Shown here: one piece after another, positions 1 through 53,759 of the stretch
How positions within the stretch are numbered: position 1 is the first letter of the stretch
Layout of the letters: every line of letters begins with the position of its first letter
Assembly (NCBI GenBank): GCA_937124965.1
Contig: CAKZLB010000029.1
Span: 1 to 53,759 of the forward strand
Direction of reading: 5' to 3'
From: an uncultured Bacteroidota bacterium
Lineage (GTDB): Bacteria > Bacteroidota > Bacteroidia > NS11-12g > UBA9320
DNA length: 53,759 nucleotides
Translations under genes and position numbers: made by a program
Notes under the pieces: generated by a model
What the model saw: the letters and a program-made list of their open reading frames with translations, nothing else
The model's database searches: none
Told to the model about the DNA's origin: nothing

Positions 1-1265
1 GTTCCAGTTGAAGATTTATTGATAGTTAGGTTAAGCGTAACAACCGAATCACAACCTGCAGCATTTTTTAGTGTATGAGTTGCGGTATTGTTACTGGCTG
101 TGTATGTTTTTCCATCAACCCATTTGTATGAATCACAGGCAGTTTGTACGTCGGTTCCAGTTGAAGATTTATTGATAGTTAGGTTAAGCGTAACAACCGA
201 ATCACAACCTGCAGCATTTTTTAGTGTATGTGTGGCGGTATTGTTACTGGCAGTGTATGTTTTACCATCAATCCACTTGTACGAATCACAAGCAGTTTGT
301 TTGTCGGTTCCAGAATTTGAGGAATTGATAACTAAATTCAATGTGATGATTGAGTCACATCCATTAACATTTCCGCCAGTAATGGTGTCACTGTAAGACC
401 CACTTTTGGTGTATGTTGTGCTATTTTGAGACCATTTGTAACTGGTACAAGCAGTATCATAAAGAGCTGTTGTGCTTGGTTTATGTATGGTAAGATTAAG
501 AGTAACAATTGAATCACATCCTTGCGAATTTGATAGCGTATCCTTCGCACTGCTGTTGCTCGAGGTATAGGTTTTTCCATCAATCCACTTGTATGCATTA
601 CAAGCTGTTTGTTTGTCCGTGCCAGAACTCGACTTATTAATTGTTAAATTCAGGGTTACTGTCGAATCACAGCCAACAGAATTTGTAACTTTATGCGTCG
701 CTGTACTATTACTTGAGGTATACGTTTTTCCATCAATCCACTGATATGAGTCGCAAGCGGTTTGTTTGTCTATCCCTGATGTAGATTTATTAATTGTTAA
801 ATTTAAGGTTACTGTCGAATCACAGCCAGATGCGTTCGTCAATTTGTGCGTCGCACTCGTATTATTTGATGTATATGTTTTTCCGTCAATCCATTTATAT
901 GAGTCGCACGCCGTCTGAGTGTCAGTAGCCGTTGTTGGAGTTGCAATAACCAGCTCCAGGGTGATAATAGAATCACAACCTACGGAATTAGCACCGGTTA
1001 ATGTATCGCTATATGAACCACTTTTTGTGTATTTAGTGCTGTTTATTGCCCATGTGTAGCTGCCACATGCCGTGTCGCGAACGGTCACAGTGCTTGGATT
1101 ATTAATTAAAAGATGTAAAGTAACAATGGAATCTCCACCAGTTGCATTCTTACCTTTCATCGTATAAGAGTAATTGCCACTAGATTTGTACGTAGTGCTG
1201 TCTAATGTCCAAAAATATTCAACACACGCTGTGTCGTAAACGGAGGCTGTTGTTACATTTGATTC
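1..1265 (-). repeat. Tandem 153-bp coding repeats, at least eight units
   Basis: These are in-frame repeats of about 153 bp encoding 51-residue modules (TACDSYxW ... GCDSxVTLNLTIN). Two subtypes alternate: one with WIDGKTYT and one with an STTYTKSGSYSDT core. The copies at 1-153 and 154-306 are nearly identical: their first 76 bases are the same and I count about ten differences over the full unit. Units further from the left edge are more diverged. The array continues beyond base 1. Such units are prone to gene conversion and length change. Confidence 0.9.
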
Positions 1266-4200
1266 AAAATAAACACTGCGATCTTCGGTTTGACCATAGC
1301 CAAGTGTTTTACACGAGTTTCCAATTGCATTGAAGTCGCTGATAATACGCATTCGTAAGAAGGTATCCGTTGGAACTGACTTGGGAATTACGATGGTATC
1401 AGAATGATTCGTTCGATTTTTCGTTTGATAAACCAATTCTCCCGTATCATCCAGATCTCCGTTATTATTAAAATCAATGAATATTTTAACATTTTCATCA
1501 TTCGATCTACCAGTTGTTATCTTGGCGATGTAAAACGTATCTGGCTTAAGCACAAGTGTCTCATCACATTGGTGGTCAATATATTCGCCCTCATCAAATA
1601 AACCATCTGAAGTAAAGTTGTACGTATGAATATCAACTTCAAAAATTCCGATACCATAATTTACGCTTTGGTTGGTTGTTGATGTTGTACACTTTGCAGC
1701 AACAACAGGAGTGGGTATGTTGATGTAGTTTGTACGTTGTAAAGAGTCTATCCCTGCGCAGTTTTCTACTAAAAGTTTTACGGAGTATGTAACACTCGAA
1801 TCAAAACGTACAACGGGGAATTTCGAGGTGCTATCGGTACCATTCATGAACGTAACATGATTGGGGCTAAACCTCCAAAGCCATTCGGTGGGAGTGTTTA
1901 AACTTGTATCTGTAAATGTGATAGATTCACCTTTGCAAATGGTTGTATTCGATGCAGAAAAACCGGCTATGGGCGTTTTCTGATCTTCATCATATAGACT
2001 CGATTTCCAGTTTCCACGACCATAGGTTGCACATACAACATGACTTCTGCTTCTCCCTGACGGACTGTGATAAATCTCGATGTCACGAACCCGTGTGTTA
2101 ATTGGCATATTATCGTTAAACCATTTCCATGAACTCATCGTTGTATCTCTATAAAATACCCCCATATACGTTCCTGCATACATTCCTTGCTTTGCACTGC
2201 TTGAGTCAAAAACGACACACAGAATAGGAATATTTGGAAGGCCGTTTGACACGTTTGACCAGCTAGTTCCGCCATTGTTCGATTGGTATATCTTATTCGA
2301 TTGACAGATCCAAACACGATCTTTATAGGTTGGATGTGACTCTATCCAAAGCACACTTGAATTGTTGGGTAAGTTGGAGGTTAAGTCTGTCCAGCTCGGG
2401 CTCGTTGCGTTAACATTGGTAGACTTAAAAAACTTGTTTCCACTTCTGGAAACATATAAAATATCATCGTCGGCTGCAGAGTTTTCTAGAGCAGTAATGT
2501 TGCTGGAATTCGAACCTGCGACATTGTTCGAAATTTTGGTCCATGAAACGCTTGTTCTGGAGCTGGCTTGAATGTTGGTACTTCGCCAAATGTTTTTATA
2601 GCCAACAAACATAGTGGTTGGGGTGCCTTCACGCAATACATAGGGAGTTACCCAACCACCAGATTCTGTAATTGAGTTGACACCATTTTTTGCAATGGTT
2701 CCTTGCGATCGACCATCTTTTATCCGTCGAATATCGCCATAATACAAAGCACTATACGCCCAAGTTGCGGAGGTTGGGTCAATAACACAATCCATTCCAT
2801 CTCCACCAACTACGGTATACCATTTTCCGCGTTCATAGAATCCAGTTCCATTATCTTGGTAGCCATTAATAACCGTGTTCGATTCTGTCGCACTTTGACC
2901 TAATCGATAAATTTGAGCATTCCCAATTCCGTCACTTATTTCCGTCCATTTTTTTCCTAAATCTTTCGTGAAGTGCACACCACCATCATTTCCAGAGAAA
3001 AGTGCATTTGTTTTGGGTTGATATTCTAAAATATGATGATCGGCATGTACGGCCGGAGCACCACCATTTCCGACCCAATGGGCATTTATTTTCCACGTTT
3101 TCCCAGAGTCCAAACTTTGAAAAATATTTACACCACAAACATTTACAATTGCCTTATTTGTTGGATCTACAGATATATCTAAGTCGTACCAAGCTTGTCC
3201 TCCGGTTCCAGTACCGAGATGTGAGTAGTCCATGATGTTAGGTGTGTCACTCATCAAACTAAACGAATTTCCTCGGTTGGTAGATAAGTAAAGCCCAGCA
3301 AAGGTTCGTTGATTTGTTACAACGACATAGACCAAATTGGAATCTGCCGGTGTAACGGCAACACCCATTCGATTTTTGCCAGATGGCAATCCACTAGTAA
3401 TTTGACTCCAACTTGAACCATTGTTGGTAGATTTATAGAACTTCGCTGACGAACCACAAGCGTATAAATTTTGACTGTTTACGGCATCAAAAACTAGATC
3501 TTTAAAATTGCCACTTTGTCGCCTTGACCACGAGCTACCACCATTTGTTGATCGATAGATTCCACTGCTAGTAGCTGCCACTAAAACGGAAGAATTTGTT
3601 GGATCAATTAACAAACGACCAACGGTTACGTTTCCCATTCCTGAGTTGGATAATGTCCACGTTTGTCCGCCATTTGTGCTTTTGAAAACACCTCGACCAT
3701 ATGCGTCACTTGCATCGCGATCGCCTGTTCCGATATAAATGGTATCAGGATTCTGTTGATCTATGGCAATGGATGAAACACCTAAACTCGCGAGAGTGTC
3801 TGTGTTGGTAAACCATGTTTTACCGCCGTCAGTTGATCTCCATAAACCACCAGCAGGTGCTCCAACATAAATGATATTAGTGTCAGTGGGATGAAATGCT
3901 ACAGCATTAATTCTACCTAGACCATTGGGTTGACTGGTGCGATTACTCGGCATATTTACTGGGCCAAGCTCTTTCCAATCTCCAGTAGTTTGGCAGGTAG
4001 CGGTGCCTCCTCCAACTGCGCCCATACTAAAACCTTTGGTGTTCGATGGTTTATTGCGTTGACGAATATATCGTTCAATTTCTTGCTCTAGCCTTCCTGG
4101 CTGTGGGATGTTTCCATTGCTGTCAATAATTTCAAGCATGTTTTGCTCCCAGCGTTTAAATGGCTTATAACCACTGCCTTTTTCGATGGTTCTGTTCTGC

Positions 4201-4361
4201 CAATAAATTTCAAAAGCTCGTTGTGTTTTATAAAAATTGATTGATGGATCTTGCATCATATCAATCCAATACGGATTTTGAGCGGTATCGTTAACCGTTT
4301 GTGCTTGCAAGAAAAAAGCTGAAAGAAATAGAACAATTGAAAAAGAAAATAAACGTCTCAT
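1..4361 (-). CDS. Giant secreted protein with sortilin-type repeats, PKD, GEVED and 51-residue repeats (C-terminus outside window)
   Basis: The frame is open from an ATG at 4361 to the left edge, 1453 codons, so this is the N-terminal part of a larger protein. A signal peptide ends near residue 21 (FFLQAQ). Residues about 110-790 carry repeated STDGG-W / STNGG-SW motifs with Asp-box-like turns, as in VPS10/sortilin or BNR beta-propellers. A PKD-like domain follows (about 795-880, FTDTS and W-W pattern), then a GEVED domain (about 885-1030: FIDFNNNGDLDD, GYGQTEDRS). From about residue 1035 there are at least eight repeats of about 51 residues with the core TACDSYKWIDGKTYT and GCDSVVTLNLTINKS. 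Proteins of this build are usually exported by T9SS and displayed on the surface, but the sorting domain would lie outside the window. Function unknown; adhesion or polymer binding is an inference. Confidence 0.9.
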   Translation of the reverse strand, partial: MRRLFSFSIVLFLSAFFLQAQTVNDTAQNPYWIDMMQDPSINFYKTQRAFEIYWQNRTIEKGSGYKPFKRWEQNMLEIIDSNGNIPQPGRLEQEIERYIRQRNKPSNTKGFSMGAVGGGTATCQTTGDWKELGPVNMPSNRTSQPNGLGRINAVAFHPTDTNIIYVGAPAGGLWRSTDGGKTWFTNTDTLASLGVSSIAIDQQNPDTIYIGTGDRDASDAYGRGVFKSTNGGQTWTLSNSGMGNVTVGRLLIDPTNSSVLVAATSSGIYRSTNGGSSWSRRQSGNFKDLVFDAVNSQNLYACGSSAKFYKSTNNGSSWSQITSGLPSGKNRMGVAVTPADSNLVYVVVTNQRTFAGLYLSTNRGNSFSLMSDTPNIMDYSHLGTGTGGQAWYDLDISVDPTNKAIVNVCGVNIFQSLDSGKTWKINAHWVGNGGAPAVHADHHILEYQPKTNALFSGNDGGVHFTKDLGKKWTEISDGIGNAQIYRLGQSATESNTVINGYQDNGTGFYERGKWYTVVGGDGMDCVIDPTSATWAYSALYYGDIRRIKDGRSQGTIAKNGVNSITESGGWVTPYVLREGTPTTMFVGYKNIWRSTNIQASSRTSVSWTKISNNVAGSNSSNITALENSAADDDILYVSRSGNKFFKSTNVNATSPSWTDLTSNLPNNSSVLWIESHPTYKDRVWICQSNKIYQSNNGGTSWSNVSNGLPNIPILCVVFDSSSAKQGMYAGTYMGVFYRDTTMSSWKWFNDNMPINTRVRDIEIYHSPSGRSRSHVVCATYGRGNWKSSLYDEDQKTPIAGFSASNTTICKGESITFTDTSLNTPTEWLWRFSPNHVTFMNGTDSTSKFPVVRFDSSVTYSVKLLVENCAGIDSLQRTNYINIPTPVVAAKCTTSTTNQSVNYGIGIFEVDIHTYNFTSDGLFDEGEYIDHQCDETLVLKPDTFYIAKITTGRSNDENVKIFIDFNNNGDLDDTGELVYQTKNRTNHSDTIVIPKSVPTDTFLRMRIISDFNAIGNSCKTLGYGQTEDRSVYFESNVTTASVYDTACVEYFWTLDSTTYKSSGNYSYTMKGKNATGGDSIVTLHLLINNPSTVTVRDTACGSYTWAINSTKYTKSGSYSDTLTGANSVGCDSIITLELVIATPTTATDTQTACDSYKWIDGKTYTSNNTSATHKLTNASGCDSTVTLNLTINKSTSGIDKQTACDSYQWIDGKTYTSSNSTATHKVTNSVGCDSTVTLNLTINKSSSGTDKQTACNAYKWIDGKTYTSSNSSAKDTLSNSQGCDSIVTLNLTIHKPSTTALYDTACTSYKWSQNSTTYTKSGSYSDTITGGNVNGCDSIITLNLVINSSNSGTDKQTACDSYKWIDGKTYTASNNTATHTLKNAAGCDSVVTLNLTINKSSTGTDVQTACDSYKWVDGKTYTASNNTATHTLKNAAGCDSVVTLNLTINKSSTG

Positions 4362-4459
4362 ATTTGAGTTTAGACCGGGTATTCTACGAATATAAAGGAT
4401 TTGTCAGTGTACATGCACCTACGAGGCGGGCTTTTGATCTATGTCCAGTGGATTATTTC

Positions 4460-7327
4460 TTACTCTATGCGCATCACAGACAAACAAATTATTTCAGAAC
4501 CATTTGATATTTGAATAAATATTAACTGATTGTTGTGAACCACTTCTGGCTGAATTGTGGCAACATTATCTTTTCTAGAATAGACAAAATCCACAGGTTG
4601 ACCTAAAACATTTACCAACTTGATTAGTCTAAAATCACTCGAAGGAAGTTGAATGTTAAAGGATGTACGAAACGGGTTCGGGTATACAATTACGCTATTC
4701 GCAACACTTGTCGTGATAGAAGCGTTTCTGTAGTAGAACCAATCACTTGTATCAGAACATCCGTTAATATTTGAGGCAACAACACGAAAGTCTCCACTTA
4801 TGTACGGCTTTACATAATTTCTTTTTGATTGATAGTTTGAATAACCTTTTAAAAACCAGATGTGATTGTCTGCTTTTGAGTCAGTAAACAAGGTATCATT
4901 CGATAGTTGAATGATTGGTTTCTCAGGTTTCTTTTCCAGTAGTACGCCAACACTGTCCTGTCCAGAACATCCATTTTTAAGCGTAAAAAAACCAACTAAC
5001 GTATCTGACTGATACAAGGTAAATTCTTTATCGTTAGTGCCGTTATTCCATAGAACAGTGTCGATATTTTCAAAATTAAAGGCTAAGCTATCACCACAAA
5101 ATGCCGTGTCGAAATGCGATAGCAATGCTGGTTTTCCAAGAATTTCAATAACCGCAGAATCTCTATGGTAACAATTGTATTGGTCAAGCACCCTTACAGT
5201 CAATGTATCACTATTCGTTATTTGAATCTGATGGTTTGTACTGTTATTTCCCCATAAAACCTCGTTAAAATCCGCTACTTGTACACTGAAAGTATCGTCG
5301 CAAACTACAGAATCAGAGATAATTGTAAGGTCAGATCGACAATTAAAGACTGCAAGATTGATATTGTCTAGGTACAGGTTATTACCAAATTTTGGTGTTT
5401 GTCCGGAATAAAACGAATCAGTGTCTACACGAAATCGGACGTGAAACTGTGGGTAGTTACAAAGGGAGTCTAGAATTAATGTATCTCGGAGCCAATCACT
5501 ACACGTATCAGGTTTCCACGGCAGATAATAATCTCCTTTACGCGTGGCTAAATCGTCTTTTGTCTTTGAAAAAACTGTCGAATACGATTGCCAACAATCG
5601 GTGGATATATCAACAGTTAACACGGTATTATACTGTGAATTTGCAATCATATTTACATATGATCGGTCAAAATAAAGACGCGCGCGTTCAAATGAGTCTG
5701 TTTGAATAACTGGCAAATAAAGGTAGTCAGCACTATTTCTGTCTACACCAATATTGTCGAAGCTTTGAAAAACAACACAAAGTGAATCATCTGAATTGCA
5801 TCGAGAAACTGTGTCTATTTTAAAACCTAAATCATGCGCTGAGTTTCCTGACAAAACTGAGTGAAACGATTCTTCAAAAGTTTCATTGACAGAATGGTTT
5901 ACTTTATCAGACCTATACAATTCAGTACATAGTTTGTGATTGTATAATAACATTGAATCACCATCATCAATAGAGCTTATTTCAAGGTCCAAATGATGAT
6001 ACCCAATAGTTAGTGGTATATCGTTTAGATTAACGAGATAGCTCGAATCAACGGGTATGTGTTTTTTAATAGTAAAAGTGTTTGCATACTTCCCGTTATC
6101 GGTTAGGCGTATAGTAAATGAATCTATTGGCGATAAACCAGTGTTGGTCGCTGCACATATCAGATCAACTGTAGAGTCACAAACTATATTGGGGCGACTT
6201 GCAATTTCCAATGAAGCATTAACATAACCAGGTTTTAACCGTGCCTTACTTGTTAATAAAGTACTTCGAATTGTTTCCAAGGTACCACGCATGCGTACTT
6301 TTTGCCCACTAGTAAATGTGTTTCTAGGCACACTTGCATACGACATGTAATTTTCACACAAGTCGGTTTGGTCGGTTGTGAAAGGACTATTTTTAAAAAC
6401 CGCATCGTTGTTACAGCCATTAATACAAGACTTAGCAGAAGAATTGTTATCGTCGGTGGGCGGGGTATCACAAACACGATCTCCCTCTTTGAGGCAATCA
6501 TTCGTTGCATTGGTGCACCCACCTTCGAAAGTGTGGTAGAGGTAAAGGTAATGACCCATTTCATGAACGGTAGTTCGCGAGCCCAAAGCATCGCAAACGA
6601 TACCATCGAAAACTGACCCATATGAGGTTGGATAGGTGGCATAGCCAGCTGCAAAATTTATGGATGGAACGATGTAGAAATTTACATAATGGGTGGTCGG
6701 AAATTCGTTGTTACACTGTGCGGCAATGTACTGATTCATATTTCGACCATGATTATACGTTGATATTTTAGAAAATGAATCCGACGGCCACCGGCAGATC
6801 CCCAACCTCCCAGAGGCAGTTTTGAAGTATTTGTCGCTACCAGTAATATCCGAATACGCTAATACAAATTGAATGTTTACATCGACACTTTGAACAGCTG
6901 GGTGAGGATTAGAAGGATTAGATTTAAATTTACCAGTATTCCGAAATGCATTATTCAAATCATCTAGAATATTAAAAATGTAGGAATCACTGATATTAGT
7001 GCCAGAACCATAGTTTTTGTCTGAAGTTTTATAAATGACGTGAAAGACAATTGGGATAATTAATGTTTTCTCCTCGGTATCACAGGTAAGCGTATTGCTA
7101 CTAAGCCCAGATTCTATTTTGCCTTGAAGATGGTTAGAGTCTTTTTTCTCTGAAGAGTATTTACTGGGATGAGACTGCTGATAATCATAAAGAATATTAT
7201 CCATTTTTTGCAGAGTAGATTTAGATTCTGTTGCCGACCGAACCGAATCAGTACCGCAAAAAGGTACTTGACCGTAAGCCGTTATTGTTAACAGAAACAG
7301 ACAAACACTAACACATAACTTCAACAT
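4460..7327 (-). CDS. Secreted M43-family zinc metalloprotease with T9SS sorting domain
   Basis: 955 residues. A signal peptide covers about 1-20 (TITAYGQ). The catalytic M43 (pappalysin/cytophagalysin) domain spans about 85-360: zinc motif HEMGHYLYLYH with His255, Glu256, His259 and His265, Met-turn ENYMSY with Met328, and paired cysteines typical of the family (CDTPP, DLCENYMS). The usual Gly of HExxHxxGxxH is Tyr here. The middle section, about 370-880, is beta-rich adhesive-type sequence with two short repeats built around LWNNGTN / LWGNNSTN. The C-terminus (about 885-955) has VIVYPNPFRTSFNI and a final strand typical of a type A sorting domain, so export by T9SS is expected. It probably degrades extracellular protein. 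It lies 98 bp upstream of the giant protein at the left edge, in the same orientation. Confidence 0.9.
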   Translation of the reverse strand: MLKLCVSVCLFLLTITAYGQVPFCGTDSVRSATESKSTLQKMDNILYDYQQSHPSKYSSEKKDSNHLQGKIESGLSSNTLTCDTEEKTLIIPIVFHVIYKTSDKNYGSGTNISDSYIFNILDDLNNAFRNTGKFKSNPSNPHPAVQSVDVNIQFVLAYSDITGSDKYFKTASGRLGICRWPSDSFSKISTYNHGRNMNQYIAAQCNNEFPTTHYVNFYIVPSINFAAGYATYPTSYGSVFDGIVCDALGSRTTVHEMGHYLYLYHTFEGGCTNATNDCLKEGDRVCDTPPTDDNNSSAKSCINGCNNDAVFKNSPFTTDQTDLCENYMSYASVPRNTFTSGQKVRMRGTLETIRSTLLTSKARLKPGYVNASLEIASRPNIVCDSTVDLICAATNTGLSPIDSFTIRLTDNGKYANTFTIKKHIPVDSSYLVNLNDIPLTIGYHHLDLEISSIDDGDSMLLYNHKLCTELYRSDKVNHSVNETFEESFHSVLSGNSAHDLGFKIDTVSRCNSDDSLCVVFQSFDNIGVDRNSADYLYLPVIQTDSFERARLYFDRSYVNMIANSQYNTVLTVDISTDCWQSYSTVFSKTKDDLATRKGDYYLPWKPDTCSDWLRDTLILDSLCNYPQFHVRFRVDTDSFYSGQTPKFGNNLYLDNINLAVFNCRSDLTIISDSVVCDDTFSVQVADFNEVLWGNNSTNHQIQITNSDTLTVRVLDQYNCYHRDSAVIEILGKPALLSHFDTAFCGDSLAFNFENIDTVLWNNGTNDKEFTLYQSDTLVGFFTLKNGCSGQDSVGVLLEKKPEKPIIQLSNDTLFTDSKADNHIWFLKGYSNYQSKRNYVKPYISGDFRVVASNINGCSDTSDWFYYRNASITTSVANSVIVYPNPFRTSFNIQLPSSDFRLIKLVNVLGQPVDFVYSRKDNVATIQPEVVHNNQLIFIQISNGSEIICLSVMRIE

Positions 7328-7407
7328 TACTCAAATGATTTATTCCATCCAATAATAACAAATATTAGCCATTATGCATGCTGTTTTGGTTTTACAAAAG
7401 GGCAGAG

Positions 7408-7905
7408 CTAGTTTTTTAAAAGCTTCTGTACTATGAAATCTTCACCAGAAGAAATACGGATATAGTAACCACCAGAGGACAAACTTCCTAAATCTATTTC
7501 GCACGAGAACCCGCAATTTGACTTCGAATAAACTAAACGACCTGCTAAATCATAGATCGTAATGTCGTCAATTGTAGATCCGTTTGTGGTAGTAACAGAC
7601 AACGATTCAACAAATGGATTTGGATAAACTAAATGCGATGCGTTTTTAACCAATGCCGATACCGACGATGGTGTGGTATCCCTAGCCTGTCCAATCGACG
7701 TTTTATTTTGGGCATATGTTGAAGATTGAAGGTGACCTTCGGTCCAAATATTAATACTTCGGTTTTTTGCCGTTTTACCTGATACTTGACTGCCATGAGT
7801 AAAATGTCCACGTGCTTTGCTTTTATAATGATTAGACTGTGATTGAGCCTGCGATTCCATTGTGCTCAAAAGCAGTAAACCAATTACGATGAGAATACTT
7901 TTCAT
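7408..7905 (-). CDS. Small secreted protein with T9SS sorting domain
   Basis: 165 residues. A signal peptide covers about 1-20 (TMESQAQ). Residues 21-85 are a short polar region without a recognisable domain. The last 80 residues are a clear type A sorting domain (LVYPNPFVESLSV, IYDLAGRLVY, LSSGGYYIRI, final lysine-rich strand). The protein is thus almost only a secretion signal plus a short passenger. It begins 1 bp after the stop of the large frameshifted gene upstream and is probably co-transcribed with it, so it may be an accessory subunit. Its function cannot be read from the sequence. Confidence 0.85.
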   Translation of the reverse strand: MKSILIVIGLLLLSTMESQAQSQSNHYKSKARGHFTHGSQVSGKTAKNRSINIWTEGHLQSSTYAQNKTSIGQARDTTPSSVSALVKNASHLVYPNPFVESLSVTTTNGSTIDDITIYDLAGRLVYSKSNCGFSCEIDLGSLSSGGYYIRISSGEDFIVQKLLKN

Positions 7906-7906
7906 A

Positions 7907-10653
7907 TTATTGATTTGTTAGAATAGGTTGATGTAAAAGAGTTCCTTTTTTGTTTTCTTCTTTTTCTTGCACAACCTTTATTCTATTATCGGTTGCATAC
8001 GGGTCTTTTCTTATTCCTGTCACTTGCCAGCTAACTTCAACGTCTGGTTTATTCGTTTGAATTTTAAAAACATTGTCCTCTACTTTTTCAAGTACAATAG
8101 CCTGAGCAAAGGTCCCTATGCAAGTTAACTGATAACGATACTCCATATTCAATGATTCGAAGTAATCTGTTAGTGTTACGGTAGCCATTCCTGCCGAATC
8201 TGTTACAACATTTCCGTTGTAGACATTCATCATATCTGGAGACTCAACAAATGAGTGAACCAAGTATTTGTTGTATGGGTCTTGAGGGTGATCGATTTTA
8301 AAACTTCCGCCTTGTTTTGCAACATTACCTTGAACTTGTAAGTTTCCCTTGATAAAAACATTACCATCAATTGCTGCAAAATCTTGAGCAATTAGTGTAT
8401 CAACTACAGTTGCCACTTTCCCACCTAAGGGGTCACCCAATTGAATGAATCTATTCTCTTGGTCTAGTGTAATGGCAACAGCTTCGTTCTTAGTTTGGCT
8501 AGCATTCGCTAATGTGCTTTGACCTGTTCCTAAGCTAGTGAGAACGGTAAGATTTTTATCAAACTCCCACTCAACAAAATCTACTCCATCATAGTTTATA
8601 ATTTTATCAGTAGGTTCGTACAGTATACTTATTTCGTCTCCATTGTTATCGACATAACTTTCAACAAAAACATTTGTGTCCAAGTAATGGTGCCGATTAA
8701 GTAACCCAGTGTATTCCATTGCCATGTCTCCTGGAATTATGGTTTCTTCTATTTTGTTATTTGCAGCGTCATATTCATGGGTCATGGATACATCTGATTG
8801 TATTACTCGTCGCTCCAAACCATCGTAAATGTAAGTATGACCACCTTCATATTTTACCGTGCTGTCTTTTGTGTTGACGGTTTTAGTTATAGTGTGTTTA
8901 CCATTTGTATACTCGGAAGTGTGCGTGCCCTTAATATTTTGTCGAACTATTAAATCTGCTTCGTCGAAGACCATGGTAGAGTTTGGGGGGTCTACCTGTA
9001 CTCTAATTGGTGTTGATTTTCCATCGTCATAAATATATCGTGTTGTGTATGGAGTGTCGCTCATAATAACGTCGTTGCCTTTGAGACCTTCGATCACATC
9101 AACTCCGTCTGAAAGATTTCTAATCTCAGTTACGAAATCCCCAGTTTTAAGGTCTGTATCAGTTTTTGTAATCTTCCCTTCTTCATAAGTTCGTGAGCTT
9201 TCGAAATACTTATTTACCTCCATAAACTTCTGAACGTCTTCATATCTTAATACGTGACCAATTGCGTCATAAAGGGCTTGGATTGAATCTTTGGTTTTTT
9301 TGGAAACAACTTTGTAAACAAGAACAGAATCGACAAGTCGCTTAAAATTATTTATCCCGTTCGAGACATAGGCAGCATTTTCGAGATTGTATTCTTCTAA
9401 AATGGATTCAACATTTGCCCCTTGTCCAACCTGTTGAATTAACATGCGTATAGTGTTTTCGTCAACAAACTGGTACTTCAATACCATGCTATCCTCATAA
9501 CTTAAGGTTCCTTTTTCAGGGTCTATTAGCATCTTAATAAAGTCATTCTTGTCATTTGAAGATTTTTGCTCAATAGTTCCATCTTTGTTTACCTTAATCA
9601 TAAACTGTCCATCCTTTGTTTTTAGGATTATCTTATTTGCTTCGATCACGAAACAAGAGTCTTTTGCATCGAATGTAGCTTTCACTTGGTTGTTGCTTCT
9701 TTTGTCGACGGTTACCATTTGAAGCTTGCCATCATCTGTACTTTCTTCGGTTTTGGTATCAGTTTCTTCATTGTCTGTAAAGTCGGGTTCACTGCTCGTG
9801 GGGCCTGCGAGCGTCACACATTTTACAGCCAATCTATTTCCACTTGGGCAGTCAAACGTTACGGTGCATTCTTTTACTTTCTTGATTTTCTTATCATACA
9901 CTTTCGTAGTTTCTGTCACTAAACAGTTTGACTTGTTGTAGGTTAGCACTTTACTCATCGTATCATTATTGCCTGCATCGGTAGAATGTTGAATCCAAGT
10001 TTCGATTTTGTAGCCGTCAGTGGTTCGTGTGTGCTTTGTGAAGTCTTTTCCATTCACGGTTACATACTCTGTCGTCGCATTATTTGCACCATAGTTTTCT
10101 TTGGTAGTAGGAGGTGAGTTACTTGCAATTTCGTACCAAACGGTGTCGTTTCTCATTACTTTAAACTCTCCTGTATTCGGATTAATCACAAAACGTTTGT
10201 CACCACTAGCGTCTTTTAAGACCAAAGAATCTCCCCAGCTAAGTGCACCATTTGAGTTTGCAGCACTATCGGCCACTGAAGCTCTTAAGGCAAATGGTAC
10301 TGGCAATATTTGCACATCAGGTGAAAGCGTTTCGTTTCCATTTACGCCATCATCAAAGGAAATTTGTAAAAAAAGTAAATCATTTTTCCATAGATCTCTA
10401 GAAATAGCGGGTTGTGGACTTTCTCCTAAATTTACCGAATATGCGCCGTTATCGACTGGAACAGAAAGCGTTCCACTTTGCCAAAGTTCCGTACCTGCAG
10501 TGTTTTTAATTGAAAATTGAAACTGCCATCGTAAGCTTTTCCTGAAGTATCTCCAATCTGACCTTGATAAGGTATAATATTTGGAATTTGAGCATAGGTA
10601 GAAAGTGCAAATAGGCTTGTTAGCATAAAGCCAAGTAATTTTTTTAAATTCAT
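7907..10653 (-). pseudogene. Large secreted protein of about 914 residues, interrupted by one frameshift near 10513
   Basis: The N-terminal part (start ATG at 10653, signal peptide ending STYAQ) begins with IPYQGQIGDTSGKAYDGSFNF, the start of a tail-fibre-like N-terminal module. Near 10513-10516 the frame is lost. The next frame continues exactly where the module should: SIKNTAGTELWQSGTLSVP, then VQILPVPFALRASVADSA, and stays open to 7907. The remainder has tandem beta-hairpin text such as YIYDGLERRV and EYDAANN, resembling RHS/YD repeats, and ends in a module with GSFKIDHPQDPYNKYLVHS and CIGTFAQAIV that I know from other large bacterial proteins of unknown role. Restoring one base in the run of four A, or restoring one 7-bp CAATTTT repeat, mends the gene. 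Sequencing error, a recent mutation and slippage are all possible. No sorting domain is visible at the C-terminus. Confidence 0.75.
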
Positions 10654-10694
10654 ATTAATTGTGTTTTGGTTTGTTAAAAACGACCTCTGGTATC

Positions 10695-10718
10695 GTTACT
10701 AAACGGTACTAAAGTAAC
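10695..10718. promoter_or_regulatory. Inverted repeat upstream of the frameshifted gene
   Basis: GTTACT and AGTAAC are perfect 6-bp inverted arms 12 bp apart, with the direct repeat TACTAAA inside and overlapping them at a 10-bp step. The element lies 42-65 bp upstream of the ATG at 10653, where a regulator or promoter would be expected. No binding protein is known; this is a structural observation only. Confidence 0.3.
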
Positions 10719-10821
10719 AAAAAAATATTAGGTGGCGCTCTGAATGGTTTGTTAATACTATATGTTTCATCAGATTGATTCTTTTTCTAGACTGATTTAA
10801 ACGGACTTAAATACGACGAAA

Positions 10822-10867
10822 AAACACAACAACCCGAAATAGTTATTTATTTCGGGTTGTTGTGTTT
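10822..10867 (-). terminator. Rho-independent terminator of the S8 protease gene
   Basis: A perfect 19-bp inverted repeat (10822-10840 with 10849-10867) has an 8-nt loop and a GGG/CCC core. On the minus strand it is followed directly by a run of T. It sits 22 bp past the stop of the subtilisin lipoprotein gene and separates it from the next transcript. Confidence 0.85.
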
Positions 10868-10888
10868 ACCTATTTATTGATATCAGGT

Positions 10889-12256
10889 CTAAAACTTGGG
10901 TACTTTATAAATGTAAGCATATTTGCCCACAAAGTGTCTTACCCATTCTTCATACTCCTTTGGTTTGGAAACCGATGGTGTTCGATGGTACAGAATTCCA
11001 CACAGTGCAGGAGCAGAGAGCGAAGTCCCAGAAACAGAACCAGCGTAGGTTTGACAATCTCCAATAAGTCCATATCTTATCGCTCTGCCATAATTGCTTT
11101 TTGCAGCGGTGTTTAGCTTAAAAGTGCAATTTTGACTCTTTATTTCCTGGTCAGTACCGACAGCTTGTATATTGGCACAGACATATATAAATCCGTATTT
11201 ACTTCGGTTGTCTTTATATTTCATACCTAACCTAGCAGGTGTTCGGTTAGAAGCAAAAGTGTTCTGATTTCCAGCTGCAATTACCACTGGCTGATCCCAA
11301 CCCCAAAACTTCAATAAACTACTTTCTAAGTCTACCACTAATGGGTGTACCCTGTTTTTATATCCTCTGTTAAGACCTGTACTAAAACTACAATTTACGA
11401 TGTCACCTTTGCGACTGTTATTAAATGTGTATTCTAGGGCTTTTTCAAGGCTTACCCATCCTAAATTCGTATTAATAAGTACTACTTTAGCACCTGGAGC
11501 GGTACCTCTAACTTGAGAAGAAAATCTAGGTTCTCCTGCAGCAGTTATAGCTACACTGGTTCCATGCGACGTATAAGAGCGAGAGGCGCCATAAAATTGG
11601 GCAGATTTAGCCTGGTCAATATTTAAGCCGTCTACTGTTAAGGAAGGACCTTTGTCGATAATCCAAATAGCTTTTTTCTTACCTGCACCGCTTTTGTAGC
11701 CATGCACAAAGTTTCCACTAGTGTTTGCTCTATTGAATATCGGTTCAGAATCTGATTCGTAAGTAGGTGGAATTGCGACACATTTCACATTTCGATCACT
11801 ATAAAGGGCCTTGACTTGTTTCGGAGTTAATTCAGCATGAAATCCAGAAGAAAGCACTGAAAACCAGTCCAAAATGTCTTCTTGGGCAACGATATCTTTG
11901 ACATAAACGGCCATGCTGTTTTTAGCATTTCGCTCATGAATCATACTCACAGAAAGTCTGTCATCGAGAGACTTATCTATTACATCTGCTAGCGGTGGTT
12001 GAAACTCGCTTTTAAACAAGACCACGTATTTCTCCAATTCAGGCAAGTTGCTAGTATCCAAGTAGTCTTTAAGCAAACCAGATTCTAAATCATCTAAATT
12101 ATTATTTAATAATTGCGATTGTTCAGATTCCAAAGAAAGTCCGTCATCCTCAATTGGTTCACTTTTTTGAGGAACTTCAGAGTCATCTTTTTTACAGGAC
12201 TGGAACACTAATACTGAAATCAAGAGGATAGGGAATAACAAATTAATCTTTTTCAT
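10889..12256 (-). CDS. Subtilisin-like (S8) serine protease, lipoprotein
   Basis: 455 residues. A lipobox ending VFQSC puts the lipidated Cys at 21, so the mature enzyme is anchored to a membrane, probably the outer membrane. Residues about 70-165 match an I9-type propeptide/inhibitor (KYVVLFKSEF, SSGFHAELTPKQVKAL). The S8 domain follows, with the triad Asp201 (WIIDKGPS, where Lys takes the usual Thr/Ser place after Asp), His231 (SHGTSVA) and Ser412 (SGTSLSAPALCG). The oxyanion Asn329 is in VIAAGN. All catalytic residues are present, so it should be active. There is no T9SS sorting domain. It is transcribed divergently from the barrel/giant-protein operon, with the shared 194-bp intergenic region carrying phased TTAAT repeats. 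Confidence 0.92.
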   Translation of the reverse strand: MKKINLLFPILLISVLVFQSCKKDDSEVPQKSEPIEDDGLSLESEQSQLLNNNLDDLESGLLKDYLDTSNLPELEKYVVLFKSEFQPPLADVIDKSLDDRLSVSMIHERNAKNSMAVYVKDIVAQEDILDWFSVLSSGFHAELTPKQVKALYSDRNVKCVAIPPTYESDSEPIFNRANTSGNFVHGYKSGAGKKKAIWIIDKGPSLTVDGLNIDQAKSAQFYGASRSYTSHGTSVAITAAGEPRFSSQVRGTAPGAKVVLINTNLGWVSLEKALEYTFNNSRKGDIVNCSFSTGLNRGYKNRVHPLVVDLESSLLKFWGWDQPVVIAAGNQNTFASNRTPARLGMKYKDNRSKYGFIYVCANIQAVGTDQEIKSQNCTFKLNTAAKSNYGRAIRYGLIGDCQTYAGSVSGTSLSAPALCGILYHRTPSVSKPKEYEEWVRHFVGKYAYIYKVPKF

Positions 12257-12306
12257 TTTTTATATATTTTATGATGCAAAGCAGCGTCATATTCCATAGG
12301 TAGATT

Positions 12307-12417
12307 CTTAATGTTTATTAATGCTTATTAATAAGTTTAAAGGGAGTTTTACTTAAAGCCGAGATCAATAATTAACCAGCATTAATATTCATTAATACTT
12401 TTTAATTTCTATTAAAA
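12307..12417. promoter_or_regulatory. Helically phased TTAAT repeats in a divergent promoter region
   Basis: Two clusters of ATTAAT-type heptamers recur every 10 bp: CTTAATG at 12307, ATTAATG at 12317 and ATTAATA at 12327; then CATTAAT at 12380 and 12390, followed by TTTAAT and ATTAAA at 12401 and 12411. The second cluster is the inverted form of the first (TATTAATGCT at 12316-12325 against AGCATTAATA at 12378-12387). The spacing places the motifs on one DNA face, suggesting bent DNA or a multi-site operator between the protease and the barrel operon. Which gene it controls is unknown. Confidence 0.45.
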
Positions 12418-12450
12418 TTACTGCCTCTAATACTGCTGTTCATTTGCGGT

Positions 12451-14154
12451 GTGATTAACATAAAGCACATTTTAATAATCCTTGTAACGGTGTTCCTCAA
12501 CGTCGTTTCAGTTAACGCACAAGAAATAACGAGTTTAAAGGATACGCTCAAAGTAGACGGTGACGTAAGTCTAAGAAACGTCCTGTACACAATGGGAGGA
12601 ACTGAAGATAGAAGGGTTCCTTACAGCTTTGTTTTAGGTGCGAATATCACAATTTCAAAGGGTGAATTTAGCCTACCTTTTGGATTCACCTATTCCGAGC
12701 AAGAACGAAATTTTAGTCAACCGTTTAACCAATTTGGAATTACACCGGAGTATAAATGGATTAAAGGATATGCTGGGTTTAACAGCCTAGATTGGAACAA
12801 TTACACGCTAAACGGTATGCAGTTTTTGGGTGGTGGTGTTGAGCTAACTCCAAAGAAATTTCGATTTGGATTTATGTATGGTAGATTCCAACGAGCTACT
12901 GCAATTGATAGTATTGGGTTTATCGAAAAGTCAACCAGCAATCCAGCATATAAACGAACAGGTTGGGCATCAAAAGTTGGTGTTGGAACGGAGTCTTCCT
13001 TTATCGATTTGATTGTGTTTAAAGGTAAAGATCAGATACAAAATTTTTCGCCCATTTTGAAGGATAGTGTTACCCCGGTTTTTGCTGCCGAAAACACAAG
13101 TGTCGGTATCAAAACCAAGCTTGCCCTAGCCAGTTTTTTGAGTTTTAATATGGACGTTGGAGTAAGTGTTTTTAATCGTGATCAAAATGCACCAACCTTA
13201 GATACCACGGAGCAAACGAGTGCTCTACTGTTATTTAATTCGATTCATAATGTAAATCTATCGACCTCAGTATTTTATGGTGGTGATGCTTCGCTTCAGT
13301 TTAATGTAAAAGGGCAAACACTTTCACTGAAGTCAAAGTATGTCTTACCAGACTACCAATCAATGGGAATTTACTATATGGATAACGATGTATTCTCATA
13401 TGGATTTGATCACAGTTTTTCAGCTTGGAAATCCAAAATATACCTGAATTATGGACTGAACAGACTAAATGACAATCTTCTAAATAAGAAGGAGGTTACT
13501 ACCATCAGAATACAACCTATAGTAAACCTGTCATTTAACCCGAGTTTGAAATGGGGAATTGAAACCAATTGGAATAACTATTACACAAGACAAGAAAACG
13601 GGACAATTGAACTGTCTGATAGTTTTAGAATCGCACAGGCTAATCCTGGTTTAACGATTACACCACATGCCCAATGGGGTGACACGGTAGTTTATTACAG
13701 TGTTTATGGTCTTTACACCAAAATGCAGTTGGTTGACAATAACCCGCTAACAGCAATAAATTCACAATATACCGCAACGGTATATGGCTTAAACTATGCG
13801 CAAAGTCTTCTAAAACAAAACATGTCACTTTCAGTTGGATTGAATCAAACCTTAAGTGAAAATAATTATACCAGAGAAAAGGCACTTGGAATAAATCTTG
13901 GGGCAAATAAATCAGACGATAAAAGCAAGTGGAACGCAGGGGTAAATCTTGGGCTGCAATTTTCCAATTTATCCAACAACTTTTCTCTGGGCCTTAACGG
14001 ACAATACAATTTAAAAAAGAAACAACGCATTGACCTTTCATTAACCACGCTAAGAAGCAATGCAAAAGAACCATCAGCGAACTCTTTTACAGAATTAACA
14101 TTCGTAGTTAACTACACTAAAAACTTTCAATATGCTCACAAAAAGAAAAAGTAA
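12451..14154 (+). CDS. Outer-membrane beta-barrel protein of a four-gene surface cluster
   Basis: 567 residues, GTG start at 12451 followed by a signal peptide ending about residue 23 (SVNAQ). The rest alternates hydrophobic and polar residues with regularly spaced aromatic strand ends (for example FRFGFMYGRFQR, LNYGLNRLND, GLNGQYNLKKK, LTFVVNYTKNFQ), as expected for a large outer-membrane barrel. No TonB-box, plug or peptidoglycan-binding domain is seen. I cannot assign it to a named family. Its 3' end overlaps the next gene by 23 bp, which encodes the Lys-rich tail, so translational coupling is likely. A role in exporting or anchoring the giant protein downstream is an inference from gene order. 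Confidence 0.75.
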   Translation: MINIKHILIILVTVFLNVVSVNAQEITSLKDTLKVDGDVSLRNVLYTMGGTEDRRVPYSFVLGANITISKGEFSLPFGFTYSEQERNFSQPFNQFGITPEYKWIKGYAGFNSLDWNNYTLNGMQFLGGGVELTPKKFRFGFMYGRFQRATAIDSIGFIEKSTSNPAYKRTGWASKVGVGTESSFIDLIVFKGKDQIQNFSPILKDSVTPVFAAENTSVGIKTKLALASFLSFNMDVGVSVFNRDQNAPTLDTTEQTSALLLFNSIHNVNLSTSVFYGGDASLQFNVKGQTLSLKSKYVLPDYQSMGIYYMDNDVFSYGFDHSFSAWKSKIYLNYGLNRLNDNLLNKKEVTTIRIQPIVNLSFNPSLKWGIETNWNNYYTRQENGTIELSDSFRIAQANPGLTITPHAQWGDTVVYYSVYGLYTKMQLVDNNPLTAINSQYTATVYGLNYAQSLLKQNMSLSVGLNQTLSENNYTREKALGINLGANKSDDKSKWNAGVNLGLQFSNLSNNFSLGLNGQYNLKKKQRIDLSLTTLRSNAKEPSANSFTELTFVVNYTKNFQYAHKKKK

Positions 14155-17100
14155 GTTATCGATATTACTCGTTTTACTGCTTTCTAGCTTAACGAGTTTG
14201 GCGCAGTTACAAGTCCAAACAACTGTGCTTCCACCATACTCTCCGTATTTGTCGGATTATTATGGATACCAGCAGAAAATCACGGTCCGAATTATCAATC
14301 CTACAGGTAACACCTATCAAGTGCGACTTCAAGGACAGATAAAAGGTGGAAACATAAATATCTCTGTTAAGCCAAGTTATAAGCCAAGTAAGGCCATTAA
14401 TGTTCCTCCAGGGGTAACAACAATAAAAGGAGGACAATTGTCGGAGTACTTTTCCGACAAAGCATTGTCTTATCAAGGCACAAACAAGCAAGAAATATTA
14501 GTCGGGAATGGGTTGCCTGAAGGCAATTACTCTGTTTGCTTTTGGGCTGTGAATTACAATAGCAATCAAACGTTAAGTACACCAAATCAAGGATGTTCTA
14601 ATATTAAGATTACACATTTCGAAACACCAAAACTTATCTCACCTAGTTGCGACAAAACGGTAGTTGCTAAAAATCCTCAAAACCTAATTTTTAACTGGAC
14701 AATCCCAGCTGGAGTCTTGCCAAACGAAATCGAGTACGAATTGACAATGGTCGAAGTTTACCCAGTAAATAAAAACCCAAATCAAGCAATTGAGTCAGCA
14801 ACCGACCCGGTGTTTTTTAGAAAGAAAGTTAGCTTCAATACTTATGTATACAATTTAGCAGACCCAAAATTGCTACCAGGCAAAACGTATGCTTGGAGGG
14901 TTAGAGCACTTTCGAAACAAGGCAAAAAGCACAATTTTAAAAACAATGGATATAGCACTGCTTGTAAGTTTTTGTACGAATCAAACGAACAAGATAATAA
15001 TCAAAATGATCCACCAGAAGATCTAAATATCTGTGAGGCAGATTGTGAGATGGAGGCACCAAGTAATACGACTCCAAAACAAGTTCAACTCGGTGATACA
15101 GTTTATGTCGGGAAGTTTTCAATGTTGGTTAAAACGATCAATGGTGGACAAGGTACAGGAAGTATTCGTATTCCGTTTTTGAAAGTAAACGTGGCGGTTA
15201 CCTTTAGCAATCTTAAAGTTAATACAGACAATCAAGCGTTTGGAAATTCGAAGGTCACTGCTGCGGTAGGAGGTAATAATCTGATTGATAATGCACTAGC
15301 AAATGATCCAAATGGCGATATAAATCTTGTGGCTAACAAGATGAATGATATTCAAAATTATATCAATCAAGGTCAAAACGTTGTTTCTCAATTTGCGCCT
15401 GATATGGAACCCATTCCAGTTCCGTTTGCTCAAGATAACAAAGGATTTAACTGGAATATTTTGGGTTTGATTTTTACGCCAACCAAAGCGTATATGAATG
15501 CGGCTTTTGGCATGGAGCTAACCGATGCCTTTGATAACAATTGGATTGACATGGGAATGAAGGGTATTTGCATTCGTCCAAATGGATACGGAACAATGCC
15601 AAACATTAAACTTAAATCTGACAAGGAAGTTGCCCTGAGTCAGGATGTTAACTTATTGATATCAGGAGGAAATGCCACAGCGATAACGTTAAGTTGTGAT
15701 GGAGTTGAGGAAGTTCATGTTGAAGGAGCTTTTGTGATTTCAAGAAATAAGCTATTGCCATACGATGGGAAAAAAGTAATACAAGGAAATAATAACAAGG
15801 TGAAAGCCGTATTCAGCGTAAATGTTACACAGAACTATGATTGGATAGTGGAGGCAACTATGCAGCCGTCACAATTTGTAATTCCTGACGCATCGGATGT
15901 TATCTTATCAGCGGAGACAGCGATTTTAGATCAGTCAGACGTAAAGAATTCAGCAAACTTTGGTTTACATCCAAATCACAATAAGTCTGTTTCTGAAAAA
16001 GATTGGAAAGGTTTATTTATTAAAAATATCACGACAACCTTACCCAAAGAGTTCAAGAAAAACAACCAACCTGTCTCAGTTGGATTAAACAATCTAATCA
16101 TTGATAAAACCGGATTGTGGGTGAAAGGAAAAGCTACAAACTTGATAAGTTTGGATAACGGAGAACTTGGAGGTTGGAAGTTTTCAATTGCTGAATTATC
16201 ATTAGATATTCAAGCCTCATCATTAGCGGGCGGAGGTTTAGACGGCGATATTAGATTGCCCATTGCAAATTCAGGTGTAGCCTATACTGCTGCTTTAAGT
16301 AAAGGAAATTCTGGTGTTGATTACACCTTCAGTATTGGAAACTTAGATCAAATTGATGCTGATTTGTGGTTAGCACAATTACAATTGAATCCGGGATCGA
16401 AGGTTACGATTATTAAAGAAAACAATAAAGTAACTCCAAGCGCAGAATTGAACGGGGAAATCAGCATTGGGTTTACAAATTCTCCAGACAACGAAACAGC
16501 ATTATCCAAATTAAGCTTAAAAAATATCAAGTTTCAAGAGTTGACAATCTCTGGTGGAAATACTCCAGAAATCGATTTTGCATTTGTTTCTTTAAATGCT
16601 CAAAATGGAAATGAACAACATAAAGTCAATAAGTTTCCACTTAACCTAACTGAACTTACCTACGAAAACCAAGGCAGTCCCGGTATTGTCTTTGGCATAG
16701 GAATAAATTTAGTAAACGGTTCTAACGGATTTCAAGCAGATACTGAACTAAAGATAAAAGGGAAATATAATCCTCAGGAAAAGATGTTTGCATACGATGG
16801 AATTGATTTGCAAAAAGTCGGCATAGATGCTACGCTCGGTGTAATTGATTTAGTTGGAGAAATTGCACTGTATAAAGATGACGCCACCTACGGAAACGGT
16901 TTTAGGGGTGATATATCTGCAACGGTTAGTGTAATTGGTGTAGCCATTGACGCCACACTTCAAGTAGGTAAAATTGGCGACGGAGTTCAGGAAAATAATC
17001 AAAATTATCGCTACTGGTTTGCAGATATTTCAGCACGATTTCAAACCGGTATAGTTGTTCCCGGTGCTCCCGCAATTGCGTTTTATGGGTTTAGTGGAGG

Positions 17101-20020
17101 AGCTTATAAAAACATGCAGCGAGAGGCGGCGGCAATAATCTCGAACGCATCGATGCCTGATATCAAAGGACAAACAAACGAAATGAAGGCAGGAAAAAGT
17201 CGATCAGGTATCGTTTATACTCCGAAAAAAGGAAAGCTTGGTTTTATGGCGGGAGTTACTCTCGGCACGGCAGGAGAGCCAACAGCATTTAATGCGGATT
17301 TGAAACTCTCTGTAGAATTTAATACTGATAATTTTGGAATAAGCAAGATCTCGTTCGATGGTGCTGGGTATTTAATGGGGCCAATATTAGACCGTGAGAC
17401 ACGATTGTTGGAAGTTGTTATGACTATTGAAGCGGATTTTGACAAGCCGTCATTTGATGCTAACGTAACCATAAACGGAGGTTTTAATCAATCGGTATTG
17501 GAAGTTAGTGTGTCGGCTTCATTAAATATTCACGCGGCTTCAGATGCTTGGTGGGTAAAACTTGGGTACTGGACCAACGAAGATGAGCCTTGGAAAGATC
17601 CAAAGCGAATACAAGTTGACGTTGCTCTAGACGCTAAAATTGTTAAAGCTTCATTAAACTTTAATGCATACTTTATGATGGGAACTGACATTGGAGATTT
17701 GCCTAAGTCACCCTTAAAAGTTCGAAACATGCTTTCACAGAAAGGGAAGGCTGACGTAAGTCACGTTGTACCAACAGCGGTTACACTAGGGAAAGGTTTT
17801 GCATTTGGAGCAGGGATCAAATTTGATGCAAACTTGAGTTTCATGTTCTTTTATACGGATATTGAATTCATTCTCGGTGGTGACTTAATCTTATCTAAAA
17901 ATAACATGACGTGTAATGGCGGATATGACTATGGAATCAACCAGTGGTATGCAAAGGGTAATGCGTATGCATACTTAGACGTGGACGCAGGTGTGCAGTT
18001 AGATATGTGGTTATGGAAAGGCAAATTCAGTCTGGTTCAACTACAAACAGCGGCAGATATACGTGCTGAACTTCCGAATCCGTATTACATGAAAGGGCGG
18101 TTTGCTTTAAACGGATCATTGTTCGGAGGTATGATAAAAATAAGCACTCAGTATAAAATGGAAGTTGGAGAAAAGTGTGACTGGGGCAGTGGAGGTAATA
18201 TCAACGAAATACCAATTATTGAAGAAATACGACCAGAGCAAAACGAAAAAACATCGGTTTTTGCAGCACCTCAAGCTTCTTTTAACTTTCCAATGAATGA
18301 GACAATAATACTAAAGGATAAAAAGGGCAAAAAACGCACAGTAAAATTTAAAGTTTTATCAGCCAAGATTAAAAAAGGGAACTCAGTCATTGGTGGAAAA
18401 TATCACTTCAATACAAGTAGAACTGGTATTACGTTTTTAGCGAACAATACATTACCACAAAAAACGACACTTACGTTCGAGGTTAGAACAAACTGTAAAG
18501 AGTATAAAAATGGAAAATGGACAGTAATTAAAACTGAAATAAAGTCTGTTACGTTTAAAACAGCAATCACACCAGATTACATAGACCCAGAAAACGTGAT
18601 TAAGGCATATCCGCAAATTGGTCAGCGTTATTTCTTACAAGATGACAACATTTATGGCGACGTTACAGTAGGATTATCTCAATGCTATTTGCTTGATAAA
18701 AAAGAGGATAGCAAGTTTACATACGACTATAAGTTACAGATTCGAAATGTTGAAAATGGATCTAAGCAAATGGTTTCATTCACTTGCACTGGCAAAAACT
18801 TTAGGTATAAGATGCCAAAATTGGCGAACGAGTCTGTGTATGAGCTAAGTGTTTTGAGAATTGCCAAACCCAAATCTTCAAACATTAACACGAAGAAGAA
18901 TACTAAGTCTCAATACACCAATTTAAAAGGAATGCCAGTTAACTATAAACCAACCAAAGTTGGGAATCTGAACTTAAGTATGTCCAATAATTCTAAAATT
19001 AATGGCAACATCAAAGGAATAAAAGGGAAGCCAGTTAAGTACTCAAATATTAGCAGTTTGAAATTAAAAGGAGCCTCTAAATCTCTAAGTTCAAACAGTG
19101 TTTTGGTGAAAAAGAACAAACTCAAATTCGATCAATCTAAGTCAGGCACAATTGTTAAAAAACTATTTAGGTACTATTTCAGAACCAGTAAATACAATAC
19201 TTCATCTCAAAAGTATGGTCAACATTATACCAGCGCAGGTTTTGGAGGGATGAGTTATTGGCAGAAAGACTTTGGAACCCAATGGTTAACCAAAATTCCA
19301 TTCCCATTAGTCCATGGTGATGAAAATATGGATGTGTATGATGCCTATGGGTATAACAAAAAGAACTTCAATATCTACGTTGATCCGCTTGTAAAATTGG
19401 AAATCGATTGGAGAAATGATGGTTGGTATAAAAACGTCAATTCAACAATTTACGCAGCACGTTACAAGGACTACGTTCAAAAAACAGTTGACATTACACA
19501 TCAGTTAAAGTCAAATCGGTTTGCAGACAGAACGTTCTTTGGTAGAACTCAGCTTGCGTTTTCATCACGACCAACACAGGCAATAAAAATATGGAGCCCG
19601 TATACTGAAGGTCCGATTAACTTATATGGAAATCAGAAGATTCTAAAGCCAAAAGGGAGATTAACCAGTGCTGAAATATCAAAAGCAAAAAGCGGCCAGA
19701 AGTTAAATGAAGCAGTGGGAGCCAAATATGTAATACCGATAACTGATTACTCACCGGGCATCGTCATTTTGGATGCCGTACAAATTTACTTGAAACATAA
19801 GTCTTGGTGTAACGGTGATCATTTGGCAAAAAAGTATGAAAAGAAGTGTTATGCTAAAGAAGCCTATCCTTTGCTGAATGGAATGTATTTGTCAATAATG
19901 AAAATGAACCCATACCATTACTTCCCTCAGAATCAGAAATTAACTTACAACATGACCTATGGTTATTTTAAAGCACAACCATTTACTAAGAAATTAAACT
20001 TTAAACACCCTGGGTATTAA
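14132..20020 (+). CDS. 1962-residue secreted protein of unknown function
   Basis: The start ATG at 14132 lies inside the upstream gene and gives a good signal peptide (residues 1-24, SSLTSLAQ). Residues about 25-165 form a beta domain with VLPPYSPYLSDYYGY and NPTGNTYQVRLQG, which resembles the N-terminal (TANFOR-type) domain of other large Bacteroidota proteins; that name is from memory and unchecked. A fibronectin-III-like part follows (about 170-290, ending LPGKTYAWRVRALSKQG). Residues about 300-1370 are long stretches of amphipathic beta strands rich in 'GxxxD/GxxAxLxL' text, resembling an extended beta-sheet scaffold. From about 1370 the sequence is rich in Lys and Asn. There is no sorting domain, membrane segment or catalytic motif. 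It is likely a structural surface or periplasmic protein working with its neighbours. Confidence is high for the gene, low for any function. Confidence 0.9.
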   Translation: MLTKRKSKLSILLVLLLSSLTSLAQLQVQTTVLPPYSPYLSDYYGYQQKITVRIINPTGNTYQVRLQGQIKGGNINISVKPSYKPSKAINVPPGVTTIKGGQLSEYFSDKALSYQGTNKQEILVGNGLPEGNYSVCFWAVNYNSNQTLSTPNQGCSNIKITHFETPKLISPSCDKTVVAKNPQNLIFNWTIPAGVLPNEIEYELTMVEVYPVNKNPNQAIESATDPVFFRKKVSFNTYVYNLADPKLLPGKTYAWRVRALSKQGKKHNFKNNGYSTACKFLYESNEQDNNQNDPPEDLNICEADCEMEAPSNTTPKQVQLGDTVYVGKFSMLVKTINGGQGTGSIRIPFLKVNVAVTFSNLKVNTDNQAFGNSKVTAAVGGNNLIDNALANDPNGDINLVANKMNDIQNYINQGQNVVSQFAPDMEPIPVPFAQDNKGFNWNILGLIFTPTKAYMNAAFGMELTDAFDNNWIDMGMKGICIRPNGYGTMPNIKLKSDKEVALSQDVNLLISGGNATAITLSCDGVEEVHVEGAFVISRNKLLPYDGKKVIQGNNNKVKAVFSVNVTQNYDWIVEATMQPSQFVIPDASDVILSAETAILDQSDVKNSANFGLHPNHNKSVSEKDWKGLFIKNITTTLPKEFKKNNQPVSVGLNNLIIDKTGLWVKGKATNLISLDNGELGGWKFSIAELSLDIQASSLAGGGLDGDIRLPIANSGVAYTAALSKGNSGVDYTFSIGNLDQIDADLWLAQLQLNPGSKVTIIKENNKVTPSAELNGEISIGFTNSPDNETALSKLSLKNIKFQELTISGGNTPEIDFAFVSLNAQNGNEQHKVNKFPLNLTELTYENQGSPGIVFGIGINLVNGSNGFQADTELKIKGKYNPQEKMFAYDGIDLQKVGIDATLGVIDLVGEIALYKDDATYGNGFRGDISATVSVIGVAIDATLQVGKIGDGVQENNQNYRYWFADISARFQTGIVVPGAPAIAFYGFSGGAYKNMQREAAAIISNASMPDIKGQTNEMKAGKSRSGIVYTPKKGKLGFMAGVTLGTAGEPTAFNADLKLSVEFNTDNFGISKISFDGAGYLMGPILDRETRLLEVVMTIEADFDKPSFDANVTINGGFNQSVLEVSVSASLNIHAASDAWWVKLGYWTNEDEPWKDPKRIQVDVALDAKIVKASLNFNAYFMMGTDIGDLPKSPLKVRNMLSQKGKADVSHVVPTAVTLGKGFAFGAGIKFDANLSFMFFYTDIEFILGGDLILSKNNMTCNGGYDYGINQWYAKGNAYAYLDVDAGVQLDMWLWKGKFSLVQLQTAADIRAELPNPYYMKGRFALNGSLFGGMIKISTQYKMEVGEKCDWGSGGNINEIPIIEEIRPEQNEKTSVFAAPQASFNFPMNETIILKDKKGKKRTVKFKVLSAKIKKGNSVIGGKYHFNTSRTGITFLANNTLPQKTTLTFEVRTNCKEYKNGKWTVIKTEIKSVTFKTAITPDYIDPENVIKAYPQIGQRYFLQDDNIYGDVTVGLSQCYLLDKKEDSKFTYDYKLQIRNVENGSKQMVSFTCTGKNFRYKMPKLANESVYELSVLRIAKPKSSNINTKKNTKSQYTNLKGMPVNYKPTKVGNLNLSMSNNSKINGNIKGIKGKPVKYSNISSLKLKGASKSLSSNSVLVKKNKLKFDQSKSGTIVKKLFRYYFRTSKYNTSSQKYGQHYTSAGFGGMSYWQKDFGTQWLTKIPFPLVHGDENMDVYDAYGYNKKNFNIYVDPLVKLEIDWRNDGWYKNVNSTIYAARYKDYVQKTVDITHQLKSNRFADRTFFGRTQLAFSSRPTQAIKIWSPYTEGPINLYGNQKILKPKGRLTSAEISKAKSGQKLNEAVGAKYVIPITDYSPGIVILDAVQIYLKHKSWCNGDHLAKKYEKKCYAKEAYPLLNGMYLSIMKMNPYHYFPQNQKLTYNMTYGYFKAQPFTKKLNFKHPGY

Positions 20021-20021
20021 T

Positions 20022-22103
20022 ATGACAACAATGAATAGTTTAACACGATTTATCATAACAACAATTAGCATAATGTTTGGATTTTGTGCAAACGCACAAG
20101 ATTCAACGTCCAATGATTCGTTAAGAAATCCAAGTCATGCGCTTGAAACAAAAGTCGAAAAAGACCGGATTATATTAAGATGGGCTCCAGGGAATTACAG
20201 TTTTTTTAGACAAGGAGTAGATGAAGGATATATAATCGAACGAAGAGCTTTTACTATTAATCCCTACAAAGAGTTTTCTGACGAAACCGATGTTGATGGA
20301 GATTTTAAAGTGATCAAAACCGTTTTGCCATGGACCGAAGATGAATGGAAAGCAAATGCAAAGGATACTGGAGATGTATACGCTGGAGTTGCCATGCAAA
20401 TTCAGCTAAGCGGTGAAGCAAATCCCAAAACTTCAGATGAAGTAAGTCAGATAAGCACCTATTATGAAGATCAGCAAAGAAGGTTTGCTTTTGCACTTTT
20501 GGCTGCAGACTTCTCAGAAACGGCTGCACTTGGATTGGGTTTACGATATAATGATACCGACGTTAAGCCAGGCTATTATTACGAATATCGAATTCGATAT
20601 GCAAACTTGCCAGAAGGTTTGAAACAGGATACCGTAGAAGCGTGGGCTGACATGACAATACCATACGAAGCACACGTGGTTGACCATTGCTTTTTAGAAT
20701 CATCCGATCAGGCAATTACAGTTTACTGGACTCGCCACAACGATCAGTTTTTTACAGCCTATGATATTGAACGTTCAACGGATAAGGTGAATTGGAAAAA
20801 GTTGAACCGAAAACCATGGATAACCAGTTTATTCGAAGCAGAAACGCCTAATTTTTTCGTAGACAGTATTGATAACAATTCACAGATCTATTACTACAGA
20901 GTAAGAGGTTATACGTTGTTTGCCGACATGGGTAAATACTCAGAAATAATGAGTGATAAAGGGGTTGACCAAACACCTCCAGCGCCAGCTTGGGGAGTAA
21001 AAGCAGAAGACATGGGAGGCTATGTTGCTCTTGAGTGGGAAGCCATGCCAAATGAACCTGATTTTGATGGTTTTTATGTAGAAAGAAGTGATGCGGCGAA
21101 TGGATTTTTTGAAAGAATTAGTGAAAAATTACCAGCGGACGCTAGACAGTTTGCAGATTTAATGCCTGATCAATTAAGCCAAAATTATTATCGAGTAGTT
21201 ACCATTGACAAGCTGGGTAATGAGGCACCAAGTTTCTCGGATTTAGGATATATTTTGGATAGTATGCCTCCAAGTATTCCGGTGGGATTACGAGGTGAAA
21301 TTGATACGTTCGGACGAGTAAATTTAGATTGGACGCCAGGTCCAGAAGCCGATATTATTGGGTATCGAGTTTATTGGAGTAATGATAAAGAGACTGAGTT
21401 TACCCAATTAACGGGTGACGTAATTCCAGGTATAAACTTTACAGATAGCATAAAAGTAAAAACCTTAAACGAAGAAATATATTACCGCATAGTCGCTGTC
21501 GATCATCGTTTTAATCACTCAGAGTATTCTCAAATTCTAACAATCAAAAAACCTGATTTAGTTCCACCATCTGCGGCATTGATTTATGATTATGAAGTAA
21601 AGAATAAAAGCTTAACCATTAACTGGCACCCATCATCTAGTGATGACGTAGAAGCTCAGGAAATTTTCAGAAAGCTTGGAAGTAATGAATGGAAATCAGT
21701 AAACAAAACGAAGAATATTCAAGTAGACTCATTGTTTGATGAAAACTTAAAAGAAGGGCAGACGTATTCATACAAAATAGTAACGTATGACGACGCGAAC
21801 AATTCTTCAGAATCACAGACATTGAATGTAACGATTCCGAATGATGGTTTAAAAGAAACTAAAATGGTCGCCACAGTTGTAACAAATCAGAAGGAAGCAA
21901 CATTGACATGGCAAACGATACAGGGTAAAGTTAAATATGTAGTTTATAAGCAATCAGGGGAGAATACTGAGAAATTATTTAGTGTTTATAATCCGGTTGT
22001 AACCTGGAGTGATAAGAATTACAAAATTGGTGATACATACCAATTACGAGTAATTTATTCGACGGGTGAAGAATCTCAGATGTTCACATTTAGTGCTAAA
22101 TAG
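20022..22103 (+). CDS. Secreted protein of about six fibronectin type III modules
   Basis: 693 residues, ATG one base after the stop of the giant gene; signal peptide 1-26 (GFCANAQ). Fibronectin-III-like modules can be followed at about 40-210 (first one with an insertion), 213-320, 321-415, 416-512, 513-605 and 608-693. They show the Trp of strand B (LEWEA, LDWTPG, INWHPS, LTWQ), the Tyr of strand F (YYYRV, YYRVV, YYRIV, YSYKI) and PP linkers. No catalytic domain or T9SS sorting domain is present. It likely acts as an extended spacer or binding partner of the giant protein. Tight spacing supports co-transcription with the barrel and giant genes. Confidence 0.88.
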   Translation: MTTMNSLTRFIITTISIMFGFCANAQDSTSNDSLRNPSHALETKVEKDRIILRWAPGNYSFFRQGVDEGYIIERRAFTINPYKEFSDETDVDGDFKVIKTVLPWTEDEWKANAKDTGDVYAGVAMQIQLSGEANPKTSDEVSQISTYYEDQQRRFAFALLAADFSETAALGLGLRYNDTDVKPGYYYEYRIRYANLPEGLKQDTVEAWADMTIPYEAHVVDHCFLESSDQAITVYWTRHNDQFFTAYDIERSTDKVNWKKLNRKPWITSLFEAETPNFFVDSIDNNSQIYYYRVRGYTLFADMGKYSEIMSDKGVDQTPPAPAWGVKAEDMGGYVALEWEAMPNEPDFDGFYVERSDAANGFFERISEKLPADARQFADLMPDQLSQNYYRVVTIDKLGNEAPSFSDLGYILDSMPPSIPVGLRGEIDTFGRVNLDWTPGPEADIIGYRVYWSNDKETEFTQLTGDVIPGINFTDSIKVKTLNEEIYYRIVAVDHRFNHSEYSQILTIKKPDLVPPSAALIYDYEVKNKSLTINWHPSSSDDVEAQEIFRKLGSNEWKSVNKTKNIQVDSLFDENLKEGQTYSYKIVTYDDANNSSESQTLNVTIPNDGLKETKMVATVVTNQKEATLTWQTIQGKVKYVVYKQSGENTEKLFSVYNPVVTWSDKNYKIGDTYQLRVIYSTGEESQMFTFSAK

Positions 22104-22115
22104 TCACAGGTAGAT

Positions 22116-22460
22116 ATGCAGCTTTGGTCATTTTGTTTCATGTTGTTTGCCTACTTTCTCTTCAATATCGTCAGATGGCAATACGTTCTGCAAAATCCTT
22201 CAAAATTGATTTTAGATGTATTGGTTAGTTGGTTAATCGTATTTTTTGTACTAGGGTCAATTGTTTATGGAATGATTTATTTAGAGACTGAAGGATTGTA
22301 TTTTGTGCTTATTGGAATCCAAAGTTTAATATTAGTTGGTTTCGATTTGTATTATTATGAAAATCAGCTAAAATCAAGCGATTATCTTATTGCAATACAG
22401 TTGGTTAAAGTGGCATTTTTTATCCTACTTGGTTTTTGGTCGCTTCTTTCATTTTTCTGA
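22116..22460 (+). CDS. Small integral membrane protein closing the surface-protein operon
   Basis: 114 residues, starting 12 bp after the fibronectin-III gene. Four hydrophobic segments (about 3-20, 32-54, 60-78 and 90-114) separated by short polar loops such as LETEG and YYENQLKSSDY predict an inner-membrane protein. There is no homologous family I recognise. The gene ends 11 bp before the convergent response-regulator gene. Its place in the operon suggests a link with the exported barrel/giant proteins, but it could equally be an unrelated passenger. Confidence 0.7.
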   Translation: MQLWSFCFMLFAYFLFNIVRWQYVLQNPSKLILDVLVSWLIVFFVLGSIVYGMIYLETEGLYFVLIGIQSLILVGFDLYYYENQLKSSDYLIAIQLVKVAFFILLGFWSLLSFF

Positions 22461-22471
22461 GAAACAATCCA

Positions 22472-23170
22472 TTAAGTGGAATCGGATACAACCATCATAT
22501 AACCTTTACCATGTTGGTTCATAATAGTGATATTGCCTGCATCTGAAAGAAGTTTGCGCAAGCGGGTTATGTAAACATTAAGGCTTAAACTCTTATAATG
22601 GTCGTTATGACCCCAAACGGCAACTAGAATATCATCTCTGGAAATTACGGTATTTGGATTTTGGCAGAACAACAATAACAATTCGTTCTCTGTTGTACTT
22701 AAACTAGTCTCTTTGTCGCCTGATTTCAGCTTCGCAATGTTGGTATGAAACGTTATTTTTCCTAAATCATATAAGGTTTTAGGCTTTTGTTGACCTGTGG
22801 CTACTCGGTTTGTTATAATATTAATCCTCAGGTAAAGCTCTTCTAAGCTAAATGGTTTTGAAATGTAATCCTCCGCACCAAGTTTTAAACCTCTTATCCG
22901 GTCTTCCTTTCTTGTTTGTCCGGTAAGAAAAAGAAAAGGAACGGTCAATCCTGCATTGGTCATTTCCTCTGCTAATTCAAAGCCATCTTTTTGTGGCATT
23001 TTTACATCCATGAGGCACAAATCGTAATTGCCTTCATCAACCATCTGAATTACGTTATTTGGATTGTGACAAAGTTCAACGTCGAAATTTTTCGTAACTA
23101 GGTATTCCTGAACTAATTCACTTAATTCAAAATCGTCATCAATATACAGAATACGTTTTATAGCTGACAA
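22472..23170 (-). CDS. OmpR/PhoB-type response regulator
   Basis: 232 residues. The receiver domain (about 5-120) holds the acidic pocket Asp11-Asp13 (YIDDD), phospho-acceptor Asp55 (LCLMDVKMPQKDG), Thr83 (FLTGQ) and Lys105 (YISKPFS). A winged-helix Trans_reg_C domain (about 130-230) follows: STTENELLLLF, SRDDILVAVWG, SLNVYITRLRKLL, GKGYMM. It should be phosphorylated by the divergently transcribed TPR-histidine kinase 72 bp away. OmpR-type regulators usually bind direct repeats with one helical turn between them. Targets are unknown; the neighbouring four-gene operon and the phased repeats at 12307-12417 are candidates by proximity only. Confidence 0.95.
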   Translation of the reverse strand: MSAIKRILYIDDDFELSELVQEYLVTKNFDVELCHNPNNVIQMVDEGNYDLCLMDVKMPQKDGFELAEEMTNAGLTVPFLFLTGQTRKEDRIRGLKLGAEDYISKPFSLEELYLRINIITNRVATGQQKPKTLYDLGKITFHTNIAKLKSGDKETSLSTTENELLLLFCQNPNTVISRDDILVAVWGHNDHYKSLSLNVYITRLRKLLSDAGNITIMNQHGKGYMMVVSDST

Positions 23171-23185
23171 ACAGAGACTTTTTCA

Positions 23186-23197
23186 TTACAAGTGTAA
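23186..23197. promoter_or_regulatory. Palindrome between divergent response-regulator and kinase genes
   Basis: TTACA-AG-TGTAA is a perfect 5-bp inverted repeat with a 2-bp centre, placed 16 bp upstream of the response-regulator start and 46 bp upstream of the kinase start. TGTAAC recurs at 23235-23240 just before the kinase ATG. It may be an autoregulatory operator, but short AT-rich palindromes also arise by chance. Confidence 0.3.
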
Positions 23198-23242
23198 CAA
23201 AAAATCACGGTAATTGGTTTAAATTGTGGCTTTTTGTAACCT

Positions 23243-25132
23243 ATGAAATTCAGGATTTCTTTATTGATTTGGTTTGTCTTGATGGCACCAATTGCCTATG
23301 CTCAGTCCAACCCATTATCCGAGTTAAAAGCACAACTTTCTGAGACTAAATCATCAACAGATCGTTTACAGAAAATAGAGGAATATTGCCTCGAATATTT
23401 ATGGAATGAACCATTTCTCGCAGATACAATGGTTCAGCTTCTGGAAAAAGAAGCCGCCGAAAAACAAGATTCATTTTACATCGCGAGAGGGCATTTCTTT
23501 AGAGGAATTTTAAAATTTAACTGGAAGAAATTAGAGGATGCGTATGAAGACTTTTTAGAAGCTAGAAAGTATTTTGAAGAAATTGATAGTCAAAAACAAC
23601 TTGCCGAAGTTTACCACAACATTGGTCTAGTTCACAATGATTTTTTGGATAGTGCACAAAGTTTAAAATACCTTTTAAAAGCCAAGGAAATAAACAAGCG
23701 GCATGGATATTATGAGCAATTGATCAAAAATGAATTCATCATTATTACCTTAGAAAGTGATATTTCTAAGAAGCTCGATATGTATGTGTCTATTAGAGAT
23801 TCTAGTCTGAAATTTAATTACGATGAAGGTGTGTTGTTAGCAGATCTTAATAGCGGTGTAATTGGATATCATCTTGGATATTACGAGAAGACTTTAGGAT
23901 TTGTTGAAAATGCGGAAATGGTGATGAAACGCTCTGGAATTACTAAGTACGCTAGTGAATTATATGAAGTTAAAGCAGCGGCCTATTGGACCCAGTTAAA
24001 TTATCACAAAGCAGAAGAATATTTTAAAAAAGCGCTTGAAGGCTATCGAAAGAAAAACGCAAGAATGCGGATATCAGAAGTTTATTTAAATCTTGGAGAA
24101 ATAAACAACGAAGCAGGAGAATTAGATAGTTCGATAAGCTATTTAAAGAAATACATTGCGTTACAAGACTCGATTCTGATAACCGATAAAAGGGAGATAA
24201 TAAAGGAGGTAGAGGCTAGTTATAGATTAGAATATCAAGAGAAGGAAAATGCATTGTTACGCAAGGAAGCGAAACTTGACGATGCTAAATTGGAAACAGC
24301 GTCTCGCCAAAAAATACTTTTGATATTACTATTAGTGATTACCTTATTAACTATAGCACTTTTAACGGCACGTTACAATACAAAACAAAAGCACTATCAT
24401 GAGGTCGAGCAGATTAACAGTCAATTAAATAGCCTGAACTTAGAAATGGAAAGTATTTTACAAATGGTTTCACATGATTTTAGAACACCCTTGGCTAAGA
24501 TAAAAATGGCTGGAGAGCTTTTGGGAATACAAGAAAAAGACCTTAGCGATAAAAGTAAAAAGAAACTTGAAACTATTAATACATCCGTTGCAGAAGCCGA
24601 AGAATTAGTGTCAGACATCTTAGAAGTTAAACAGTTTATTTCAGATGAAAACCCAGTGTTGGATCCTCAAATGTTTGACGTTAATGCTGAAATTAAAGGG
24701 ATCTGTGCTCATTACGACCAACCGCTAATTTTGAAAAATATCGAGATAGACTATACCCATTCTGGAGAAACAGAGGTGTTTGCAGTTAAGGAAATGATTA
24801 AACGTATTGTCGGAAATCTGGTGTCAAATGCGGTTAAATTTTCTCCTCATGATACGAAGATTCATGTCAAAACATCGGTGGTCAATAGTCGCTTGACCTT
24901 AATTGTTATAGACAATGGGCCAGGGTTTAAAGAAGCGGATAAAATAAATGTTTTTAAAAAGTTCCCCAATATTGAAAATAGACCAGTTTCGTGGGGATCT
25001 TCTCATGGTTTGGGATTGTTTATTGTCAAAAAATTAGTGGATCAACTTGGAGGGGAGATTACTTTAAATTCGAATCCAGGAAAAGGCGCTGAGTTTGTGG
25101 TTAGTCTTCCGGTTGAAACTCAGTCAACCTAA
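23243..25132 (+). CDS. TPR-containing sensor histidine kinase
   Basis: 629 residues. Signal peptide 1-20 (APIAYAQ), so the sensor region faces the periplasm. Residues about 75-310 form tetratricopeptide-type helical repeats (AEVYHNIGLVHND, SEVYLNLGEINNEAGELD), followed by a coiled coil (about 320-356) and one membrane span (357-376). The cytoplasmic kinase core has the H box MVSHDFRTPLAKI (His411), N box NLVSNAVKFSP (Asn529), G1 IDNGPGF and G2 GLGLFIVKKLV. Family members couple an unknown periplasmic, often protein, signal to an OmpR-type regulator. The partner is the divergent regulator gene. The stop codon overlaps tail-to-tail by 4 bp with the porin gene at 25129. Confidence 0.95.
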   Translation: MKFRISLLIWFVLMAPIAYAQSNPLSELKAQLSETKSSTDRLQKIEEYCLEYLWNEPFLADTMVQLLEKEAAEKQDSFYIARGHFFRGILKFNWKKLEDAYEDFLEARKYFEEIDSQKQLAEVYHNIGLVHNDFLDSAQSLKYLLKAKEINKRHGYYEQLIKNEFIIITLESDISKKLDMYVSIRDSSLKFNYDEGVLLADLNSGVIGYHLGYYEKTLGFVENAEMVMKRSGITKYASELYEVKAAAYWTQLNYHKAEEYFKKALEGYRKKNARMRISEVYLNLGEINNEAGELDSSISYLKKYIALQDSILITDKREIIKEVEASYRLEYQEKENALLRKEAKLDDAKLETASRQKILLILLLVITLLTIALLTARYNTKQKHYHEVEQINSQLNSLNLEMESILQMVSHDFRTPLAKIKMAGELLGIQEKDLSDKSKKKLETINTSVAEAEELVSDILEVKQFISDENPVLDPQMFDVNAEIKGICAHYDQPLILKNIEIDYTHSGETEVFAVKEMIKRIVGNLVSNAVKFSPHDTKIHVKTSVVNSRLTLIVIDNGPGFKEADKINVFKKFPNIENRPVSWGSSHGLGLFIVKKLVDQLGGEITLNSNPGKGAEFVVSLPVETQST

Positions 25133-26340
25133 AATATCACCTGAACCATAAAATCTCCTCGCATAGAATTACTGCCGTTGTAATCGAACGATGATACGGC
25201 AGCGTTTAGTTTCAGGCTATTTTGTTTCACGTATTTCGTAATTCCAAATGATGTAAGTGTCGTTGTTTGAATTACAGATTTTTGATTCATATCGAACTCT
25301 GGGGAAACGACAGAATAGCGCAAATCTACACCATACCCAGATTTGGTCACATAACCTAACTGTGCGTTATATCCAGTTCCTAACGATAAAAATTCACTGA
25401 TTTGGGTTGGAACTAAATTTACAGAAGCTGTTTCATTAATATATGCTCCTTCAAGGCCTTTGGCTGTTGATACGTTGTACTCCCCCAAAAACGAAAACCC
25501 ATTCCATTTGAATAACAAATCCGAGTACAGTTGTCTGTAATCCGGTAGCTGATTTTGTCCTTTGTAATTATACAGAAAAACATCACCATGACCTTCACCC
25601 GTCTGATTGCTGGCTCCGTCATTATAACTAGCGGCTAAACCTATTACCACTTTAGGAGTTTGTTCTCGGTATAAATCAGCGATCATTTTATCATTTTTGT
25701 CGCTGAACATACCCATTGGAAATATATCAAGTCTTGCAGCATACTTGAAACCACCTAAATCTGGATCGGTCGAACTTGCTCCAAACGAATTCCTGCCATC
25801 TCCGGAGGTTATGGCTATTTGAGGAAGAAAAACCAACGAGCCTAGCTCAATTTTATTTTCAATAAAAATACCAAATTCACGACCCGAGTTGCTAAACGAA
25901 GTGCTCAACAAACTTCGATCTAAAAACTGCAGTTGATCTTCCATCAACATCATTTCTCTGTTGTTTGCGATGGTCTGTTTTTGTCCGAAAGTTACCTTAA
26001 ATGAGTTTGAGGGAGCATATGAAACCCATGCATCTAACAAAGGAGTGCCTAAACTGAAATCGGTTTGTATCAAAAACTCGAGATGTTCATTTTGAGCTTT
26101 GCCACCAATGTTGAAATACGTTCTTCGTGCATTGAAAAGATACTCAGCTTCATTGATACTGTCTTTCACTATACCGACAGTTGGTTGAATCATTCCACCA
26201 AGTTTAAAACTGTAATCACCATTATTCATGGAGAATGCTAACCCTTCCCCGAGTTCAAAACTAGAGGAATGTTGGTTGGGATTTTGCGCAAAAACAGTGA
26301 TGCTGCAAAGAAAAAGTAAGAGCGTAAGTACGTTTTTCAT
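25129..26340 (-). CDS. Outer-membrane porin of the OprO/OprP (porin O/P) type
   Basis: 403 residues, signal peptide 1-18 (SITVFAQ). The sequence opens with the family-like strand GLAFSMNNGDYSFKLGG, then FNARRTYFNIGGKAQNEHLEF and LLDAWVSYAPSNSFKVTFGQ, and ends in an aromatic residue (MVQVIF) as outer-membrane barrels do. It is clearly paralogous to the porin at 27888 (shared features: GEG(L/M)xFS, DAWV-Y-P, FGQ, RSxxxxSF, REFG). Family members pass anions such as phosphate or acidic solutes; given the adjacent peptidase and isoaspartyl dipeptidase, acidic peptides are a reasonable substrate guess. It is the last gene of the operon and starts 1 bp after the stop of the M14 gene. Confidence 0.85.
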   Translation of the reverse strand: MKNVLTLLLFLCSITVFAQNPNQHSSSFELGEGLAFSMNNGDYSFKLGGMIQPTVGIVKDSINEAEYLFNARRTYFNIGGKAQNEHLEFLIQTDFSLGTPLLDAWVSYAPSNSFKVTFGQKQTIANNREMMLMEDQLQFLDRSLLSTSFSNSGREFGIFIENKIELGSLVFLPQIAITSGDGRNSFGASSTDPDLGGFKYAARLDIFPMGMFSDKNDKMIADLYREQTPKVVIGLAASYNDGASNQTGEGHGDVFLYNYKGQNQLPDYRQLYSDLLFKWNGFSFLGEYNVSTAKGLEGAYINETASVNLVPTQISEFLSLGTGYNAQLGYVTKSGYGVDLRYSVVSPEFDMNQKSVIQTTTLTSFGITKYVKQNSLKLNAAVSSFDYNGSNSMRGDFMVQVIF

Positions 26341-26341
26341 A

Positions 26342-27883
26342 TTATAATTTCTCCGTTTTTAAATATCGATAAATAGGCAGTGTTTCTCCTAACTCACAGG
26401 ATAAAACATGAAAAGAAACAAAGCTATTTGGTGCTTCAGGTTCTAATACCTCAAACGCCAAGCTTGCATTTTTTTGATTGGTGTAAATGATAAAGCTTCC
26501 GGCGGGTATCGTTTTCGTTTCTTCATTTACGATAGTTTTTACTTTTTGACGATAAACCCCTTCGTATTTTTCCCCCTCTTTTGTGTATGATGAAACTGTG
26601 AAGGTTTCAATTGCTGCCATTTTATCTTCTTTGGTTTTTTCGAGTGTCAGACCAAGTGTTTTAAGTTTGTCGATTAAACGTGTATGCGATTGTTCGATAA
26701 TGTAAGCAGTTGGTCGCGCTCGAACCAACGTGGCGATTGAATTTGACGCATTATGAATCGTGGCATCTAACTCAATTTCGGAACATGTTTCAAGGTCAAT
26801 TACCGTGAGCTTTTCGTTATTAATATCTTTTTTACATGTTACTGTTACTTCTTGATGTGCACGTTCACCAAGTGCAAGTTCTTGTTTTAGTTTTTCGAAA
26901 TTTTGATATGATGAGTTGAGGTAAGACATGCCTATAAGAAATGTCGAATTCACACGCCTTTTAAACGAAGTTCTTCCAAGACCAACACCTCGAATTTCAA
27001 TTAAGCTTGATATACAATTGCTAAGCGCATACGATGTGGCACTGCTTCGAGCATTATTGGAACCTTGGTTGAAGTGAATATCGCCTAGTACTTTGGTTGT
27101 GGTGACATAATCACGATATGCGATACCATTGTTTTTTAGAACTTGTTCAGCATTCGTAACAAAGACATCTTTGGTAAGTTGACGCACGTTTAGTGGAACG
27201 TTTAAGTTTCCAGAATACATAAACATTGCATCATATCTGGAAGTAATGCCCATAGTACTTAGTTTCGAAAAATCCTTTCTATACGGTCGATATTCATGAA
27301 AATCAACGGCAACCTCCGCTTTGAAATTGCTAAATGCTTGCTTTAAGGAAACACTTTCTGGAGCCATTAATTTTGTTTGATCTCTATTCAAATCCAACCC
27401 GTTTGCAGCGTACCTGTCTTGTTTCAGATATCCGTCGATATTGGCCATTGGGACTATTCTAATTTCCAAACGGTCCAATAAATGACTATGACTAGAATCG
27501 TTTAACAGTCTTTCTAAAATGTACAGAACTCCTTCGGTACTAGCCATTTCATCACCGTGTAATCCGCCTTGCAACCAAACTCGAACTCTTGAAGTATCAC
27601 CGCTATTTTTTTTCAAGGTAACAAGAGGTATTGCCTTGCCTTTTTGGCTACTTCCGATATAGCTAATCGTCATAACATTGGAATGTTTGACTTGAAGCTC
27701 TGTTAGAAATTGGGTAAGCTCATCGTAGTTTGTAAACCCTTTCTTTTTTTGAAATGCAGGAGTGTTAATTTCGATATCTAACTCAGGAAAAAACTTTTTA
27801 GTAATTTTTTTAGGTTCTGGATTCAGTTGAGAAGTGAATCCCAAAAGCAGAACTGTTAATGTTAGTATCCCTAGTTTTTTCAT
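26342..27883 (-). CDS. M14-family zinc carboxypeptidase, exported
   Basis: 513 residues from the ATG at 27883; a longer frame from a TTG at 27898 would spoil the signal peptide (MKKLGILTLTVLLLGFTS). The M14 domain has zinc ligands His109 and Glu112 (GLHGDEMAS) and His196 (VDFHEYRP), substrate-binding Asn166-Arg167 (GLDLNRDQ), and the likely catalytic Glu296 (LIEIRGVG). It should remove C-terminal residues from peptides in the periplasm or at the surface. The last 180 residues form an extra domain ending LPIYRYLKTEKL without a sorting domain. It is flanked by two paralogous porins, as if peptides enter, are trimmed and handed on to the dipeptidase encoded upstream. Confidence 0.9.
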   Translation of the reverse strand: MKKLGILTLTVLLLGFTSQLNPEPKKITKKFFPELDIEINTPAFQKKKGFTNYDELTQFLTELQVKHSNVMTISYIGSSQKGKAIPLVTLKKNSGDTSRVRVWLQGGLHGDEMASTEGVLYILERLLNDSSHSHLLDRLEIRIVPMANIDGYLKQDRYAANGLDLNRDQTKLMAPESVSLKQAFSNFKAEVAVDFHEYRPYRKDFSKLSTMGITSRYDAMFMYSGNLNVPLNVRQLTKDVFVTNAEQVLKNNGIAYRDYVTTTKVLGDIHFNQGSNNARSSATSYALSNCISSLIEIRGVGLGRTSFKRRVNSTFLIGMSYLNSSYQNFEKLKQELALGERAHQEVTVTCKKDINNEKLTVIDLETCSEIELDATIHNASNSIATLVRARPTAYIIEQSHTRLIDKLKTLGLTLEKTKEDKMAAIETFTVSSYTKEGEKYEGVYRQKVKTIVNEETKTIPAGSFIIYTNQKNASLAFEVLEPEAPNSFVSFHVLSCELGETLPIYRYLKTEKL

Positions 27884-27887
27884 TCGA

Positions 27888-29189
27888 TTAAAATGCAAAT
27901 GATGTTAAGATTCTAGCGGTGAACTCATTGCCTGTTATTGGGTTTGCTTTAATGTCTGTTGCACCCGATCCAACTTCATTGTATGTAACAGATGCTTGTA
28001 CTTTGAAGCCATAGTTTCTGTTCGTATATTTTGCGATTCCTAACGTGTAATAGTTCGGACGATTATAAAACAAATTATTGTTTAGAAACGAAAATTCATC
28101 TGCTTCAATGTGGCAATATCGAGCATCAATTGAAAAGTGATTTTTAAAAATATAACCCGCTTGTATATTATATCCTTCACCCAACATCATTCTGCCTTTT
28201 ACATAGTTTTCGACGTTTTGCTCCCCGTTTACATTAAACGTTGTCGATGTTGAGCCATCGTTTCTCACGCGCGTTGTGATTTCAGTAGGAACAGTTGCAG
28301 CAGTTTTGACAAACTCGCCAAGCATTGAAAATCCGCGGTATTTGAATAAGAAGTCAATTCCAAACTTTGTAAAATCAGGCAGTGCTTCATTTTGATCATT
28401 GTCAAGATAAATAATGCTTCCACTATTTCTACCTCGCCGACTACTCATGCCGCTGTTGATGCTATAATTTGTGCCGATTACTAATTTGGGTGACAGTTCA
28501 CGAACCATATCAACTTGTCGATATTGACCATAATTTGTAAATAAGCCAAAAGGCAAGAAATCGAGCCTTCCGCCAACTTTTAAACCACCGTGGTCATTAT
28601 TAAATGCGTTTATACCGTCGCCATTTGTTACCGTTAAATAGGGTCTAAGGTAGCGGCCACCACCCACTCTGAAATTTCCTGAAGCAAATAATCCAAACTC
28701 CCGAATCGTAGAAAAGGAGGAGGTAACTCTGCTTCTTTCGACTAATTGTAAGGTTTGAGAACCCATGGTCAATTCGCGATTATCCGTTGGTGTAGAGCTT
28801 TGTCCAAATTTTATTTTTATTCGTTTTGTCGGATTATAAGCAACCCAAGCATCCATTAAAAATGTACTTAAATCGTCCCCAACTTCTGAAGCCCCGCTCA
28901 TATCTATTTGAAATCGATAATCTAGTTTATATTCAGGAACATCGCCTGTTAGACGCAAACGCAATCGTCGCACTCGGAACCGAGTGTAATTCGCATCAAA
29001 TGTGTCTGATGAACCGGCTCGGTTTTCAGCATAAAACTGTGAGTAGCCTCTGAGGTTCATGGAATACCCGTTTGCTCCAGAAAACGTCATTCCTTCTCCT
29101 GGAGTGTATTTATTTAGTTTTGGGTTTTGTGAAAATCCAAGAAACGTACTCAATAGAAGTATTACTATTAATGAGGTGTATGATTTCAT
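27888..29189 (-). CDS. Outer-membrane porin of the OprO/OprP type, second copy
   Basis: 433 residues from the ATG at 29189; the frame extends to a TTG at 29201 that would overlap the previous gene. Signal peptide 1-21 (STFLGFSQ). The opening strand GMTFSGANGYSMNLRGYSQF, an Arg-rich strand (FRVRRLRLRLTG), DAWVAYNPTKRIKIKFGQ and the terminal phenylalanine (ILTSFAF) mark a porin barrel. The Arg-rich early strand suggests an anion-preferring pore. It is paralogous to the porin at 25129 but clearly diverged, so the two probably differ in substrate. It begins 4 bp after the isoaspartyl dipeptidase gene. Confidence 0.87.
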   Translation of the reverse strand: MKSYTSLIVILLLSTFLGFSQNPKLNKYTPGEGMTFSGANGYSMNLRGYSQFYAENRAGSSDTFDANYTRFRVRRLRLRLTGDVPEYKLDYRFQIDMSGASEVGDDLSTFLMDAWVAYNPTKRIKIKFGQSSTPTDNRELTMGSQTLQLVERSRVTSSFSTIREFGLFASGNFRVGGGRYLRPYLTVTNGDGINAFNNDHGGLKVGGRLDFLPFGLFTNYGQYRQVDMVRELSPKLVIGTNYSINSGMSSRRGRNSGSIIYLDNDQNEALPDFTKFGIDFLFKYRGFSMLGEFVKTAATVPTEITTRVRNDGSTSTTFNVNGEQNVENYVKGRMMLGEGYNIQAGYIFKNHFSIDARYCHIEADEFSFLNNNLFYNRPNYYTLGIAKYTNRNYGFKVQASVTYNEVGSGATDIKANPITGNEFTARILTSFAF

Positions 29190-29193
29190 AAGA

Positions 29194-30333
29194 CTATTCA
29201 AAATTGCCTTTAATTAACGTTTCGCCATTTTTTACGACGTGTTTGCCTTTTGCAAATACATCCACTAAGTTGTTCTTGTCGTCTAATGCACAGAAATCGG
29301 CATCAGCTCCAACTTTTATAACTCCTTTATTTTTAAGACCAAGGTTGGAAGCTGGATTACTTGTAATAAGTTTGATTGCCTCTGAGATTGGGAGAAGTCC
29401 AGAATCTATCAACTGTTTGGTTTCAAACCAGTTTTGATCAAATGGAGCTCTGCGCAAGCCAATGAAGTTTCCGTTTTGATCCAACTTATCTAATCCAGCA
29501 TTGCCATCACTGCTAAACGTCATTTTGTCTATGGGTACACCTTGTTCGAGAGCATATACTACAGATTTGTGAGGTTTGGTGTATTGTGATGCTCCTGTTG
29601 TGATATCAATCATTCCACCAAGTTTGGCAAATCGAATCGCTTCGTCAAATAATTCTTTTGTACGACCAACATGTGTTGGTGAGATGTTTTCAATCGGAAA
29701 CTGATGCTCTTCAACCAATCGAAAGAGAATGTCCATTTTGCTTTTTAAGTTTCCTAAATGTAGATGTAAAATTCCTTTTTTATTGCCGATCATTCCACCC
29801 ACGCGTATATCCCTCAAGAGACGCAGTAGCTCTATGTCAGTTGGGTACGACGATCGAATATCAGTTATTGCAATTTTGCATCCCAAAACAGCATCAACAT
29901 AAATAATGTCTTCTTGTGCAGTTTGCATCAAATGCACAGGATCCAAACCATAGTAACCCGTAAACATGTATGCCGACATTCCTTCAGATTCGAGAGCTTT
30001 TACTTTCGCATACAGGCTATTAATACTTCGCGTTGAACCATCTGTTCCCAGCAAACCAACAACCGTGGTTGTTCCACAAGAAATCAGTTCTGATAAGTTT
30101 ACTTCAGGAGTCATGGATGAGAATCCTCGTTTGCCTCCAGCACCAGTTACATGAATGTGTTGATCAATAAAACCTGGAGTTAGAGATTTTCCAGATCCAT
30201 CCCAAACATTGCAGTCGACTCCATCAACGTTAATTTCTGTTCCTATCGAAAGTATTTTACCACCACCGATCAAAATGTCTTTTACACCAAGAGATTCTGG
30301 AGCATAAACGGAGGCGTTTTTAATTAGTAACAT
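29194..30333 (-). CDS. iadA: Isoaspartyl (beta-aspartyl) dipeptidase, amidohydrolase family
   Basis: 379 residues, no signal peptide, so cytoplasmic. All metal-site residues of the IadA family are visible: His59 and His61 (DQHIHVTGAGG), the carboxylated Lys153 (GCKIAITDIRSS), His192 (LHLHLGN), His221 (SPTHVGR) and Asp276 (FSSDGNAG). The enzyme splits beta-linked Asp-X dipeptides formed by isomerisation of Asp/Asn in ageing protein or released from cyanophycin. Length fits the family (about 390). Its start overlaps the DcuC-family carrier gene by 10 bp, a pairing that suggests the carrier moves the dipeptide or the aspartate product. Confidence 0.93.
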   Translation of the reverse strand: MLLIKNASVYAPESLGVKDILIGGGKILSIGTEINVDGVDCNVWDGSGKSLTPGFIDQHIHVTGAGGKRGFSSMTPEVNLSELISCGTTTVVGLLGTDGSTRSINSLYAKVKALESEGMSAYMFTGYYGLDPVHLMQTAQEDIIYVDAVLGCKIAITDIRSSYPTDIELLRLLRDIRVGGMIGNKKGILHLHLGNLKSKMDILFRLVEEHQFPIENISPTHVGRTKELFDEAIRFAKLGGMIDITTGASQYTKPHKSVVYALEQGVPIDKMTFSSDGNAGLDKLDQNGNFIGLRRAPFDQNWFETKQLIDSGLLPISEAIKLITSNPASNLGLKNKGVIKVGADADFCALDDKNNLVDVFAKGKHVVKNGETLIKGNFE

Positions 30334-31697
30334 AGAGCAAAATGATAAATTAACATGGTGGTTAGAGCAATTGCGAAGGGTATAATATTTCGTTTTACAA
30401 TATCAAGTGTTGAAACACCTGCAATTTCTGCGGTTGCAATTAGAACGCCTGCAACAGGACTAACGGTTCTTCCCATTGATGCAGACATGTTCATTGGAAG
30501 TATCATAGAAGCACTTGAAACTCCAAAAGTTTTCGCAATTTTCGGAATGAGTGGTCCAAATGCAAAAAATGCTGCATTGCCGCTGCCCATGAGCATTGAA
30601 GCCAGAAATATCACAATGGTCATGACTATTCCAATTCCCATTGCACCTAAACCAGCGCTTTGCGTAATCGAAATCAACCCTTCGATAAACCCAAGCGATA
30701 TTAAACCTTTGGCAAAAATGTCAGCAGCTATTATCAGTGTAACAACAGAACTAAAAATTGCACCCATTCCTGTCCAAAAGACCTTCATAGACTGCAAAAC
30801 TTCTTTGATGTTTCTCTTTCTGACAAACTCAAAAATCATAGCAATAAAAAAACTAATCAGCATTGCTGTTGTCGTATCGATTTTTACCTTAAACGGAATC
30901 GCGGTTATTACCCCTGAAAACAAGATTAATATAATCAGCGGTAGAATTGGGATGATAGCATAAATGCTCGGTGCTACAGCTTTATCTGAGGATTCTTTTA
31001 CCACTTCTTTTTTAGAAGCTTTTGAACGCTTATCAAAATAGCGATTCACAAAATAGTAAGAGATCATCAATACAATTGTTAACGGCCAGACAAGAGGAAT
31101 TTGATAATCAATGAAATATGGAATACTAGCAATCTGCGAAATTTCTGAGGCGGATGCGGTAATGGCTGATGCTGGTCCGATCCCGAATGCGGTACAAGCC
31201 GTTATTACAGAAACCGCGGATAGGCGGCTAACTCCAAGGCTAGTTAGTATTGGAAAAACTGACGCCATCAATAATAAGCCTAGTCCAGCGGCAGAAGGAA
31301 CGCAAACAAAGAGTAACTGACCAATGGGTAAAACAGCTATAGCTGCGAGATCAGGGTATTTTTTTAATAGTTTGAGAGGTTTTAAAGCAATTTTAACCAA
31401 CACTTCGGATGCTCCAATAGCTTCAATGTATGCCACAAAACCGCCAATTGCCATTATCATCAATCCAACCTTGGCATTGGTTTTTGCAAACGATTCTTTG
31501 ATTAACGCAAATAAATCGAAAGTGTCTGACCCAGTTGGTTTTAGTAATTCTGGAATATCACGTCCTAAAAACAGACTAATAACAAGCATTAATAATCCCG
31601 CAAACAATAAAACTGCGTGAGGATGATATTTTTTTAGTAATAGTCGACCAACTAGTACAATAAATACAAATGATATGATTAACCCAGTGTAGCTCAA
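30324..31697 (-). CDS. DcuC-family C4-dicarboxylate (or aspartyl-peptide) carrier
   Basis: 457 residues with about 12 hydrophobic segments, no signal peptide. Family-like stretches include FVCVPSAAGLGLLLMAS, ACTAFGIGPASAITASASE, LMGSGNAAFFAFGPL and MNMSASMGRTVSPVAG. DcuC proteins exchange or export C4-dicarboxylates such as succinate. Linked to isoaspartyl dipeptidase, import of aspartate or acidic dipeptides is equally plausible. The start is a TTG at 31697, since no ATG precedes it after the nearest in-frame stop and the first internal Met lies about 36 residues in. The gene follows the lamin-tail lipoprotein by 11 bp. Confidence 0.88.
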   Translation of the reverse strand: MSYTGLIISFVFIVLVGRLLLKKYHPHAVLLFAGLLMLVISLFLGRDIPELLKPTGSDTFDLFALIKESFAKTNAKVGLMIMAIGGFVAYIEAIGASEVLVKIALKPLKLLKKYPDLAAIAVLPIGQLLFVCVPSAAGLGLLLMASVFPILTSLGVSRLSAVSVITACTAFGIGPASAITASASEISQIASIPYFIDYQIPLVWPLTIVLMISYYFVNRYFDKRSKASKKEVVKESSDKAVAPSIYAIIPILPLIILILFSGVITAIPFKVKIDTTTAMLISFFIAMIFEFVRKRNIKEVLQSMKVFWTGMGAIFSSVVTLIIAADIFAKGLISLGFIEGLISITQSAGLGAMGIGIVMTIVIFLASMLMGSGNAAFFAFGPLIPKIAKTFGVSSASMILPMNMSASMGRTVSPVAGVLIATAEIAGVSTLDIVKRNIIPFAIALTTMLIYHFALCY

Positions 31698-31708
31698 ATG
31701 TTTTAGCG

Positions 31709-32656
31709 TTAAAAAGCCGAACCATCAGTTTTAGTTCCTGGAGAGAACAACGTAGTATGATTATTTGAGTGTTGTTCAAAGTCGCCAGTTAAGTCGGGAT
31801 TTCTAGTGTAAGACTCATTTGGATTATTTGAGAGTGGTTCTATATCAAAACGCAAAATTTCTTTTCCGTCTGCATCTTGAATAATCAGTTCATCACCAGC
31901 ATTGTTTAGATTCATATCACCAGAAGTTGAGGTTTGAACTGTGGAACCTCCAAAGCTTCCTGTGGGTGTGCCTCCACCAAATACAATAATACATTTCCCA
32001 GGTTGAATAATAGTTCCATCTGGAAAAGTATGGTTGGGGGTATTGATGGTTAAATTCTCAGTATCAAAAACTTTATATCCACTTAAATCTAATGCCTGGG
32101 CAGACATATTAATTAGTTCAATAAATTCATCTTGGGCTTGTGCATACGTGCCGTCACCGTTAGCATCACCATTCAATCCACTATTTGATGGATCGTAAAG
32201 AATTTCATTTAGCAAAAGTTGAACAGTGGCTGCCACATCATCATCTTCAAGGTTGATTGAAATTGAAGTTACCTCCCCTTTAGATGCTCCGGTAATGGCT
32301 TTAATAGATACATCTATTTTTTCTAGACCTTCTTCTTCGGAATCATCTGTGGTTGTTAACGTAACACTGCCGGATAAACTACCTGCAGGTATCATAATGT
32401 TTGTTCCAACAGAATAGTCTACATCAAAAGTTGCGCCTCCAGAGTATGCAAGTTCAACCGCTACATTGTTTGCAGAAGCTACTGATAGTGTTACGGTAAT
32501 TTCCAGTGAGCCACCATCTTCTAAAACGGCCAATTTATTTGCACTGAGCGTTGCCTTGCTTAGCAAAGAGTCTGGATCCGGCTCCACATCAATTGTTTCG
32601 CATCCACTTATCAACAGTGCAACAGCAGCCATTATGTAAAAGAATTTCTTTTTCAT
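31709..32656 (-). CDS. Lipoprotein with Calx-beta and lamin-tail (LTD) domains
   Basis: 315 residues; lipobox ALLISGC gives a lipidated Cys19. Residues about 35-140 form a Calx-beta-like domain (LAVLEDGGSLEITVTLS, TTDDSEEEGLEKIDV). Residues about 147-315 are a lamin-tail domain ([42 protein letters not shown]). Its C-terminus ends inside the LTD text YTRNPD...HTTLFSPGTKTDGS, closely matching the first LTD of the protein encoded at 32722. It is presumably surface-exposed and first gene of the compact operon or second after the 34653 gene. LTD domains are found in extracellular enzymes and binding proteins; no enzyme is present here. Confidence 0.87.
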   Translation of the reverse strand: MKKKFFYIMAAVALLISGCETIDVEPDPDSLLSKATLSANKLAVLEDGGSLEITVTLSVASANNVAVELAYSGGATFDVDYSVGTNIMIPAGSLSGSVTLTTTDDSEEEGLEKIDVSIKAITGASKGEVTSISINLEDDDVAATVQLLLNEILYDPSNSGLNGDANGDGTYAQAQDEFIELINMSAQALDLSGYKVFDTENLTINTPNHTFPDGTIIQPGKCIIVFGGGTPTGSFGGSTVQTSTSGDMNLNNAGDELIIQDADGKEILRFDIEPLSNNPNESYTRNPDLTGDFEQHSNNHTTLFSPGTKTDGSAF

Positions 32657-32721
32657 TTTAAGGTATATTTAAACGGCCATTAGGTCATTTGAAACTAGAA
32701 AATATCCGCAAGTTTGTGTAC

Positions 32722-34653
32722 TTACTTTTTAATAAATCGAACTTGTGAAACACCTAAGTCTGTGTGTACTTCAATAAAATATGTACCTGAAGCAAGCATA
32801 CTAATGTCTTGAATACCATTCACCAATGTAGGAACATCTACTATATTGCCTGAAATGCTAAAAATGGTAAGCGACTTTATTGGGGCATTTGCTTTTATGT
32901 TAATTGTGTTTTCAGATGGGTTGGGGTAAACGCTAACGCCAGCTAAATTCAAGTCTGAAACATGACTAACTTGACCTGATATAGCGATAGTTGTGTTGCC
33001 CGATACACCTGACCCGTCATTTGAAGTTGCTGTCACAACCACTGAGCCATTGGTCGCAGCAGTTAAAACTCCAGAAGCATCAATTGTAGCGATGGTATTG
33101 TCATCGACAGACCATGTGACAGTTTTATCATCTGCATCAGCGGGCATTACGGTAGCAATCATTTGTAATGTTCCTGCTGGAGTTGTAATTGTAGTTGCGT
33201 CGTTCTCACCAGTCACTGTAATACTTGCAACTTCCTTACTTAAGCAAATTGGATATACGCAATCAGCGTCGAAAATTGTTGTTGTATTGTCGGTACAGTT
33301 TGGAGCAGCATACATCCATCCAGTATCTGTTTGGTATGCCCATGCATCGGTGTATTCCCATATTTCGCCTGTACCATCAGTATCTGGATCTCCAAGAGTT
33401 TCAATTACTGCATTCGCTCTAAATAATTCTATTGCATCATCACCGTTTTGTGAAATGGAACCACCAGCATCCACCAAGATAATATCAAATTCAGACCAGC
33501 ACGTTGAGAAGTAGTTAGCAATTGCTTGAGAATCTCGAACTACAATTATTTGATCTCCTGCCTCTACAGCAATATTTGGGAAAGTATATTCCTGACCATC
33601 AGTTCCACCACCGTTGTTGGCAACGCCAATACCGTAGATATTTAAATGAGGAATAGCAGAATCAGCAACAACGTGTACTGCTTTACCAGTAACACCAGCA
33701 TCTGGTGTTGTGAAATCCATTACACCTTGTAAACGAAGACCTCCAGTTGCACATGAACCACACGAGTTAAAGCACACTGTTGGCAACATAGTTGTGCCCG
33801 AAATAATTGCAAATCTATTGGTAAATTGACCTGTTGTTTTTGTACAAGATTCGCCACCTGAGAAACTTTCTTCAACGGCAAAGTTATCCATGGTAAACTT
33901 GTATTCGATTGAGTCATTGGTTAAGGGTAACGTTACATCATATACTTGATCACCGTCATCGTCGGTCATCACATTACATGTTCCGCACCATCCATTAAAA
34001 TCACCTGCTACGTAAACGGTGCCAATTGTTCCTTCATATTTCGATAAGTCTACACTAAATGAAACGTCTACAGCAAGAGTTGTATCGAAAGAAGAGCCAT
34101 CTATCTTAGTGCCTGGAGAAAATAATAAAGTTGTATTGTCTGCATGCTGCTCAAAACTTCCTGTAATATCAGGGTTTCGAGTATACGATTCGTTTGGGTT
34201 GTTGGAAAGAGCATCTGAGTCAAATGAGAGTATTGGGTTTCCAGAATCATCCTTTATAATTATGATTTCTCCCGAGTTATTTAAACTAAGTCCAGCGGTC
34301 CCAGTGTCTGCTAAAACAACTGCTCCACCGAAGGACCCTGTTGGTGTGCCACCACCAAAAACAACTAAAGCACCTTTAGGTGGAATAATTGTCGAATTTG
34401 GAAACGTATAGACCAAACTGCCACTGGTCGTGTCATCCCAAATCTCATAACCACTAATATCGAAATTACTATAACTATCGTTGAAAAATTCAATGAAAGC
34501 ATCACCTTCTTGGTCATAAGATCCATCGCCATTCGCATCTCCATCTAATCCAGAATTAGAAGGGTCATAAAGAACTTCGTTGATTAAAAGTTGCGCAAAT
34601 ATGCTTGAAGAAAAAAGAAGGATAGCTGCTCCTAAAGTGTAAAGTCTTTTCAT
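32722..34653 (-). CDS. T9SS-exported multidomain protein: two lamin-tail modules, starch-binding-like domain, Ig-like domain
   Basis: 643 residues with a signal peptide (1-20, SSSIFAQ). In order: lamin-tail domain (about 21-190, [14 protein letters not shown]), a CBM/AMPK-type E-set domain (about 195-305, [19 protein letters not shown]), a second lamin-tail-like module (about 308-455, [25 protein letters not shown]), a bacterial Ig-like group 2 domain (about 475-565, [14 protein letters not shown]), and a type A sorting domain (about 570-643, [25 protein letters not shown]). It should bind a surface or extracellular ligand, possibly a carbohydrate. Its promoter region is shared with the divergent MocR-type regulator and contains the 32-bp paired operator. 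Confidence 0.88.
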
Positions 34654-34692
34654 TTTACTTGAATTAGAGTACGTGTAAATTTTAAGTTGGCA

Positions 34693-34754
34693 CCAAGATA
34701 AAGGTAAATAAGACTACATTTGACATACCAATTATTTCTTTTTATTAATACCAA
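34693..34754 (-). promoter_or_regulatory. Promoter and paired TTGGTAT operator for the minus-strand peptide operon
   Basis: Read on the minus strand, TTGGTAT occurs at 34754-34748 and again at 34731-34725, starts 23 bp apart, within two perfect 11-bp direct repeats of ATAATTGGTAT. A -7-like box TATCTTGG follows at 34700-34693, 31 bp from the second half-site, leaving a leader of about 35-40 nt before the ATG at 34653. On the plus strand the same repeats read ATACCA and the second copy covers the regulator's own ATG at 34757. Activation of the minus operon with autorepression of the regulator is inferred. Confidence 0.6.
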
Positions 34755-34756
34755 TT

Positions 34757-36229
34757 ATGAATCCAACGTTGGATAAAATATCTAAAGCATACTTTTCTGA
34801 AAATAGTTTCATCGCTAAAGAGGCAACGAACCTTTACACAAAGGTTTATGATTTAATAAAAGGATTGATAGTTAAAGGGAGTTTGCCAGATGGAGCAGTA
34901 CTTCCAGCTACACGATTACTGGCTAGCGAGCTGCAGGTTTCTCGAAGTACGATAGTAAGGTCGTACGAGTTTTTGAGAATTGAAGGATATATATCTAGTG
35001 AAGTTGGGTCTGGTCATAAAGTGCGACCCGTAAAAGAAGCGTTTAAACCTAAATCACAAAACACATCATACAAGTACCCCGATTTATCTGAGTTGGGCAA
35101 GTCTTTTTCAAGAAACGTAAAATTGTTAAACAGCACAGACGACAAAAGTGTAGCGTTTAGACCAGGGCTACCTCCTTTAGATGCGTTTCCAGTAAATAAA
35201 TGGAAAAACTTGTCGAACCTCTATTGGAAAAACATCAACTTATCTGGGTTGTCATATTCTCCAGCGTCAGGGATAGAACAATTGAAGCGGAACATTGCCA
35301 ACTACTTAAATCTTACCAGAAATATCCAATGCGAACCGAATCAAGTGTTTATCGTTTCGGGCTCGTTACAGTCATTATATCTTACTGGTGTCTGTCTGCT
35401 AAATAAAGGGGATGGTGTTCATGTAGAGAATCCAACATTCCCTAATGTGCAGTCTATTTACAAAGGATTATTAGCTAATGTTCAAGGAATTGACGTGGAT
35501 GAAGACGGTATTAAGGTCGCTGAAATGAAGCAAAATTCGGTTTTGCCTAAATTAATTCATGTTACTCCTTCTTGCCATTACCCAAGCGGGTCGCTGATGA
35601 GCATAGAGCGGCGAAAAGAGCTATTGTCATTTGCTCAATCAAGTGGAGCACTGATTGTCGAAAACGACTATGAACATGAAATTACAAATTCTAGAGTTTC
35701 GCTGCCATCACTATTTGAATTGGATGAACAAGAACGAACAGTTTATCTTGGTACGTTCAATCGTTTACTTCATCCTTCTCTGCGAATAGGGTACATGGTC
35801 GTTCCTCATTTTTTAATCGAACCGTTAGAAATGTTGTTAAAACACTCGCATCGGTTTGTTCCACCAGCTACTCAGCTTGTTTTGAATCAGTTTATTGAAA
35901 AAAAATATTTGTACCAGCATATTAATCAAGTGGTGTCACTCAGTAATTCAAGAAGGGCAATTTTTAAAGAGACATTCGAGGAACTTTTTCAAGATACCGG
36001 GTTCGCAATATCAGATAGAAATCAGAATAGTTTACAGCTATTAATTTCGCTAAAAAATGGGAATGATCGAGAGTATGTCGATCGATTTGCAGAACACAAT
36101 TTGATTACACATTCCTATTCGAAATGCTTTTTAAATAAAAAGAAAGAGCAAGGATTAATTGTAGGATACAGTCCAATGCGTATTCCTGTATTAAAGTCAA
36201 ATTTACGACGAATGAGACAACTAGTATGA
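34757..36229 (+). CDS. MocR-type transcriptional regulator (GntR winged helix fused to aminotransferase-like domain), PLP lysine replaced
   Basis: 490 residues. The N-terminal GntR helix-turn-helix (about 15-90) includes LPDGAVLPATRLLASELQVS and VRSYEFLRIEGYI. A linker leads to a fold-type I aminotransferase-like domain (about 125-490): FRPGLPPLDAFP, YSPASGIEQLKRNIANYL, VSGSLQSLYL, THVTPSCHYPSG (IHVTPSCHYPSG in the protein), and ENDYEHE with the Asp that would face the PLP ring nitrogen. At the Schiff-base motif, where the family has GTFSKxLxPSLR, this protein has GTFNRLLHPSLR: Arg336 takes the place of the anchoring Lys. PLP could at most bind non-covalently. The gene is divergent from the peptide operon and followed by a hydrolase-carrier pair, both preceded by matching operators. 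Confidence 0.92.
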   Translation: MNPTLDKISKAYFSENSFIAKEATNLYTKVYDLIKGLIVKGSLPDGAVLPATRLLASELQVSRSTIVRSYEFLRIEGYISSEVGSGHKVRPVKEAFKPKSQNTSYKYPDLSELGKSFSRNVKLLNSTDDKSVAFRPGLPPLDAFPVNKWKNLSNLYWKNINLSGLSYSPASGIEQLKRNIANYLNLTRNIQCEPNQVFIVSGSLQSLYLTGVCLLNKGDGVHVENPTFPNVQSIYKGLLANVQGIDVDEDGIKVAEMKQNSVLPKLIHVTPSCHYPSGSLMSIERRKELLSFAQSSGALIVENDYEHEITNSRVSLPSLFELDEQERTVYLGTFNRLLHPSLRIGYMVVPHFLIEPLEMLLKHSHRFVPPATQLVLNQFIEKKYLYQHINQVVSLSNSRRAIFKETFEELFQDTGFAISDRNQNSLQLLISLKNGNDREYVDRFAEHNLITHSYSKCFLNKKKEQGLIVGYSPMRIPVLKSNLRRMRQLV

Positions 36230-36243
36230 TTGTATCCTAAATA

Positions 36244-36275
36244 TTGGTCTGAATAAAATACTAATTTTGGTATGT
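36244..36275 (+). promoter_or_regulatory. Paired TTGGT operator upstream of the hydrolase-carrier genes
   Basis: TTGGTCT at 36244 and TTGGTAT at 36267 start 23 bp apart, exactly as in the 34723-34754 element. Aligned over 32 bp with that element, I count 23 identities, including both TTGGT cores, the central AATAAAA and the final TTGGTATGT. ATACCA (the reverse complement) is the half-site I recall for the MocR protein GabR of Bacillus. The element ends at the -33-like TTTG, a normal place for an activator. Confidence 0.6.
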
Positions 36276-36304
36276 TTGTTCACCTTGATTTGCGAATATC
36301 TTTA
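36275..36304 (+). promoter_or_regulatory. Bacteroidota-type promoter of the hydrolase gene
   Basis: TTTG at 36275-36278 and TATCTTTA at 36297-36304 are 18 bp apart, close to the Bacteroidota -33/-7 consensus (TTTG, TAnnTTTG). The ATG at 36309 lies only 4 bp past the -7 box, so the transcript would be leaderless or nearly so if this start is used. Confidence 0.45.
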
Positions 36305-36308
36305 CCCA

Positions 36309-37241
36309 ATGAATAGTTTAAAATATCCTTTAATGTTATTCGCACTCATAGGAGTTTTATCCTCTTGCGACAACAATGTTGATGTGAAACCACGTGTTGT
36401 TATTGAAGAGTTGGATACTGTAGCCTTGTCTGGGACAGGTAGTTTTAGATACACAGATTACGCCCCATTATCGTCTAAACCTGTTCAAGTGTACTATCAT
36501 ATTCCATCCAATGCTAGTGCCACAACGCCAATATTAATGGTTTACCATGGAGCTGGTCGTGACGCGGAACCAAGCAGAAACTTATTAATCGACGAAGCAA
36601 ATGCATTTGGGTTTATTGTCTTGGTGCCAGAGTTCTCAACTGAAGATTACCCTGGAGGTGATGTGTTTAACTTAGGAAATATTTTTGAAGATGGCGATAA
36701 TCCTTCACCCACTACACTAAATGACGAATCGATTTGGACATTCTCAATTGTCGACCCTCTTTTTGACTATTTTACAGCAAAAATAAAAAGTTCAGAGAGC
36801 CGATATGATGTGTTTGGGTTTTCGGCTGGAGGACAGTTTGCACATAGACATGTTATTTTTAAACCTCAAGGGCGATACAACAGGGTGGTAGCTGCATCAA
36901 GCGGTTGGTATACGACTTTAAATGATTCAGTGGATTTTCCGTATGGATTAAGACAAAGTCCAGAAGACGGAACCAATTTGACAACATTATTGGCAAAACC
37001 TATAACCATTATGGTGGGCGATTTGGACAATGATCCAGATGCTGGAGGACTGCGTCACAACAACATAGTAGATGAACAAGGGTTTGATAGGCTTGCAAGA
37101 GCGAAGTATTTTTACAATGAAGCAGAAAAAAAGGCAACTGATATGGGTGTTCCTTTTAAGTGGAATCTACAACAACTTTCTAACGTAAATCATGATTACG
37201 AGGCGACCTCTTCTGCAGCGGCAGTATTACTTTACAAATAG
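36309..37241 (+). CDS. Alpha/beta-hydrolase lipoprotein (esterase/depolymerase-like)
   Basis: 310 residues from the ATG at 36309, chosen because it gives a lipoprotein signal (LIGVLSSC, Cys20); the frame is open further upstream. The hydrolase domain shows an HGAG oxyanion-type loop (MVYHGAGRDAEPS), nucleophile elbow GFSAGGQ (Ser172) and a late His in NVNHDYEA. The architecture resembles PHB-depolymerase/feruloyl-esterase-like secreted hydrolases, but the substrate cannot be read. Being the first gene after the paired operator, and 2 bp before the dicarboxylate carrier, it may release an acid that the carrier imports. Confidence 0.82.
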   Translation: MNSLKYPLMLFALIGVLSSCDNNVDVKPRVVIEELDTVALSGTGSFRYTDYAPLSSKPVQVYYHIPSNASATTPILMVYHGAGRDAEPSRNLLIDEANAFGFIVLVPEFSTEDYPGGDVFNLGNIFEDGDNPSPTTLNDESIWTFSIVDPLFDYFTAKIKSSESRYDVFGFSAGGQFAHRHVIFKPQGRYNRVVAASSGWYTTLNDSVDFPYGLRQSPEDGTNLTTLLAKPITIMVGDLDNDPDAGGLRHNNIVDEQGFDRLARAKYFYNEAEKKATDMGVPFKWNLQQLSNVNHDYEATSSAAAVLLYK

Positions 37242-37243
37242 AA

Positions 37244-38695
37244 ATGAGCATACCTAAAAAACTATTTGGTCGAATTTTCGGACCGTTGGCATTTTTGCTA
37301 ATCTATTCTTTTTTCTCCCCTGAAGGCTTGAGTAAAGAAGGAGTTTCTGTGTTGGCTGTTACCGCCTGGGTCGCTATCTGGTGGATTTCAGAAGCAATTC
37401 CTGTTGAGGCAAATTCCCTTTTGCCCATCATATTGTTTCCCTTAACTGGTGCTCTCGATCTTACAAAGACATGTGCCGCTTATGGACACAAGTTCATTTT
37501 TCTGTTTGTAGGTGGTTTCATTCTAGCAATAGCCATTGAGAAGTGGAATCTGCATAAGCGTATTTCACTCTCAATCATCAAAGTAGTTGGAACTAACTTA
37601 TCAAACATTATTCTCGGCTTTATGATCAGCACCGCTTTTTTGTCGATGTGGATTTCAAATACTGCAACGACCGTTATGATGTTGCCTATCGGTATAGCGA
37701 TAGTTGCTCAAATTGAAGTTGGGAAAAAGCCTGGTTCAAAACAATTTGGTAAAGCATTGATGTTAGCGATAGCATATGCTGCGTCGATTGGGGGAATTGC
37801 AACCTTAATAGGCACGCCTCCAAACATTATTTTAGCAGGGGTTATAGAACAAACCTACAATGTCGAACTCAGTTTTATGAAATGGTTTTCTATTGGATTG
37901 CCAATTTCTATGGTGCTATTATTTCTATGTTGGAAATACTTAACGAAAATCGCTTTTGACTTCAAAGAGTTGACATTAGATGGGGGAAAAGCGCTGATAG
38001 TAAAGCAATTGAAAGATTTAGGAAAAATGAGTTCTGAAGAAAAGAAGGTTTTAGTTGTGTTTCTATTAACCGCACTAGCTTGGATTTTTAGGTCTATTTT
38101 TTTAAATAAATTATTGCCAAATATTGATGATACGATTATAGCAGTAACCGCGGCCTTGGTATTGTTCGTTTTACCATCTTCAAATAAAAATGAGCCTTTG
38201 TTGAAGTGGAAAGATGCGGTAAAACTGCCTTGGGGTATTTTGTTATTGTTTGGAGGAGGAATTGCTATTGCGGTTGGATTTCAAAGTAGTGGGTTAGCAG
38301 AATGGGTTGCTCTCCAACTGCAAGGACTAAATGGTGTCCATCTATTTATAGTCTTATTTGTATTGATTGCAAGCGTCAACTTTTTAACGGAAATAACTTC
38401 TAATTTAGCAACAGCTTCGGTGCTATTGCCACTTCTAGCGCCGCTTGCACTAGCAATGGATGTGCACCCATATGTTTTAATGGTTGGCTGCACACTTGCT
38501 GCGTCATGTGCGTTCATGCTTCCAGTTGCTACGCCACCAAATGCCATAGTTTTTGGTTCAGGGAAGTTGCAAATTTCGGATATGGTGCGAGCTGGAATTT
38601 GGATGAATATAATTTCTATTGTCATCTTAACACTTGCGGTATATGGGTTGCTACCTATGTTGTGGGAAATTGATATAAGTTCTTTTCCGAAGTAA
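37244..38695 (+). CDS. SLC13/DASS-family dicarboxylate:sodium symporter
   Basis: 483 residues with about 11-12 membrane segments. The two family-defining SNT/TP motifs are clear: MWISNTATTVMMLPIG and GGIATLIGTPPNIILAG in the first half, then FLTEITSNLATASVLLPLLAPL and LPVATPPNAIVFGSG in the second. Members take up succinate, malate, fumarate, citrate or aspartate with Na+. The ATG at 37244 is 2 bp after the hydrolase stop, so the two are co-transcribed. Together with the DcuC-type carrier on the other arm, the locus encodes two unrelated acidic-metabolite carriers around one regulator. Confidence 0.93.
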   Translation: MSIPKKLFGRIFGPLAFLLIYSFFSPEGLSKEGVSVLAVTAWVAIWWISEAIPVEANSLLPIILFPLTGALDLTKTCAAYGHKFIFLFVGGFILAIAIEKWNLHKRISLSIIKVVGTNLSNIILGFMISTAFLSMWISNTATTVMMLPIGIAIVAQIEVGKKPGSKQFGKALMLAIAYAASIGGIATLIGTPPNIILAGVIEQTYNVELSFMKWFSIGLPISMVLLFLCWKYLTKIAFDFKELTLDGGKALIVKQLKDLGKMSSEEKKVLVVFLLTALAWIFRSIFLNKLLPNIDDTIIAVTAALVLFVLPSSNKNEPLLKWKDAVKLPWGILLLFGGGIAIAVGFQSSGLAEWVALQLQGLNGVHLFIVLFVLIASVNFLTEITSNLATASVLLPLLAPLALAMDVHPYVLMVGCTLAASCAFMLPVATPPNAIVFGSGKLQISDMVRAGIWMNIISIVILTLAVYGLLPMLWEIDISSFPK

Positions 38696-38748
38696 TTTTC
38701 TACCCTAGAAATTGCTTTATGGTGTAAAATCAAAAAGGTGTAAGTTGG

Positions 38749-39216
38749 TTAACCATATGTAATTTCAATCGTGTAATCCTTAGGAATTTTTGGAATCATA
38801 ACGGCGTGCAATGCGGCCTTAGAAAAACCATTAGAAGAGAGTCCAGAGGGATTCCAGGTTACCCGAGTAACAATTTCAAATCGAACGGTTTTTAGTTCAT
38901 GGTTTATATACCAATGGGAGCCAACGTTCATCTCAGTTATACCGTTATACCAACCTTCATTGTACATAACAACATTCCATTTTGTGTAATCAATAAACGG
39001 TGTCTTTATTTTACACTTTGGGAACCCTTTTGCTCCAGATTCGTCTTCAATTATGAATATTTGTTCAGGCAACGAACAGTCAATTGGCCAATCAATATAC
39101 TGGGTTGTTAAGCGCTCGTATCCTTTGTGATAGACCGGTTCCGGTGTCTCAATACTATTGCAACCAACAATGAGAACAATAAAAATAAGAAGTACGGTTT
39201 TAGTTTTCATTTTCAT
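38749..39216 (-). CDS. Small lipoprotein of unknown function
   Basis: 155 residues; lipobox LIVGC gives a lipidated Cys19 (an alternative start two codons in at 39210 works as well). The mature part is a compact beta-rich sequence with several Trp/Tyr residues (YNEGWYNGI, GSHWYINHEL) and two Cys, with no family I recognise. Its start overlaps the end of the upstream barrel gene by 17 bp, indicating coupled translation. It is convergent with the carrier gene, 53 bp apart, with no obvious terminator between. Confidence 0.72.
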   Translation of the reverse strand: MKMKTKTVLLIFIVLIVGCNSIETPEPVYHKGYERLTTQYIDWPIDCSLPEQIFIIEDESGAKGFPKCKIKTPFIDYTKWNVVMYNEGWYNGITEMNVGSHWYINHELKTVRFEIVTRVTWNPSGLSSNGFSKAALHAVMIPKIPKDYTIEITYG

Positions 39217-39766
39217 GATTTTGAAAAAAGTAATGATAACCTAACGAAAGATTTCGAACCCCGTTTCCAATATCAAGTTGAATGCCGTGTTGGGGCTTTA
39301 TTTTGTACATCGCACCTATTGAGTAATACGAATAATAACTTGATAATTCGGGAGGGAGCTGAATGTATGATTTTAGCAAAGGCGTTTCTGCGTTTATGAA
39401 AGAAGAGCTACTTCTCATACCCGCACCTATAATGGCGCGGACATGAAGTTTTTCTTTTTTGATTGGGTTGTAACACAATTGGAAACCGTACCCAAATTCT
39501 GATGTAGCGATTCTGTATTTTCCTAAGTCCGGCCAATTACGTCTAGCCTCATCATAATCCACATAAATTTCAAAATTTAATTGAAGAATGCGATGTGAGT
39601 TGGGAATAAAGGTAACAAACAACTGTGGAGGTAACTCATCTTTTATTGCATGGGTATTTCTGTCGTAACCCAAAGACATAGCCATTGAATGTTTAAAAAC
39701 TTCTTGACCAAACCCTCTAAACATTATAAAAGTCAATAGGCATGTGAGAATGATTCGATTTCTCAT
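39200..39766 (-). CDS. Small outer-membrane or secreted beta-barrel protein
   Basis: 188 residues, signal peptide 1-21 (IMFRGFGQ). Alternating strand-like segments with aromatic ends (MAMSLGYDRN, LQLNFEIYVDYD, FGYGFQLCYNP, YSYYSIGAMYKI, NLSLGYHYFFQ) suggest an eight-stranded barrel of the OmpW/OmpA-like size class. The family is not recognised. It probably works with the lipoprotein whose gene overlaps its 3' end, since barrel-lipoprotein pairs are common in this phylum. Confidence 0.7.
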   Translation of the reverse strand: MRNRIILTCLLTFIMFRGFGQEVFKHSMAMSLGYDRNTHAIKDELPPQLFVTFIPNSHRILQLNFEIYVDYDEARRNWPDLGKYRIATSEFGYGFQLCYNPIKKEKLHVRAIIGAGMRSSSSFINAETPLLKSYIQLPPELSSYYSYYSIGAMYKIKPQHGIQLDIGNGVRNLSLGYHYFFQNHENEN

Positions 39767-40199
39767 TGATGGTTTTTTTTTGGTTGTTTGACAGGCATTA
39801 AATTGTCTCGAATATATATAAACTAACGCAACAAAACCTTAAAGTCTATGTGTAATGAAACTTTGTTCGATTGATTATTTATGGTGCTAAAACTCGAGAA
39901 AAGTGGAGCCGATGAACACAAACTTAAGAACGAAAGACAATACAGCTAGGGATATGACGGAAGTTACATAGTACAAAGGGTCACATGAGATTATCCTAAT
40001 ACTTGCAACAGAACTTTGTGAGAACCCTTGTCAAAGAATCTCCTATCGTTTATTTATATCCTCCAAAATGTATTCAACACTAATCAGGCATAGACAGACA
40101 ACAAATCTGAAATCTCCAATCTGAAATCCTCAATCAGAAATCTTCAATCTGACTCCTGTTATTTAGCCTAAGGTCTATTTCTTGTATTTTCGTACAACC
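39767..40199. other. Non-coding intergenic region with short degenerate repeats
   Basis: 433 bp without a supported gene, AT-rich, between a minus-strand barrel gene and the plus-strand S41 peptidase. It contains about four degenerate 14-15-bp repeats at 40102-40158 (CAATCTGAAATCCT type). A TATTTTCG box at 40185-40192 could be the -7 element of the peptidase promoter. No RNA structure, terminator or mobile-element end was recognised. Confidence 0.6.
40102..40158. repeat. Short tandem repeats, about 14-15 bp period
   Basis: Successive units begin CAAATCTGAAATCTC, CAATCTGAAATCCT, CAATCAGAAATCTT and CAATCTGACTCCTG. They end 42 bp before the S41 peptidase start. Degenerate and short, so probably a decaying minisatellite; a regulatory role is not shown. 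Confidence 0.6.
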
Positions 40200-41645
40200 A
40201 TGAAACAAATGTGTATCGTAATCTTTATAGGTTTGTTAGGCTGCCAATCGTCTGAAAACACAACAAAAAAATTTCGGCATTTTGACAAAGAATCGTTGAT
40301 AAATGACCTAAACTACTTAGACGATGTGCTAAAGCGAAATCACCCCGGGCTTTATTGGCATACAGAACCTACAGAAATTGAACAATTAAAAAAACGACTT
40401 CAAGAATCTATTAGCGATTCAATGACAGAACCGAATTTTTTAAAACTGATTAGTGAATATAACTCAGTTATTCGTTGTGTACATACTGACATTAAACCGT
40501 CTAAAAACTACCAATTGTATTTGGATAGTACAAAGTGTTATGTGCCGTTTGGCCTCATAAAAATTGACAATAATTACCATGTCTATCGGTATTTAAGTTA
40601 TGATTCTACTTTAACTCAACAACCTAAAATTGTATCGATAAACGGTAAACCAATTGAAGAAATCGTTGAGGAGTTATTGCCCCGTATTCCGGCAGATGGA
40701 AAAAATGATTCTCGGAAGTATAATGTGCTTCAAAAACAGTTCAATAAGTATCTAGCGATGTTCATTTTTCCAGGACAAACAGAATATGTTCTGGTTGTTG
40801 AAACAGAAGCCAAAGAACGACAAACGTTTAATGTTAAAGGCGTTGACAAAGACTTTTACATAACAAAATGGAATGTTGAATATGGTACGTCAAGACAACC
40901 GCCCATTTCATTTACCACTGCTAAAGATAATAAAGTTGGAGTCTTAACGATTCGAAGTTTTCGAAACGACTTAATGGATAAGTTTGGGATTGATTTTCGA
41001 GACTACCTTACCACAGTTTTTGATTCTTTAGAAAAAAGTCAAATAGATAAACTCATTATTGACTTACGAGGAAATGGTGGTGGCTACAGCGAATATGGAG
41101 CACAATTGATCGCTTTTCTGTCAGACACCTCCTTTCAATATTGTCAAAAAATGGTTTTAAATTCAAGTGAATTAGATTCAAGATTGAAATACGATATTCC
41201 AGAAACGTTTGCAGACTTCCCAAAAGGAGTAGTTTGCCCTTACAATGAGTGTTTGTGGGCTCAACATTCTGTATTAGGGTGGCGAAAACCTGAACAAAAT
41301 ATTTTTAAAGGGAAAGTTGTTTTTCTAATTGATGGTGGTTGTGTCTCAACTACATCAGAAGTAGCAACTGTTGCTCATCGCTTAAAACTAGGTAGTTTTG
41401 TTGGGGAAGAAGTAGGAGGAAGCTATCAAGGCGATTCAGGCGGTGTATTGGGATTTGCAACGTTACCAAATACTGGCATTCAAGTTCGAATTGCAGTTGT
41501 CAAGTACGTGATTTCTGAGGAAGATGAATTTGAGGGGCACGGAGTAATTCCCAAGCTCCTCATTAAAAATTCAATAAACGAGATGAATAAAGAAGGAGAT
41601 ATCTTACTAGAAAAGGCGCACTTGGTCATTGATAAGTTGGAATAA
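40200..41645 (+). CDS. S41-family (C-terminal-processing) peptidase, lipoprotein
   Basis: 481 residues from the ATG at 40200, chosen because it gives a lipoprotein signal (FIGLLGC, Cys15). Residues 25-100 are a helical N-terminal region (HFDKESLINDLNYLDDVLKRNHPG), followed by a PDZ-like part (about 105-160, KIVSINGKPIEEI). The S41 core (about 245-455) includes VGVLTIRSF, LIIDLRGNGGG, FLIDGGCVSTTSE with likely nucleophile Ser383, and GGSYQGDSGGV. The family cleaves unstructured or signal peptides and fragments. As a lipoprotein it would act in the periplasm or on the outer membrane. It is followed by the cytochrome c peroxidase gene 104 bp away. Confidence 0.9.
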   Translation: MKQMCIVIFIGLLGCQSSENTTKKFRHFDKESLINDLNYLDDVLKRNHPGLYWHTEPTEIEQLKKRLQESISDSMTEPNFLKLISEYNSVIRCVHTDIKPSKNYQLYLDSTKCYVPFGLIKIDNNYHVYRYLSYDSTLTQQPKIVSINGKPIEEIVEELLPRIPADGKNDSRKYNVLQKQFNKYLAMFIFPGQTEYVLVVETEAKERQTFNVKGVDKDFYITKWNVEYGTSRQPPISFTTAKDNKVGVLTIRSFRNDLMDKFGIDFRDYLTTVFDSLEKSQIDKLIIDLRGNGGGYSEYGAQLIAFLSDTSFQYCQKMVLNSSELDSRLKYDIPETFADFPKGVVCPYNECLWAQHSVLGWRKPEQNIFKGKVVFLIDGGCVSTTSEVATVAHRLKLGSFVGEEVGGSYQGDSGGVLGFATLPNTGIQVRIAVVKYVISEEDEFEGHGVIPKLLIKNSINEMNKEGDILLEKAHLVIDKLE

Positions 41646-41749
41646 AATATTGTTCCAGATTGCAAACTCTAAGCATGATATTATCTTAATAATTCCGTAA
41701 TCTAGCTTGGCGCCAGGAATTCTAATTTCGAATATTAAATTCGATTTTT

Positions 41750-43558
41750 GTGCGTCATATAACCTCTGTCTTTTTTATAAGCATTTTACTTGTTCTGTTC
41801 TTTAGTAGTTTTCGGACGAATTCAAAAACATCTTCCCCAGATGGTATAAATGCTGATGTCAAAGGGTTTGTAAACTCTGCCTCGTTATTGGCACAATCAA
41901 CAATCGATTACAGGTTAAAGAATATTGACCTTGATTCTTTAAAACAGATTCACCGCTATACCCGATTGCACTATAAAAATATTGAATTTCTTGCAGAATA
42001 TCATTTTCCGTCATTTGTGGAAGAACATATAAATGGTGCTCCGTTATTGCATATCGAGCGACAAGGAGCGCGACCAATAGTTAACCTGCCAGAAGGTTTA
42101 CAAGTCTTAGACGAAATGATATTTGACGAAGATGTTGACGTTGATCAATTGGTGATTCTAGCAAAAAAACTGGAAAACAAAGCAAATGAACTGGCTGTCG
42201 GTTTGCAACAAATTAAAACATCCGAAGCCCAACTCATTGAAGCCATACGACTGCAAATAATTCGCTGTTTTACTCTTGGAGTTACAGGCTTTGATACGCC
42301 AGGATCATTAAATGCATTAGAAGAAGCCAATGCTTCAATGATTTCTTTGGCGCAAAATATTCAACAAGTAGAAAACAGCGAGGAGGTCCATGACCTGTTT
42401 ATACAGGCAGCATCATATTTGACGAAAAATAGTGACTTCAATGCTTTTGATCGATTAACGTTTTTGACTAAATACGTCAACCCACTTTTTGAACAGACCC
42501 TGAAACTACAGTTAAAGAAAGGTGGTGATGTCAAGGTTTATAGCGATCCCAAAGGAGTAAATTTAAACTCGAACAATCTGTTTTCACCGACGTTTTTAGA
42601 TCCCTATTTTTATACGGGGCTGAAAAAAGCAGAAGACACCAAAGAGCTCAGAGTGTTGGGGGAACAAATTTTTTACGACTCCACATTAAGCCTAAACCAG
42701 AATATGAGTTGCGCTACCTGTCATAAGCCCGAAAAAGCATTCTCAGACGGATTAAAAAAATCTGCTACAAATGTTTCGAATAAGGTCGGTCAGCGTAACA
42801 CACCAACATTGTTGAATGCAGTTTATGCCGACCGATATTTTTATGATTTGCGTGCGTTTGAATTAGAACAACAAGCAGAACATGTAATTTTTAATGAAGA
42901 TGAATTTAATACAGCAAATACGGCAATAGTAGCAAAGCTTTCAAGCAGTAAAGAATACAAAACCCTTTTTAAAAAAGCGTTTAAATCAAATGAAATTACA
43001 CAGGAGAAGTTTTCAAAAGCTTTAACATCATACGTTTTGTCATTGCAATCGTGGAATAGTCCAATTGATAAATTTATACGACATGAAACTTCTACGATCC
43101 CAGATGAAGTGAAAAAAGGATTCAACTTATTTATGGGTAAAGCTGCGTGTGGTACCTGTCATTTTGCTCCCACATTTTCTGGGTTAGTTCCGCCGTTATT
43201 TAAGAAAAACGAAAGTGAAATACTGGGCGTTTTAGAGAATCCTTATGTTATTCATAAAATCTTAGACACAGATTTCGGTCGATATGCAAACAACATAGTT
43301 AGTGAAAAAGCATGGATTTATGAGCGGTCGTTTAAAACAACAACGGTTCGAAACATTGAAAAAACTGCTCCATATTTTCACAATGGAGCGTATTTAGATT
43401 TAATGTCCGTGATCAATTTCTACGATATGGGTGGTGGTGCAGGTCAAGGTCTTGAAGTTAAAAATCAAACGTTATCAGATGCGGCATTAGCACTTGATTT
43501 AAACGAAAAAAATGCACTTATCTCTTTTTTGAAAGCTTTAACTGATGAGAACTATTAA
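41750..43558 (+). CDS. Di-haem cytochrome c peroxidase / MauG-type protein with long helical N-terminal domain
   Basis: 602 residues, GTG start at 41750, with an N-terminal membrane or signal segment (about 6-21). Residues about 30-260 are mostly helical (DSLKQIHRYTRLHYKNIEF, GLQVLDEMIF) and recall imelysin-like domains that are sometimes fused to or paired with such peroxidases; this is a weak match. The peroxidase part (about 295-602) has two CxxCH haem sites at 321-325 (MSCATCHKP) and 467-471 (ACGTCHFAP), the linker motif RNTPTLLNA and the late TVRNIEKTAPYFHNGA. Members reduce peroxide with electrons from small cytochromes or oxidise protein residues. It is followed by the PhoX-type gene. 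Confidence 0.92.
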   Translation: MRHITSVFFISILLVLFFSSFRTNSKTSSPDGINADVKGFVNSASLLAQSTIDYRLKNIDLDSLKQIHRYTRLHYKNIEFLAEYHFPSFVEEHINGAPLLHIERQGARPIVNLPEGLQVLDEMIFDEDVDVDQLVILAKKLENKANELAVGLQQIKTSEAQLIEAIRLQIIRCFTLGVTGFDTPGSLNALEEANASMISLAQNIQQVENSEEVHDLFIQAASYLTKNSDFNAFDRLTFLTKYVNPLFEQTLKLQLKKGGDVKVYSDPKGVNLNSNNLFSPTFLDPYFYTGLKKAEDTKELRVLGEQIFYDSTLSLNQNMSCATCHKPEKAFSDGLKKSATNVSNKVGQRNTPTLLNAVYADRYFYDLRAFELEQQAEHVIFNEDEFNTANTAIVAKLSSSKEYKTLFKKAFKSNEITQEKFSKALTSYVLSLQSWNSPIDKFIRHETSTIPDEVKKGFNLFMGKAACGTCHFAPTFSGLVPPLFKKNESEILGVLENPYVIHKILDTDFGRYANNIVSEKAWIYERSFKTTTVRNIEKTAPYFHNGAYLDLMSVINFYDMGGGAGQGLEVKNQTLSDAALALDLNEKNALISFLKALTDENY

Positions 43559-43659
43559 CACAGATTATTTCTGTTAACGTTCTTATAACTAAAAGTTAAA
43601 AGTAAGGAGAGTTATGAGTCAATTGTAGTCGATTGCTTTGCAGCACAAATAAATACAAA

Positions 43660-46600
43660 GTGAAAAGACTAGTAGCAATCACAGCTTTGGTGTTCCTGAT
43701 ATTCGGAATAACACAAGCTCAAACAGAAAAGATTTCTGTTCAGATTAACGCTTCTTCAGATGATGCTGAAGAAAGAGGGAGCAATGCCACGTCCAGTGTT
43801 GGACTGATGGATCTTGAAAGTAGTGACATCGAGTTGGTAAATGACGGAAACGATGGTGACCAATTTGTTGGTTTGCGTTTTAAAAATATTCAAATACCAA
43901 CGGGTTCGATTGTGAAAAATGCATACATCCAGTTTACAGTTGATGAAACAGATGACGTTACAGGCAAGGTGGTTTTTAATGTTGAGGATACTGATAATGG
44001 AACAACATTTACCTCTGCAGATAGTAACATTTCTTCGCGAAAACTTATGACACAGAGCGTAACATGGGAGAATATTCCAAAGTGGGATGTTGTTGGAGAA
44101 GCGGGAGAAGATCAGCAAACACCTGATTTGTCGGTGTTAATTCAAGCGATTATTGATCGTTCTGGTTGGAAAGCTGGAAACGCTATCAATATAATTGCTA
44201 CTGGAACAGGAAATAGAACCGCTGAATCGTACGATGGGTCATCGTCAAGTGCACCCACATTAATTGTGGAGTTCAGCAAGCCAGTTACAAAATCCTTTTC
44301 AATTTTAACTAACTCCGATGATGCTGAATTAGACGTGGTTGGAGCAAGCATGGATTTGACAAGTACTGATTTAGAATTAACTGTCGATGGAACTAAAAAT
44401 CAATTGATTGGATTGCGATTCGATGAGATCGGAATACCAAATGGTTCAATTATCACAAATGCATACGTTCAATTCACTGTAGATGAAGTTAATACTGGAG
44501 GACAAGTTGACTTATTGATGGCTTTTCAGGATACAGATGATGCATCAGAAATCAAAAGTACAGCAAATGAGCTTGCAGGTAGAAGTTATTTAGATAGTCT
44601 ATATTGGAATAACATTCCAGATTGGAGCAAAGTAGGAGACAACGGAGCAAATCAACAGACTCCCGACCTTTCTAGTCTTCTTCAAAAAGTAGTAAATCGC
44701 AAAGGTTGGATGGAAGGAAATGCTGTTCTTTTGGCACTACTTGATCCTGCTGTTTTAACGTTGCCTGGATATAAAGGGAATACTTCAAAACGAGTTGCTC
44801 AGTCTTATGACAAAAGTGCTTCTGCAGCACCCAAACTCGTTGTAACGTATATTCCACCTGCTGTTTTTCAAGAAGGTGTGTTTCCAGTTGCTAAAAATTC
44901 TTCATGGAAATATGACGATAGTGGCTCGGAGCTTAATTCAGGTTGGACAGACCTATCCTATAACGATTCAAATTGGAGCTTTGGAAACGGTGTTTTAGGA
45001 TATTCAAATGGAAATGAAACCAGCACGCTTAGTTATGGTGGAAGTTCAAGCAATAAAAATATTACCACGTATCTGAGACATACCTTTAACGTAAAAGACA
45101 GTTCAGTATATGACTCGTTGGTTTTTAATGTAATGCGGGATGATGGAGTTGTAGTTTATGTAAATGGAAATGAGGCTTTTAGGATGAATATGCCATCAGG
45201 AACCATTGGGTATGACACCCTAGCAGTTGCAGCGGTTGGAGGTTCAGATGAGTCGAAATATTTCGAATACAAAACAAAAAATTTATTAAGAAATGGAAGA
45301 AACGTAATTGCCGTAGAGCTGCACCAAAACAGCCCTTCTAGCTCGGATCTTAGTTTTGATATGGAAGTAGGTTTTGAATTACCACCGCTTAAGCCAGCAT
45401 CGTTCCCGTTTGCTAAAAATTCGGATTGGCATTTCTTCAACGAAGGTGTTAGTCTTGATGATAAGTCTTGGCAAGATTCTTCATTTGATGATAATAATTG
45501 GGATCAAGGCAAAGGTGTACTTGGTTATGGTAATGCGGTTGCTACAACCTTGTCTTATGGATCTGACCCAAATAACAAATACCCAACTGCATATTTTAGA
45601 AGAGATATCAATATCGACTTAGCAACATTACCTGACAGTTTTGAACTTGGCGTCCTGAGAGACGATGGAATCATATTTTATGTGAATGGCAAAGAGGTTC
45701 GACGAGATAATTTACCGAGTGGTATAATCACGTATGATAGTCTAGCTATTGAAACTATCTCAGGTTCGGCAGAAACAACTTACTATACTTCCGTACTTTA
45801 TAAGAAAGATTTTAAACAAGGTGTAAACACGATTGCTGTTGAATTACATAACAGAGATTTATATAGTTCGGATTTAGCATTTGATTTATACATGGATGAA
45901 TTACCCGTTGTAAACCCTCCAGCACTTGGCTGCACCGATGCTGAAGGTCATGTTGGTTGTTTTACATCTATTGCACCAACTGCACAAACGTCAAAACTAA
46001 TTTTACCAAGTTCGTCTCACCGCTTCCAACAATTATTTAATCAAGGAGATGCATACACTATAGGTGGAGGAAATGTACCAGGAAACCATGATTTTACAGC
46101 ATATTTGGCATTGGACGGTAGCAGTGAGATAGGACATCTTGCAATTAATCACGAAACTACTCCAGGTGCCGTTTCAATTGTAGATGTTAGTTATGATAAA
46201 TCAATGAGATTGTGGAGCGTAGATTCGTCACAAGCTGTTAATTTTAACAACAACGATTTAGTTGCAACGGCACGAAATTGTTCTGGTGGAATAACGCCAT
46301 GGGGCACAGTTATCACTGCGGAAGAGTCATTAAATAATTCGGATGTAAATAACGATGGATATTTAGATATTGGTTGGTTGGTAGAAATCGATCCATTAAC
46401 TGCTAAGGTGAAAGAATATGAAAATGGAAAGCAGGAAAAACTATGGGCTTGCTCTCGAATTTCACACGAAAATGCTTTAGTTCTTGACGATTCAATTACG
46501 CTATATACTGGCGAAGACGGCGGGAGTAGTGCAGTCTTTAAATTCGTAGCAGATAACAAAACAGACTTAAGTGCTGGAAAGTTATATGCTCTGAAATTGG

Positions 46601-48018
46601 ATGCTCCGTTATCTGGTAACGAACCAACGTCAAGTACAGCAAAATGGATAGAAATCCCAAATACCACACAAGCAGATCGAAACAATAGCCGAGCGCTTGC
46701 GGTGTCGCTTGGAGCAACAAACTTTAATGGAGTTGAGGATATAGAAGTTAGCCCAGTGGATGGAATGATATACTTTGCAGCTAAAGGAAAAAGTCGGGTT
46801 TACCGCTTTAAGGATAACGGATCTTCAGTTTCAAATTTCTCAACGTTTGTTGGAGGGATGAGCTACATTTTGAATACAGACAAAGGCGTATTTACAGAAC
46901 CATGGGGAAGTGGAAATGACAATTTAACCTTTGATGATCAAGGAAATTTATGGGTGCTACAAGATGGTGGAAACAATTACATCTGGTTAGTGAGACCAGA
47001 TCATTCTCAAGACAAGCCAATGGTTGAATTATTCGCTTCTTTCCCAATTGGATCAGAACCTACAGGTTTAACCTTTACTCCTGACTATAAGTTTGGGTTT
47101 GTTTCAGTTCAACATCCAAGTGGTAATAATGCCGCTCAACAAGACGCAACGTTAAAAGACATTCGATTTAATAAATCTTCAACGTTCGTTTTTTCAAGGT
47201 CGGCGTATCTAGGCCCACAACCTGTAATTGCAGGTTTTAAGTCAGATACAAATGTTGTAATCGCTGGAAATTCTGTGACGTTTACCGATACAAGTGTAAA
47301 TGGACTAGACGAACGAAATTGGGTGTTTGACGGCGGAAGACCTGCTGTTTCAAACAAAAAGGAAGAAACAGTTACATATAGTGGAGAAGGATTTTATAGC
47401 GTTACGTTGCGGTCTGCTGGTTATTCAGGGGAAGATACAATTACTAAAACCAATTATATTGAAGTAATATCTCCAGCACCAGTTACTCAGTTTGCAGCGG
47501 ATAATGTCAACATCGTAAAAACTGAAACCGTAAACTTTTTAGACTTTAGTACAAACAACCCAACATCGTGGAATTGGACATTTGAAGGTGGAGACCCAAG
47601 CACATCTACCGACAAAAACCCAAGTGTTAAATACAATGAAATAGGTTCGTTTGATGTGACACTAGTTACACAAAATAGAGCAGGAGAAACTACAGAAGCC
47701 AAGTTAAACTACATTAAAGTAGATAAAAACTTAAGCGCAAGTAAAGTCAGAACTTCGGACGATATTCGAGTGTATCCCAATCCAACTTCTGGTGTTGTTA
47801 CTGTTGCCATGAAACTAACAGGAGGTGAAGATGTAAAAATTTCAGTATATGATTTTGCTGGTCGTAATCTAGGTGAATTGGTTAATGCAAAAATTACAAA
47901 AACTAATCAAGACTTAAGTTTCGACTTAAGCACGATTGTTAATACTACGTCTTCAGTTATTGTTAAAATTTCTGTTGATGGAGTTGTTACTCAAAAAATC
48001 TTGAACGTAGTGAAATAG
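43660..48018 (+). CDS. 1452-residue T9SS-exported protein with a PhoX-type phosphatase domain
   Basis: The GTG at 43660 is preferred over an upstream TTG because it gives a clean signal peptide (MKRLVAITALVFLIFGITQAQ). Domains in order: two DNRLRE-like beta modules (about 24-205 and 205-395; the pattern SSDDAEE ... QLIGLRF ... AYVQFTVDE recurs), two jelly-roll modules (about 405-580 and 590-750; RDDGVVVYVNGNEAFR and RDDGIIFYVNGKEVRR), a PhoX/DUF839 domain (about 757-1160; NCSGGITPWGTVITAEE, SHENALVL, DDQGNLWVLQDGG), two PKD-like domains (about 1187-1270 and 1273-1350), and a type A sorting domain (about 1362-1452, IRVYPNPTSGVVTV). PhoX enzymes are Ca/Fe phosphomonoesterases, so a surface-anchored phosphatase is likely, though the catalytic set was not fully checked. 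Confidence 0.9.
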   Translation: MKRLVAITALVFLIFGITQAQTEKISVQINASSDDAEERGSNATSSVGLMDLESSDIELVNDGNDGDQFVGLRFKNIQIPTGSIVKNAYIQFTVDETDDVTGKVVFNVEDTDNGTTFTSADSNISSRKLMTQSVTWENIPKWDVVGEAGEDQQTPDLSVLIQAIIDRSGWKAGNAINIIATGTGNRTAESYDGSSSSAPTLIVEFSKPVTKSFSILTNSDDAELDVVGASMDLTSTDLELTVDGTKNQLIGLRFDEIGIPNGSIITNAYVQFTVDEVNTGGQVDLLMAFQDTDDASEIKSTANELAGRSYLDSLYWNNIPDWSKVGDNGANQQTPDLSSLLQKVVNRKGWMEGNAVLLALLDPAVLTLPGYKGNTSKRVAQSYDKSASAAPKLVVTYIPPAVFQEGVFPVAKNSSWKYDDSGSELNSGWTDLSYNDSNWSFGNGVLGYSNGNETSTLSYGGSSSNKNITTYLRHTFNVKDSSVYDSLVFNVMRDDGVVVYVNGNEAFRMNMPSGTIGYDTLAVAAVGGSDESKYFEYKTKNLLRNGRNVIAVELHQNSPSSSDLSFDMEVGFELPPLKPASFPFAKNSDWHFFNEGVSLDDKSWQDSSFDDNNWDQGKGVLGYGNAVATTLSYGSDPNNKYPTAYFRRDINIDLATLPDSFELGVLRDDGIIFYVNGKEVRRDNLPSGIITYDSLAIETISGSAETTYYTSVLYKKDFKQGVNTIAVELHNRDLYSSDLAFDLYMDELPVVNPPALGCTDAEGHVGCFTSIAPTAQTSKLILPSSSHRFQQLFNQGDAYTIGGGNVPGNHDFTAYLALDGSSEIGHLAINHETTPGAVSIVDVSYDKSMRLWSVDSSQAVNFNNNDLVATARNCSGGITPWGTVITAEESLNNSDVNNDGYLDIGWLVEIDPLTAKVKEYENGKQEKLWACSRISHENALVLDDSITLYTGEDGGSSAVFKFVADNKTDLSAGKLYALKLDAPLSGNEPTSSTAKWIEIPNTTQADRNNSRALAVSLGATNFNGVEDIEVSPVDGMIYFAAKGKSRVYRFKDNGSSVSNFSTFVGGMSYILNTDKGVFTEPWGSGNDNLTFDDQGNLWVLQDGGNNYIWLVRPDHSQDKPMVELFASFPIGSEPTGLTFTPDYKFGFVSVQHPSGNNAAQQDATLKDIRFNKSSTFVFSRSAYLGPQPVIAGFKSDTNVVIAGNSVTFTDTSVNGLDERNWVFDGGRPAVSNKKEETVTYSGEGFYSVTLRSAGYSGEDTITKTNYIEVISPAPVTQFAADNVNIVKTETVNFLDFSTNNPTSWNWTFEGGDPSTSTDKNPSVKYNEIGSFDVTLVTQNRAGETTEAKLNYIKVDKNLSASKVRTSDDIRVYPNPTSGVVTVAMKLTGGEDVKISVYDFAGRNLGELVNAKITKTNQDLSFDLSTIVNTTSSVIVKISVDGVVTQKILNVVK

Positions 48019-48035
48019 GTTCATACTAAACTCTT

Positions 48036-48065
48036 CCCCAAAAGCCGCTAAAGCGGCTTTTGGGG
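48036..48065 (+). terminator. Hairpin terminator after the PhoX-type gene
   Basis: CCCCAAAAGCCGC at 48036-48048 pairs perfectly with GCGGCTTTTGGGG at 48053-48065, a 13-bp stem with a 4-nt loop, 18 bp past the stop. The T-run is inside the stem rather than after it, so termination may be modest. It separates the gene from the leucine-rich-repeat gene. Confidence 0.7.
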
Positions 48066-48096
48066 TATATAAGGGTTTCTAAAACAACAAGTTGAT

Positions 48097-49014
48097 ATGA
48101 AAAAAAGTGTACTCAGTTTGGTTAGTTGTTTAATTCTCATAAGTCTTGAATCGTATGGTCAGTTTGCCAAACCAATGGGAAGTGAAAAGGTTTTTGGAAG
48201 TATTAAAGAAGCATTGATACAACCTAATCAAGTAACGCAACTAAACTTACGGGATAAGAAATTATTTTCCTTGACTGACAGCTTTGAACAGCTAACAAAT
48301 TTGACATTCTTAAATTTGATGGGCAACAATTTTGAGACTTGGCATCGTGCATTGTTTCAGCTACCAAAATTGGAAATACTTAACGTGAAAGGTAATCATC
48401 TTCCTGCTTTTCCGGTAGATATTAAAAATTTGAAACGACTCAAAACACTCGATGTTGCTGGAAACAACTTCACAAACATAGGTGAGCCTATTGGTGAGTT
48501 AAAACAACTGGAATATCTCTATGCTTCTGTAAATCAAATTGTTACTGTCTCGAGTTTTATAGGTTTTTGTAAAAAATTGAAAGTAATTGATTTTGAAAAC
48601 AACCAAATAAGTCACTTACCAAGTTCGATAAACAAATTAAAAAACCTAACGGAACTTAACCTATCGTTTAATCAGTTTAAAGAACTTGAACAAAGCATTT
48701 GCAACTTAAGATCACTACAAGTTTTGAATTTGTCTTTCAATCAGATAACTAAACTAACTGATGATATAGGTCTTCTAAAAAACGCAAGAACCATAAATTT
48801 TGCGAGTAATAAACTTGATAACATTTCGGATAAAATCTGTTTATTAGAAAACGTAGAGTTGCTCATTTTATCTGACAACCAATTAACGAAACTGCCAGAG
48901 AACATAGGCAACTTGACAAAGTTAAAGACGTTATTGTTGAATGGAAATTCATTCCCAAATGAAGAACAAATTAGGATAAAAAGCTTATTGCCAAACTGTA
49001 CTGTGATTTTTTAG
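48097..49014 (+). CDS. Secreted leucine-rich-repeat protein
   Basis: 305 residues, signal peptide about 1-21 (LESYGQF). From about residue 45 to the end there are about ten leucine-rich repeats of 22-23 residues (LTELNLSFNQFKELEQSICNL type, with LxxLxLxxNxLxxLP pattern), ending LLLNGNSFPNEEQIRIKSLLPNC as a capping stretch. The final Cys-bearing segment resembles a cap. There is no kinase, sorting domain or lipobox, so it is probably periplasmic or secreted and binds protein. It stands alone between the PhoX-type gene and the paired lipoproteins. Confidence 0.9.
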   Translation: MKKSVLSLVSCLILISLESYGQFAKPMGSEKVFGSIKEALIQPNQVTQLNLRDKKLFSLTDSFEQLTNLTFLNLMGNNFETWHRALFQLPKLEILNVKGNHLPAFPVDIKNLKRLKTLDVAGNNFTNIGEPIGELKQLEYLYASVNQIVTVSSFIGFCKKLKVIDFENNQISHLPSSINKLKNLTELNLSFNQFKELEQSICNLRSLQVLNLSFNQITKLTDDIGLLKNARTINFASNKLDNISDKICLLENVELLILSDNQLTKLPENIGNLTKLKTLLLNGNSFPNEEQIRIKSLLPNCTVIF

Positions 49015-49187
49015 AAAGTGGACGTAGACTTTCATCACGGGTCATTTCAATTTATGCTACCTCTAGCCATAATGAATTAGAGATCAAAAGGCTAGGAAAA
49101 AGAGTGTAGGTGAATAAAAGCGGTTGTCATTTTTTTAGGCAACGGCAAAAAATTATACTTTTATCTTTAGGCTTCCGTTCAGTCAAT

Positions 49188-49787
49188 ATGTCGTATAGTA
49201 AACCAATCATTGTCGTAGGCCTTTTGGGCTGTTTTTTATTTTCCTGTGAAAAGGATAAACCAGTTAAAGAAAAGGAGATCCCTATTGTAGAAACGGAGGA
49301 TTCAATCATATTTGAAGACTATTTTTCTTTTTCTTCAGAACAATGGGAAATGAAAGGAAACTGGAGTCTTACCAATGATGTCGGAGGTGGTTCTTATCGT
49401 TTGAATCTTCGAAAGGTTGGTGACACCACTTTGAAGTTCTTTGGATCTGAAGAGGTTTTTAAAGTCATTGACAGTGAATTGGAAACATATCTTGGAGACG
49501 ATGCCTATACATCTAGAAGTTATTTAGCCATCATTGATGATGTTTTTTGGCAATGGGATAAGAAAAAAGGTTTTGTTCAACTCAAGTCGCTGGATGATTT
49601 TAGGAATCAAGATTCCACCTTCTCAACTGTGATAATAAATGACAAGTACTTTTTGAAAAACTCTAACGGGTTTATATGGGGTGTTTCACTCGATCCAAAT
49701 CTATTCCAACCTCGCCATTGGATAAGTTTTGGTTACCCATCAGTATTAGAGTATACCGCAGACGGAAAATTAAACCAATTAAAATGA
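49188..49787 (+). CDS. Lipoprotein, first of a paralogous pair
   Basis: 199 residues from the ATG at 49188, chosen because it gives a lipoprotein signal (GCFLFSC, Cys20); the frame begins earlier. The mature part has YFSFSSEQWEMKG and GGGSYRLNLRKVGDTTLKFFG, which match the next gene's YFSFDSEKWVMVG and GGEYKLELTRTKDTVVRFG. The rest is beta-rich with many Trp. No family is recognised. The stop overlaps the next start as ATGA, so the two are translationally coupled. Confidence 0.75.
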   Translation: MSYSKPIIVVGLLGCFLFSCEKDKPVKEKEIPIVETEDSIIFEDYFSFSSEQWEMKGNWSLTNDVGGGSYRLNLRKVGDTTLKFFGSEEVFKVIDSELETYLGDDAYTSRSYLAIIDDVFWQWDKKKGFVQLKSLDDFRNQDSTFSTVIINDKYFLKNSNGFIWGVSLDPNLFQPRHWISFGYPSVLEYTADGKLNQLK

Positions 49788-50446
49788 GAAAAACATTCAG
49801 TATTTCGATAATTACCGCGTTGTGTTTCACAACATTAATCATGGCTTGTAAAAAGGATGTTGACATTGTTCCTGATAAATCTAACGTAATAGAAGCAGTT
49901 GATACAACAACTAAGGAACCCAAAACGTATAACTACACCAACTACTTTTCATTTGACTCCGAGAAGTGGGTTATGGTTGGATTATATCAAGATAAGAAGA
50001 GTTCAAACGGCGGTGAGTATAAACTAGAGCTTACTCGAACAAAAGATACGGTTGTTCGATTTGGTGCGAAAACGCACAGATTTACAAAGTTAGAAGGCGT
50101 CGAACATCGAGAAGGATTACCAGACGAAATGGTTAATCTTTTTTATGAAATTAGGAGAACTGAGTCTAAAACGTCATTGGTATGTTGGAATCCATCCGAT
50201 ACCCAATTTTATAATTGTTTCGATTCGGTCTTTGTACGAATGACAAACGAAAAAGCCATCCAGTTCCATGGAAAAACATTTTGGAGTTACGTAGATATTG
50301 TCGGAGAAAAAGTTGTTTGGGGAGCCTCTATAATTGGACCCAACACATTAAATGGATTGTCAAAATCATTTCTAAGACCGAATTATCTGTTTAGAAACGA
50401 TCAATCTTTGTATATTGTAAAAGAGGATACGTTGGTGATTTATTAA
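49784..50446 (+). CDS. Lipoprotein, second of a paralogous pair
   Basis: 220 residues from the ATG at 49784, which overlaps the stop of the preceding gene (ATGA); a longer frame lacks a lipoprotein signal. Lipobox TLIMAC gives Cys22. It shares the NYFSFDSEKW opening and the 'GGEYKLEL...DTVVRFG' strand pair with its neighbour but is longer in the middle (CWNPSDTQFYNCF with two Cys). Function unknown; such pairs often form heterodimers after tandem duplication. It is 75 bp upstream of the ELWxTDGT-repeat gene. Confidence 0.75.
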   Translation: MRKTFSISIITALCFTTLIMACKKDVDIVPDKSNVIEAVDTTTKEPKTYNYTNYFSFDSEKWVMVGLYQDKKSSNGGEYKLELTRTKDTVVRFGAKTHRFTKLEGVEHREGLPDEMVNLFYEIRRTESKTSLVCWNPSDTQFYNCFDSVFVRMTNEKAIQFHGKTFWSYVDIVGEKVVWGASIIGPNTLNGLSKSFLRPNYLFRNDQSLYIVKEDTLVIY

Positions 50447-50521
50447 CTTGATGGGGTAATGCTAGGCAATGGTTTTAAATTAAACACAATTCTTACTATC
50501 TTGACCATTTCAAAAACCAAC

Positions 50522-53497
50522 ATGAAGCATTCAAGTAACATCTTAAATTTCAATACTAGTTTTAGAGCCGTAATACTAGCAATTATCTTACTTTTTGGCA
50601 TAAATGGAAATGCACAAGATGTTAAGTTATTAAAAGACCTTAATGCTAAAAACGACAACTCTAGAGGCTCACATCCCCATAATTTTACCAAATTAGGTTC
50701 TGATGTAATCTTTGGTGTATCTCATCATATTGAAGGAGGGCAACTATGGAAAACGGATGGTACTTCAAGAGGAACAGAGGTGATCAAGACTTTTGATTTT
50801 TTGGGATACAGGAATTTCTCTACAATTGTTGAATATAAAGGTCAAGTTTTTTTTAATGGTTCGGATGCAACTTATGGTGAAGAATTATGGACTTCCGATG
50901 GGACAGAATCAGGAACGTTTCGCATAACAGATTTACGTAAAGGCGGTTTTACATTTATTGCAGAGATGTTCGTTTTTAATGATTTTATATATTTTTCTGC
51001 ATATAATGCAAATAGCGGAAATGAACTATACAAAAGCGACGGAACAAAAGAAGGAACTGTTCTTTTGGATTTAATTCCTGGTGCTCGATCGACAAACCCA
51101 AAAAACTTTACGGTAGTAAATGACATTTTCTATTTTACCGGTGCGGACACATCAAGCTTATCGGGTCAATATCCGCAAGTACTTTGGAGGTCTGATGGCA
51201 CACGCCTAGGAACATATCCTTTAAATAAGACAGGATCACTCGGGTCAAATGTCTCGAATCTCAAGGCGGTAAATGATAAGCTCTATTTTAGTGCAAAAGG
51301 GAATAATGAGTTAGATAATGAAGTGTGGATGACGGATGGTACTATAGAAGGGACGTATCAAGTAAGTAATGTAACTAATGAAATCTTTATAAACACAAAG
51401 GGTCCAAGTCTACTTGGCAGTGTTGGGTCTGTACTATTTTTTGTCTCAAACGATGGAATTCATGGTCAAGAACTTTGGAGAACGGATGGGACAGAGGTCG
51501 GGACATTTTTGGTAAAAGATATTTTTCCTGGTAGTGGATCAAGTAATCCACATGTTAGTGTTGCAACATATCGTAACAATCTATATTTCATTGCTGAAGA
51601 TGGTGTTTCAGGTGGTGAGTTGTGGAAGTCAGATGGCACTCCAGCTGGAACTGTTCAGGTACAAGACATTTTTAAAAATAGTTCGACAGAATACGGGGCT
51701 TCAGGTGCGTTTGTTGTGAATAATGACTTGCTATATTTTGCCGGGCAGTCTGATAAGAATAATTGGGAATTATGGGTTACTGATGGAAGTGTGGTTGGGA
51801 CACATTTAGTAAAAGATATCAACCCAAACGGACAGGGCATTTATGGAAATATGAAATCGATTAACAACAAGATATACTTTAGTGGAATTGATGGAGAAAC
51901 GGGTCCGGAGCCGTGGGTTACAGACGGTACAGACGCAGGAACTTTTTTGCTAAAAGACATTGATCAACAAACCGCTAATTCTAATCCTTTGCAGTTTACT
52001 TCCGCAGGAGATAAACTCTACTTTGTCGCGTTCGATGAAACTGGTCAAATGAGATTAGCAATTTCAGACGGGACTGAAGAAAACACAAAGTACGTTTATG
52101 ATACGTTAGAGACTTTTGGACCGATGCATCCACAAGAATTGATTAGTTTTAAGGATACATTGTTTTTTCGTGGTACATCTGCATCACATGGTGGTGAGTT
52201 ATGGAAAACAGATGGAACACAGAATGGAACAAAGATGGTTAAAGACATCATGCCTGGTGATGATGGTTCGAACCCGACCATGTTTAAAATCTTAAATGAG
52301 AAACTTTATTTTAAAACGGATAACACATTCTTTGGTAATACACCGCTTTATTCTACAAGTGGGTCAACTTCATCAACTTTATTGGTTAGATCATTTTGGG
52401 GAGAATCGGATGCTTCAAATATAATTAGTGTCAACATCGTCAATAATAATCTCCTTTACTCAGTTGTTAAAAATAATGGAACAGAAGTGTATGTCTATGA
52501 CGGTGTAAACCCTAATCACATTAAGCTTAAGAGTAAATGCAATGGGTGTTATGAGGTTATATTGTATCAACCATTTTTTGAAGCCGACTCACTGATATAC
52601 TTCGCTGGTTATGAAAGTAAACAGGGGAAAGAGCTTTGGAGAACCGATGGCACAGAGGACGGTACTTTTATAGTTAAAAATATTGCTACTGGAGATTTAG
52701 GAAGTGACCCTAGAGTTATTGGAGGTTTTGACAAAAAGGTAATTTTTACCGCCGCAGAAGATGAAACGGGAGCTGAACTATGGATAACTGATGGCACCAC
52801 AACAGGTACGGTTCAATTGTCTGATTGGTTTGGAGGAAGGACCCAACGAAGAATTCATACAGGTATTGGATTTAAGGATGGTTTTGTTTTTAGTGCAAAC
52901 CATGGGGAAATTGGGACAGAACTTTGGATAACAGATGGTACCAAAGAAGGGACAGAAGTGCTGCTAGACATTGCGCCAGGATCTGGGGGTTCATACCCTA
53001 GAGAATTTACGTTATTTAACAATACAATATACTTTACAGCCCAAACTAAACAAACTGGAGAGGAGCTTTGGAAAACCGATGGAACTCCTGAAGGAACTGA
53101 ATTTGTCTCTGATTTGATTCCGGGGCCATATTCCTCCGCTCCCTCAAACTTAACCGTTCATAGAAATCGCTTATACTTCTCAGCCGAAGATGAGAAACAT
53201 GGTCGAGAAGTGTTTTATATTGAAGACTCAACTATGGTTTTTGAGGAACCCCTAAGTGTTGAACCAATAACTGATATTTCTGTTTATCCAAATCCTACGG
53301 ATGGAACAATTACAATTGAAATTCCTGAAAACGCATCTAAAAACCATTTTTCTATTTATAACTTGTTGGGACAACAGGTTGTCGAACTGAGTGCAGACCA
53401 AGATGTCTTTCAGGTAGACATTTCGCATCTTGTTGCGGGGCACTACATTTTACGAGTAAATAATTTAAAGGCTTTTAAGATTATAAAACAGCCGTAA
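50522..53497 (+). CDS. T9SS-exported ELWxTDGT-repeat protein
   Basis: 991 residues from the ATG at 50522, which gives a signal peptide ending about residue 32 (FGINGNAQ). The body (about 35-905) is built of about 16 units of 45-55 residues containing (E/Q)LW(K/R/I)(T/S)DGTxxGT, the known ELWxTDGT repeat of Bacteroidota surface proteins. Around it are NxxYF.A and D(I/L)xPG strands, so a stacked beta-propeller-like fold is likely. A few units are degenerate (PLYSTSGSTSST, EVYVYDGVNP). The C-terminus (about 920-991) is a type A sorting domain (ISVYPNPTDGTITIE, HLVAGHYILRV). Probably a surface binding or adhesion protein. Confidence 0.92.
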   Translation: MKHSSNILNFNTSFRAVILAIILLFGINGNAQDVKLLKDLNAKNDNSRGSHPHNFTKLGSDVIFGVSHHIEGGQLWKTDGTSRGTEVIKTFDFLGYRNFSTIVEYKGQVFFNGSDATYGEELWTSDGTESGTFRITDLRKGGFTFIAEMFVFNDFIYFSAYNANSGNELYKSDGTKEGTVLLDLIPGARSTNPKNFTVVNDIFYFTGADTSSLSGQYPQVLWRSDGTRLGTYPLNKTGSLGSNVSNLKAVNDKLYFSAKGNNELDNEVWMTDGTIEGTYQVSNVTNEIFINTKGPSLLGSVGSVLFFVSNDGIHGQELWRTDGTEVGTFLVKDIFPGSGSSNPHVSVATYRNNLYFIAEDGVSGGELWKSDGTPAGTVQVQDIFKNSSTEYGASGAFVVNNDLLYFAGQSDKNNWELWVTDGSVVGTHLVKDINPNGQGIYGNMKSINNKIYFSGIDGETGPEPWVTDGTDAGTFLLKDIDQQTANSNPLQFTSAGDKLYFVAFDETGQMRLAISDGTEENTKYVYDTLETFGPMHPQELISFKDTLFFRGTSASHGGELWKTDGTQNGTKMVKDIMPGDDGSNPTMFKILNEKLYFKTDNTFFGNTPLYSTSGSTSSTLLVRSFWGESDASNIISVNIVNNNLLYSVVKNNGTEVYVYDGVNPNHIKLKSKCNGCYEVILYQPFFEADSLIYFAGYESKQGKELWRTDGTEDGTFIVKNIATGDLGSDPRVIGGFDKKVIFTAAEDETGAELWITDGTTTGTVQLSDWFGGRTQRRIHTGIGFKDGFVFSANHGEIGTELWITDGTKEGTEVLLDIAPGSGGSYPREFTLFNNTIYFTAQTKQTGEELWKTDGTPEGTEFVSDLIPGPYSSAPSNLTVHRNRLYFSAEDEKHGREVFYIEDSTMVFEEPLSVEPITDISVYPNPTDGTITIEIPENASKNHFSIYNLLGQQVVELSADQDVFQVDISHLVAGHYILRVNNLKAFKIIKQP

Positions 53498-53620
53498 TCC
53501 ACTGAAACACCAACTAAAGGATAGTGTAACAATATCAATAGTTTGGGTGGTGTCGTTGGCTTATGGCGAGGAAGGGGTTCGATTTTGGCGTTTGGATGAA
53601 TGGCAAAAATCTTTAACACA

Positions 53621-53652
53621 AAAAAACGGAGCAGTTACCTACTCCGTTTTTT
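53621..53652. terminator. Bidirectional hairpin terminator
   Basis: AAAAAACGGAG at 53621-53631 pairs with CTCCGTTTTTT at 53642-53652, an 11-bp stem with a 10-nt loop and T-runs on both strands. It can end both the ELWxTDGT gene (plus) and the minus-strand gene entering at the right edge. Confidence 0.75.
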
Positions 53653-53689
53653 ATACGTGAAATGTGTTATTATCGTTTTGTGTTGTCTC

Positions 53690-53759
53690 TTAGTTGTTTG
53701 AGATTGTATAGGTGATTGTTAACTTAACATCTTGATCGAAGTCGATTTTTGAGTAGCTT
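53690..53759 (-). CDS. C-terminal end of a minus-strand gene (5' part outside window)
   Basis: On the minus strand an open frame enters from the right edge and ends at the TAA 53692-53690, with the text SYSKIDFDQDVKLTITYTISNN. Only 22-23 codons are inside the window. The alternating hydrophobic pattern and the terminator just downstream (53652-53621) support a real gene, but the piece is too short to name. Confidence 0.45.
   Translation of the reverse strand, partial: SYSKIDFDQDVKLTITYTISNN

Follow-up and report, generated by a model that had tools for sequence, protein, structure and literature searches.

Two 32-bp elements that flank a gene for a MocR-family regulator in an uncultured Bacteroidota bacterium are most probably (roughly 80%, judged from the sequence) operators of that regulator, which would repress its own gene and activate two putative beta-aspartyl-scavenging arms. 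The operator motif, its spacing, its conservation together with the regulator and the target genes, the positions of the promoter boxes, the gene families, and the residue losses in the regulator were all obtained directly. The features of the locus are listed below; the window denotes the whole stretch of DNA analyzed, 53,759 nucleotides in length.

25129–26340, minus strand: Por2, Porin_O_P-like protein (below the Pfam cut-off)
26342–27898, minus strand: M14-type zinc carboxypeptidase (family search)
27888–29201, minus strand: Por1, porin-like protein (inferred label; no Pfam match above the cut-off)
29194–30333, minus strand: isoaspartyl dipeptidase (TIGR01975, 379.5 bits against a cut-off of 331.25)
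30324–31697, minus strand: DcuC-family C4-dicarboxylate carrier (family search)
31709–32656, minus strand: LTD2, lamin-tail-domain protein (family search)
32722–34653, minus strand: LTD1, carrying a lamin-tail domain, Big_2, and a T9SS sorting tail; heads the operon (family search)
34694–34701, minus strand: predicted -7-like box TTATCTTG of the LTD/isoaspartyl operon (consensus position)
34715–34722, plus strand: predicted mocR -7 box TACATTTG (match to the box pattern TAnnTTTG), with a predicted start near 34727
34725–34754, minus strand: operator A, TTGGTAT-N16-TTGGTAT, with half-sites at 34748–34754 and 34725–34731 (sequence, conservation)
34757–36229, plus strand: MocR regulator, GntR wHTH plus aminotransferase fold (Pfam GntR and Aminotran_1_2 above cut-off)
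36244–36273, plus strand: operator B, TTGGTCT-N16-TTGGTAT, with half-sites at 36244–36250 and 36267–36273 (sequence, conservation)
36297–36304, plus strand: predicted -7-like box TATCTTTA of the PahZ1-like gene (consensus position), with a predicted start near the ATG at 36309
36309–37241, plus strand: PahZ1-like poly(aspartic acid) hydrolase with a GFSAGGQF elbow (structure-sequence matches; lipoprotein signal by eye)
37244–38695, plus strand: DASS-family sodium-coupled anion carrier (family search)

Operator A is located 5' of the LTD/isoaspartyl operon, and operator B 5' of the PahZ1-like gene and the DASS carrier gene. Recounting on the window sequence bore out the likeness of the two 32-bp elements as given in the preliminary description: they are identical at 23 of 32 positions, their half-sites start 23 bp apart in both cases, and TATCTT begins 30 bp (plus arm) or 31 bp (minus arm) past the start of half-site 2. 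The same description had placed the mocR ATG inside an element, which proved incorrect, since the ATG at 34757 lies 2 bp outside. Among relatives, the nearest in-frame ATG lies 1–4 bp outside many of the divergent sites, and at the remaining sites it is found within the spacer, at a greater distance, or not at all.

A search of the whole genome (4,090,811 bp) with TTGGTNT-N16-TTGGTAT, suggested beforehand as a check, returned exactly two matches, both of which were the window operators, against an order-0 expectation of 0.31 per genome; the reversed pattern returned none in the same genome. When up to two mismatches were allowed, 144 matches were obtained in this genome vs 159 for the reversed control, and with no excess over the control a wider regulon in this genome was therefore not visible and was rejected. 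Two sites in one genome are thin evidence, and it was the relatives that gave the decisive test.

For this purpose, 71 MocR loci were assembled, consisting of the window and 70 loci retrieved by a scan with an alignment of four of five query proteins (one from G026 was left out); four further loci (L008–L011) residing on the same contigs as L080, L031, L068, and L069 were excluded from the counts. The set spans Flavobacteriales, Bacteroidales, Chitinophaga, Cytophagaceae, Sphingobacteriaceae, and others. Conservation of the half-sites and of their step, on which the earlier proposal had been made to depend, was clearly seen: same-strand pairs of YTGGTNT and YTGGTAT at a step of 23 numbered 67 in 51 of the 71 loci, whereas no other step between 8 and 79 exceeded 4 pairs and, for the reversed motif, no step between 8 and 59 exceeded 2. 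After the 69 full-length MocRs were collapsed at 60% identity into 33 loci, the step of 23 was still represented by 30 pairs in 23 loci, with at most 2 pairs at the other steps from 8 to 59. Inverted-repeat operators were rejected, as no peak emerged for convergent (at most 2) or divergent (at most 4) pairs per distance between 8 and 59. In L011, an excluded locus from the contig of L069, one arm shows a step of 22 bp.

The sites were further evaluated with a leave-one-locus-out matrix, the training of which omits the tested locus and keeps its close relatives. Upstream regions scored above the 99% null for mocR in 65 of 69 cases (61 above the highest of 1650 null scores) and for the hydrolase gene in 38 of 48 (36 above the highest null score), where a site shared by a divergent hydrolase/mocR pair was counted in both tallies; 4 of the 69 mocR and 10 of the 48 hydrolase upstream regions were without a site above the null in this analysis. 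In some of these site-less loci the hydrolase gene sits behind mocR, and its own promoter may be missing. For 56 of the 67 strict sites, the 700 bp downstream contain a same-strand match to LTD1, LTD2, DcuC, or the hydrolase; the site at 19944 in L054 has no such target-gene match within that distance and may be a chance occurrence. The operators also travel with the target genes in rearranged loci. In L012, an 811-residue FG-GAP/T9SS gene (11483–13918) intervenes between mocR and the hydrolase gene, and the operator adjoins the latter; in L041, L044, and L050, the hydrolase gene is divergent from mocR and has an operator; and the two LTD-like genes of L044 have one operator each.

The consensus of the 67 sites reads AAYTGGTAT, 14 mostly AT-rich bases, and AAYTGGTATG. 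Taking the first base of half-site 1 as position 0, T occurs at 57, 58, and 59 in 61, 65, and 57 of the 67 sites and at 53 and 54 in 48 and 47, and G occurs at 60 in 40, giving TTnnTTTG, which is a weak version of TAnnTTTG, the box for which positions -12 to -5 are reported in Flavobacterium psychrophilum (PMC9723704). A T-rich -7-like box thus keeps a near-fixed distance on the target side of the operators. The full box is weak, T[AT]nnTTT starting at 53 in 21 of the 44 mocR-divergent sites and being scattered over 52, 53, and 54 (4, 11, and 5 sites) in the 23 others. If the target box corresponds to -12 to -5, the half-sites would be positioned at about -65 to -59 and -42 to -36, and in the -33 element region of the target promoters no conserved TTG was found among the 67 sites. 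Towards mocR, [CT]AAANNTA at position 32 (equivalent to TAnnTTT[AG] on the mocR strand) is present in 28 of the 44 divergent sites vs 1 of the 23 others (p 1.4e-6), a comparison that becomes weaker after the 60% collapse (9 of 17 vs 1 of 13). The mocR -7 box therefore abuts half-site 2 mainly at sites divergent from mocR, and in the window the predicted mocR start near 34727 falls within half-site 2 of operator A. On the other arm (36297–36309), transcription of the PahZ1-like gene is predicted to begin at its ATG, so that the mRNA may be leaderless. The searches with the hydrolase took 36312 as its first base, dropping only the start codon from the ATG at 36309.

These promoter layouts bear on the alternative that survives best, in which MocR binds the same operators as a plain repressor of both arms, released by an inducer, and the spacing to the -7 box reflects merely the compactness of the promoters. 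The position of operator A over the predicted mocR start, as well as the precedent of EnuR, a MocR relative that represses ectoine genes (PMC8739950), would suit such a repressor. On the target arms, in contrast, the entire operator precedes the -7-like box by a near-constant distance, and the -33 element is missing; an operator so placed is poor for blocking a promoter and good for activating it, and we thus regard plain repression as unlikely. Activation of the targets together with autorepression of mocR, as the preliminary description had predicted, fits this promoter geometry.

The occurrence of the regulator and the motif was compared in a survey of 395 genomes of the class, which used no peptide patterns and the organisms of which are partly the same as those of the 71-locus set; the best three MocR candidates at most were scored per genome, and orthologs may be missed. 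A MocR ortholog was found in at least 9 of the 395 genomes, indicating that the system is patchy. The strict motif WAYTGGTAT-N14-WAYTGGTAT was present in 8 of the 9 genomes with an ortholog vs 5 of the 386 in which none was found among the best three candidates at most (Fisher p 8e-13); two genomes having a distant MocR match (E about 1e-42) were counted among the latter, and both lack the strict motif. In total, the 395 genomes contained 14 strict sites in 13 genomes, and the 9 sites of the reversed control were spread over 3 genomes, one of which accounted for 7. Among near relatives, 5 of 97, this genome included, possess the ortholog; it was absent from all four other members of the genus, although more distant genomes have it. 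This patchy occurrence points to inheritance by loss or transfer; a viral origin was rejected, no relative having been matched among viral contigs. In L123, a locus of a relative, the contig with mocR bears a second strict operator at G192:C18:15421-15452, roughly 11 kb away from the regulator gene.

That the motif belongs to a different regulator, with MocR tied to it by genetic linkage only, is very improbable in light of these results. L066 and L073 do contain MocR loci without the motif. The strict motif nevertheless follows the ortholog in the survey (8 of 9 genomes vs 5 of 386, with at most the best three candidates scored), and direct repeats, as well as boxes containing TGG groups, are reported for other MocRs (PMC5320631; PMC4494728). 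Both L066 and L073 have kept an ortholog of the same MocR branch and lack the operon along with the 23-bp motif; a neighboring gene there is AraC-like by eye, and the function has possibly changed. A chance or low-complexity likeness in AT-rich intergenic DNA was rejected as scarcely credible, for although the spacers are AT-rich and two sites alone are weak against an expectation of 0.31 per genome, the uniqueness of the pair in the genome, the step-23 peak over the loci and its persistence after the 60% collapse, the matrix scores, and the contrast among the 395 genomes all argue against it.

In general, MocR proteins are regarded as PLP sensors. The structure model of the MocR encoded here (pLDDT 87.6) exhibits the fold of GabR and PdxR with full-length matches, the best Foldseek match being 4n0b, and shares the fold and domain order of GabR from Bacillus subtilis. 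Residues were mapped through a phmmer alignment with GabR, the residue roles of which, including the holding of the PLP phosphate by Arg319, were taken from PMC6917764, and were counted over the 69 full-length orthologs, omitting the partial L074 and L079. The position of Lys312, which forms the Schiff base with PLP in GabR, is occupied by Arg336 in the window protein and by Arg in 69 of 69 orthologs as well as the two partial ones. Similarly, Asp279, which contacts the PLP pyridine nitrogen, corresponds to Asn303, Arg207 to Asn230, and His114 to Pro136, each replacement being found in all 69 full-length orthologs. Arg319 is kept in 69 of 69 and Tyr281 in 66, with Phe in the other 3.

As for the dependence of these counts on the scan, one of its patterns includes Asn303 and the other Phe228 and Asn230; neither includes Arg336. 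Asn is still present at position 303 in the 19 of 71 loci without the Asn303 pattern. Among 11 orthologs found without patterns, which overlap the 71, Asn-Arg occupies positions 335–336 in 11 of 11, and Asn-Asp was read at 303–304 in 10 of 11, L104 being missed by the search expression. The outgroup L108 has Ser-Lys and Asp-Asp at the respective positions, i.e., the lysine is kept. Since the PLP lysine is replaced throughout, we call this group a lysine-less MocR-fold branch and do not claim PLP dependence for it. The protein passed the PdxR equivalog NF052282 (335 bits, cut-off 320), but was not filed as a functional PdxR because it lacks the PLP lysine and no vitamin B6 genes adjoin it in the window. 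The GabR model was not reached (218.8 bits, cut-off 600), and Arg207 and His114, the ligands for the GABA carboxylate, are replaced. The direct-repeat operator near target and regulator genes, a trait of the MocR family, is present at the sequence level.

Lys312 and Asp279 are reported as conserved across all three clusters of 1331 domains, a statement about the clusters and not about every sequence (PMC6677901), and replacement of this lysine in EnuR resulted in a constitutive repressor (PMC8739950). The fixed loss of both residues in the present clade therefore suggests that it may sense its ligand without a PLP-lysine aldimine; PLP may also be bound non-covalently. A literature search, limited on subscription papers and supplements, returned no title or abstract beginning on MocRs devoid of the PLP lysine.

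Regarding the target genes, the protein termed simply a hydrolase in the preliminary description was identified as a relative of PahZ1, poly(aspartic acid) hydrolase-1, matching two solved structures of that name, 6ve6 (E 1.2e-54) and 9o7u (E 9.5e-47), over most of its length; 100 of 259 residues aligned with 6ve6 are identical (38.6%). We take 6ve6 and 9o7u to be the enzymes of Sphingomonas KT-1 and Pedobacter KP-2. This putative enzyme has in common with the PahZ1 hydrolases homology over the catalytic domain and the serine elbow, and the elbow G-x-S-[AG]-G-x-[QE] is found in 39 of 48 hydrolase copies. DcuC carriers transport C4-dicarboxylates, and DASS carriers transport dicarboxylates and other anions. 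PahZ1 from Pedobacter KP-2 cleaves the beta-amide but not the alpha-amide bonds of tri-aspartate (PMC4456602). The combination of a PahZ1-like hydrolase, an isoaspartyl dipeptidase, and dicarboxylate carriers suggests a regulon for beta-aspartyl scavenging, which would handle beta-aspartyl polymers or isoaspartyl peptides, a substrate deduced from the gene families.

Over the 71 loci, many of which end at contig edges, gene matches were found for DcuC in 58, isoaspartyl dipeptidase in 56, M14 in 52, the first porin-like protein in 50, LTD2 in 50, the hydrolase in 48, the second porin-like protein in 47, LTD1 in 38, and DASS in 30. The LTD pair (31709–34653 in the window) heads the operon here and in many relatives. 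In the Bacteroidales-labelled L017 (1–5778), SusC/SusD-like genes and a gene for an SDF-family dicarboxylate symporter lie by the peptidase and isoaspartyl genes, and in L049 (14344–17319) a SusC-like gene lies by isoaspartyl genes. As in the cyanophycin utilization locus, the isoaspartyl dipeptidase gene is clustered with a transporter gene (PMC10206079); unlike that locus, the present one contains a PahZ1-like enzyme and dicarboxylate carriers. It was rejected as a cyanophycin locus, as the best cyanophycinase score in this genome was only 22.3 bits (cut-off 126.6), on another contig.

On the basis of the conserved motif and its association with the regulator gene, we infer that MocR binds both operators. 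In the proposed mechanism, a MocR dimer would bind two directly repeated AAYTGGTAT half-sites 23 bp apart, which would place it just 5' of the would-be -33 element of each target promoter, a position suited to an activator. Because the TAnnTTTG box of mocR abuts half-site 2, its start would lie inside the operator, and bound MocR would block it. Activation of the first arm would supply the LTD proteins, DcuC, isoaspartyl dipeptidase, the porin-like proteins, and the M14 peptidase, and that of the second the PahZ1-like hydrolase and the DASS carrier, by which beta-aspartyl polymers or isoaspartyl peptides would be cut and the aspartate or C4-dicarboxylates taken up.

This arrangement resembles that of GabR, which is likewise both autorepressor and activator (PMC6917764), and the operator region of which overlaps the divergent gabR/gabTD promoters (PMC9452892) as operator A is predicted to do here. 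The likeness of the half-sites to the GabR repeats, pointed out in the preliminary description, was borne out: TTGGTAT is the reverse complement of ATACCAA, and the ATACCA direct repeats reported for GabR (PMC4494728) are the complement of the TGGTAT half-sites. The two systems differ in that sensing by GabR proceeds through a PLP-GABA aldimine and involves Lys312 and Asp279, where the present MocR has Arg336 and Asn303; in that the GabR region is described as spanning 41 bp, its direct repeats being separated by an inverted repeat (PMC9452892), compared with a half-site step of 23 here; and in their target genes. Direct-repeat MocR operators are already known: 70 MocR regulogs with paired boxes in direct orientation have been described, most of the boxes containing TGT or TGG and their distances corresponding to helical turns (Suvorova and Rodionov, 2016; PMC5320631). 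That study included 8 Bacteroidetes regulogs, with which the present regulon may overlap. The enzymes of the regulon are also known as such. Neither this regulon nor a MocR clade lacking the lysine and the aspartate appeared in our literature search, which also covered PahZ1 regulation and was limited on subscription papers and supplements.

We further propose, tentatively and at slightly less than even odds, that this MocR clade, spread over several Bacteroidota orders, has lost PLP chemistry and uses its defunct aminotransferase pocket as a direct aspartyl or beta-aspartyl sensor controlling a 23-bp-step regulon for scavenging isoaspartyl peptides or naturally occurring aspartate polymers with beta linkages. 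A clade lacking the PLP lysine and aspartate throughout allows a direct test of PLP-free sensing by the MocR fold, and the operator code, AAYTGGTAT with a step of 23, provides a handle for finding more members. To our knowledge, the PahZ1 hydrolases have so far been studied on a man-made polymer and synthetic peptides. The regulon gives these enzymes a genomic context and a candidate natural role, and, if the proposal is true, the scavenging of natural beta-aspartyl compounds would be a natural role for PahZ1 hydrolases.
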